Below are positions 1 through 43,049 of a DNA stretch of 43,049 nucleotides, in pieces. The position numbers and the translations under genes were made by a program. The DNA is from an uncultured Patescibacteria group bacterium (GTDB lineage: Bacteria; Patescibacteriota; Microgenomatia; UBA10105; UBA927), in contig CAKZSU010000003.1 of the NCBI GenBank assembly GCA_937921305.1, positions 180,599 to 223,647 of the forward strand. The letters are read 5' to 3'. Under the pieces are notes generated by a model, which was not told where the DNA came from, made no database searches, and saw nothing but the letters and a program-made list of their open reading frames with translations. The first letter of the stretch is position 1. The number at the start of each line of letters is the position of its first letter.

Positions 1-1095
1 TGCGGTTCGTGAATATGTGTGAGGCTGAAATATAACATGAATTCGATGATTTGGATACCAGGATCGAGCCGCGTTGATTGTGGCGACTATTTCACGGGGA
101 TGATGAGCATAATCATCAATGACGAGCGCATCATGATATTGACCAATATACTCAAATCTTCTCGACGCACCCCCAAAATGAGCAAGTGCATCAATGATCT
201 GTTGAGTCTCAATCCCAATCTGCTTTGTCACAAGAAACGCGGCGGCAGCGTTCAACAGATTATGCGTTCCGGGAATTCGCAAGACAACAGGAATCTCCTC
301 CCCATGAACATAAAATACGCCGTTGTTCTCCCATGGTTTTTGTTCGCCATATCGAACAATAAGATCGCCATTCGAGATGCCATAAGTAACGATTGTTTGA
401 TACCGAGAAAGAAGATAGCTACGAATACCATCATCATCGGCATTTGCGACAATCATACAAGATTTTTCTGCCAACAGTTGATACGCCCCTCCAACATCGT
501 CAAGCGCGGTATACACATCAGGATGATCATAATCAATTGAAGTGACAACAAGAATATCTGGCTTTTGCCATAAAAACCGCGGGGTATGATCGTAACCTGG
601 CTCTGTCGCATATTCATCAGCTTCAGCTATAAAATATGTTCCCTTTCCATAGTGCCCCGGAAGACCCAACCCCCGCACCTCCCCTGAACCAATAACATAG
701 GATGGATCAATGCCTGCTCGCATACAAATCGTCGCGATCATCGCCGTTGTTGTTGTCTTTCCATGACATCCGGCCACGGAAATCTGACGATACGGCTCCA
801 TAAACCTCCCCAACGCTCTGCCGTGAGGAAGAGATGGAATATGTTGCTTCATCGCTTCGATCACTTCCACATTTTCTCGCCCGCCGTGAGCACCTGTGTA
901 AATGACCATATCACCTGAAACATGATCTGGAGAAAATGTTGTATGTGGAAAAACGTCAATCGATCGTAATACAACATCTGTTGGAAATTCTTCCGGAATA
1001 TCTGATCCGGTTACTTCGTGCCCTTGTTCTTTTGCCCACACAGCAAGAGAGGTCATCGCGACGCCTTTAATCCCGACAAAATGCATGCGCGCCAT
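1..1095 (-). CDS. murC: UDP-N-acetylmuramate--L-alanine ligase (MurC-type Mur ligase), 3' partial
   Basis: Cytoplasmic ATP-dependent ligase of peptidoglycan synthesis that adds L-Ala to UDP-MurNAc. 365 codons read open from ATG at 1095 to the left edge, so about the last fifth of a normal MurC (about 450-490 residues) is missing. Visible: N-terminal nucleotide-binding loop GIKGVAMTSLA (res. 8-18), ATP P-loop GCHGKTTTT (109-117), an EADEY motif, DYDHPD, NLLNAAAA, DDYAHHP and the FQPHTYSRT stretch near the edge. The GIKG loop and EADEY are unlike textbook MurC (GIGG, EADES) and recall Mpl, the murein tripeptide ligase. Position at the end of an mraZ-rsmH-ftsL-ftsI operon, 12 nt after pgeF, favours MurC. 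The call as a Mur ligase is firm, MurC over Mpl moderately so. Confidence 0.9.
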   Translation of the reverse strand, partial: MARMHFVGIKGVAMTSLAVWAKEQGHEVTGSDIPEEFPTDVVLRSIDVFPHTTFSPDHVSGDMVIYTGAHGGRENVEVIEAMKQHIPSLPHGRALGRFMEPYRQISVAGCHGKTTTTAMIATICMRAGIDPSYVIGSGEVRGLGLPGHYGKGTYFIAEADEYATEPGYDHTPRFLWQKPDILVVTSIDYDHPDVYTALDDVGGAYQLLAEKSCMIVANADDDGIRSYLLSRYQTIVTYGISNGDLIVRYGEQKPWENNGVFYVHGEEIPVVLRIPGTHNLLNAAAAFLVTKQIGIETQQIIDALAHFGGASRRFEYIGQYHDALVIDDYAHHPREIVATINAARSWYPNHRIHVIFQPHTYSRTA

Positions 1096-1107
1096 AATAT
1101 GGATATT

Positions 1108-1776
1108 TTACTTCTCAAACCAAATAATCGCTATCTGCTCCCCAAAAGACTCTTTGCCATCTCTGCGATAAGAAAAATATCGATCATTTCTGCACGATGT
1201 GCAATCCAAATCTACCATAACCTTGGCATCGGAGATGCCATACTCTTTAAGTTCCAATGTTACGACTCGTTCCAATTCAATCGCATGCCGTCCATCACGA
1301 CAAACAATAACTGACGAACCAAACGCCGACTCAAACAGTTCTTTTCTCTGTTCATCCACGCTATAACAACACGAGCGAATATGAGGACCAATTATCACAT
1401 GGATATGATCTCTTTGAGCTCCTATCGTTCTCATCGCATCTAGCGCGCTCTTGATAATATTCTTATATGCACCTCTCCACCCAGCATGAACAACACCAAT
1501 CACGCCATGCGTCTTGTCGTATAACAATATAGGAAGACAATCTGCAGTAAGGACGCCTAACGCAATATGCCGATCGGTTATAATACCATCGACACATGGA
1601 ATAATATCTTGAGAAGAATCCTGAACAATAGCAACCTGATTTCCATGCGTCTGCTCAGGGAGGACAAGAGGATAAGTAATAGAATTTTTCCTAAGAAATA
1701 AAGAGATATAAGCTCTATCTCTCATGTCTCCATCAACGCGATTCGACCATACCCAGCGAATGATCATATGAATCAT
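1108..1776 (-). CDS. pgeF: PgeF/YfiH-family protein (multicopper polyphenol oxidoreductase / laccase-domain family)
   Basis: 222 residues, normal for the family. The metal site is visible as H44, C80 (in TADCLPILLYD) and H97 (in HAGWRGAY); the 36- and 17-residue spacings equal those I recall for E. coli YfiH (H71, C107, H124). Further family signatures are GPHIRSCCYSVDE and the C-terminal SCRNDRYFSYRRDG. Family members are described as purine nucleoside phosphorylase/adenosine deaminase-like enzymes, and E. coli PgeF acts as a peptidoglycan editing factor that prevents L-Ser entering the stem in place of L-Ala. Lying between ftsI and murC, with a 4-nt ATGA overlap with ftsI and 12 nt before murC (the L-Ala-adding enzyme), the editing role is the natural inference. 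Confidence 0.92.
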   Translation of the reverse strand: MIHMIIRWVWSNRVDGDMRDRAYISLFLRKNSITYPLVLPEQTHGNQVAIVQDSSQDIIPCVDGIITDRHIALGVLTADCLPILLYDKTHGVIGVVHAGWRGAYKNIIKSALDAMRTIGAQRDHIHVIIGPHIRSCCYSVDEQRKELFESAFGSSVIVCRDGRHAIELERVVTLELKEYGISDAKVMVDLDCTSCRNDRYFSYRRDGKESFGEQIAIIWFEK

Positions 1777-3464
1777 CTTGAAGGAGGAATACCTAAATAT
1801 CGAAACAAATCTTTTGCAATCTTAAAAAACAACGGTGCTGCTGTTTCCGACCCCCACTGCGATGTTTTTGGCTCATGAAGAATAACCAATAAAACAAACG
1901 CCGGATCATCCGCCGGAGCAAGTCCAATAAACGACGCGATGGTTCGATCTTTGTCATAATGTCCATCAACCGGTATCTGCGCCGTTCCTGTCTTTCCGGC
2001 AATGTTATAACCTTTTGGAGCCGCCCATTTTGCCTCTCCATATTTCACCGATTCCACCATCATCTCTGTAACCGTCTTGGCAGTTTCTTTCGATATTACG
2101 CGACGAACTTCTTTTGGTCTCACTGTTTGAGTATTTCCACGAGCATCCCTTAACTCTTTTACAACATGCGGTTCCATAAGCTTCCCCTCATTCGCGATTG
2201 CCCCGACAGCTCGAACAAGCTGGAGCGGCGTCACCGCGATTCCTTGACCAAACGAAGCGGTGGCATAATCAATCTCCTTCCATTCCCTCTCGGTTCGAAG
2301 AAATCCAGAGGCTTCTTCTTGAAGATCAATATTCGTCTTTTCTCCAAATCCATACGCATGAATATATGAAAGCATGCGTTGTCCTCCCATTTGCCTCATA
2401 ACAAACACCATACCAACATTTGAAGAATATTTCAAAACATCGGTCATGCTAACAGTGTTTCTATATCTATCATCCCATGTTTTAATTCTATAGATGCCGA
2501 TAGCGATAGGACCTGTTTCTTCATAAGTTGTATGTTTTGAAATCTTCTTTTCATCCAGTGCGGCAGCCATGATCAATGGTTTAAATATCGATCCAGGCTC
2601 GTACGTCATCGCCACAGCGGGATTTTTGTACATATCTTGAGAAAATTCTTCATATCGTGATGGATCGTAATTTGGAAACGATGCCATGCCAAGAATGCCG
2701 CCTGTCTTTGGATCCATGGCGATCACGATACCCTTCTCTGCGCCATATCTCTCGATCCCTTCCAATAATCGCTGTTCAAGAATAAATTGAATTGATCGAT
2801 CAAGCCATAGGACCAATGTCCTTCCATGCTCGGGCTCAACGCGCTCCGATTCGCCAAAAAGAATCGGCGCTCCTTTCGCATCTCGTTCTTCAATCAACAC
2901 TCCATCCTTTCCCGAAAGCTCTCGATCATAATATCCTTCGATACCGAAGTATCCTTCTGGTTTTCCATCTTGATCTTGCCCAACAAACCCAAGCAAGTGT
3001 GCTGCCATAGACGCTTCTGGATAAAATCTCATAAATGATTCTTCAAACCCAAGCCCTTTCAATCCCAATTCTTCTAATGATCGCTTTGTTTCACTTGAAA
3101 CTTTCCTCGCGATTGGAACCCACCGTTTCTGTGGATCAGCAATCCGGTCACGAATCGCAGTCTCTGACAAGTGAGGAAGGACAGAAGCGATTTGTCGAGA
3201 AAAATAGTGTGGATTGTCTATAAGAAATGGATCTGCATACACAAGATACGATGGTTGATTCAGCACCAACGGAGAACCATCCGACGCAAGGATCGATCCT
3301 CGTTTTGACGGCAAAGGTATCGTTTTTCCATATTGCGCGATTGCTTGTGTCCTAAGCGTTTTGCCGTGAATAACCTGCCAGTACAATAATCGAAGAAACA
3401 ATCCAATGTATATAAGATTAATACCAATAAATACGATCCATAGTCGTTGCATTGCGTTTCGCAT
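1773..3464 (-). CDS. ftsI: Peptidoglycan D,D-transpeptidase FtsI (class B penicillin-binding protein)
   Basis: Septal class B PBP, 563 residues. One N-terminal membrane anchor (about res. 8-30), then the PBP dimerisation/pedestal region, beginning with the RGSILASDG motif (res. 55-63), then the transpeptidase domain. All three catalytic motifs are present: SIFK (Ser292, Lys295), SSN (347-349) and KTG (491-493). The catalytic domain faces outward and cross-links peptidoglycan at the division site. The start ATG overlaps the ftsL stop as TAATG; a second Met at residue 5 is a possible alternative start. The 3' end overlaps pgeF by ATGA. FtsI rather than an elongation PBP2 follows from the direct ftsL neighbour and the mraZ operon. 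Confidence 0.95.
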   Translation of the reverse strand: MRNAMQRLWIVFIGINLIYIGLFLRLLYWQVIHGKTLRTQAIAQYGKTIPLPSKRGSILASDGSPLVLNQPSYLVYADPFLIDNPHYFSRQIASVLPHLSETAIRDRIADPQKRWVPIARKVSSETKRSLEELGLKGLGFEESFMRFYPEASMAAHLLGFVGQDQDGKPEGYFGIEGYYDRELSGKDGVLIEERDAKGAPILFGESERVEPEHGRTLVLWLDRSIQFILEQRLLEGIERYGAEKGIVIAMDPKTGGILGMASFPNYDPSRYEEFSQDMYKNPAVAMTYEPGSIFKPLIMAAALDEKKISKHTTYEETGPIAIGIYRIKTWDDRYRNTVSMTDVLKYSSNVGMVFVMRQMGGQRMLSYIHAYGFGEKTNIDLQEEASGFLRTEREWKEIDYATASFGQGIAVTPLQLVRAVGAIANEGKLMEPHVVKELRDARGNTQTVRPKEVRRVISKETAKTVTEMMVESVKYGEAKWAAPKGYNIAGKTGTAQIPVDGHYDKDRTIASFIGLAPADDPAFVLLVILHEPKTSQWGSETAAPLFFKIAKDLFRYLGIPPSR

Positions 3465-3754
3465 TATCGTTTAATAGCAACAGAAGCCGAATCAATGGTT
3501 ATTATAGCGTTTGGCGACGGCTCGATAAATCCTCGTTTTTTTGCTTCTTCCGCAATTCTTTTTATCGTTTGTTGTTCAGCAAGTATCTTTCGGAGCATAT
3601 CATTCTGTTCTTCCACTTCTTGAATTCTTCTCGTAATATATGCAAGTTTATCGCTGTAGATCATCATTTGATTTGAAACCACTAATTGAATAATGAAAGA
3701 AATAACGACTCCTATCGTCATGCAGATATATGCGTAACGAATAATTCGATTCAT
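3464..3754 (-). CDS. ftsL: FtsL-like cell division protein
   Basis: 96-residue bitopic protein: short basic N-terminus, one membrane helix (about res. 8-30), then a heptad-rich coiled coil (about 35-75) and a short polar tail. FtsL forms the FtsQ-FtsL-FtsB divisome subcomplex that activates septal synthesis. Sequence is poorly conserved in this family, so the call rests on topology, size and exact position between rsmH and ftsI. The ATG at 3754 overlaps the rsmH stop as ATGA. The frame stays open 38 codons upstream, but that part is composition-poor sequence over the rsmH 3' end and was not used. A DivIC/FtsB-like protein is the main alternative. Confidence 0.85.
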   Translation of the reverse strand: MNRIIRYAYICMTIGVVISFIIQLVVSNQMMIYSDKLAYITRRIQEVEEQNDMLRKILAEQQTIKRIAEEAKKRGFIEPSPNAIITIDSASVAIKR

Positions 3755-4626
3755 AGTTTTTCTCCCGCTCGAAGCTTTGCGCTTCTTGCTCGTTTGTTCC
3801 GATCTATTTCTTCTTTGCTCGGCCTGACAACATCGGCAAGGATCTTCCATGCCGGACGTCGAATCCATTGTTTTACGATTCTATCTTCCAACGAATGAAA
3901 ACTCACCACAACTAATCGTCCTTTCGATGAAAGAATGCGTTCGGCCCCAAGCAACCCCTCTCGCAAGACCGTCAACTCGTCATTAACAACAATTCGCAAC
4001 GCTTGACACACTCTTGATAACGTCTTTTCTTTATCTCCGCCGACAGTTGAAACAATACTCACAATATCTCCCATTGTTTCAATTGGCTTTACACGACGGG
4101 CGAGAACAAAAGCGTTAGCAATTGTCCAAGCACGCTCTTCCTCACCATATCTTGCAAATATTTCATAGAGCTCCTCCTTCGTATACGTATTGACGATGGA
4201 AGAAGCCGTTTGTGTTTCATCTCTATTCATTCTCATGTCAAGAGGCGCGTCTAGATACCGATAACTAAATCCTCGCTTCTTCGCGTCAAGCTGACAACTT
4301 GATACCCCAAGATCAAACACTACCCCTTTCACCTCGCTTATTCTTTCCTGCCTAACAATCGCTTCTATATTTTTAAAGTTCTCATGAATCAAAATATATT
4401 CTCTTCCTTCATGTTTTTCAGGCAGTTCTCTCTTCAGTCGTTCTCGCGTATATGTTATCGCGTCCACGTCTTGATCTATCCCAAGAACATTTCCATGTCT
4501 TTTTAGTATCGTTTCTGTGTACCCTCCGCCTCCAACCGTCGCATCGATGTACCACGCGCCTTCTTGAACATTCAAAAATGCAATAGATTCGTTAAGCAAT
4601 ACCGGAATATGGTAAGACATTGTCAT
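3751..4626 (-). CDS. rsmH: 16S rRNA (cytosine(1402)-N(4))-methyltransferase RsmH (MraW)
   Basis: 291 residues from the chosen start. It methylates N4 of C1402 in the decoding centre of 16S rRNA using S-adenosylmethionine. Visible: N-terminal SYHIPVLLNE, SAM-binding DATVGGGGYT, GIDQD, FDLGVSSCQLD, DAPLDMRM and the C-terminal RLVVVSFHSLEDRIVK, all family signatures. The ATG at 4626 overlaps the mraZ stop as ATGA and gives MTMSYHIP; another Met two codons on (4620) is equally possible. The longer reading starting at 4674 would overlap mraZ by 52 nt and is unlikely. Second gene of the mraZ operon. Confidence 0.96.
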   Translation of the reverse strand: MTMSYHIPVLLNESIAFLNVQEGAWYIDATVGGGGYTETILKRHGNVLGIDQDVDAITYTRERLKRELPEKHEGREYILIHENFKNIEAIVRQERISEVKGVVFDLGVSSCQLDAKKRGFSYRYLDAPLDMRMNRDETQTASSIVNTYTKEELYEIFARYGEEERAWTIANAFVLARRVKPIETMGDIVSIVSTVGGDKEKTLSRVCQALRIVVNDELTVLREGLLGAERILSSKGRLVVVSFHSLEDRIVKQWIRRPAWKILADVVRPSKEEIDRNKRARSAKLRAGEKL

Positions 4627-5024
4627 GAAGACCATGAATTCTTTCTTTGGCGCTCCCACGCATTTTTCTCCCACATCTCAAAATGATCTCCCGCGCCAAT
4701 TACCATCACATCTTTTGTTATCGAAGCATACTCCTTGAGGTGGGCAGGCAAGAGAATACGTCCTAAACGATCAATATCCACACTTTCCGCCGTTGAAAAA
4801 AGATATCGCCGAATCTCTCTTGCTCGCTGATCAATAAGCGGTCCTTCCAAGTGCTTTTCAGCTTCTCTCCCCCATGATTCTCGATCAAAACCAAAAATGC
4901 ACCGATCAAATCCTCGCGACAATATAACAATCTCCCCGCTTATCTCTTGTCGTATTTTCCGCGGCAGTGTTACTCTTCCTCGATCGTCTGAAACGTGTTC
5001 ATATTCCCCAAGGAATAACTTCAT
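4623..5024 (-). CDS. mraZ: Transcriptional regulator MraZ
   Basis: 133 residues with two SpoVT-AbrB-like halves (about res. 5-50 and 75-122); each carries a DxxGRv/i-x-LP motif (DDRGRVTLP and DIDRLGRILLP). MraZ is a ring-forming DNA-binding protein that represses its own division/cell-wall operon by binding TGGGN direct repeats upstream of the gene. Such repeats lie directly upstream here (5036-5070). It is the first gene of the operon and overlaps rsmH by ATGA. No clear Shine-Dalgarno precedes the ATG; a -10-like hexamer sits 7 nt before it, so a leaderless start is possible. Confidence 0.97.
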   Translation of the reverse strand: MKLFLGEYEHVSDDRGRVTLPRKIRQEISGEIVILSRGFDRCIFGFDRESWGREAEKHLEGPLIDQRAREIRRYLFSTAESVDIDRLGRILLPAHLKEYASITKDVMVIGAGDHFEMWEKNAWERQRKNSWSS

Positions 5025-5031
5025 GACTTAG

Positions 5032-5088
5032 ATCTTACCATTTTTTCCCATCTTTATCCATATTTACCCATTTTTCACAAAAAGTCAA
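5032..5088 (-). promoter_or_regulatory. Candidate promoters of the mraZ operon
   Basis: Two readings. P1: -35 TTGACT (5088-5083), 16-nt spacer, weak -10 TAAATA (5066-5061), giving a leader of about 30 nt. P2: -35-like TGGATA (5060-5055), 17-nt spacer, extended -10 TGG-TAAGAT (hexamer 5037-5032), ending 7 nt before the ATG, which would give a leaderless mRNA. Both overlap the MraZ boxes, so binding would block either. Which one is used cannot be decided from sequence. Confidence 0.55.
5036..5070 (-). promoter_or_regulatory. MraZ operator: four direct TGGNN boxes at 10-nt spacing
   Basis: Read on the minus strand the boxes are TGGGT (5070-5066), TGGAT (5060-5056), TGGGA (5050-5046) and TGGTA (5040-5036). 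Each starts exactly 10 nt after the previous one, with AT-rich 5-nt spacers, which places them on one face of the helix. Two match TGGGN fully; two carry A or T at the fourth place. This is the known MraZ binding architecture, immediately upstream of mraZ, and covers the candidate promoters. Confidence 0.88.
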
Positions 5089-5150
5089 GAGGATTTTTCA
5101 CATAAAACACACAAAACATATCTATCAAAATGAGAAATAGAAAAAAACTT

Positions 5151-5633
5151 TTAAATGGGGAAGTCTTGAGAGTATCTGCTTCTCTTTCCTTTTGTATCAA
5201 TAAGAATAAGGTCGACAGACACAGAGGAAACGCCGATATGCGGAACGCAAACATTTTTTGAACAAGTTCCTAAATATACTTCTTTAACAGACTCATCTTT
5301 GTCAGTCACATCAAGAGGTCTTGAACCAGAATTCACTCCTTGAAATGCTCCTTTTGTTTCATATGTTACTTCATACGAAATCCCTTGATACTTTTTTTCT
5401 AAATTCGACACCACAAGATCGATTGTATTTGGTTTTGAAGAAGAGCGAACAGATACGCGAATCGAGGTGTTTACGGGAAGCAATGTTGAAGGAGATTCTT
5501 CTTCTTTTTGCGTTGTTTGAGAAGAAGATGGTCCAATTATTGTCCGATATATCGCTATGCCACCGCCAATAATTCCAACGAACAATAAGAGAACAACAAG
5601 AACTATGCCTGCAAGTGCCCAACGATGCTTCAT
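5151..5633 (-). CDS. Membrane-anchored extracytoplasmic protein of unknown function
   Basis: 160 residues, not recognised. One strong N-terminal membrane helix (about res. 5-30) after MKHR, then a Ser/Thr/Glu-rich linker (about 35-55), then a roughly 100-residue beta-rich domain outside the membrane. The domain has two cysteines close together (GTCSKNVCVPH) that could form a disulphide. There is no lipobox. It lies 18 nt after the glycyl-tRNA synthetase stop, probably cotranscribed with it, and is followed by the 126-nt gap holding the mraZ regulatory region. No function can be inferred. Confidence 0.75.
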   Translation of the reverse strand: MKHRWALAGIVLVVLLLFVGIIGGGIAIYRTIIGPSSSQTTQKEEESPSTLLPVNTSIRVSVRSSSKPNTIDLVVSNLEKKYQGISYEVTYETKGAFQGVNSGSRPLDVTDKDESVKEVYLGTCSKNVCVPHIGVSSVSVDLILIDTKGKRSRYSQDFPI

Positions 5634-5651
5634 ATATAAGTCAGTACTATT

Positions 5652-7031
5652 CTATGATACCGCAAGATGCGATAACACATAGGACGGAAGATCATCAATA
5701 GCGATACGTTCCTGCTCTGTTGTATCGCGATCGCGAATCGTTACCGTATTATTCTCTAAGGTTTCATAATCAATGGTCACACACCACGGTGTCCCTATTT
5801 CATCTTGCGAAAAATATCGTTTTCCAATATTTCCTCGATCATCCCACACCGCATGGACATAGTTTTTTATCATCGCATAGACAGTTTTTGCTTTTTCAAC
5901 GATCTCCGGTTTATTGCGAAGAAGCGGAAACACAGCGACTTTATATGGAGCAAGATATGGTTTGAATCGAAGAACGACTCGCTTTTGCCCATTTCGCTCT
6001 TCTTCATGATACGCGCTGCACAAAACCGCAAGTGCAGTTCTCTCAACGCCCCATGTCGGCTCAACAACATGGGGAATATATTCCTCCCCTGTTTCAGAAT
6101 CTTTATAGATCATACTTTTTCCACTCATAGTCTGATGATTGCGTAAATCAAAATTTGTCCGATACGCCAATCCGTAGAGCTCTTTCTGGCCAAAGGGGAA
6201 CTCAAATTCAAAATCAATCGTTCGTTTCGAGTAATGCGCCCGTTCACCATCTGGAATCTCAATTTCATGAACTTTTGATGTATCTATGCCAACCGCATGG
6301 AACCATCGATACATTTCTTGACGCCAATACTCAAACACTTTCTGCCACTCTCTCTCTTCTTTTGGCTCAGGAAAGAAATATTCAATTTCCATTTGCTCAA
6401 ATTCTCTTGTCCGGAAAATAAAGTTTCCCGGGGTTACTTCATTTCGAAACGCCTTGCCAATTTGTGCAATGCCAAATGGCAACGATTTTGCCGTTACTGT
6501 CTGAACCAAAGGAAAATCAACAAACATCGCTTGCGCGGTTTCTCCTCGAAGATAGGTGCGATTTTTGCTTCCTTCCGCGGCACCAAGATACACGGGGAAT
6601 AACAAATTAAATTTCTTTGGAACATCCCACTCACGATTTTGACATGACGGACATGGAATTTCTTCTTTTAGTCGTCTCTGTTGCTCGAGATAATCATCCT
6701 CCATCGCCATGAATTCTTTGTTTGGAAAGAAATGATCAACGCGAAAACGTTCATGACAAACCTTACACTCAACCATCGGATCAGAAAAATTTGCGACATG
6801 ACCAGATGCTTCCCACACTTTCGCGTTCATCATGATGGACGCATCAATTCCAACGATATCATCTCTGCCATGAACAAACATCTTCCACCACAACGACTTA
6901 ATATTATGTTTCAATTCAACGCCGACAGGACCAAAATCCCATGAATTCGCCAATCCTCCATAAATTTCAGAACCAGAAAAAACAAATCCTCGTCGTTTAC
7001 TCAATGAAACAATCGCATCAAGAGAGGTCAT
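5652..7031 (-). CDS. glyQS: Glycyl-tRNA synthetase, alpha2 type
   Basis: 459 residues, class II synthetase charging tRNA-Gly. Visible: N-terminal SKRRGFVFSGSEIYGG and WDFGPVG; a zinc-ribbon-like insert with C89-x2-C92 and C127-x2-C130; RGETAQAMFVDF; motif 2 FRNEVTPGNFIFRTREFEQME (about 195-215); motif 3 around VVEPTWGVERT; and the C-terminal anticodon-binding domain beginning LAPYKVAVFPLL. The frame is open back to a TTG overlapping recO, but the first ATG (7031) gives the family N-terminus and lies 7 nt after an extended -10 (7039-7047). It is downstream of recO by 20 nt. This is the single-chain alpha2 enzyme, not the alpha/beta GlyQ+GlyS pair. Confidence 0.97.
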   Translation of the reverse strand: MTSLDAIVSLSKRRGFVFSGSEIYGGLANSWDFGPVGVELKHNIKSLWWKMFVHGRDDIVGIDASIMMNAKVWEASGHVANFSDPMVECKVCHERFRVDHFFPNKEFMAMEDDYLEQQRRLKEEIPCPSCQNREWDVPKKFNLLFPVYLGAAEGSKNRTYLRGETAQAMFVDFPLVQTVTAKSLPFGIAQIGKAFRNEVTPGNFIFRTREFEQMEIEYFFPEPKEEREWQKVFEYWRQEMYRWFHAVGIDTSKVHEIEIPDGERAHYSKRTIDFEFEFPFGQKELYGLAYRTNFDLRNHQTMSGKSMIYKDSETGEEYIPHVVEPTWGVERTALAVLCSAYHEEERNGQKRVVLRFKPYLAPYKVAVFPLLRNKPEIVEKAKTVYAMIKNYVHAVWDDRGNIGKRYFSQDEIGTPWCVTIDYETLENNTVTIRDRDTTEQERIAIDDLPSYVLSHLAVS

Positions 7032-7038
7032 ATGCGTG

Positions 7039-7047
7039 ATTATATCA
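7039..7047 (-). promoter_or_regulatory. Extended -10 promoter for the glycyl-tRNA synthetase gene
   Basis: TGATATAAT on the minus strand: consensus hexamer TATAAT (7044-7039) with an extended TGn (7047-7045). No good -35 is seen at 17 nt. The hexamer ends 7 nt before the ATG at 7031, so transcription would begin at or next to the start codon. This is a likely internal promoter between recO and the synthetase gene. Confidence 0.55.
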
Positions 7048-7051
7048 AATA

Positions 7052-7606
7052 TCAAACTAATGAGAGAAGTTTTACTGTTTTTAATTTTCTTTCCGTGATG
7101 GATTCGACAAATCGATGAATCGACGATTCATGAACATAATGCGATTCGGGGAGAAATCCTAACAGTCGAAGGATATGCAAAGCGAATTCATAAATCTCTT
7201 TCTGCAAATCAATTACAGATGATTGCATTGATACTGTTTGAAGCGATCGGATAAACCGATCATAGACATATTCATGACTCTGACGATCTGGAAGAAGGTA
7301 ATCAAGGAGCTCGCACGCGTAATACGCAAAACTTGCCCGTGTCAAATCTCGTCGAAATGACTCAAACTGCGCAAGAGAAAATACTTCGGTGATATGATCC
7401 CATGTTTTTCCTTGATAAAAAACAAACCTAGCCTGCGTAAAAACTTCCAAGTGTCCAGCTCTTCTGCTTGACACTTTGCGAACGCCTTTTGCGATGGCAG
7501 TTATCTTTCCATATCCTCTTGTGAATATGGTTATCACTCGATCGCTCTCTTGATAATTTATTCTTTTGAGAATAACGCCTTCTGCGGTGTACAGCTTTTT
7601 TTTCAT
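7052..7606 (-). CDS. recO: DNA repair protein RecO
   Basis: 184 residues. RecO binds single-stranded DNA and, with RecR, loads RecA in the RecFOR pathway. The N-terminal OB-fold is clear: YTAEGVILKRINYQESDRVITIFT, then GKITAIAKGVRKVSSR (about res. 5-45), followed by the helical domain. It is about 60 residues shorter than the common 240 and ends before the usual C-terminal Cys4 zinc site, of which no CxxC is present. Short RecO proteins occur in reduced genomes, and the frame ends with a normal TGA and no sign of a frameshift. It sits 5 nt after the DUF4012 gene. Confidence 0.88.
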   Translation of the reverse strand: MKKKLYTAEGVILKRINYQESDRVITIFTRGYGKITAIAKGVRKVSSRRAGHLEVFTQARFVFYQGKTWDHITEVFSLAQFESFRRDLTRASFAYYACELLDYLLPDRQSHEYVYDRFIRSLQTVSMQSSVIDLQKEIYEFALHILRLLGFLPESHYVHESSIHRFVESITERKLKTVKLLSLV

Positions 7607-7611
7607 GAAAT

Positions 7612-9642
7612 TTACAGCGAAATGGTTACTTCTGTGTCGGTATTTAAGATGAAAGACCGTATCTTTCCATTCACTCTCAATTCAAATTCTTGTCCAGACG
7701 TTCCCGGTTGCTTTTGAATTAAAACATTATATGTTCGATCAACTCGGATTGGCGACGTATATGTTACCTCCAATCTGGCAATTCCTTTTGGATTTACGAT
7801 AAGAAATCCTTCAAATACTGTTTTTCCCAGCGATTCATACACGATCATGTCTTGCGGTTTGCTCGACGATGGAGATATTGTCCCTTTGCTTTCAAGCAAT
7901 GTGCTTCCTTTTGGCACATAAACCCGAACCCAATTTCGAAGCGGCGCGTTTAAACAAAGCCCTCCTCGTTCCAGATTGCAATCAGACCCTGGAAATGGGT
8001 TTTTATAATCAACCACAAGTTTTGTTGTAATAGTTCCATCGGAATTAATGGTAATATCTTTCGTGAATGATTCTCTTACAAACATGTTCGCTTTCTGTCC
8101 AGCCATGTTGGCGTGATTCACATGAAGATAATCCCATTCCTCTCCTTCTTGATATTTCAAAACAGAGGCGGTTTCCTCTTTTGTCATGATTCTTCCCGCC
8201 ATATTGAACGCTTCCACGGCTTTTTGCGTTTCGAGATCTTTAAAATACGCCATAATATGCTTCTCATAAATTTGGTTTAATCCGACTTGAAACAATTGTC
8301 CCCAATACTTTGACGGAGACGTTCCTAACGCCATTTGCATCATGGTCTGCATCAACACACCAATAATATCTTTTCTATCTGTTCGAATATAATTAACGGG
8401 ACGAGTAGCATAATCTTCCAATTCATAGACCGCTTTTGGACAATCGCATCGCGGATCGTTTTCAACGCTAAATTCTCTACCCATAATATATAACGGCCCA
8501 AGAATTCGTAAAAACTCCACAAACGCATGTGTGTCGATTGTAATAATTCCGTCAATTCGCTCCTTTCCAGCGACAGTTTCATACATCTCTTCAAACTGTT
8601 GCATGGAAACTTTCAAATCAGGAGACAAATTGCTATCGCGAATATGCCACTCATTCACGCTTTTGTGATAGGTAAGAATTTCTTTCGGCGCCGGAAAACG
8701 TTTTCGCTTCGCTTCGTCAAGTTTGTAAATATCATCAGATCGCTCTAAAATTGCTTTCCCTCGAACAAAACGAAATTGTGCGTATGCGGTCAAAAATCCG
8801 CCAGTTGGACGAAGCTCTTTATCGTTTTGAAATAAAATAAGATATCGCTTCTCTATCGGTTCGCCAAGAATTTCAGGAAGTTTTGTTAATAACGGCTGGG
8901 CGTTAATAAACAAATTCGCGGCATTTTCAATTGTTTCCATCACATTCATAAGCTGACTACGAATTTTTATCCCTCGAAATTCTTCTGGGTATCGCATAGG
9001 ATCAATCTGCTCTAATTCTTTTCGCAACACATCAATGTCTTGCGCCATTGCGTTGATTTGTGGAATAAGCGCAGTCATAGTTTTTACCGCTATCTGAATT
9101 CGTTCATCCGCAGATCCAGCACTAAATGAACTGTTTCCCTTTAGTCCCAGCAGATCTGCATTTGGTTCAATAGCTGCAATTGCCTTGTCAGCAGCATCCA
9201 ATCCGGCAAAAGCGGCGTTGAACGCGTGCTCTCCATCCTTGACATATACCCCGATGTATGGAGCGGATTGTAACCAAAGCAATTCTTGATATGTTTGTCT
9301 CGCTTGCATCAATTCAGTTCTCAATGTTTGCAATTTCTCTTTTGTTAGATCAATATTTTGTGTTTTTATCGCATCCATCAAAGCTCTTCCGGTATCCATA
9401 ATTGTCTGGCCTTGAACAATAAGCGTTCTCGCCGGTGTTCCAACGCGAGCGTAAAGAAATGCACCCAATCCTCCAATAAGAAGAACAAGAACAAGAAGAA
9501 ATGCAAACAGCATCAAAAGGATCTTTTTAATAGGCGACCGTTTTTTTGTATTTTCTGTTGTTCCACGAGGAGCTTCCGTTGTTAAATCGATTTTTTTCAA
9601 TTCATTGGCATCTTTTATGATGTTATGTTTGTTCTGAACCAT
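7612..9642 (-). CDS. DUF4012 domain membrane-anchored protein
   Basis: 676 residues. Basic, disordered cytoplasmic N-terminus (1-40), one membrane helix (about 41-64), then a long extracytoplasmic part: a helical segment (about 70-255) followed by the DUF4012 core with KELRPTGGFL (about 276-284). The RPTGGF signature is the hallmark of this family, common in CPR genomes and in actinobacterial exopolysaccharide clusters. Its biochemical function is unknown; proximity to the phosphoglycosyl transferase suggests a role in surface-polymer export or attachment (inference). Two cysteine pairs (CDCP, and C/C in a DCNLERGGLC stretch) lie in the outer domain. A TTGACA promoter starts this unit. Confidence 0.92.
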   Translation of the reverse strand: MVQNKHNIIKDANELKKIDLTTEAPRGTTENTKKRSPIKKILLMLFAFLLVLVLLIGGLGAFLYARVGTPARTLIVQGQTIMDTGRALMDAIKTQNIDLTKEKLQTLRTELMQARQTYQELLWLQSAPYIGVYVKDGEHAFNAAFAGLDAADKAIAAIEPNADLLGLKGNSSFSAGSADERIQIAVKTMTALIPQINAMAQDIDVLRKELEQIDPMRYPEEFRGIKIRSQLMNVMETIENAANLFINAQPLLTKLPEILGEPIEKRYLILFQNDKELRPTGGFLTAYAQFRFVRGKAILERSDDIYKLDEAKRKRFPAPKEILTYHKSVNEWHIRDSNLSPDLKVSMQQFEEMYETVAGKERIDGIITIDTHAFVEFLRILGPLYIMGREFSVENDPRCDCPKAVYELEDYATRPVNYIRTDRKDIIGVLMQTMMQMALGTSPSKYWGQLFQVGLNQIYEKHIMAYFKDLETQKAVEAFNMAGRIMTKEETASVLKYQEGEEWDYLHVNHANMAGQKANMFVRESFTKDITINSDGTITTKLVVDYKNPFPGSDCNLERGGLCLNAPLRNWVRVYVPKGSTLLESKGTISPSSSKPQDMIVYESLGKTVFEGFLIVNPKGIARLEVTYTSPIRVDRTYNVLIQKQPGTSGQEFELRVNGKIRSFILNTDTEVTISL

Positions 9643-9649
9643 ACTATCT

Positions 9650-9678
9650 ATTCTTCAAAAATTTTCTTCTGTTGTCAA
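9650..9678 (-). promoter_or_regulatory. Promoter of the DUF4012-recO unit
   Basis: Perfect -35 TTGACA at 9678-9673, directly after the stop codon of the phosphoglycosyl transferase, a 17-nt spacer, and -10 AAGAAT (9655-9650). The -10 ends 7 nt before the DUF4012 ATG (9642), predicting a leaderless or nearly leaderless mRNA. The 36-nt gap has no other obvious signal. Confidence 0.6.
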
Positions 9679-10314
9679 TCAAACCGCGCCTTTTCCAGTA
9701 ATCATTGCCCATGGACTTTTCAGCAGGATGATGAGATCAAAGAGGATAGACTGTCGTTGCACATATTCCGCGTCCATCTGAATTCGCTTATCGAAATTCA
9801 CTTGACTTCTTCCTGATATCTGCCAATACCCTGTCATGCCTGGCTTTGCCGACAACACGACTTTTACCAACTCTCGCGTTTGCGGAAATTTTTGTTGTTG
9901 CTCTTCAAGCTCGTCTGGATAATACGGACGAGGTCCAACTAAACTCATTTCCCCTTTGATCACGTTGATAAGCTGAGGAATTTCATCAATCGAGTGTTTT
10001 CTAATGAATTTTCCCACCCTCGTCACTCGAGGATCATTAACCAATTTATAACTATTGTGTTTATATTCGTGATATAATTTCGCCATTTTTGGATCTTTTC
10101 GCAGTATTTCATGCGCGTTCACAAACATTGACCGAAACTTAAAGAGCTTAAATAACTTCCCATCTTTTCCAACACGCTTTGGTGTATCCGCAAAAATCGG
10201 ACCGGGTGTATCCAGTACAATCGCAATCGCGGTAATCACACAAATAGGAAAGAAAAGAATCATAAGAATAATGCTTCCGACGATGTCGATAAGACGCTTG
10301 ACAATCGCGTACAT
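9679..10314 (-). CDS. Initiating sugar-1-phosphate transferase (monotopic phosphoglycosyl transferase, Bac_transf family)
   Basis: 211 residues, bacterial sugar transferase family (PF02397), small PglC-like form without the four extra helices of WbaP/WcaJ. It moves a sugar 1-phosphate from a nucleotide sugar to undecaprenyl phosphate at the inner face of the membrane, the first step of glycan assembly. Visible: re-entrant hydrophobic N-terminus (res. 8-33) with DTPGPIF, KFRSM, the catalytic Asp-Glu pair D110-E111 in SIDEIPQL, SLVGPRP (124-130), and the C-terminal KPGMTGYWQISGR. Substrate sugar cannot be told. Last gene of the 9679-25309 operon, 13 nt after manC. Confidence 0.94.
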   Translation of the reverse strand: MYAIVKRLIDIVGSIILMILFFPICVITAIAIVLDTPGPIFADTPKRVGKDGKLFKLFKFRSMFVNAHEILRKDPKMAKLYHEYKHNSYKLVNDPRVTRVGKFIRKHSIDEIPQLINVIKGEMSLVGPRPYYPDELEEQQQKFPQTRELVKVVLSAKPGMTGYWQISGRSQVNFDKRIQMDAEYVQRQSILFDLIILLKSPWAMITGKGAV

Positions 10315-10327
10315 AAAGAAGAATATG

Positions 10328-11410
10328 TTATGTTAATTTATCGTATTCTGTTCCAGATAAGCTTTCCACTAATTTTTTGATTTTTGGAACAGAAGATTTT
10401 TTGCATACCATAACGACATCAGATGTATTAACGACCAAGAAATCATCAAGATCAATTGTAACAACCATTTGATCAGTAAAGTTATAGACCAACGAATCTC
10501 TTGTGTCGGTAAGCAGCACTTTTCCTCGCGTCACATTTTGTTCTTGCGTCTCTTGCAAAGCTTCTTTAAGCGCTTCCCACGCGCCAATATCGCTCCATTC
10601 GATATTTTCAGAAATAACTAATCCATCCGCTGTTGACAATTTTTCTAAAATAGCATTATCAAAATGAATTTTTTCAACTTTTGGATAAATCGAGTGAAAC
10701 ACATCTTGAAATTCAGCGGTTTGCCACGCGTGGACGATTCGAGACAAATCGGCGTGAAGATTTGGCTCGTACTGTTGATATAATCCCCATAGAAACGACG
10801 GTGTTGTCACAAAATACCCGAGATTCCAAGCATGTTTTCCGCTTTTATAGTACTCTCCCGCCGTATTTTTATCAGGTCTGTACTGAAAATTCATTAATTG
10901 ATGCAATGATACGCCATCCTCGACGGAAACCACTTTTCCATACTCGATCCATCCCAAATTTTCACTGGGAAATCGAGGCTTTTGCGCGATAAAAACGATT
11001 TTTTTTGGATGTTGCTGAACAAATCCTGCCGCAATGAACAATAACCGACGAAACAATACTTCGTTTTTCACCAAATGATCGCTCCAGAGAATCGCCATTG
11101 GCTCATCGGAAAACTCTCTATTTAATATACCCGCCATCAATCCAACCGCCGGTCCGACATCTCGCATAGATGGTTCCCCTATCACATGATGAGGATCAAT
11201 AGTAGGCAATTGTTCTAATACAATAGGAACATACGGCTCGCTCGTCGCTATATAGATATCATTGATAGAAAAGTCAGGAAGCAGTCGGTCAACCGCCAAT
11301 TGAAGCGTTGACTTTTCTCCAACGATTTTTTCAAATTGTTTTGGCGATTTTTTCCTTGATAACGGCCAGAGTCGTGTTCCTTGTCCTCCGGCAAAAACAA
11401 CAATTTTCAT
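10328..11410 (-). CDS. manC: Mannose-1-phosphate guanylyltransferase (GDP-mannose pyrophosphorylase)
   Basis: 360 residues; makes GDP-mannose from mannose-1-phosphate and GTP. N-terminal nucleotidyltransferase signature FAGGQGTRLWPLSRKKSPKQF with GEPSMRDVGPAVGL, SDH and NAILEK/WSDIGAWEAL motifs. It is the short form lacking the phosphomannose isomerase domain of bifunctional ManC/AlgA. The ATG at 11410 overlaps the stop of the upstream GT4 as ATGA and begins MKIVVFAGG; the reading 30 codons longer, into that GT4, is not credible. It provides the donor for mannosyl transfer and is the precursor step for GDP-deoxysugars such as those the ColD/Fcl-like genes at 35754-37903 could make. Confidence 0.93.
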   Translation of the reverse strand: MKIVVFAGGQGTRLWPLSRKKSPKQFEKIVGEKSTLQLAVDRLLPDFSINDIYIATSEPYVPIVLEQLPTIDPHHVIGEPSMRDVGPAVGLMAGILNREFSDEPMAILWSDHLVKNEVLFRRLLFIAAGFVQQHPKKIVFIAQKPRFPSENLGWIEYGKVVSVEDGVSLHQLMNFQYRPDKNTAGEYYKSGKHAWNLGYFVTTPSFLWGLYQQYEPNLHADLSRIVHAWQTAEFQDVFHSIYPKVEKIHFDNAILEKLSTADGLVISENIEWSDIGAWEALKEALQETQEQNVTRGKVLLTDTRDSLVYNFTDQMVVTIDLDDFLVVNTSDVVMVCKKSSVPKIKKLVESLSGTEYDKLT

Positions 11411-12510
11411 AGACGAAATGACTTTTTTGTTTTGCTTATGAACGAACGCATGTTTTGTTTGAACGCGTGTTTCGAAAATTTTAACGCTCTTGATCGACAT
11501 TCAGTCGGATCAAATCGTTTATTTTGAAACATACGCACTGCTTCTATGATACTCTTTTCTGTCTGATCGTCAAATAAAACTCCTGTCTTTTCCGTTACGA
11601 TATCGGCGATACCGCTTCTTCTATACGCTATGACTGGTTTTCCGACAGATTGCGCCTCCGCCGCAGCAATTCCAAAATCTTCTTCTCCCGCAAACACAAA
11701 CGCATCGCAATGCTGATAATACTCAAGAAGTTTCTCATCTGTCAATTTCTCATGAATAAATGTAATCGTTGAACCAGCCAATTTATGAAGATACGACGCT
11801 TCTGATCCGTTCCCAATAACAACAAGTGGCAACCGCATGCGATTAAACGCGCGAATCAAGAGATCAATTCGCTTATATGGCACAAGACGAGCAACGACAA
11901 GAAAATATTCTTGAGGAAGATATCGGGGACGAATCGAATTTGAAGGAACAAATGTTTCAGTGTCCACCGGCGGATGAATAATTGCCGAGACTTCTCGATG
12001 ATAATACTGTTCTATTCGCTCCTTCACCAAGGAAGAAATAGCGATATACACATCGGGACGAGAAGAAAAATATAAATCCCACCTTTTTAAGGTGCTCCCA
12101 AATAAAGATAAAAATGCAGAAAAAATTGGATTGCGTTTATATTCATAATATCCGCTCCAAAGATATCGCGTTGGCGTCAAACAATAGCAAATATGAATGG
12201 CTTCTGGTTTTGTCAAAATATCTTTTGCTTCAGCCGAAGTAACAGAAAGAACAACATCGTATCCATCAAAATTAAACGATTCAAACGCAAACGGCGCGAG
12301 CCATGAATATAATTCATGCCGACGCGACGCAAAAGGAAATGCGTTTGCAAATGACGGATAAACCGTAAAATCATCCGCCCACGAAGCGCCTTGTTTGTCA
12401 AAAAATGCGGTATACAACGGCGCGTTCGGCCATATTTCATGAAGCGCCAATAAAACGCGCTCCGCTCCTCCAAACTTATTCACACGATCATACACAAGCG
12501 CAAGATTCAT
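11407..12510 (-). CDS. Glycosyltransferase family 4, WbaZ-like
   Basis: 367 residues, GT-B fold. N-terminal acceptor domain begins MNLALVYDRVNKFGGAERV, a WbaZ-type opening, followed by CYCLTPTRYLWSGYY. C-terminal donor domain has LVVARLVPYKRIDLLI and FAGEEDFGIAAAEAQSVGKPVIAY, with the retaining E-x7-E pattern. WbaZ enzymes are mannosyltransferases of O-antigen synthesis; the coupled manC downstream (ATGA overlap) fits a GDP-mannose donor, but that is inference. The 5' end overlaps the next GT4 gene by 23 nt. Confidence 0.9.
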   Translation of the reverse strand: MNLALVYDRVNKFGGAERVLLALHEIWPNAPLYTAFFDKQGASWADDFTVYPSFANAFPFASRRHELYSWLAPFAFESFNFDGYDVVLSVTSAEAKDILTKPEAIHICYCLTPTRYLWSGYYEYKRNPIFSAFLSLFGSTLKRWDLYFSSRPDVYIAISSLVKERIEQYYHREVSAIIHPPVDTETFVPSNSIRPRYLPQEYFLVVARLVPYKRIDLLIRAFNRMRLPLVVIGNGSEASYLHKLAGSTITFIHEKLTDEKLLEYYQHCDAFVFAGEEDFGIAAAEAQSVGKPVIAYRRSGIADIVTEKTGVLFDDQTEKSIIEAVRMFQNKRFDPTECRSRALKFSKHAFKQNMRSFISKTKKSFRL

Positions 12511-13585
12511 AGACTGTTTTTGTTAACTCAGCGAGCTTCTTCCAATCAAACCGGTCAAAAAACGATGATGGAATCTTCTGCATTCTATATCTTCCCCTTG
12601 ACAAAGTACGAAACGCCTCAACCCACGCATATTCATCGTGCTTTACAAACAATGCGTACGGATCAAGCAATTCACGAAACACGGGAATATCAGAAACAAT
12701 AACAGGAACATGGTGATACAACGCCTCCAACGCAGGCAATCCAAACCCCTCATGCTTTGATGGGAATACAAGAGCGCAAGCGTTCGCATACATCGAGGAA
12801 AGATCATCATCAGCAACATCGTGATAAAACAGAACATGCGATTGCATTCCAAGATTCCTTATCATCATTTTTAGTCGTTCATAAAAAAAATCATTTTTCC
12901 CAACAAACACCAATAATGGAGCATTGGGTTCTTTCTCTGAAAACAACTTGTAACTCCGTATTAACAATTCCGCGTTTTTATGAGGATACACATTCCCAAC
13001 ATACAGAAAATATGGTGATTGAACATATCTCTTTCTATTGATTTTTCTTTTAAACACATCGTCAATCCCTTCATAGGTGACAATAATTTTTCGTTCAGGA
13101 ACATGAAATGTCTTGACAATGTCTTTTTTCACCGTTTGAGAAACGGTCAAAATAATGCGAGCCTTTTTTACTCCAATCCAAAGAACGATACAGTATGCCA
13201 ACCATTTTGCGAGATAGAGTGGATATAGACGCGTTGACGCCTTCCCTGTTCGCATTTTCAAAATTGTAAGATCGTGAATGGTCGTCACAATCGATCGTGG
13301 ATAGAGCAATGGGACAGTAAAGTATGGCACATGCAATACATCAAGACATTCTCTTAAAAAGAGAAAGGGAAGAATAATCTGTTCGGCAAGAGTATGCCAT
13401 CGGATAGCAATTTTTCGTTTCGTCCATCGATCATTTAGAATCTTAAACGAATCATAAGATTCGGGAGATAAAAAAACCACATAGTCGTTTTCACGATCCA
13501 TTTCTTGCAGATACTTCACAAGGTTTCGTATATATCTTCCTACACCGCTTTCTTGGATCAATCGCGCATCAATTCCTATCTTCAT
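12488..13585 (-). CDS. Glycosyltransferase family 4
   Basis: 365 residues, GT-B retaining enzyme. N-terminal MKIGIDARLIQESGVGRYIRNL, then TTIHDLT and a SQTVKKDIVKTF segment; the C-terminal domain has LYVGNVYPHKN, NACALVFPSKHEGFGLPALEAL (E-x7-E) and VSDIPVFREL. This is the common mannosyl/rhamnosyl GT4 layout. The start at 13585 overlaps the upstream GT2 stop as ATGA; the alternative extension of 14 residues reads through that overlap and is rejected. Donor and acceptor unknown. Confidence 0.91.
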   Translation of the reverse strand: MKIGIDARLIQESGVGRYIRNLVKYLQEMDRENDYVVFLSPESYDSFKILNDRWTKRKIAIRWHTLAEQIILPFLFLRECLDVLHVPYFTVPLLYPRSIVTTIHDLTILKMRTGKASTRLYPLYLAKWLAYCIVLWIGVKKARIILTVSQTVKKDIVKTFHVPERKIIVTYEGIDDVFKRKINRKRYVQSPYFLYVGNVYPHKNAELLIRSYKLFSEKEPNAPLLVFVGKNDFFYERLKMMIRNLGMQSHVLFYHDVADDDLSSMYANACALVFPSKHEGFGLPALEALYHHVPVIVSDIPVFRELLDPYALFVKHDEYAWVEAFRTLSRGRYRMQKIPSSFFDRFDWKKLAELTKTVYESCACV

Positions 13586-14460
13586 ACCATTTTTATCCGC
13601 ATATCGATAATGAAAAAAATAATCCACATCATGACCCGAGGATATCGATCTTTGTAATGTTTCTGATAAAATAGTTTCATTGTTTCATAAAACGAACGAT
13701 CTGCTTTCCTCTTGATTGCTTTGTCAACGCTTTCTCTTCCACTTTGTTTCTTCTTATGAATAACAACGCAGTTGGGAACAAACAAAATTTTATACTGTCG
13801 TTGTTTTATTCGATATGCCCAATCGATATCTTCGCCGTACATAAAAAAATCTTCATCCAGGAATCCAATCTCATTAATCACGCGCCGTCGTATAAGAAAA
13901 AACGCCCCGCTTGGAACATCTATTTCATGCGTTTTCGAAAGATCTTTATAATACTGATGGTATTGAGAAAACAAACGACTTCGAGGAAACAATCGCTCAA
14001 GACCAATGATGTATGTGAACGCCGCCCATGGAGTTGGAAATCCTCTATGACACGCTGGATCGATCTTGCCAGAAGGAAAAACAAGTTTGCAGGTCGCCGC
14101 TCCCACTGTTGGATCCGAAAACACGGCAAGCGTTTTTTGTATTGCTCCTTGTTGTATCACTGTATCAGAATTCAACAACAGGATATACTCTCCTCTCGCT
14201 CTTTTTATTCCGATATTGTTGCCCTTCGCAAATCCATCATTCCGTTTATGAAATATGAAAGAGACAAATGAAACAAATGGTTTTTCTTTTGCCATTGTCT
14301 TCAATATCCTGACATACTCTGGAGAAGATGCGTTATCTACAACGATCACCTCCCAAGAGTCGTCATTTGTCTTCGCCGATACTATCGATTCCAAACAATT
14401 TCGCAATAATGTCGGCGTATTGTAATGAAGAATTATGATCGAGACCTGTATGCTTCCCAT
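13582..14460 (-). CDS. Glycosyltransferase family 2, rhamnosyltransferase-like
   Basis: 292 residues, GT-A inverting fold. VSIIILHYNTPTLLRNCL, VVDNASS, FAKGNNIGIKRARGEYILLLNSDT (metal-binding SD of the DxD type), PSGAFFLIRRRVINEIGFLDEDFFMYGEDIDWAYRI: the order and wording of WbbL-like rhamnosyltransferases. Start chosen at Met-Gly-Ser (14460), overlapping the upstream GT4 by 28 nt; the longer frame reading is only shadow sequence. Cytoplasmic, adds a sugar to a lipid-linked glycan; donor not proven. Confidence 0.9.
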   Translation of the reverse strand: MGSIQVSIIILHYNTPTLLRNCLESIVSAKTNDDSWEVIVVDNASSPEYVRILKTMAKEKPFVSFVSFIFHKRNDGFAKGNNIGIKRARGEYILLLNSDTVIQQGAIQKTLAVFSDPTVGAATCKLVFPSGKIDPACHRGFPTPWAAFTYIIGLERLFPRSRLFSQYHQYYKDLSKTHEIDVPSGAFFLIRRRVINEIGFLDEDFFMYGEDIDWAYRIKQRQYKILFVPNCVVIHKKKQSGRESVDKAIKRKADRSFYETMKLFYQKHYKDRYPRVMMWIIFFIIDMRIKMV

Positions 14461-15614
14461 AAAGATGAAAGATTCGTCGCTATTTGCGACCATATATATC
14501 GTTCTTCAATAAGCTCCCTTGCTTGCTTGACGATCTGATCGTGCAAAGATGAATTCTGAAAAATGAATTCAATAGCATTACCCCAATCAGTAAGATCGTC
14601 AACGATGAGGCAATGCTTTTTGTGAATCAGGGGCAACCCTTCCGCTCCTTTTGCTGTGGTTATCACCATTCTTCCAGACGCCATCGCCTCGAGAATTTTA
14701 TACTTGGTTCCTCCTCCAATACGAATAGGAGCAAGGACAATATCAGATTCGTATAAAAAGTCTCGAATGTCTTCAACTTGAGGAATATATGTTACAGAAG
14801 AATGAAATCGCTTCCACTTTTTCGGAAGATCTTGACCAATAATTTTCAATCTTGCATAAGGAAATCGATGATGAATAGCTGGCCAAACAACATTAAGCAA
14901 CGCGTCAAGCGCGTCCACATTTTGAATCCAACGAAAATTTCCAACGAATAAGCAGGTTGCATCTTTCTTATTGATAGTTTTGGGACGATACAAAAAAAAT
15001 GTTTCATCAACACCATTTAGAATCACATGAACATGTTCTGGTTTTACTTTCCGCATCGCATCAGCATCTTCTTCTGAAACGGCAACAACAGCTTGAGCTT
15101 TTTTCCACGAGTATTCTTCCCAATATCGCAATTTATAAACATCTCGCCGCATCAATGAAGAAAGAAGAGGATACCGTTTGTATTGATCAGCGTATGATTG
15201 ATAAATTGTGTACTCAATATTGTGCTCACACACTACAAGCGTTTTCAAATCTAGTGATTCAACAACAGGCCATACGTACGCCGGTTCAATATGAACAATA
15301 TCATTGTTCAAAACTTTTTGTTGAACAAGTGTTTTCATTTTTTGAATATTATATGTACTCATAAGAAATGGGTAACGTCCTATCAATGCCTGCATCATAT
15401 ACGAAATGTTCCATGCATATCCTCGGAAAATAGGAAAAACTTCTTTGCAAAAAGATAATTTAGAAACATATTCTAACTCTTCTTTTCTGCGAATAAACGC
15501 GCATAATGTGATTGCATGTCTTTTCGACAATCTTTTAAGCAAATTATATATTCGAACTTGTCCGCCAGAATACAAAGGATATGGAAATATTGCAGAAATA
15601 AAAAGAACATTCAT
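14433..15614 (-). CDS. Glycosyltransferase family 4 (subtype with GGG-T-K-x-LEA motif)
   Basis: 393 residues, GT-B. N-terminal MNVLFISAIFPYPLYSGGQVRIYNLLKRLS, CEHNIE, then VAVSEEDADAMRK and ILNGVD. The donor domain has LFVGNFRWIQNVDAL and LAPIRIGGGTKYKILEAMASG, typical of the subgroup often annotated as sugar transferase of the PEP-CTERM/WbpH type. There is a 6-nt gap to the ArnT-like gene upstream and a 28-nt overlap with the GT2 downstream. Substrate unknown. Confidence 0.9.
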   Translation of the reverse strand: MNVLFISAIFPYPLYSGGQVRIYNLLKRLSKRHAITLCAFIRRKEELEYVSKLSFCKEVFPIFRGYAWNISYMMQALIGRYPFLMSTYNIQKMKTLVQQKVLNNDIVHIEPAYVWPVVESLDLKTLVVCEHNIEYTIYQSYADQYKRYPLLSSLMRRDVYKLRYWEEYSWKKAQAVVAVSEEDADAMRKVKPEHVHVILNGVDETFFLYRPKTINKKDATCLFVGNFRWIQNVDALDALLNVVWPAIHHRFPYARLKIIGQDLPKKWKRFHSSVTYIPQVEDIRDFLYESDIVLAPIRIGGGTKYKILEAMASGRMVITTAKGAEGLPLIHKKHCLIVDDLTDWGNAIEFIFQNSSLHDQIVKQARELIEERYIWSQIATNLSSLWEAYRSRS

Positions 15615-15620
15615 TGTGTT

Positions 15621-17057
15621 TTATTTTAATTCAATAATCGCAAATCGATCATTTCTCACAAGCAATGAATATCGATTGGCAAGATCTTCTGTTTCAGCGT
15701 CAAATGGGCTAATCGTTATATAATATGTCGCGCCTTGATCGATTTTTTGTTCTATATCGAATCCAATCGGCCATCCTTGGCGCTTCGTCTGATATAAAAA
15801 TGTCGTATCGCCATTATATGGCGCGATAACTTTCGCATCTAACGGAGCTATCGCATGAATCACTTTGCCTGCTTCTATAATCTCTGGCTTATTAATCCAG
15901 TAAAATCCGCGAACATGGTACCAAGAAAAAGCGCATGTAAATGCTATAACAGCGATGAACAAAAGTCTTGAAATCGTCTTGTGAAAAACTTCTGGTGGAT
16001 AAAGAAAAACATTTGCTCCCTTTGCCAAGAAAAAAGAAACACATGGAAGCAACAAGATTTGATAATAATCATGTTGAACATTTCCTCGCGCAATTACGAT
16101 AAGATACAATAACGAACCAAGTAGCAAAAAAAACGACCATATGCGATAATGTATTGATTCTTTTCGAAGAAGTCCAATAACAAACACTGCCACACCCCAA
16201 TATCCAAGGATCAATTTTCCTATTCTCTCAGCAAACAACCAATAAAACCAAGCGCCTTTAAATCGAATATTCCCTTCATTCAATAACCATGTATACGCTG
16301 GGATCCCCTCTGGAAAATTCGCTATCCACTGTCTCCATAAGAATAACGGACCAATAGAAATACCAAAAATAATCACGTAAAACGCTATGCTTCTCAATGA
16401 ACATCGGAAACGCGCAAGGAACATCCATGCCAAAGGAATTAATAAAAATATAGCAAACGGTTTAACTAACAATGCAAGAGATGCAAAGATCGCAGAAATC
16501 ACCGCGAAAATATATGCTTTATGCCCCTTATCAATTCTCGAGATATGAGCGAACACGAGAGATACCAATGATAACGCCACCATCAACGGCTCGGGCAATA
16601 TCGCTCTCCCGTAAAAAACGTTAAACGGAAGAATAGCGAAAAAAAAGGCACTCCCAATTCCTATTACTTTATTTCCAAATTCTTTTCCCAACCATCCCAG
16701 CGCGCCTATTGAGACAACCGACGCGATAATTGAAACAATACGAAGCGATTTCTCAATAGATATCCCAAAAGATTCAAACATGCGATAGACCACAACACCG
16801 AAAACTTGATAGAGAGGAAACTCAACCATACGATATCCCATCGGATTATCCTTTCCAGATTGAATATTTGAGAGATCATCATATCGAGGACGAAGGGGAT
16901 CAACGCCAAATCGAAGAAAATTTCTTGCTACAGCCGCGGTATCCGCTTGTCTCCAGCTATGCCAATCAGCAACTGGAGACTCTATCTTATATAACCGAAA
17001 GATGGCTCCTAATACGGAGATCAACACAATGCTCAACAAAAATATTCTATCGTTCAT
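15621..17057 (-). CDS. ArnT/PMT-like GT-C membrane glycosyltransferase
   Basis: 478 residues with about 11-12 membrane helices. The first outer loop carries DWHSWRQADTAAVARNF, with D39 in the position of the catalytic/metal Asp of GT39/GT83 enzymes, and RAILPEPLMVA follows in the next loop. Such enzymes use polyprenyl-phosphate sugars outside the membrane to glycosylate lipids, glycans or proteins. A roughly 90-residue soluble tail (about 385-478) lies outside. Spacing: 3 nt from the fused ligase gene upstream. Acceptor cannot be told from sequence. Confidence 0.88.
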   Translation of the reverse strand: MNDRIFLLSIVLISVLGAIFRLYKIESPVADWHSWRQADTAAVARNFLRFGVDPLRPRYDDLSNIQSGKDNPMGYRMVEFPLYQVFGVVVYRMFESFGISIEKSLRIVSIIASVVSIGALGWLGKEFGNKVIGIGSAFFFAILPFNVFYGRAILPEPLMVALSLVSLVFAHISRIDKGHKAYIFAVISAIFASLALLVKPFAIFLLIPLAWMFLARFRCSLRSIAFYVIIFGISIGPLFLWRQWIANFPEGIPAYTWLLNEGNIRFKGAWFYWLFAERIGKLILGYWGVAVFVIGLLRKESIHYRIWSFFLLLGSLLYLIVIARGNVQHDYYQILLLPCVSFFLAKGANVFLYPPEVFHKTISRLLFIAVIAFTCAFSWYHVRGFYWINKPEIIEAGKVIHAIAPLDAKVIAPYNGDTTFLYQTKRQGWPIGFDIEQKIDQGATYYITISPFDAETEDLANRYSLLVRNDRFAIIELK

Positions 17058-17060
17058 AAG

Positions 17061-20045
17061 TTATTCTTTAACCACTTGCTGCAGATTGTATGCCTGATCA
17101 AATTCAAACACAATTTTTGCAGAATCTTTTTTATGAGGATAGGCAAATGCTTCTTCAACAGAATTCACTTGAACAATATCAAATGGACTTTCTCGATACA
17201 TATGCCACAACGCATCGGCAAGACCAGTAGGAAAAATCCACGCGTTTCCGTATCGAATCGGTGTGTTGACATACACAAATGTTTTATGCTCTAAAAGAGG
17301 GAAATAATGTTGTCTCATCGTTTGAAGCGTTCTCTGCGTAACAGAAGCAGCAAATGTCCATTGCTCTTCCAAACGACGCAATTCACTATAATTCCAAAGA
17401 GACGACAAAAGAACTATAAAAACAGTCGCTCCTTTCAAAATGAAAGAAAAATTACTCCACACGCGATGAAGTAGCACTCCTCCTAAAAGAATAAATAGTC
17501 CAGACGCGTACAACGTATAACGATCAGTCGCTCCACCCAACCCAAGATACATACTTAATGTAAGAAGAAATGAACCAAGCAATACAAGCACCCATCGCTC
17601 TTTTAATATCACCGTTTTGTATTTCCATACGATGAAGCTCACAAAACTAATACTAATAAATCCTCCAAATGTGATAATCGACGCGTATGATCGCATCGCT
17701 CCGCGGATCGATGCAATTTCTTCTATAACCCTCGGTCCCAAAAGGATTCCGCCAATATATGCGATAAAATTCGCAATACTATTGGGAATAAATCGCGCAA
17801 GATTGTACCCGTAATCTCCAGATGGAGGAACTGCATTTGCGGAAGATCGAAGAAACAGATACAACGGAATCATGACAAGCAATGGCATCGACGACCTCCA
17901 CTTTCTATATCCAAATCCTCCAAAAAGCAAAACAATAACCGGAGCGACAACCATAATGTCATAAGAGAACATCGAAAGAAACAAAAGAGACACCCCGCTT
18001 ACATACCAAATCTTTCCTTTTTTTAATCCGCTCCAAAAAAAGAGAAAACAGAGCAACGATCCCAAAAGAAAAACATATCCCAGCAGATGACTATGATTCG
18101 AAATCCAGAACACAGATTCATGATGAACGGACATCACAATGTAAAATGCAATGAGAAAAATACGAAGCATCCGTTGAACGCCAAAAAACGAAAGCAATGA
18201 CGCCAAAAATAACGCGCTTAGACCAAATAATAGTATCGAAGCAATATGATATGGTTGAGGCAATAACCAAAACACAGAAAACAAAAGAAAATACCATATT
18301 TTTGGAATTGGACGATAGAAAAATCCGGAAGAATCAGTGAAAAAGGAAGGAATATCATCGAATTTTGCTTCGGCAGCCCATCGAAGCCATGTAAAATCGT
18401 CTCCGATAAAATACTGAGGAACTGATCGTTGATATACAAAAAATACAAATGCAAACAAATACACTGTGTACGCGAGAGGATTAAAGAAAAATCGTCGCAA
18501 TACCGAAACATACGATAGATCTAACTGATATCGAGAGAGTATCGCCATCGCGAACCCAAGCAATAGCCACAGCGTAAACGCGACTTTTGACGCCTGAAAC
18601 ACATCAATAAGCACCGCGTTCAAGAGTAATCCGGCAATTCCCGCGAATAACCCAACAAAAAAACCTAATTCCAATCCCTCAAGTTTATCTCTCAGCTTAA
18701 AAAAAGCGTAAAAACTATAAATAAGAATGCCGAGAAACGATATCGTTCCAAGCAGTCCTGTTTCGCCAAGAAGGCGATGATAATTTCCGTCAGCCGCAAG
18801 TGAGAGCGTGGAAAATCCGCTTCCAAGGAATACATTTCGAGAAAAAGCTTCTATTGCTCTTGGCCATTGACCCTGAAACCGTGTGGTAATGGAAATATCC
18901 AACACAAAGGCTTTCTGAATAAGGAAACTGCCTGAGACCGTCGCTATTTCTCCAGAACCAGTGGCAAGATTTTTCTTTTTTATGATCTCGACGCGTTGGA
19001 TAGACGATGACGATGTGCTTGTGATTGTTGATGTCAAAGTCACAGGAACAGAGATAAACCCGCTTCCTTTCGGAAGATTCTCTTCATCGGGAGCAGCGAT
19101 AGGTTCAAGGGTTACAGCATCTCCTTCTAATTTTGCGACCGATCCAATCGGCTTTCCTGTTGACAAGTCAACAATCACATCATCAAATCGCAATGTTTTC
19201 AGAAATCGTTCCGTCGCACCGGTCACAAAATTCACTGAAATAATGCTCGCGACTACAACAGGAATAATCAATATCTTCTTCTTTCTCCACCATAACATGA
19301 GAGAGATAGCAACAAGATAGACCCCAAAGGAAATTCTCGAAGCTGTAAATAGGAGAAGAATAAACGCACACACAGTCACAACAAACAAAAGCACTTGATA
19401 TGCCCTATGTTTCAGCGAGAAAATAATGCTTCCCAACAAAGGAATAACAAGAACAAGGTATGCAGCCAAGTCATAATGTCCAGCGAATGTTGACATAACC
19501 CGCGCCGTAGGAGGAAGTCGAAGAGGAATACCCTTTGCGAATTCTTCATTCATCGTGGAAAATGCTGGCCATCCATAGTATTTTTGCCCCACCCCATAGA
19601 CAAATACAGTAAACACTGTTAACGAAAGGATAATAACAATCCACTTCAATCGATGTTCAACACGCTTTATTGCCCAGAATCCAACAAAAAACAATCCCAT
19701 ATATTCAATCCCTCGAAGATAAAATAATGCCGCCACTTGAGGAAAAAACCCTGGGAGACGATGCCCAATAAACAACAGAGAATTTAGAAGGGAAAGTAAT
19801 CCTACAATCCAGTACACAATAATCGGAATGGTTAATGGTGTTTTGAAACGATCTTTTGTCTTAAGAAGGATAATCCCCAAGACGACATAGGAAAAAACTA
19901 CGACAAAATCTTCAAGACGAATATCGACCCACGTTCCCACGATATCAACCAACGGTCTCTTTGGAAGAAGAGGAATAAACGCAATCAAAAATATGCTGAT
20001 CAAAAATAACGCGTTATGATGAAAAAACCGCAAGAGCTTTCGCAT
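17061..20045 (-). CDS. Fused O-antigen ligase/polymerase-like + GT-C-like membrane protein
   Basis: 994 residues in one uninterrupted frame. Residues about 1-505 are a WaaL/Wzy-type membrane protein: AGHYDLAAYLVLVIPLLG (189-205), the FTASRISFG helix start (233-241), a long outer loop (about 275-400) and GSGFSTLSLAADGNYHRLLGETGLLG (408-433). Residues about 515-994 are a second multi-span unit with QYFIGDDFTWLRWA (D549, D550) and FYRPIPKIWYFLLF in its first outer loop, the layout of GT-C enzymes with an Asp-Asp site. The protein could polymerise or ligate glycan and transfer a sugar from a polyprenyl donor in one chain. Its 5' end overlaps a GT2 by 32 nt. Domain order is read from motifs only. 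Confidence 0.85.
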   Translation of the reverse strand: MRKLLRFFHHNALFLISIFLIAFIPLLPKRPLVDIVGTWVDIRLEDFVVVFSYVVLGIILLKTKDRFKTPLTIPIIVYWIVGLLSLLNSLLFIGHRLPGFFPQVAALFYLRGIEYMGLFFVGFWAIKRVEHRLKWIVIILSLTVFTVFVYGVGQKYYGWPAFSTMNEEFAKGIPLRLPPTARVMSTFAGHYDLAAYLVLVIPLLGSIIFSLKHRAYQVLLFVVTVCAFILLLFTASRISFGVYLVAISLMLWWRKKKILIIPVVVASIISVNFVTGATERFLKTLRFDDVIVDLSTGKPIGSVAKLEGDAVTLEPIAAPDEENLPKGSGFISVPVTLTSTITSTSSSSIQRVEIIKKKNLATGSGEIATVSGSFLIQKAFVLDISITTRFQGQWPRAIEAFSRNVFLGSGFSTLSLAADGNYHRLLGETGLLGTISFLGILIYSFYAFFKLRDKLEGLELGFFVGLFAGIAGLLLNAVLIDVFQASKVAFTLWLLLGFAMAILSRYQLDLSYVSVLRRFFFNPLAYTVYLFAFVFFVYQRSVPQYFIGDDFTWLRWAAEAKFDDIPSFFTDSSGFFYRPIPKIWYFLLFSVFWLLPQPYHIASILLFGLSALFLASLLSFFGVQRMLRIFLIAFYIVMSVHHESVFWISNHSHLLGYVFLLGSLLCFLFFWSGLKKGKIWYVSGVSLLFLSMFSYDIMVVAPVIVLLFGGFGYRKWRSSMPLLVMIPLYLFLRSSANAVPPSGDYGYNLARFIPNSIANFIAYIGGILLGPRVIEEIASIRGAMRSYASIITFGGFISISFVSFIVWKYKTVILKERWVLVLLGSFLLTLSMYLGLGGATDRYTLYASGLFILLGGVLLHRVWSNFSFILKGATVFIVLLSSLWNYSELRRLEEQWTFAASVTQRTLQTMRQHYFPLLEHKTFVYVNTPIRYGNAWIFPTGLADALWHMYRESPFDIVQVNSVEEAFAYPHKKDSAKIVFEFDQAYNLQQVVKE

Positions 20046-20880
20046 ACAGATTGAACATATCAGATTTTCGTATTATCCCACAGATGATCATAACAGACAA
20101 AGCTTTCAGCCTCAAAAGAATGCGAAGGATCGTTCTCTGATACGATGGAAGGTGTTTCGCATAGAAATAATCTAATCCTCGATAAATTTGAACCACCGGC
20201 TCTTTTTTGCCTCCTGAACTTGCTGCGCCAAGATGAATCACATGGGCATCTGGACAAAACCACACCTTATACCCTTTCTTTTTTGCTCGATAAAGAAACT
20301 CTATTTCCTCCATGTACATAAAAATCGACTCGTCAAATAATCCTACATCAAGAAATGATGCTTTCTGCCCTAAAAGACACGCGCCAGACACCCAATCAAC
20401 CCGTCTTGCGCGATTTGGAGAATATCTTGTGATATGAAGCTGATCTCCTTTACAAAATAGCATACAGAAAACGACAGGAAGCGTATAAAACGGACCTGCG
20501 GACGGTTGCGGCGTTCCATCCTCGTTATACAATTTTGCGCCGACAAACGCCTGTTTTTTTTCTTTTGCAAACAACAGCAATCTATCAATCGACCCCTCTT
20601 TCGCTCGACAATCAGAATTTAATAACAATATATATGATCCTTTTGCTCTCTTGATTGCCTGATTGTTTGCTTTTCCATATCCAACATTCTCATTATTTTG
20701 AATGAGTGCTACATACGGATATTTCGTTCTGACCATATCAGGAGAACCATCGATAGAATGATTATCAACAACAATCACTTCATGAGATGTTTTTCCTAGC
20801 GACGCAAGACATGCGTCGAGGAGGTGAATCGTATTGTAGCTGGGAATAATAATCGTAAGTTCCGGCGTTTTTTCCTTCAT
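20014..20880 (-). CDS. Glycosyltransferase family 2, rhamnosyltransferase-like
   Basis: 288 residues. LTIIIPSYNTIHLLDACL, VIVVDNHSIDGS, YGKANNQAIKRAKGSYILLLNSD, DWVSGACLLG and FDESIFMYMEEIEFLYRAKKKGYKV mark a WbbL-like GT2. In the acidic motif the second position is Glu-Glu rather than Glu-Asp (MEEIEF vs GEDIDW in the GT2 at 13582), a mild variation. Start taken at ATG 20880; the frame is open to a TTG at 20892, which is weaker. A 12-nt gap separates it from the acetyltransferase upstream. Confidence 0.9.
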   Translation of the reverse strand: MKEKTPELTIIIPSYNTIHLLDACLASLGKTSHEVIVVDNHSIDGSPDMVRTKYPYVALIQNNENVGYGKANNQAIKRAKGSYILLLNSDCRAKEGSIDRLLLFAKEKKQAFVGAKLYNEDGTPQPSAGPFYTLPVVFCMLFCKGDQLHITRYSPNRARRVDWVSGACLLGQKASFLDVGLFDESIFMYMEEIEFLYRAKKKGYKVWFCPDAHVIHLGAASSGGKKEPVVQIYRGLDYFYAKHLPSYQRTILRILLRLKALSVMIICGIIRKSDMFNLYAKALAVFSS

Positions 20881-20892
20881 GAATATGCACAA

Positions 20893-21486
20893 TCATTGAA
20901 ATAACTTCGCAAATTTCAGTGTATACCGAAGATCTCGAGAACGTTTTCGCATCTCCTTTGCGGGAATGCCGGCGACAACTGAATATTCTTCGACATCTTT
21001 TGTCACCACCGCTCCAGACGCGACCACCGCTCCTCGCTTTACATGAACTCCGGGTAAAATTGTTACCCGGGTCCCAATCACCACATAATCATCAATCGTC
21101 ACAGGTTCAGATCGCTCCGAAAAGTCAGGACTATCAATATCATGTTCCATTGTATAAATTCTTACTTCACCAGCTATGGAAACATTATTGCCAATTTTTA
21201 ACGGACGATAGGAGGGATTCAAAAAGTCTCGCATATATCGAATAAATCCTTTTGATGTCTTTTCTCGTTTATATCGACCATCGAGAAATGCGTCATTCCC
21301 AATAATTGTGTTATGACCAATTTCAATCCCGGCGGGATTATTAAATTCAGCTCGCCAATGGATTGATGAATCGTTGCCAATCTTCATTCGAAACACATGT
21401 CGATATAACCATAATCGGATAGTATGACTCGGAATATAGCCCACCAAAATAGAACAATACACCCAAAAATCAATAATCCCTCTCAT
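20893..21486 (-). CDS. Left-handed beta-helix acyl/acetyltransferase
   Basis: 197 residues. Hydrophobic N-terminus (about 8-28), then hexapeptide repeats: IHWRAEF, GIEIGHNTIIGNDAFLD, LKIGNNVSIAGEVRIYT, VTIDDYVVIGTRVTILPGVHVKRGAVVASGAVV and SVVAGIPAKEMRKR. MEHDIDSPDF holds the likely catalytic His. Best match is the maltose/colanic-acid O-acetyltransferase (WcaF/WbbJ-like) group, acting as a trimer with acetyl-CoA on a sugar. It overlaps the GT4 upstream by ATGA, so it probably O-acetylates the glycan made by this operon. Confidence 0.92.
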   Translation of the reverse strand: MRGIIDFWVYCSILVGYIPSHTIRLWLYRHVFRMKIGNDSSIHWRAEFNNPAGIEIGHNTIIGNDAFLDGRYKREKTSKGFIRYMRDFLNPSYRPLKIGNNVSIAGEVRIYTMEHDIDSPDFSERSEPVTIDDYVVIGTRVTILPGVHVKRGAVVASGAVVTKDVEEYSVVAGIPAKEMRKRSRDLRYTLKFAKLFQ

Positions 21487-22580
21487 AGCTCTCCCTTTCC
21501 CACACGTTCAAGGATGTCCAACGTTTGCTTCGCCGCCGTTTCCCAGGAAAATAATTGAACTCTCTTCGCTCCTTGTTGGATTCGTTTTGTATTGTCTTGC
21601 GTTATGGCTTTTCGTAATCCATCAGCAATACTCTCAACATCATTGGGATCTACATATATTCCCGCTTCTCTAGCAATTTCAGGAAGACTTGACACATTAC
21701 TTATCACTACAGGACACTCATGCGCCATCGCTTCAAGAACAGGCAACCCAAACCCCTCATACAAACTTGGCAATGCAAAACACACCGCATTCTTGTATAA
21801 CGATGGCAATTCCTCGTCAGGAACAAAATCTAAAAATACAACGCGATCTTGTACGCCAAACCGCTCTGGCGCAGAAATAATCGATTCATATAACCATCCC
21901 TTTTTCCCAACAATAACAAGCTCTCCCTCAAATTCGTTTAAAAGAGAAAACGCCTCGATTAATCGTTCATAATTTTTTCGAGGTTGGAGTGTGCCAACAG
22001 AAAGAATATATGGTCTTTTTCTTTTATTTTTTTGAATATTTTTTTTATTCATTGAAAAACCAGGGTATGTCACAAAAATACGCTCTTTCGGATATTTATA
22101 CGCTTGTATTATAGCATCACGCGTAAATTCGCTTATCGTACATATTGCTCTTGCATGACTCACCGAATACTTTGTCCCATGAAGCAATTGATAATAATCC
22201 TTTGGTCGAAACAATCTTGGAAAGTATAAAAAGGAAAGATCCATAATCGCAACAACCCGCGGATAAGGAATATATCGAGGCATGTAATGCGTTGGAGAAA
22301 ATACAACGTCAACTGACGGTCTATCAATGAGTAAATGCATAGGAAGTGAAAGAAAGGTCCAAAACCGCTTTGGAGAACAAACCTTATACTCCCATCGATC
22401 TGAACATTCAGGAAAATCAGCAAAGGGATTTTCAGGAAGATACACGCGAACACTCGTTTTTGAATGATCTCTTTCTTTATGAAGGATCGCATGGATATGA
22501 CGCATGATCTGGTAGGCATATTGACCTATGCCAACGCGCCGGTGTGTATTCGCCTCATACCCATCAATTGCGATGATCAT
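21483..22580 (-). CDS. Glycosyltransferase family 4 (mannosyltransferase-like)
   Basis: 365 residues, complete GT-B enzyme. N-terminal MIIAIDGYEANTHRRVGIGQYAYQI, DVVFSPTHYMPRY, VAIMDLSFLYFP, TISEFTRDAI and FVTYPGF; donor domain with ILSVGTLQPRKNYERLI, VGKKGW, FALPSLYEGFGLPVLEAM (E-x7-E) and ISNVSSLPEIA. This is the layout of many alpha-mannosyltransferases. It is coupled by ATGA overlaps to both neighbours and directly follows the half-length GT at 22577, whose start is nearly identical. Confidence 0.92.
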   Translation of the reverse strand: MIIAIDGYEANTHRRVGIGQYAYQIMRHIHAILHKERDHSKTSVRVYLPENPFADFPECSDRWEYKVCSPKRFWTFLSLPMHLLIDRPSVDVVFSPTHYMPRYIPYPRVVAIMDLSFLYFPRLFRPKDYYQLLHGTKYSVSHARAICTISEFTRDAIIQAYKYPKERIFVTYPGFSMNKKNIQKNKRKRPYILSVGTLQPRKNYERLIEAFSLLNEFEGELVIVGKKGWLYESIISAPERFGVQDRVVFLDFVPDEELPSLYKNAVCFALPSLYEGFGLPVLEAMAHECPVVISNVSSLPEIAREAGIYVDPNDVESIADGLRKAITQDNTKRIQQGAKRVQLFSWETAAKQTLDILERVGKGEL

Positions 22581-23131
22581 AATCTATCAAATCCCGGATA
22601 CACCACAGTCATGCTCTTTAGTGGAATGCCAAGGAATTTATGAGCATCCTGTCGCGTCGATTCTGAATCACAAAAAAAATAAGCGCAGACAGTTCTTGAT
22701 CGCTGCATTTTCTCTCTATGTGTTGTCACGATATTCAATGAAAAACTTTCAGGAAAACGATATACCGTCAGATCATGAATTGTTGTCACGCCTTTTGCTT
22801 TCGAGAGAGGAGGTTGCGTCCAATCGCTGCTCCAAAATACATCAACATCGCCAATGAACCATTCAACCGGAACAACATGAAGTCTATTCCAAATAAACAC
22901 AAGGAGTGTTGGCGGTAAGGGAAAAACCTTTAATATAACTCTCCGCTTTGCTTCGTCTGGAAGCGAAGAAAAGAACTCATAAAACATGCGTCGTTGACGA
23001 AGGGACGAACCAAACAAAATATATCGATGGCGCGAACCTTGAATAATCACCTCTCTAACCATTCGTTCAACATACCGCCCAACTCCCGTCCCTTTATAGA
23101 CAATTTGACTAATATCAATACCAATGATCAT
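22577..23131 (-). CDS. Half-length GT4: N-terminal domain only
   Basis: 184 residues matching only the N-terminal Rossmann half of a GT4: MIIGIDISQIVYKGTGVGRYVERMV, DVFWSSDWTQPP, VTTIHDLTVYRFPESF, CDSESTRQDA and TVVYPGF. The frame stops three codons after YPGF, the point where the complete neighbour (21483) enters its donor-binding domain. The whole nucleotide-sugar-binding half, including the E-x7-E motif, is absent. Nonetheless it is framed by ATGA overlaps on both sides, so translation coupling is intact. It may be a remnant after deletion, or an accessory half-enzyme in the manner of Alg13/Alg14. Activity alone is unlikely. Confidence 0.8.
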   Translation of the reverse strand: MIIGIDISQIVYKGTGVGRYVERMVREVIIQGSRHRYILFGSSLRQRRMFYEFFSSLPDEAKRRVILKVFPLPPTLLVFIWNRLHVVPVEWFIGDVDVFWSSDWTQPPLSKAKGVTTIHDLTVYRFPESFSLNIVTTHREKMQRSRTVCAYFFCDSESTRQDAHKFLGIPLKSMTVVYPGFDRL

Positions 23132-24120
23132 ACATGCTCATACCCATGTGGATGCGTGGTGTGCCACTTCCACGCGGAAGAGACAATCGTTTGAATATCA
23201 GAGTATTGGGGTTTCCATCCAAACGTAGTCATAATTTTTTGAGGATTCGCCACAAGAATATTTGGATCTCCCGGTCTTCTTGGTTTTTCAATGACAGGAA
23301 AATCCCGTTGCGTTATATTTTTTATCGCTTCAACGACTTCTTTGTTAGTAATCCCTCTTCCAGTGGCCACATTAAAGACATCTGTTTGATGTCCATTTGC
23401 TAACGCGTCAAGAGCAACCAAATGCGCTGAACAAAGATCTTCAATGTGAATATAATCTCGTTCGCATGTTCCGTCTCTTGTTTCGTAATCAGTCCCATAC
23501 AAAAAGAATTCTTTTCGGTGCCCCATCGCTGTTTTTATAGCAAGAGGAATAATATGCGTTTCTGGATCATGCGCTTCTCCATATTCTCCGTCCAATGACG
23601 CCCCACAGGCGTTAAAGTATCGAAGACTTATCGACTGGATCGTCTTTTTCCTGCTATATACGGACAACAGATGCTCAAAAGAAAGTTTCGAAACGCCATA
23701 CGGACTCACGGGATTCTTTGGATGATCTTCGGGAATCGGAACAACCTCCGGAAATCCATATACCGCCGCGGTAGAAGAAAAAATAAGATACCTTACTCCC
23801 GCTTCCTCCATCGCCTCAAGCAATGAAACCGGACGAATGATATTATTCACCATGTATTTAATCGGGTCCCGAACAGATTCCTCCACCAACAAATAGCCAG
23901 CAAAATGAATAACCGCGTCAATGGTATACTCCTGCAAAATGCGAAGAACCGTTTCTTTATCGCCAACATTGCCAACCACTAACGGAATTTGATCCGGTAT
24001 TGACGCTTTGTGACCGTGCTCTAATGAATCAAGAACAACAGGGCGAATCCCTTTTCTTGCCAACACTCTCACCATATGGCTTCCAATATATCCAGTGCCG
24101 CCAGTCACAAGAATATTCAT
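23128..24120 (-). CDS. galE: UDP-glucose 4-epimerase (GalE-like)
   Basis: 330 residues, extended short-chain dehydrogenase. NAD site ILVTGGTGYIGSH; catalytic Ser in SSTAAVYG and YGVSK with Tyr/Lys; GalE-type FNACGA, HIIPLAI, YGTDYETRDGTCERDYIHIEDLCSAH and the C-terminal FGWKPQYSDI. Interconverts UDP-glucose and UDP-galactose (possibly N-acetyl forms). Start: ATG 24120 gives the canonical N-terminus and lies 12 nt after an AAAAGGAG Shine-Dalgarno, one of the few good ones here; an in-frame ATG at 24132 would overlap the small gene upstream by ATGA but abuts the SD. It overlaps the half GT by ATGA. Confidence 0.93.
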   Translation of the reverse strand: MNILVTGGTGYIGSHMVRVLARKGIRPVVLDSLEHGHKASIPDQIPLVVGNVGDKETVLRILQEYTIDAVIHFAGYLLVEESVRDPIKYMVNNIIRPVSLLEAMEEAGVRYLIFSSTAAVYGFPEVVPIPEDHPKNPVSPYGVSKLSFEHLLSVYSRKKTIQSISLRYFNACGASLDGEYGEAHDPETHIIPLAIKTAMGHRKEFFLYGTDYETRDGTCERDYIHIEDLCSAHLVALDALANGHQTDVFNVATGRGITNKEVVEAIKNITQRDFPVIEKPRRPGDPNILVANPQKIMTTFGWKPQYSDIQTIVSSAWKWHTTHPHGYEHV

Positions 24121-24128
24121 AAGGTCAT

Positions 24129-24368
24129 TCATCTCCTTTTACTTTTATATTTTACTGCACATTGTCTCTTCTCAGGAATAATCAAACTCGCCAGAATGAA
24201 CACGCTTCCATACCATATCAACCGTTCCGCGGTAAAAAATATCCATGCTGAAAATAACGGAATGGCAAGGATATAGCAAAGAATACCAGCAACAAGAAAT
24301 AACTTCGGAATTCGTATAGAAAAAAGAACACTAAACATCGCTAGAAACACAATATCTTGCAGCTTCAT
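24129..24368 (-). CDS. Small two-helix membrane protein
   Basis: 79 residues, no recognised domain. Hydrophobic segments at about res. 5-40 (likely two short helices) and 45-63, with a basic tail (KRQCAVKYKSKRR) facing the cytoplasm by the positive-inside rule. It overlaps the UDP-glucuronate decarboxylase by ATGA, and the downstream galE Shine-Dalgarno lies inside its 3' end, so it is a genuine operon member. I believe similar small proteins recur in CPR glycan clusters, but no function is known. Confidence 0.75.
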   Translation of the reverse strand: MKLQDIVFLAMFSVLFSIRIPKLFLVAGILCYILAIPLFSAWIFFTAERLIWYGSVFILASLIIPEKRQCAVKYKSKRR

Positions 24369-25309
24369 ACAGTCTCCCTATAATATTCAATCGTTTTTCT
24401 CAACCCTTCGTCTAACGATATTTTCGGTCGCCATCCAGTCGCATTCAGAACTTTGGTAATATCTGGTCGTCGTATCGTTGGATCGTCTTGCGGAAGCTCT
24501 TTGTACACAATATCCGAAGAGGACTGCATCATCTCTTTCACTTTTCTTGCAACATCAATCACCGCGTATTCCTCGGGATTTCCCAAATTAACAACTTCTC
24601 CAGAAAGTGCTTCGCAATTCATCACATCCCATATTCCCTGAACCAAATCATCCACATAACAAAACGATCGCGTCTGCGCCCCCTTTCCATAAACAGTTAT
24701 TGGATAATTGTAAAGAGCTTGATTGATAAAGTTTGAAATAACTCTCCCATCTGTTTTTCTCATTCTCGGACCATACGTGTTAAAAATTCGGATAATCCGC
24801 GTATCAACACTATGGATTCGATGATAAAGTTGCGTCATCATTTCTCCATATCGTTTCGATTCATCGTAGCACGCTCGAATACCGATAGGATTAACGTTGC
24901 CCCAGTACGTTTCTTTTTGCGGATGTTCTTTTGGGTCGCCATACACTTCCGATGTGGAAGCAAAAAGAAATCGCGCGTTTTTTTCTTTTGCAAGCATCAA
25001 CATATTTCTTGTTCCCACAGCATTCGCCAATGCAGTTTCTTCTGGGTATTGCTGATAATCAATAACTGACGCTGGCGAGGCTAAATGAAAAATCCAATCA
25101 ATCGATCGCTCTATATCCAAAGGGTCCGAAACATCGTGAAGAAGAAAAGAGCATTGCTCGTAATCCTTCAGATGCGCAATATTCGACTCGCTCCCTGTGA
25201 TAAGATTATCTATCACAATAACTTCACACCCTTTTTGTATAAGAAAGTCAACCAAATGAGATCCAATAAATCCTGCTCCTCCAGTTACAAGACATGCTTG
25301 TTGTTCCAT
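24365..25309 (-). CDS. UDP-glucuronate decarboxylase-like SDR epimerase/dehydratase (UXS type)
   Basis: 314 residues. N-terminal CLVTGGAGFIGSHLVDFL; ASTSEVYG; the UXS signature YWGNVNPIGIRACYDESKR (catalytic Tyr/Lys); FNTYGPRMRKTDGRVISNF; ITVYGKGAQTRSFCYVDDLVQG; NLGNPEEYAV; and DITKVLNATGWRPKISLDEGL. These match UDP-xylose synthase, which oxidises and decarboxylates UDP-glucuronate to UDP-xylose, rather than dTDP-glucose dehydratase. Start ATG 25309; the frame runs 23 codons further across the divergent promoter region, which is rejected. First gene of the region 3 operon, implying a pentose in the glycan (inference). Confidence 0.88.
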   Translation of the reverse strand: MEQQACLVTGGAGFIGSHLVDFLIQKGCEVIVIDNLITGSESNIAHLKDYEQCSFLLHDVSDPLDIERSIDWIFHLASPASVIDYQQYPEETALANAVGTRNMLMLAKEKNARFLFASTSEVYGDPKEHPQKETYWGNVNPIGIRACYDESKRYGEMMTQLYHRIHSVDTRIIRIFNTYGPRMRKTDGRVISNFINQALYNYPITVYGKGAQTRSFCYVDDLVQGIWDVMNCEALSGEVVNLGNPEEYAVIDVARKVKEMMQSSSDIVYKELPQDDPTIRRPDITKVLNATGWRPKISLDEGLRKTIEYYRETV

Positions 25310-25329
25310 AGATTCTTTGATTGTATCAT
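25301..25329. promoter_or_regulatory. Overlapping divergent promoters between the UXS and Gfo/Idh genes
   Basis: Only 38 nt separate the two divergent ATGs. Minus strand: extended -10 TGA-TACAAT (hexamer 25325-25320), 10 nt before the UXS ATG. Plus strand: -35-like TTGTTC (25301-25306), 17-nt spacer, -10 TATCAT (25324-25329). The two -10 hexamers share two bases, so polymerase binding would be mutually exclusive. Motif-based prediction; the -35 boxes are weak. Confidence 0.45.
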
Positions 25330-25347
25330 AGTCGTGAACTTGAGAAT

Positions 25348-26376
25348 ATGAAAAAATACCAAATCGTTGGCATTTCAATTGTAGGAATGGGATATTGGGG
25401 ACCCAATTTTGTTAGAAATCTTTCAAGAATTCCTCTCACTAATATTCAATATGTTTGTGACATTAATCCGAAAAAGCTCAAAAGTATCGCACAATCATAT
25501 CCCCACATCAAAACCACAATGGACTATCAAAAAGTGCTCCAAGATAAACAAACCGACGCTATTATCATCGCGACTCCCGTCCAAACTCATTTTCTTTTAG
25601 CAAAACAAGCGTTGGAATCAGACAAACACGTTCTTATTGAAAAACCAATGACAACAAACAAAGCTGACGCCAAAGAACTAATCAACATGGCTCGTGAAAA
25701 AAAGAAAATTCTTCTTGTTGATCATACATTCATCTATCATCCAGCCGTAGAGAAAATAAAACAGCTTATTCAAAAAAAAGAATTAGGACAACTCTTTTAC
25801 TTTGATTCTGTGCGAACAAATCTTGGATTGTTTCAAAACGACACAAATGTTTTATGGGATCTCGCCACACACGATCTTTCAATCATGGATTATCTCTTAG
25901 AAGAGAATCCTCTGGAAATTATCGCGATTGGCGCGTGTCATATTAGAAAAGATATTGAAAACGTTGTTTATGTTACCGTGCGATACTCTAAAAGTTTGCT
26001 CGGCCACATCCATGTCAATTGGCTTACGCCGGTAAAAATTCGCACCATGCTCGTCTCTGGATACAAAAAAATGATCGTGTACAACGATATGGAGCCAATA
26101 GAAAAAATCAAAGTTTATAATAGAGGAATAACCTATAAAGAATATCCCGAGAATATTCATCAAAGTAAATATCGATATCGCGTTGGAGATATCCATTCTC
26201 CTCATATCGATGATGAAGAAGCGCTGTATCTATTATGCGATCATTTCATTCAATGCATTCTTAGAAATGAGAAGCCACGAACAGACGGAACGCAAGGACT
26301 TCGAATCGTAACAATGTTGGAGGCAGCCCAGGAATCACTTAAACAAAACGGAAAACCTATTCCCATACAATTATGA
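25348..26376 (+). CDS. Gfo/Idh/MocA-family NAD(P)-dependent sugar oxidoreductase
   Basis: 342 residues. Rossmann start SIVGMGYWGPNFVRNL, IIATPVQTHFLLAKQAL, the catalytic Lys in LIEKPMT, and LLVDHTFIYHPAVEKIK; C-terminal alpha/beta domain with LWDLATHDLSIMDYLL. Family members oxidise or reduce sugar hydroxyl/keto groups; WlbA/WbpB-type enzymes make the 3-keto sugar that a DegT enzyme aminates. The next gene is such a DegT enzyme, overlapping by ATGA, so joint synthesis of a 3-amino sugar nucleotide is likely. Start: ATG 25348; a TTG 9 codons upstream lies in the promoter region. Confidence 0.92.
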   Translation: MKKYQIVGISIVGMGYWGPNFVRNLSRIPLTNIQYVCDINPKKLKSIAQSYPHIKTTMDYQKVLQDKQTDAIIIATPVQTHFLLAKQALESDKHVLIEKPMTTNKADAKELINMAREKKKILLVDHTFIYHPAVEKIKQLIQKKELGQLFYFDSVRTNLGLFQNDTNVLWDLATHDLSIMDYLLEENPLEIIAIGACHIRKDIENVVYVTVRYSKSLLGHIHVNWLTPVKIRTMLVSGYKKMIVYNDMEPIEKIKVYNRGITYKEYPENIHQSKYRYRVGDIHSPHIDDEEALYLLCDHFIQCILRNEKPRTDGTQGLRIVTMLEAAQESLKQNGKPIPIQL

Positions 26377-27482
26377 CGATTCCTTTTGTTGACCTTTCGC
26401 GCATTCACAGACCATTAGAAACAGAATTTTTTAAGGCAGTACAATCTGTGATACATAACAACGCATTCATCCTTGGAGAAGATGTCTCGAAATTTGAAAA
26501 AACATTTTCGTCTTCCGAAGGAGCAAACCATGGCATCGGGGTAGCCAATGGGACAGACGCAATTCTTCTCGCGCTGAAAGCATGCGGCATACGAAAAGGC
26601 GATGAAGTCATTCTCCCGTCTCACACATTTATCTCAACCGCTCTCGCCGTCACATACGCTGGAGGAACTCCAATGTTCGCCGATATTGAAGAAGATTCAT
26701 ATACGCTAGACCCATTGTCTGTAGAAAAACGAATAACAAAAAAAACAAAAGCGATTCTTCCTGTTTCTTTATACGGTCAACCGCCGAACATATCAGCGCT
26801 TATGAAACTCGCAAAGGCATACAACCTCTACCTTATCCTTGATAACGCGCAAGCGCATGGAGCAACATATAAAAATAAACCGCTTGGTTTGTATGGTCAT
26901 GCGTGTTGTTATTCATTCTATCCTGGTAAAAATTTGGGGGCGTTTGGCGATGGTGGAATCCTTATCACGAATTCTTCTCGAATAGCTCGTCGCGTTTCGC
27001 TATTAAGAAATATTGGCAGAACCGCTTGGTACCATCATGCAGTCAAAGGATATAATAGTAGATTAGACACAATTCAAGCAGCGATTCTTTCCGTTAAACT
27101 GAACCATCTTCATCAATGGACGAAAGAACGACAAATGATAGCAAAACGATATGAAGAATTGCTTCAAGGTTTGCCGATTATATTACCAAAAAATCTTTCA
27201 GATCGAACGCATGTCTTTCATTTATATGTTATTCGCGTAAAGAATAGAAATGATTTTATGAAGTATTTAGAAGAACACGGTATTCAAACATCCATTCATT
27301 ATCCAGTTCCAATCCATAAACAACCAGCGTATAAAGAATATCGTCATATTTCACTACCTGTAACAGAACAAGTGGCAAAGGAAGTTGTGTCTCTTCCTTT
27401 TTTCATTGGCATGACCGAACAAGAACAGGAGTATGTGGCTCATCACATACAACGATTTTTACAGACATCCAAAAGTATGTGA
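26373..27482 (+). CDS. DegT/DnrJ/EryC1-family PLP sugar aminotransferase
   Basis: 369 residues. N-terminal IPFVDLSRIHRPLE, NGTDAILLAL (58-67), FISTALAVTYAGGTP, LDNAQAHGA with PLP-binding D157, and SFYPGKNLGAFGDGG, where K186 is the Schiff-base Lys. The YPGKNLGA motif and the Gfo/Idh partner resemble 3-aminotransferases (WbpE, FdtB group) that convert 3-keto sugar nucleotides to 3-amino sugars with glutamate. The last 40 nt overlap the 3' end of the convergent membrane-protein gene. No acetyltransferase follows directly, so N-acylation would need the GNAT or LbH enzyme elsewhere. Confidence 0.94.
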   Translation: MTIPFVDLSRIHRPLETEFFKAVQSVIHNNAFILGEDVSKFEKTFSSSEGANHGIGVANGTDAILLALKACGIRKGDEVILPSHTFISTALAVTYAGGTPMFADIEEDSYTLDPLSVEKRITKKTKAILPVSLYGQPPNISALMKLAKAYNLYLILDNAQAHGATYKNKPLGLYGHACCYSFYPGKNLGAFGDGGILITNSSRIARRVSLLRNIGRTAWYHHAVKGYNSRLDTIQAAILSVKLNHLHQWTKERQMIAKRYEELLQGLPIILPKNLSDRTHVFHLYVIRVKNRNDFMKYLEEHGIQTSIHYPVPIHKQPAYKEYRHISLPVTEQVAKEVVSLPFFIGMTEQEQEYVAHHIQRFLQTSKSM

Positions 27483-29317
27483 TCAAACGAATCGAATATA
27501 ATAGGAAATGTTTGAATGAATAGATCGTAGTTAATCGCATAGTGAAAATCAGATGGTGGATTTTTTGGAAGAAGAATATAATCAACATTCGTATCGGCAA
27601 TCGCATATCGAAGTGTTTCTTCGTCTCTCGCGAAAAACACATTATCAATTTTGTCTTTTCTATATCGATCAGATTCAGAAAGAAATAGAAATGGCTGTTT
27701 GTAAAATCCGTAATAACTCTTTCTTCCGGAAAGCGTTATGGGATCAAATATTTCTTCATAGCCTAAAATCGTCGCCTCTTTCTCCGTATAGTCTCGAACT
27801 AAAGACACGAGCCCGCTTTTTTTTGTTGATGAAATAGGAAAAAGAAAATCATTTTTTATTACCATAAAATCAATCACACCAGACAAAACAAGAAACGGAA
27901 AAAGAATACTACCAATAATCTTTGAGACGATTCCTCTTGTCTCAAATATCGAAACAACACCATGCGCGCTAAATAACGCGATAATAATTTGCAATATATT
28001 CAGATATTTTTGATCAATAATCCCAAAAGGAATATTTATCGCCATGAATATAAAAATTAATACGATAATAGGAGAAAAACGAATAAATATTCTTGCGCTT
28101 CTTGCAACGCCAAAAAGAAACAAGAAAATCGATATCCCAAAGTTAAAGAAAAAAAACATCGCTATCGAAGACAATGAAAGAGACGAGATCGTATGCGAAA
28201 CTATTTCATTCGAAGACAATTGAACCATTCCAAAAATTCCTCGCAAAACATACGGAATCCACTGATAGTAAAATAGTGCTCCAAAGATCAATGTTCCAAC
28301 GATCAACACAATTGCTTCTCGAAATTTTTTATTCAAAATAAGATAGACAAAAAGAGAACTATACAATCCTATAGCAAGAAGAATATGCCAAAAAGCAAAT
28401 AATGCAAGAAAAAACGAGTAGATTATCAAAAATTTATACGAATAGGTATTTTTTCGAAACACAAATGATGTATACAAAAGAAAAAAAATCGCAAGAGCAA
28501 ACCCGAGGTGTCGTTGATTGACAAACACATTCAAAGTCAAAAATAACGAATACCATGATCCATCAAACGGACCGGAAAAAAGATAATTGTCATGACGCCA
28601 GAAAGAAGAAAAAGAAAAACCTCGCTGTTGAAAAAAATCTATAAACATAAATCCACCATGAAAAAGAAGAAAAACTGAACCAAGTATGCCCGTCGCCTTG
28701 CTTTGAAACAAAGAATATCCCACAGCATAAATCACAAGAAACAAGAACAAGAATCCCAAAGCGCTGGGAATATTGACCGCAAAAGAAATTGGAAATCCAA
28801 AATATTCATACATCGCGGACCAAAAATGAAACATGAAATGATAGATATGAAGAGTCCCTGAAATAAATGGCGATTGATAAGGAAGATTATCTCCCCACGA
28901 GAATGATCGAATGATCGAAAGCGCGTGTCCCATATCAAATACCGTATTCCTCGCAACATAAACACCACCATCATCCGCAACTTTGAAAGTTTTATGCATG
29001 ATATACGCGGAACATAAAGCAAATATCACGAAAAAAACGAAATCGACATACCCTATTGAATGTTCTTTCTGGTTTTTCCATAGTTCTTTTCTTTTCCAAA
29101 ACATAAATATCGAAACGAAAACAATGTAGGCATATACACCATACTGAAGAGATTGAAAGAAAATGCTTAAAAAGTATGTTAATGGAATGGAAAGAAATAT
29201 TCCGAGCAAAATCGATAAACAAAATGACATCAATCCATGACCACTAGTACGGATCCATGTTCTGCGCACCCATATTCCCAACACTATCATGAGCGCATGA
29301 TGAAGAATAAGTATCAT
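27443..29317 (-). CDS. Large multi-span membrane protein, GT-C-like
   Basis: 624 residues with roughly 12-14 hydrophobic helices. The main outer loop (about 110-160) has VADDGGVYVARNTVFDMGHALS and GTLHIYHF, acidic residues where GT-C enzymes hold the catalytic Asp; DUF2298-like polyprenyl-sugar transferases are the nearest type I recognise. A soluble C-terminal segment of about 120 residues follows the last helices, ending with two cysteines (CKNRC). Start at 29317 overlaps the upstream gene by ATGA. The stop lies inside the convergent aminotransferase gene. Probable role: sugar transfer outside the membrane; unproven. Confidence 0.75.
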   Translation of the reverse strand: MILILHHALMIVLGIWVRRTWIRTSGHGLMSFCLSILLGIFLSIPLTYFLSIFFQSLQYGVYAYIVFVSIFMFWKRKELWKNQKEHSIGYVDFVFFVIFALCSAYIMHKTFKVADDGGVYVARNTVFDMGHALSIIRSFSWGDNLPYQSPFISGTLHIYHFMFHFWSAMYEYFGFPISFAVNIPSALGFLFLFLVIYAVGYSLFQSKATGILGSVFLLFHGGFMFIDFFQQRGFSFSSFWRHDNYLFSGPFDGSWYSLFLTLNVFVNQRHLGFALAIFFLLYTSFVFRKNTYSYKFLIIYSFFLALFAFWHILLAIGLYSSLFVYLILNKKFREAIVLIVGTLIFGALFYYQWIPYVLRGIFGMVQLSSNEIVSHTISSLSLSSIAMFFFFNFGISIFLFLFGVARSARIFIRFSPIIVLIFIFMAINIPFGIIDQKYLNILQIIIALFSAHGVVSIFETRGIVSKIIGSILFPFLVLSGVIDFMVIKNDFLFPISSTKKSGLVSLVRDYTEKEATILGYEEIFDPITLSGRKSYYGFYKQPFLFLSESDRYRKDKIDNVFFARDEETLRYAIADTNVDYILLPKNPPSDFHYAINYDLFIQTFPIIFDSFDHILLDVCKNRCM

Positions 29318-31134
29318 AAACGTATTTTTACTTTTAATAAAACGATTGAAAAAAACATTGTAAATAATGACATGACAAACCCGACTAGCACCCATCTCGA
29401 AGGGAGATACATTAAAACTCCAAAATCCTCATCGCCTTGCGGAAGAATAAAATACATAAAATTCATATCGGACCGAAATGGAGAGAGCTGCTGTTCACCA
29501 ACGATAAATCTCCAACTTGGATCATACGACATGTCAACATGAAGGACACCTTCATGCTCTCTTCTTCCTATACGAACATGCCATGTATCTTCCCGTATCA
29601 TCTCCGCATGCGCTCGTTCCCCCTGTATTCGAAACCGGTCTCTCACATGTTCAAGAGTATATACCGCCAAAGCGGAAAATTCTTTCTTTCTTTCTAACGC
29701 CAGAACCGCATCAAGTTTCTCAGTAAGTTGAGAACGAAGTTCAGGATGAAACACATAGTCTTCAAGAAATATATTTTGTTCAATATCTTCAGGAATCACG
29801 ATATACGCAACCCCATATGATCGAAGCAACGGTATTGTCTCTGGATCATCAAACGCACGAAGAATTCCTAACACTGAACTCTCAGAAAACATCACCGACG
29901 CAGAAACAGATGGATGACGCTCGCTATGAAACCCAAACACATCTCGCCGAGGAAGCCACAACACTCTTCCAAAATTCTCGTCATGAATCAACAAATTCTT
30001 AAACCGAACAGCATCTTCTGTAAGCGATGGTGGAGAAATATTGCCGTTTACTTGTCCTAAAAAAACATATCGAAGAGAAAATAACCAAAATAGTAAAAAA
30101 AAACCAATACCAATCTTGTTTTTTGAAATCCTACGGAAAAAATAAGGAATAAGCACTGCATACGATAACGCGATTAACACATACCATTTTGTTGGATCTC
30201 GAAATAAAAAAAATCCTGGGAAATAGTTAAACAATACTTCATAAAATGTTCCAAACGGCTCACGCGTTCCTTTTGAAAGAAACGCCCCCAGGAATCCAAG
30301 AAGACCAAAAAATGTCGCATACCATGATCTCGAAAAAAAGAATGCGCTATACGCGAGAATCGGAATCAATAAAAATTCAGGTTTGAAAAAATATACTCTG
30401 CCAAACATGTTATCTGGATAATTTGGATGCAATAACGACAACGCTTGAGGAACATCCGCGACGCTAAAAAAAGAGAGATCGCTTTTTTTCGATTCATATA
30501 ACGTACTTGATTGCAAACTTTCCTTCGCAAGGATATTCGGAAGAATCCAAAAACTATTTAATCCAATCACGATAAACGGGATAACAAAAATTGTTAAAGA
30601 GGATCTAATTCGTTTTTCTTTTACGCTATACAAGAAAAAAAGCGCAAAAAATACAAACGCTATATAGGCAAATCGCAAATCCAATATCATCAATGTTCCC
30701 AAATGAAGAGCAAGAAGAATAGCGCTTCTCAACGAAGAATCCAAAGAAACATATTTCATAATACTCAAAACAACAAACGGAAAAAATCCATACGCCAACG
30801 CAACGCCTAATTGTCCGCCGTCAAATAAAAGAAGAATATACGTATTTATCGAATACACAAAACTTCCAATCCACGATTTTGTTAAACGATATGCGCCAAC
30901 AATACACAAGAAAAAAACAAGCATCCACCAAAACTTATCAATCCAGAACCACGAAAATCCCAACTGGAAAAGAAGAAATGTAATAAGTTTGAACGGATAA
31001 TCTATCCAAAGCATCGGCAATGCGCTATACCCAAATCCTTCCTGTCCATGCCATGCGTCAGGAAAAATCGATAGTGTTTGCAATTGTTCTGAAAAAAAGA
31101 ATGGCGCGTCGCCAGAAGCGAAAAACCAATTCAT
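29314..31134 (-). CDS. Large membrane protein (YfhO/GT-C-like), lacking the first helix
   Basis: 606 residues, about 11-12 helices then an outer C-terminal domain and a final helix (about 582-602). It begins MNWFFASGDAPFFF: the GD-containing loop that in the sister proteins (31131, 38235) follows an N-terminal helix is here the N-terminus itself. The frame is closed 14 codons upstream by TAG with no other start, and the ATG overlaps the upstream gene by ATGA, so this is not a mis-set start. The C-terminal domain has YDPSWRF, as in its neighbours. Function probably surface glycan assembly, unproven. Confidence 0.75.
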   Translation of the reverse strand: MNWFFASGDAPFFFSEQLQTLSIFPDAWHGQEGFGYSALPMLWIDYPFKLITFLLFQLGFSWFWIDKFWWMLVFFLCIVGAYRLTKSWIGSFVYSINTYILLLFDGGQLGVALAYGFFPFVVLSIMKYVSLDSSLRSAILLALHLGTLMILDLRFAYIAFVFFALFFLYSVKEKRIRSSLTIFVIPFIVIGLNSFWILPNILAKESLQSSTLYESKKSDLSFFSVADVPQALSLLHPNYPDNMFGRVYFFKPEFLLIPILAYSAFFFSRSWYATFFGLLGFLGAFLSKGTREPFGTFYEVLFNYFPGFFLFRDPTKWYVLIALSYAVLIPYFFRRISKNKIGIGFFLLFWLFSLRYVFLGQVNGNISPPSLTEDAVRFKNLLIHDENFGRVLWLPRRDVFGFHSERHPSVSASVMFSESSVLGILRAFDDPETIPLLRSYGVAYIVIPEDIEQNIFLEDYVFHPELRSQLTEKLDAVLALERKKEFSALAVYTLEHVRDRFRIQGERAHAEMIREDTWHVRIGRREHEGVLHVDMSYDPSWRFIVGEQQLSPFRSDMNFMYFILPQGDEDFGVLMYLPSRWVLVGFVMSLFTMFFSIVLLKVKIRL

Positions 31135-33797
31135 GTGTTGTGATTCAAAAGAAATTTTATCACTTTGCCACTAATGATTGTCAGCAAGCTTACAGATGTA
31201 ACAAAAACACCAACAAGAAATATTCTATGCGGTGTATACACGGGATTCATTGTAGTATTCAGATTATGCGTTTCTTCCGGTGATAGCAACCAGCCATTCT
31301 CGTATCCATTAACCATAACATGACGACCAATAGGAAAGTGCCACCGCGAATCGTATGAATAGGGAAATATAAATATTGATGGAGAATCTTCACTTCTCTT
31401 CCTCTCTAATACAAAAAATAAATGAGGATGCTCCTTGTAGTCATCTTTTGACAACGCAAATCGATGATATCCTTTCTCCAACGACATAATTTGAGAAAAA
31501 AAATTGTCTGAAGACATTACACGATACTCGCCAGATTCAGGAAGAACAATACCATATCGATAGAATTGATCATCTGTAAGCCACAGATCCTTCTTAATAG
31601 AATCGATCATTGGATCAAGAATTTCTTGAACCTTCTCATCGCCTAGTTCTTTTTGTTTCGTCAAAAATGCAAAAATCCGAATGCGATAATAATCTAACTC
31701 TCTACCACTCAAACGAGATAATTGTTTATCTATATCGTAGATAACTGATTGATATTCTTGTATCCATTGAGAAGATTTCGCATTCATATATTCACGGAGA
31801 ATAAACAATGATGCTGCAATTCTTCCATCAATACTTTCATCTGTAATGGTTCTATACCGAGATTTTGGTAAATGAATAGAAGAAATAAATGAATAATAAT
31901 CAAATTCAGAACAGTAAAAACACTCTGCCTCAAAAATCAATGTTGAAATATAATTGTTAATTGAAAATTGCCAATCAAGAGATATCACTGCTGAAGATGA
32001 TGAAACAAAATCACTTAAATGCGGTCCCGAAACAAAAGACAAAATATCATTCTTTACTTCAGAAGAAATAGAAGAAGAAATGTCCGTTTTATAAATAAAC
32101 CATTCACCAAAATCTTTATATGCACTTCCAAATAATCTATCAATATCTTCTTTTGAGATTTTTCTTCCGTGAGGAGAATATCGGATATCATTTCTATACA
32201 ATATATGCGTTATTCCCAAAACATGCGCTATGGTAAAAAATTTCTCCTTGTTTTTTTTATAAATAGCATCATATAAAGATTGAACTATTTCGTGTGGTGA
32301 ATCATTCGCGATAATCGGCTTATTAATAACAATTCTAGGAAGAAGATCAAGACTATAGTATCCCCATTCATAGGTATCTATTGGTCTATAAATAAATCCT
32401 CTGTCAAGCTCAGGAAGCATCATAATTCTTCCAACTGTAGAATCTTTATTCAATACTTGAGCTGATTCATGCACATACAAAGGAATCTTTACTCTTGTCG
32501 TAAAATCTTTTGAAAAATGAAAAGAATTTGGAGAAAAAAATGGGAAATGATAGAGTAGTACTCCAACGAGAATAACTACTTTCAAAAATCGTATTTTCTT
32601 ATATAGAAAAAAGAAATGGTGTAAAAAATATCCGCTTAAAACGACAACGGAAAACAAAACAACAGGAAAGAATTTATAAAAACTTGAACGAAACACCGCA
32701 AATCCCGGAATCTTCTTCATAAACAACGCATATATTTCTCCAGTTGGAGGATGAGATCCAGACGCAAAAAATAATCCAACACCTAAAAGAATCCATACTA
32801 ACCAAAAAAAATATTTCTCTTTTTGAGGAATATGTTTTCTTAAAAATATCATTCCGAAAATAATAGTAAAAAAAGGAAAGAAACTTATTACTATGAAAAC
32901 AGGATTCGTTAAGAACAAAGATGCGTATGGATGATTCGGATTATCATACCAATCTGGAATACCTTGTAATCGAAGTAAATTCACAAACGACGCATGCTTG
33001 CTTATTTCTCTTTCCCAAGCAAGCAACCCTTCAATGCCACCCTCAGAAGCAACAGCTGACGAATAGTTTGATCGAAACAAATCTATTTGAGGAAAAATCC
33101 AATACGCGTTCAATAAAAAGAAAACACAAAAAAAGCCAATGAAAACTTTTAATGAGAAAAAAAAGTTCTTTTTAAGAAATGATAAATATATCCATGAAAC
33201 TCCCCAGACAATAAGAGAAGCACCGAACAAAGGAGGAGAACCTCCTCCATTCAAGAAAAAATATAATAATCCAAAAAGCAAAGAACCTTTAAGAAAGGAA
33301 ATCTTCTTTTGAAAAACAGCAATACATACCACTATTGATAACGGAAGCGCCGCATATAAAGAAAATTTCGCTCGTTCAGCGATAAACCATGCCTGAAGAA
33401 TAAAAAAGTTAAATACCCAAAATATACTTGTATATAAGCGAAGAAACCAATATGTCCTTTTAGGAAAAAAATAACTCATGGCAATATACATAGAAATCGC
33501 CATAAGAAAAAACCAAAAAATCAACACGAAACCCTGAGCTCTTTCTAATGAGCCAAAAAGTGTTTGAATCACAAACTCAGGAAATTGAATCATAAGAAAA
33601 CCCTTAAATAATGACCAATCAACACCAGTATTCACCGACGTATTAAATGTCTGCCACAACATCTTCATATGATGCTGAATATTCACTCGAAATCCGCTAT
33701 CATGTCCAAGAATTACATATCCATCTCTAATCCAAAGAAGAGGGGTCAAGGAGAGAATAAAAATAATAAAAATTTCAAATAAGATACGCTTCTTCAT
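31131..33797 (-). CDS. Very large membrane protein (YfhO/GT-C-like)
   Basis: 888 residues. N-terminal helix (about 5-24), then GYVILGHDSGFRVN, an outer loop with an acidic HDSG motif, about 11 further helices to roughly residue 430, then about 420 residues outside, ending with a beta domain (SYDSRWHF, VNGYENGWLL) and one last helix (about 855-880). The layout matches the large GT-C/YfhO-type proteins of CPR genomes. ATG at 33797 lies 1 nt after the methyltransferase stop; a TTG reading five codons longer is rejected. The gene is coupled to the next by ATGA. Confidence 0.78.
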   Translation of the reverse strand: MKKRILFEIFIIFILSLTPLLWIRDGYVILGHDSGFRVNIQHHMKMLWQTFNTSVNTGVDWSLFKGFLMIQFPEFVIQTLFGSLERAQGFVLIFWFFLMAISMYIAMSYFFPKRTYWFLRLYTSIFWVFNFFILQAWFIAERAKFSLYAALPLSIVVCIAVFQKKISFLKGSLLFGLLYFFLNGGGSPPLFGASLIVWGVSWIYLSFLKKNFFFSLKVFIGFFCVFFLLNAYWIFPQIDLFRSNYSSAVASEGGIEGLLAWEREISKHASFVNLLRLQGIPDWYDNPNHPYASLFLTNPVFIVISFFPFFTIIFGMIFLRKHIPQKEKYFFWLVWILLGVGLFFASGSHPPTGEIYALFMKKIPGFAVFRSSFYKFFPVVLFSVVVLSGYFLHHFFFLYKKIRFLKVVILVGVLLYHFPFFSPNSFHFSKDFTTRVKIPLYVHESAQVLNKDSTVGRIMMLPELDRGFIYRPIDTYEWGYYSLDLLPRIVINKPIIANDSPHEIVQSLYDAIYKKNKEKFFTIAHVLGITHILYRNDIRYSPHGRKISKEDIDRLFGSAYKDFGEWFIYKTDISSSISSEVKNDILSFVSGPHLSDFVSSSSAVISLDWQFSINNYISTLIFEAECFYCSEFDYYSFISSIHLPKSRYRTITDESIDGRIAASLFILREYMNAKSSQWIQEYQSVIYDIDKQLSRLSGRELDYYRIRIFAFLTKQKELGDEKVQEILDPMIDSIKKDLWLTDDQFYRYGIVLPESGEYRVMSSDNFFSQIMSLEKGYHRFALSKDDYKEHPHLFFVLERKRSEDSPSIFIFPYSYDSRWHFPIGRHVMVNGYENGWLLSPEETHNLNTTMNPVYTPHRIFLVGVFVTSVSLLTIISGKVIKFLLNHNT

Positions 33798-33798
33798 C

Positions 33799-34452
33799 TT
33801 ACTTCTTCGCAATAATTAATGTTGTTGAAACAAATCCTTGCCAAGGAACATATCGAGGAATCATCATGCCCCAAAGAATAGGAGGAACAGAAAGAGGAAA
33901 TGTTTTCACATTTAAAAATCCTTCTGTCATAAACAAAGTCTTCCAAAAAAAAGGAAGATGAACATTTACATGTGTTGGGTCAGTCATATTCTTTGCATAT
34001 GGATATGGCGTGCTTCCAATGAAATATCCACCGCGTTTTAAACGTTTAAAAATATTCTTCACAGCAATACCAACATCTGGAACATGTTCAAGGACTTCAA
34101 ATGCAACAACAAAATCATATGTTTCCTTATAAGGAAAAGTTTCCATGATATTGTAAAAAAAGAAATCTATATGTGGAGAAATTTTTTTTGCTTTCTCGAG
34201 TATTTTTCGAGAAATATCTGTTCCCACTGGCATGGAGCCTTCTTCATACAATAAAGAAACAAACGCTCCGATACCGCATCCTATCTCTAACACCTTAGTA
34301 TTTTTAAATTCAAATTGCTGATTCTTTTTTATGTATGCAAGCCAATTCTTGTACCATCGTTTATACTTTGCTATATCTTCATTGCTCCAATCATCCTTCT
34401 TTGGTTTATATCGTGTATAAAAATATGAATCCCAGTTAATATTATTGCTCAT
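33799..34452 (-). CDS. SAM-dependent methyltransferase (class I)
   Basis: 217 residues. Motif I VLEIGCGIGAFV (about 54-65), acidic GTDIS after strand 2, VAFEVLEHVPD (motif IV region) and LKRGGYFIGSTPYP. This is the UbiG/Methyltransf_11 type. In a polysaccharide operon a sugar O-methyltransferase or glycan-capping role is plausible, but small-molecule substrates cannot be excluded. It is 12 nt after rfbH and 1 nt before the 888-residue membrane protein gene. Confidence 0.9.
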   Translation of the reverse strand: MSNNINWDSYFYTRYKPKKDDWSNEDIAKYKRWYKNWLAYIKKNQQFEFKNTKVLEIGCGIGAFVSLLYEEGSMPVGTDISRKILEKAKKISPHIDFFFYNIMETFPYKETYDFVVAFEVLEHVPDVGIAVKNIFKRLKRGGYFIGSTPYPYAKNMTDPTHVNVHLPFFWKTLFMTEGFLNVKTFPLSVPPILWGMMIPRYVPWQGFVSTTLIIAKK

Positions 34453-34464
34453 ATATAAATTGTC

Positions 34465-35757
34465 TCATCTCATGTCCTGAATAAATTTTTGAAATTGTTT
34501 TTGTATATATAAAATCATTTCTTCAGTTATCCCAGGATGCACGCCTATCCAAAATCCTCGTTCCATAATAATGTTTGTATTTAACAAATCAGATGCGATA
34601 CGAATGTCTTTTCTTGACGCATATGCGGGATGTTTTAATAAATTACCTGCGAATAAACTCCTTGTCCCTATGTTCTTCTCTTCAAGAAACATCACAATAT
34701 CTCTTTTCGCAAATGGAGCACTATCTCTTATCACCATCATAAATCCAAACCAACTGGGATCAGCGTTCTTCTCTGATTCGCTGAATAAAAAATACTTTTC
34801 ATATGGAGACAATAATTCTTTTAATCGTTGAAAATTCTCTCTTCTTTTTTTTATAAACAATGGCAATTTCTTTAGTTGAGCAAGCCCTATCGCCGCTTGC
34901 ATATCCGTAAGTTTCAAATTATATCCAATTTGGGAATAGATGTATTTATGGTCATATCCAAACGGAAGTTTGCCAAGTTTCCATCCAAAACGTTTTCCGC
35001 ATGTGTTATCATGACCAGTTTTGCACCAACAATCCCTTCCCCAATCGCGAAATTGTCGTATGGATCGATAAATAAGCGAGTTATTTGTAACAATAGCTCC
35101 TCCCTCTCCCATCGTTATTTGATGCGCTGGATAAAATGAATAGGTTGCAACATCGCCAAATGTTCCCACAGGTTTCCCATCATACATAGCTCCGAGCGCA
35201 TCGCAACAATCTTCGATAAACCACAAATTATATTCTTTCACCACTTTCATAATTTCTTTTATTAGGAAAGGATTTCCCAAAGCGTGAGCAACCATAATCG
35301 CCTTTGTTTTCGATGAAACTGCTTTTTTCATTTCATCGATTAATATGTTTTTTGTTTTTAAATCAACATCAACAAATACAGGAATAAGATTATTTTGAAT
35401 AATAGGATTAACTGTGGTGGGAAATCCGCAAGCAACAGTAATGACTTCATCTCCCGGTTTTAATGCTCGTTCTCCAAAAACTGACGATGTTAATGTAGTA
35501 ATCGCAAGCAAATTCGCCGAAGATCCTGAATTTACAAGCGTAACATATCTACAACCGCAAACCTTAGCAAATTCCTTTTCAAATTTCTGCGCAAATCTTC
35601 CCTCTGTCCACCATCCATCAAGCACCGCTTGCATGCCATAAACAAGTTCTTCCTCGTCAAACACTTTTTGCGTCGGCGGAATATATGTTTTCCCCGGAAT
35701 AAATAAATCTTTTTTAATGGAGTCAATTGCGAGATCTCTTAAAATCTTGCTCATCAT
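34465..35757 (-). CDS. rfbH: RfbH-type CDP-4-keto-6-deoxyhexose 3-dehydratase (PMP/[2Fe-2S] enzyme)
   Basis: 430 residues, DegT fold with His in place of the PLP Lys: SFYPAHQITMGEGG, H212. The iron-sulphur ligands fit the E1/RfbH pattern: C243, C245, C253 (C-x-C-x7-C in DCWCKTGHDNTCGKRF) plus C185. All four cysteines and H212 are shifted by exactly 8 from the numbers I recall for Yersinia E1 (C193, H220, C251, C253, C261). These enzymes remove the 3-OH of CDP-4-keto-6-deoxyglucose with a reductase (E3), opening the route to 3,6-dideoxyhexoses (abequose, paratose, tyvelose, ascarylose). No E3, cytidylyltransferase or CDP-glucose 4,6-dehydratase is in view. It overlaps the next epimerase by ATGA. 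Confidence 0.93.
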   Translation of the reverse strand: MMSKILRDLAIDSIKKDLFIPGKTYIPPTQKVFDEEELVYGMQAVLDGWWTEGRFAQKFEKEFAKVCGCRYVTLVNSGSSANLLAITTLTSSVFGERALKPGDEVITVACGFPTTVNPIIQNNLIPVFVDVDLKTKNILIDEMKKAVSSKTKAIMVAHALGNPFLIKEIMKVVKEYNLWFIEDCCDALGAMYDGKPVGTFGDVATYSFYPAHQITMGEGGAIVTNNSLIYRSIRQFRDWGRDCWCKTGHDNTCGKRFGWKLGKLPFGYDHKYIYSQIGYNLKLTDMQAAIGLAQLKKLPLFIKKRRENFQRLKELLSPYEKYFLFSESEKNADPSWFGFMMVIRDSAPFAKRDIVMFLEEKNIGTRSLFAGNLLKHPAYASRKDIRIASDLLNTNIIMERGFWIGVHPGITEEMILYIQKQFQKFIQDMR

Positions 35758-36734
35758 AAATAAGTATTATTTTCTCGATACCATTCTATTGTTTTTTTCA
35801 ATCCATCGTCCAAAGATGTCTTTGAAATAAATCCTAATAATCGTTTAGCTTTTTCATTGTTGCTCTTCCTTCTTGGACTTCCGTCAGGTTTCGTAGAATC
35901 GAATTCAATACGAACACTAATACCAGATAAATTAACAATTTTACATACTAAATCTTTTATCGAGATCTCTTCATCAGAACCTAAATTTATTGGATCTGGA
36001 AAAGGATACTTTTCCACAGCAACAATCATTCCATCAACGAGATCTTCAACATAAATAAACGATCTTGATTGTTTACCACTTCCCCATACAATCAACGGAT
36101 TTTCTCCTGAAAAAATCCTTCGAATCAAAGCTGGAATAACATGTGATCGATCAGAATCAAAATGATCTCTTGGACCATATGCATTATATGGTCGAACAAT
36201 AGAAATATTCATATGAAATTCTTCAGCGTAGTATCTTCCTAAAATCTCTCCCATTCTTTTTGCCCAACCGTATCCGCCATTTGTTGGCTCTGGTTCATCT
36301 CTAAATCCTTCTTCCTCAGGTGTTGGTATTATCGCGTCATGAGGATATACGCAGGCGGAAGAAACAAGAAGAATTCGCTCCACACTTGATTTTCTCGCCG
36401 CTTCTACTATGGTCGTAAGTATTTCTAGATTCTTTCTCATAATCGATCCTTGATGGGTTCTATTGTATTCAATGCCTCCAACATGAGCCGCAAGGTTCAT
36501 TAAAATTTCTTGGCTTTTTAATGCAGAAAAGACATGCTCAAAATTATTGCAATCCCCATTGATAATTTTTACTTCTTTATAAAATTCCTTAATATTTCTC
36601 AATTTATATTCTTTCACATGATCAAGAATGGTAACATTTGCATGAAGGGAAAGAAGCTTCTCTACTAAATGACTACCAATAAATCCTAATCCTCCTGTAA
36701 CTAACACGTGCTTGTTATTCCAAAAATTTTTCAT
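35754..36734 (-). CDS. NAD-dependent epimerase/reductase, GDP-L-fucose synthase/ColC-like
   Basis: 326 residues, extended SDR. HVLVTGGLGFIGSH; NLAAHVGGIEYN; SSACVYP (catalytic Ser); PTNGGYGWAKRMGE (Tyr and Lys); RPYNAYGPRDHFDSDRSHVIPALIRRI; WGSGKQSRSFIYVEDL. The VGGI, SSACVYP, EPTN and NAYGP-DxFD-SHVIPALI series is that of GDP-fucose synthase (Fcl/WcaG), whose relative ColC makes GDP-L-colitose from the ColD product. It lies between RfbH and a ColD-like enzyme with ATGA overlaps on both sides. A GDP-mannose 3,5-epimerase-like role is the alternative. Confidence 0.88.
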   Translation of the reverse strand: MKNFWNNKHVLVTGGLGFIGSHLVEKLLSLHANVTILDHVKEYKLRNIKEFYKEVKIINGDCNNFEHVFSALKSQEILMNLAAHVGGIEYNRTHQGSIMRKNLEILTTIVEAARKSSVERILLVSSACVYPHDAIIPTPEEEGFRDEPEPTNGGYGWAKRMGEILGRYYAEEFHMNISIVRPYNAYGPRDHFDSDRSHVIPALIRRIFSGENPLIVWGSGKQSRSFIYVEDLVDGMIVAVEKYPFPDPINLGSDEEISIKDLVCKIVNLSGISVRIEFDSTKPDGSPRRKSNNEKAKRLLGFISKTSLDDGLKKTIEWYRENNTYL

Positions 36735-37903
36735 GATATAAATAAACTTTTTAATATTTGTAATTCTTTCTTTGTTAAGTCAGGATTATTGCCAAAATAA
36801 AAACCTTTTGCATGAACAAAGTTTGCATTTTTACATGTTTCATAAACATTCGGAACATACTTTTTAAAAAATGGTTGAGAAGTCATATTTCCTCCAACAA
36901 TTGGACGAATCTCAACAATTCCATAGCATCTTTTCACCAATTCATCTTTTATTTCAGTTGTTTTGCAAACCACAGGAATTGCAAAATTTGAAACTATATC
37001 CATGTGATCCCAACGAATAGGCAAATAATTTGGATGGTTATATAACATATTTGCGAAATATTTAAAGTTTTTTTGACGCTTTTCAATAATCTCTGGAAGA
37101 TATTTTATCTGAATAAGACCAAGGAAACCTGTAATTTCTGTTGGTCTAAGATTATACCCCAAATCATAAAAAGTATACCGGGAATAAAATGATGAATTTA
37201 TATGAAATTTCTTCCTTATTTGTTCTTGCTTCGCAAAATCTAAATTTCTATCCCATCCATGCGCTCGAACAATACGAATCATCGTCGCCAATTCATCATC
37301 ATCGGTTATCACCGCTCCGCCCTCTATTGTTGACATGTGATGCCCAACATAGAAAGAAAATGTCGCCGCTAACCCAAAGTTTCCTAATTTTTTCCCTTTA
37401 TATTCACTTCCTAACGACTCACAATTATCTTCAATCAATATCACATTTGCTTTCTTGCATATGCGATGAATCTGATCAATGTCATCGCAAAATCCAAGAA
37501 GGTTTGTTAGAAAAACCATTCTCAAAGGATATTTCTTTAACATTTTCTCGAGGTTTTTTGAAGAAATATTTAATGTATCAAGAGAAATATCTATTGGAAC
37601 AGGTTGCAACCCCAATTGAATAAGCGGCATGACATTGGTTGACCATGTTACTGCTGAAAATCCAACAAGATCTCCCTTTTTAATTCTATTCAAATTTAGC
37701 AATGCTTGAATAATCGCAAGATTTGCCGAACTTCCACTATTTAACAAAACACACTCTGATCTCCCTTGCCACGAAGAAAATGCTCGTTCGAATGTTTGAC
37801 ATTTTTCTCCGAAACTTAACTGTTTTGCTGCTTGGATAAACTTTATGAGCGACGATTTTGTTTTATATTCTTTATAAAATGATGATTTAATAAGTGAAAT
37901 CAT
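36731..37903 (-). CDS. ColD-like sugar 3-dehydratase (DegT fold, His replaces PLP Lys)
   Basis: 390 residues. NSGSSANLAII (54-64), IEDNCESLGS (PLP-binding D159), and SFYVGHHMSTIEGG, where H188 stands where aminotransferases have the Schiff-base Lys. E. coli ColD, GDP-4-keto-6-deoxy-D-mannose 3-dehydratase, is about the same length and, as I recall, uses His188. The RfbH cysteine cluster is absent (only C161 near the corresponding site), again as in ColD, which needs no iron-sulphur cluster. Next to an Fcl/ColC-like gene, this suggests GDP-colitose or a related dideoxysugar. It lies 2 nt from the small membrane protein gene. Confidence 0.88.
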   Translation of the reverse strand: MISLIKSSFYKEYKTKSSLIKFIQAAKQLSFGEKCQTFERAFSSWQGRSECVLLNSGSSANLAIIQALLNLNRIKKGDLVGFSAVTWSTNVMPLIQLGLQPVPIDISLDTLNISSKNLEKMLKKYPLRMVFLTNLLGFCDDIDQIHRICKKANVILIEDNCESLGSEYKGKKLGNFGLAATFSFYVGHHMSTIEGGAVITDDDELATMIRIVRAHGWDRNLDFAKQEQIRKKFHINSSFYSRYTFYDLGYNLRPTEITGFLGLIQIKYLPEIIEKRQKNFKYFANMLYNHPNYLPIRWDHMDIVSNFAIPVVCKTTEIKDELVKRCYGIVEIRPIVGGNMTSQPFFKKYVPNVYETCKNANFVHAKGFYFGNNPDLTKKELQILKSLFIS

Positions 37904-37905
37904 GA

Positions 37906-38232
37906 CTATTTTTTATTTTTATATAGAAAAAATGACTCGTACGCATACTGTATCATCCCAATGAGAAAAAATATATAAAACCATTCTCCAATACGCTCTG
38001 TCGTTCGGAAAGGACCTCTATATATATAACTTGCTCCCATAAAAAAAAGAAAAAATAAAACAAAAAAAAATGTTGCTTTGCTCGAAATTTTCTTATACAT
38101 AACAAGAAAAATATATAGCATAGCGCTTATAATGAAAGGATTGTCATGATTTCCAAGTAAATATAACATATCTAGGATAAAGATGATAAAAATAATGAGA
38201 AATCCTAAAAAAAATAAAATTTTGTTTTTCAT
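37906..38232 (-). CDS. Small polytopic membrane protein of unknown function
   Basis: 108 residues, very hydrophobic: helices at about 3-25, 33-43, 50-67 and 80-98, with a short basic tail (YKNKK). There is an HDNP loop and a YRGPFRTTERIGEW loop between helices. No family recognised; DUF2304-like or phage-shock-like guesses are not supported. Start at 38232 lies 2 nt after the stop of the 741-residue membrane protein; an in-frame ATG at 38256 would overlap it by 22 nt. A partner for the neighbouring transferase is conceivable only from position. Confidence 0.7.
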   Translation of the reverse strand: MKNKILFFLGFLIIFIIFILDMLYLLGNHDNPFIISAMLYIFLVMYKKISSKATFFFVLFFLFFMGASYIYRGPFRTTERIGEWFYIFFLIGMIQYAYESFFLYKNKK

Positions 38233-38234
38233 CG

Positions 38235-40460
38235 TTAATAATTTCTCTTTGAACATTTATAAGAAAATAATAAGTTGATAAACATTAAAACTATTCCAAC
38301 CACAGTCAAAATTCTTCCATAAACAAAATATTTTTGAATCTCAAGTTTTATCACGCCATAAATCTCTCCTTTTTTATTTATCTTTTCAGGATGAATAATC
38401 CATCCGGTAGCATATTCGTTCACGCGAATAGGAGGAAGTTTTTCTCCATCAAGATACAAATTCCAGTGTTTATTAAAATATTCAAGAAGAGCAAGAATAA
38501 AAGGATGATCATGATCTTCATTTATTGTGAAAGCATAAACATACTCAAATGGAGATTTCTTATAAAAAGACAAATTAGGAATATTAGAGTTCAATTGATA
38601 ACAAAGCGCATAACTTTCACAAAATCGCTTATCTATAGATGCAGACCGAAAAGATTGACTATACAATAATTCATTCTTATCAGAATAAATAATATCAGGA
38701 ATATATAACGCTGGACGTATAATATCTTTCGAAATTTCGTAAAGTTCAAAAAAACCTTCTTGATATATTTTCCTCGTAGGGAAAAAAGATAACAATTCAT
38801 TATATGTGTCATTACTATTGATTAATCGAATATCATTATAAAGCATGTTTCCTAAAAAATTTTTAAAAATTCTTTGATCAGAATTTTTTAATACATATTT
38901 AATATTATGAAGCGAAAAAATCTGAAGTATTTTTTGTTTTTCTTCTTGGTTTAATCCATATAAAAGATCTTTCTCATATACTCCAAAATCCCAAAAACCG
39001 GCAAAATCTTTTCTCCCTGTTAAGGGTTGAATTGTTGATATTCCAACGTATGCTCCAGAAGAATTTCCATAAAAAATTTGAAAATATGGAAAAGTTAATG
39101 GAATCAATATTATATTTGAATCATCTTTTAAACTCTTTACTGCATTGATCGAATTAATCCAACCAGGAGGAATATCAAATACAACTGGAATATTCGTGCT
39201 TGGATGAATTGCGTTTCTATAAATATCTCCCTTTAGAAATGGAAGTATTCTTAAAAGAATGCTGAAAATGATTACAAAACCTACAAAAAAAGAAAAATTT
39301 TTTTTATTCTTAAATAGTAAGTAAAAAGATGTGGCAAACAGCAACGTGTAAAAAAATGAAAAGGCACCATGCCATTTCTCATCAAATGATCGGAACATCA
39401 TAAATCCAGGAATTGAAAATAACATTCTGTATATTTTGATACCAATAATCGTAATATTTGCAGAGATTAAAAATAACGTTATGAGAAAAAAAATACCAAT
39501 CAATGAAAGAAGTTTTGATTTTTGTTTTATAAATCCCAATAATCCAATCAAGGGAATGAGAAAAACAAATATCGTTCTTTGTAATGAATATTCTGGTTGA
39601 AACAACTGCATACTTATTTTCCCAAGAGATTGTCTGTTGTGATCAAAATAAGAAAGTCCGGCATTCTTTTTTGTTTCCTCAGAGAAAATGTAATTATTTA
39701 TACTTGAATCTTTATCGAAAATTGTTGCTATCATGGGAACAAGATGAAACCCATGAAGTAATACAAATAGCGCAAATATTCCTACAAAAGATCTCCAAGG
39801 AATAATGATATTTCTAATGTATCGACAATATAAAAAAAGAAAAGCTAACGCAAATGGATAGAATGAAAAAATTTGAGGAGAAGCTGAAAAGCTAAAATTT
39901 TGAGATTGAAAAAATGTGATCAATAACAAGAAAAAAGCAAAAATAAATTTATTTGTCGAAATAAATTTAAGGAAAAGATATAATATGGCTATATTTAAAA
40001 AAACATAATGATGCGTCTCTAACGATTTGACCCATCCATATTTTGTGATAAATCCAACATATACCAAACCAGAAATAACTCCAACAAATTGAATAAAAGT
40101 ATCCTTTTTATTTCTATAAATAGAAAGAATTTCTATGACAAATAGGTACATAAAAAGAAAACTTAATAAGAGCTTTATTCCATTTTCAAATGCAATTAAA
40201 TAGGTCATCGAAGGAATAAAAACTTTTAATACGGAAAGACCAAAAACATAAGGAAGAATTCCATACATATGAGATCCGAATCCTTGAGGAACTTGATGAA
40301 GGAACATCTGTTTAAAAACTGAATCAGGATCAAAAAAATATAATCGACCGCTATCCCCGCCTAAATCCACAAACCCATCTGGCAACCAAAAAAAGGGGAG
40401 AACAAAAAAAATAGTAGCAATGAATGCTACTAAAAAATAATGCACGGAGATTAATTTCAT
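38235..40460 (-). CDS. Very large membrane protein (YfhO/GT-C-like)
   Basis: 741 residues. N-terminal helix (about 6-24) then PDGFVDLGGDSGRLYFF with the GGDSG motif matching GHDSG of the 888-residue protein, about 11-12 helices to roughly residue 420, an outer region, and a C-terminal domain (FNKHWNLYL, VNEYATGWII) before the last helix (about 713-733). It is clearly of the same type as the 31131 protein. Start at 40460 overlaps the broken aminotransferase gene by ATGA; a Met two codons earlier is possible. Base composition is strongly AT-rich. Likely a glycan transferase or polymer-assembly protein; not proven. Confidence 0.78.
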   Translation of the reverse strand: MKLISVHYFLVAFIATIFFVLPFFWLPDGFVDLGGDSGRLYFFDPDSVFKQMFLHQVPQGFGSHMYGILPYVFGLSVLKVFIPSMTYLIAFENGIKLLLSFLFMYLFVIEILSIYRNKKDTFIQFVGVISGLVYVGFITKYGWVKSLETHHYVFLNIAILYLFLKFISTNKFIFAFFLLLITFFQSQNFSFSASPQIFSFYPFALAFLFLYCRYIRNIIIPWRSFVGIFALFVLLHGFHLVPMIATIFDKDSSINNYIFSEETKKNAGLSYFDHNRQSLGKISMQLFQPEYSLQRTIFVFLIPLIGLLGFIKQKSKLLSLIGIFFLITLFLISANITIIGIKIYRMLFSIPGFMMFRSFDEKWHGAFSFFYTLLFATSFYLLFKNKKNFSFFVGFVIIFSILLRILPFLKGDIYRNAIHPSTNIPVVFDIPPGWINSINAVKSLKDDSNIILIPLTFPYFQIFYGNSSGAYVGISTIQPLTGRKDFAGFWDFGVYEKDLLYGLNQEEKQKILQIFSLHNIKYVLKNSDQRIFKNFLGNMLYNDIRLINSNDTYNELLSFFPTRKIYQEGFFELYEISKDIIRPALYIPDIIYSDKNELLYSQSFRSASIDKRFCESYALCYQLNSNIPNLSFYKKSPFEYVYAFTINEDHDHPFILALLEYFNKHWNLYLDGEKLPPIRVNEYATGWIIHPEKINKKGEIYGVIKLEIQKYFVYGRILTVVGIVLMFINLLFSYKCSKRNY

Positions 40461-41571
40461 ACACATGCATTAACACAGTTTATAATATAGTCAATTTCCT
40501 CATCAGTAAGCTTTGCATAGAATGGAAGCGTTATTGCTGAATTTCCTATTCTCTCTGCTTCTGGAAACATTCCCTTCTTAAAATTATATTTATTTCTATA
40601 ATAAGACATATAATGAATTGGTCTATAGTTTACTGCAACACCTATTCCTAAATCTTGGAGCTTTTCAATAATAGAATCTCTATTTTCAACCCATATCGTG
40701 TAAAGATGCATAGCATGCTTTACTTTTGGTAAAATTTTTGGTTTTTTTATACGGTTATTTTTCTTAAACCCATCATCGAATCTTTCCCATATAATCTTTT
40801 TTTTAGACAGAATATTTTCAATCCGATCAAGCTGATGAATCAAAAGAGCCGCCTGAATATTTGTCATGTTTGTTTTATAACCGAGAAACTCCATGTCATA
40901 ATGTTCATATCTTTTTGTATATCGATCAGCGGCATTTTTACTCATTCCATGCAATCTTGCCTTCTTGAACCATTCATACGCCTCTATTGAATGGCATGTT
41001 ATTGCGCCGCCCTCACCTGATGTAATATTCTTTGTCGCATAAAAACTGAAACATGCAACATCTCCAAGCTGACCAGGCTTAATTCCTTCTCGTTCACCTT
41101 CAATGCAATGAGCGCAATCTTCTATAACTTTTAGATTATATTTATCAGCTATTCTTCGAATTTTCTTCATATCGCACATATGCCCATACAAATGAACAAC
41201 AACAATTGCTTTTGTTTTTGATGTTATTTTTCCTTCTATTAATGATGCATCAATATTTCCAGTAGAAGATTCAACATCAACAAAAACTGGCGTACCGCCA
41301 CAATGCTCTATAACATTAGTCGTAGCAATGAAAGATAACGGAGTGGTAATAACTTCATCGCCACGCTGTATATTAAAGTACTTTAACGCCAAAAAAGAGC
41401 ATCGGTGCAACTGTTAACTCCAACAACATACTCATTGCCAGTATATTGAGAAAAAGCTTTTTCAAATCTTGATACAACTTCTCCCGTCGTCAAAAAAAGA
41501 GAATGAAGAACATTCATGCATTCTTGTCTATCAATATCTTCTAGATTGTGTTTATAAAAATCAATTTTCAT
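40457..41571 (-). pseudogene. DegT/DnrJ/EryC1-family sugar aminotransferase with a one-base frameshift
   Basis: Two frames make one protein. 41571-41383 gives 62 residues (MKIDFYKHNL ... NSCTDALFWR, then TAA); the second frame supplies FLALKYFNIQRGDEVITTPLSFIATTN and everything to the stop at 40457. They join at a T6 run on the minus strand (A6 at 41391-41396). One more T gives TDALFLALKYF, the normal family wording, and makes the gene 371 residues. The rest is intact: IEDCAHCIEG (PLP Asp) and SFYATKNITSGEGG with the Schiff-base Lys. A homopolymer error in assembly, recent inactivation, or slippage are possible. The 5' end overlaps the epimerase gene by 11 nt. Confidence 0.88.
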
Positions 41572-42511
41572 AAAATCTATACTCCTTGCTTTGTTCTATA
41601 ATTCTTTTGATTCCATCTTCTATGGAAAACATGGGATTGTAATTAAGAATTTGTCTTGCCTTTCTAATATCTTGAGGACCTCGAAATACTTGTTGTTTAT
41701 CAGGATCGCGAATTTCATATGTAAAATGAGGAAAATGTTCCTTAACTATTTCAGCAAATTCTATTGTAGATCGAGATTCTCCTCTTGAAATATTAAATGT
41801 TTGAAAATTGGCTTTATCTTCAACAATTACTCTTAAAAAACCATCTGCGACATCATCTATAAAAGAAAAATCTAATGTCTCCCCTCTAACAATCCATGCA
41901 GATTTACGTAAAAATGCTGCATCCAGAAGCAATTGTGTAACTCTATTTGCACAATCAGTAAATCCATATACTGATGTTGGTCGAACTATAACCCATTTTT
42001 TCTGAGAAAGCTTCACAAAGAATTCTCCTGAAGCTTTTGAAGCGCCATAAATATTAATAGGATTAAGAATAGCTTCTTCTTTTTGTGGTATCTGATGAAA
42101 ATGACCATAGGCCATACTTGAAGATGCGTATACAATCTTTTCAGCTTTTGATTTTTCAAACACATCTAAAACATTTAACGTCCCGAAAAGATTAATAGAT
42201 ATCATTTCATGATTAAATTTTTCTAAAACTCTTGCCATTGGTAATCCCGCAAGATGAACAATAATATCTGGGTTGAAATCATTGATCACATTTAAAAGAG
42301 AATCTTTATCTCTTATATCGCCTGTATAATTTTTTGATGGCTGATAATAAATTTTTTTCCTTAAAAAAAGACACTTCTGATAATACTGAGGATTATCTAT
42401 AAAATTCAAACATGCATCAAAAGAAGCCGTCTCGTAACCTTGTTTATTCAATAAATGTATAAGAGCAGATCCTATAAATCCTGCTCCCCCTGTAATAAAT
42501 ATCTTTTTCAT
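41561..42511 (-). CDS. NAD-dependent epimerase/dehydratase (SDR)
   Basis: 316 residues. NAD site IFITGGAGFIGSALI; VHLAGLPMARV; ASSSMAYG; IYGASKASGE (catalytic Tyr/Lys); VRPTSVYGF; LDFSFIDDVADGFL; and the C-terminal GPQDIRKARQILNYNPMFSIEDGI. A UDP-sugar 4-epimerase or 4,6-dehydratase-type sugar nucleotide enzyme; the exact reaction cannot be told. It overlaps the frameshifted DegT gene by 11 nt, as in pairs that make a keto sugar and then aminate it. There is a 6-nt gap to the GNAT gene upstream. Confidence 0.9.
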   Translation of the reverse strand: MKKIFITGGAGFIGSALIHLLNKQGYETASFDACLNFIDNPQYYQKCLFLRKKIYYQPSKNYTGDIRDKDSLLNVINDFNPDIIVHLAGLPMARVLEKFNHEMISINLFGTLNVLDVFEKSKAEKIVYASSSMAYGHFHQIPQKEEAILNPINIYGASKASGEFFVKLSQKKWVIVRPTSVYGFTDCANRVTQLLLDAAFLRKSAWIVRGETLDFSFIDDVADGFLRVIVEDKANFQTFNISRGESRSTIEFAEIVKEHFPHFTYEIRDPDKQQVFRGPQDIRKARQILNYNPMFSIEDGIKRIIEQSKEYRFYEN

Positions 42512-42517
42512 GATAGT

Positions 42518-43049
42518 CTATACATGCTTATGATATACCAACTCAACATTAGATAATAAAAAATGATTTCTTTGAAAAAATCTATTTGCTTGTATATTTT
42601 CTCCTGCAGTAGCAACCCAAACTCTTTTTGGATTATTAGCATAAAGATATTTCATTGCTTCAAATAATAACAATTTTCCAAATCCTCTTCCGCGAAATTG
42701 TGGAAGAATACCAAAAAGATCAATCCTCGCATCCGTGCGATCATCACTTAAACGTGTTGTACATATCCCAATAGGATTATCTTCAAAAAAAATAAAAAAA
42801 GACTTTGAAGCCAATCCATTCCATAGACTATTTTCTATCCAACGAACATATATTGCTTGACTTTTATCTTTCGGAATTTTTTCATCTTTATAGTACCTAT
42901 TCACCTGCCCTATTAAATTTGCAAACGATTGTATTGAATCCTGAGAAATCGAAGTTTCTTTTGTAAATTCTTTAACAATGCAAGACGGATGTGCATCTAC
43001 AATCTTTACTTCATGTAAAAAATCAATCCCCCTATGTACATAGGTATTT
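42518..43049 (-). CDS. GNAT-family N-acetyltransferase, 5' partial
   Basis: At least 177 codons open to the right edge with no stop, so the start lies outside the window; the GTG at 42904 is internal. Acetyl-CoA loop FGILPQFRGRGFGKLLLFEAM, preceded by IGICTTRLSDDRTDARID and followed by VWVATAGENIQANRFFQRNHF. This resembles the WecD-type sugar N-acetyltransferases, with a poorly conserved N-terminal region. Given the DegT aminotransferase downstream in the operon, acetylation of an amino sugar nucleotide is a fair inference; a different acyl acceptor is possible. Confidence 0.88.
   Translation of the reverse strand, partial: NTYVHRGIDFLHEVKIVDAHPSCIVKEFTKETSISQDSIQSFANLIGQVNRYYKDEKIPKDKSQAIYVRWIENSLWNGLASKSFFIFFEDNPIGICTTRLSDDRTDARIDLFGILPQFRGRGFGKLLLFEAMKYLYANNPKRVWVATAGENIQANRFFQRNHFLLSNVELVYHKHV

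Follow-up and report, generated by a model that had tools for sequence, protein, structure and literature searches.

The window, a 43,049-nucleotide stretch from the genome of an uncultured Patescibacteria group bacterium, carries on its minus strand a conserved surface-glycan gene cluster (Table 1). The cluster encodes a phosphoglycosyl transferase, a ManC-like NTP transferase, GT4 and GT2 enzymes, an acyltransferase, GalE and one protein in which two membrane glycosyltransferase modules are joined in a single chain. These modules are called here the N-half and the C-half; the family of the C-half is designated CA, and that of the second GT-C protein, encoded by the next gene downstream, CB. 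The open reading frame of the fused gene starts with ATG and comprises 994 codons without internal stops. It shares its first 32 bases with the upstream GT2 gene, and 3 bases separate its stop from the start of the CB gene.

Table 1. Features of the fused gene and of its surroundings, in window coordinates.
Feature	Position	Strand	Basis
Conserved surface-glycan cluster	9679..24132	-	Pfam; same order in relatives
Whole fused gene, 994 aa	17061..20045	-	ORF; AlphaFold2 model
N-half, residues 1-505, 12-TM WaaL/Wzy-type (GT-C_B) module	18531..20045	-	Pfam Wzy_C; Foldseek 7tpg, prob 1.00; topology
R237 (TASR motif), putative pyrophosphate ligand	19335..19337	-	hhalign versus E. coli WaaL R215
Residues 272-421, extracytoplasmic: variable loop rich in Ser/Thr, then catalytic loop	18783..19232	-	Model, topology, loop lengths
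R389 (TTRFQGQWP), invariant in 46/46 and 58/58	18879..18881	-	Order and motif, versus WaaL R288
D419, invariant Asp at the WaaL catalytic His position, putative acceptor-activating base	18789..18791	-	Alignments; PMC10920833
C-half, residues 508-994, TMTC-like GT-C_A module (CA)	17064..18524	-	Own model; Foldseek prob 1.00
D549-D550, first outer loop, putative catalytic/metal Asp pair	18396..18401	-	58/58; equivalent of TMTC DD motif
Y577-R578-P579, counterpart of YRP in the TMTC SHKSYRP motif	18309..18317	-	Alignment; PMC7801869
Residues 915-994, small C-terminal alpha/beta domain past the last TM helix, without TPR	17064..17303	-	Secondary structure of the model
Second GT-C (PMT_2, ADWHSWRQADT motif; CB), constant partner of the N-half	15621..17057	-	Pfam, CB HMM, synteny

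The neighbourhood is kept in genomes with the fused and with the unfused protein. An acyltransferase and a GT2 gene lie upstream; downstream, the conserved order is CB, GT4, GT2, GT4, GT4, the ManC-like gene, the phosphoglycosyl transferase and DUF4012. The DUF4012 protein of the window (7612-9642, minus strand) adjoins the phosphoglycosyl transferase and occupies the same place in several relatives. A half-length GT4 of 184 aa, with only the N-terminal Glyco_transf_4 domain, is encoded beside a full-length GT4 (22577-23131, minus strand). Relatives have the half-length form in the corresponding position (180-242 aa), so it is no local truncation. Four large multi-TM proteins of 650, 606, 893 and 743 aa without Pfam match (27443-33812 and 38235-40466, minus strand) have their genes interspersed with sugar-modifying ones, in a region of reduced GC content (about 0.26-0.39). 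Searches with HMMs built in this analysis for the N, CA and CB families showed them to be unrelated to all three; possibly they are additional membrane glycosyltransferases, encoded where the cluster is variable. Elsewhere in this 970-kb, 97%-complete genome are Wzx-type flippase candidates, a full-length ArnC-like polyprenyl-phosphate sugar synthase and an LCP-family protein.

An initial annotation had read the frame as a single 994-residue protein joining an O-antigen ligase/polymerase-like half to a GT-C-like half. The reading frame and both predicted folds agree, and it is confirmed that one gene encodes the two modules. All of the motifs on which that reading relied are present: FTASRISFG (residues 233-241), GSGFS (408-412), NYHRLLGETGLLG (421-433), D549-D550 and FYRP (576-579). 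A full-chain AlphaFold2 model, computed with 58 aligned sequences, reached a pLDDT of 85.4 and a pTM of 0.85, and the two halves join at about residues 505-511. When the full model was compared with the PDB by Foldseek, the top match was WaaL (7tpg; prob 1.00, TM 0.59 over the target), followed by Pmt4, Pmt1-Pmt2, OST-B and ArnT. The C-half modelled alone scored still higher (pLDDT 94.8, pTM 0.93). Its credible matches were ALG12, STT3B, ArnT, Pmt4, Pmt1-2, AftA and DPY19, and those of high probability were exclusively GT-C_A glycosyltransferases. Foldseek E-values were modest (0.005 for WaaL with the full model, 0.0014 for the leading match of the C-half) beside probabilities of 1.00; this is expected for such distant membrane folds, and the argument rests on the probabilities and on the consistency of the hit lists. 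At the sequence level, the PDB gave chance matches only, whether searched with each half, an N profile or a profile of C-half relatives; a PHROGs search gave no match. One continuous known fold is excluded: each half resembles a different set of solved enzymes, and the C-half folds without the N-half.

A domain search of the two halves, which the initial annotation had suggested, was informative for the first half only. Pfam matched the window protein with Wzy_C alone (PF04932; residues 223-430, E 5e-5), at 23.4 bits and thus below the curated cut-off of 31.7. Four relatives in which the N-half is fused to CB score above it (42.6-53.7). NCBIfam gave weak IctB and PEP_O_lig matches to the N-half, and no PglL model of Pfam or NCBIfam matched the window protein; the C-half had no Pfam match. 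Model, Foldseek and topology agree that the N-half has the WaaL fold: it spans the membrane with 12 TM helices, and a long outer loop lies close to its C-terminus. Lysine and arginine make up 29% of inner loops and 9% of outer loops, as in a positive-inside topology, which places the DD loop of the C-half outside as well; because the N-half has an even number of TM helices, both active sites lie outside. The residues that never change among 46 N-type sequences, fused and unfused, include R43, D46, R111, E114, Q154, N166, E168, Y191, D192, R280, R389, W394, D419, R424, E428, D481, S486 and K487. In the model, nearly all of these are in or near the outer face of the membrane, with R111 and E114 lying 9-12 residues down a helix.

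The long Ser/Thr-rich outer loop described earlier is real: serine and threonine account for 22% of residues 285-383 and 12.7% of the whole protein. Its description as a special insert did not hold, as the span from R280 to R389 varies between 45 and 141 residues across a comparison of 46 family members that covered unfused proteins too.

The second half had been described as a GT-C-type module with D549-D550 and FYRP in its first loop, and the GT-C_A fold together with the invariance of D549, D550, R578 and P579 (58/58 sequences) bears this out. TMTC1-4 O-mannosyltransferases make up CAZy family GT105. They carry a DD motif and a motif ending in YRP in the first outer loop (PMC7801869), and the C-half has both, as do prokaryotic TMTC-like proteins of the same GT-C_A fold. 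The C-half differs from TMTC1-4 in its short alpha/beta tail, which stands in place of TPR repeats, and in the WaaL-type module fused N-terminally. Neither Pfam nor the model revealed C-terminal TPR repeats in the window C-half, whereas they are found in three aligned relatives. ArnT, PMT, STT3 and ALG12, which are GT-C_A enzymes using polyprenyl-linked donors, share the fold; their sequence similarity to the C-half is low, and their loops and tails are different. One more TMTC-like gene is present elsewhere in the genome. The C-half could be a TMTC/PMT-like protein O-glycosyltransferase acting on secreted proteins, with the fusion merely co-localising two enzymes that work on different glycans. 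The DD and YRP motifs, the Pmt4 and Pmt1-Pmt2 fold matches, and the stand-alone relatives in the class, which include TPR proteins and weak matches to TMTC_DUF1736, speak for such a role, but the missing TPR region, the modification of glycolipids by ALG12 and ArnT (also among the top folds) and the embedding of the C-half in a glycan cluster make it unlikely.

Among the sampled genomes of the class (Microgenomates), 245 of 280 contained a match to the query, and in about 49 of the 280, from 8 family codes (counted from the rows listed), both halves are in one frame. An alignment query run against GTDB genomes yielded 65 loci, whereas a single-protein query yielded none. In nearly all of these loci a single frame holds both halves, and most come from named Gottesmanbacteria, Levybacteria, Woesebacteria, Roizmanbacteria and Shapirobacteria, which identifies the class as Microgenomates. 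The same fusion, proposed as something to look for in other CPR genomes, is present in many genomes of this class. The sampled genomes from the rest of the phylum gave only six N-type matches at E<1e-15, all of them weaker. The architecture with both halves was aligned in 58 ORFs, the window ORF included, and R389, D419, D481, D549, D550, R578, P579, R733 and R842 are invariant in all 58. Across sequences of 30-50% identity, both halves thus keep their putative catalytic and phosphate-binding residues.

It had been considered that a missed stop codon near residue 510 might have merged two adjacent genes, either in assembly or in gene calling. This explanation has practically no probability left: the same fusion occurs in many independently assembled genomes, which rules the artefact out, the fusions of N-half and CA form a single supported clade, and split relatives are broken elsewhere than at the domain boundary. 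Three such broken copies were seen (L102:6001-9045, L137:6001-8966 and L144:5980-9128). Their breaks, which lie within the N-half and leave overlapping or neighbouring frames, are either real frameshifts or assembly errors.

The chemistry of the N-half is less straightforward than its fold. The identification of the first half as WaaL/Wzy-like stands on the match to 7tpg, whereas ligation has to be qualified, since the catalytic His of WaaL (H313; H338 in E. coli) is replaced by Asp, D419, in 46/46 and 58/58 aligned members. WaaL binds the donor pyrophosphate with two Arg residues. In a profile alignment (hhalign, 97% probability), the nearly invariant R237 corresponds to R215 of E. coli WaaL. 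R389 and D419 were equated with R288 and H338 of the same enzyme by order and motif, using the E. coli motifs and an alignment to the Wzy_C paralogues that the window genome encodes; both lie outside the hhalign span, so that these two assignments are softer. At the catalytic position, HN has become D-G/N in the N-half family, while four of the five other Wzy_C proteins of the window genome have HN. These five are many for a genome of 0.97 Mb; one of them (L158) has a TPR-like tail in a frame of 719 residues.

Within clan GT-C1, O-antigen ligases use His, and SEDS proteins and most polymerases have Asp or Glu at the same position (Meitil et al., PMC10920833). The N-half has the Asp and the conserved outer-face Arg of Wzy-type and SEDS enzymes of this clan (GT119, GT125-GT129; PMC10920833), from which it differs in being placed in none of these families, in being fused and in coming from a genome where Wzz was not found. 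With WaaL (CAZy GT121; 7tpg) it shares the fold, an Arg (R237) that aligns with WaaL R215, and a catalytic loop that follows the last long outer loop and precedes the next TM helix. Unlike WaaL, it has the invariant Asp, conserved motifs specific to the class (TMNEEFAKG and FAGHYDLAAY among them) and a fused glycosyltransferase. PglL/PilO-type O-oligosaccharyltransferases have a catalytic His and PglL-specific domains; in the N-half the His position is taken by Asp, and no PglL model matched. WaaL-TPR proteins, of which L158 is apparently one, also combine a Wzy_C module with another domain; that partner is a soluble repeat domain and not a second membrane glycosyltransferase.

LpxC, an enzyme of lipid A synthesis, was not found in the window genome, while control genomes were positive. 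Attachment to lipid A is therefore unlikely, and with the invariant Asp also considered, so is a ligase in the LPS sense. As judged from its sequence, polymerase-like chemistry appears at least as likely as ligation for the N-half. The Asp favours a polymerase, but the constancy of the family and the failure of a whole-genome Pfam search to find the chain-length regulator Wzz leave ligation open. One reading is that the N-half acts as a ligase or O-oligosaccharyltransferase that would transfer a finished glycan to a surface protein (e.g. S-layer or pilin) or to peptidoglycan, with the C-half modifying or extending the glycan. The WaaL fold as closest solved structure, the class-wide presence of the family in a conserved cluster, which suits one constant attachment step, the lack of a Wzz match and the five other Wzy_C proteins, to which a polymerase role could fall, all agree with it. 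The exchange of the His of WaaL- and PglL-type enzymes for an invariant Asp weighs against it, as does the neighbourhood, in which no acceptor protein was identified, and this reading is regarded as doubtful.

The CB gene of the window matches Pfam PMT_2 above cut-off (E 3e-7) and scores 536 bits with the CB HMM. In an HMM survey of the loci, a CB gene almost always follows the N-half on its 3' side. Most members of the class have an unfused N-half paired with CB, and at L032, L034, L036, L042, L062, L078 and L079 the N-half and CB are directly joined in one protein; in the window's set, CA is fused and CB is the separate next gene. At four loci (L040, L044, L139 and L150) CB lies 1.2-2.3 kb away. 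Another locus, L052, has no CB nearby and encodes a doubled N-type protein of 1277 aa (L052:5838-9671, plus strand), apparently two tandem WaaL-like modules and thus another fusion in the N family.

In a maximum-likelihood tree of 57 N-halves, all N-CA fusions form one clade (support 100/99) and the N-CB fusions fall in another (87/81); unfused proteins surround the two clades. The N-CA fusion therefore arose once, and the N-CB fusion was a separate event. The initial annotation had proposed a search for genomes in which the two halves are adjacent genes. This was not found for the N-half and CA; it is the N-half and CB that are encoded side by side, and the conserved partner of the N-half throughout the class is the downstream PMT_2 protein rather than the fused C-half.

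The almost constant pairing of the N-half with CB, and their fusion in another clade, suggest the formation of a complex. They would also suit a protein with only one active half, the other being a catalytically dead scaffold or lipid-donor funnel that assists its partner half or the downstream PMT_2 enzyme. That is improbable in view of the putative catalytic and phosphate-binding residues, which stay invariant in both halves over the identity range given above.

The fused protein is probably a bifunctional extracytoplasmic enzyme with two active sites, in which both steps are coupled in one chain. The fusion and its single origin, both folds, the conserved outer-face residues and the conserved context were computed; the activities, donors, acceptor and coupling we infer as follows. 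The phosphoglycosyl transferase and the GT2 and GT4 enzymes of the cluster would build an undecaprenyl-pyrophosphate-linked oligosaccharide inside the cell, which would then be flipped to the outside. There, the N-half, as an inverting GT-C_B enzyme of the WaaL/Wzy clan, would take up the Und-PP-oligosaccharide and either polymerise it or pass it to an envelope acceptor, with D419 as the base that activates the acceptor hydroxyl and R237 and R389 holding the pyrophosphate. The C-half, a GT-C_A enzyme, may use a polyprenyl-phosphate monosaccharide via D549/D550 and R578 and add the sugar to this same glycan or to the protein that carries it. Ancestrally, the N-half would have been a separate protein encoded beside the second GT-C, as in the next gene of the window, and an extra GT-C would have been fused to it once in the window's clade. 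The fusion would physically couple two extracytoplasmic sugar-transfer steps.

Both modules belong to known superfamilies. Open-licence papers, the part of the literature covered, contained no description of the fusion or of such enzymes in this group. That two proteins act together is strongly indicated when their genes are fused. The most interesting part is the repeated fusion to different GT-C partners: a WaaL/Wzy-type enzyme was fused twice, in related lineages, to two different GT-C proteins, and elsewhere its gene is a neighbour of one of the two. It is proposed, tentatively, that the N-half represents a new, almost class-specific, Asp-dependent family of the WaaL clan, which with one or two dedicated GT-C partners might form the core of a near-universal surface-glycan machine of Microgenomates, and that the independent fusions might reveal an undescribed complex of ligase/polymerase and GT-C. 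If so, transfer from lipid-PP-oligosaccharides and from lipid-P-sugars would take place in one complex at the outer face of the membrane. Structural studies of Wzy/WaaL mechanisms may then find in the fused protein a natural single-chain enzyme, and the family would offer a concrete, testable handle on how these uncultured bacteria build their poorly known envelopes.
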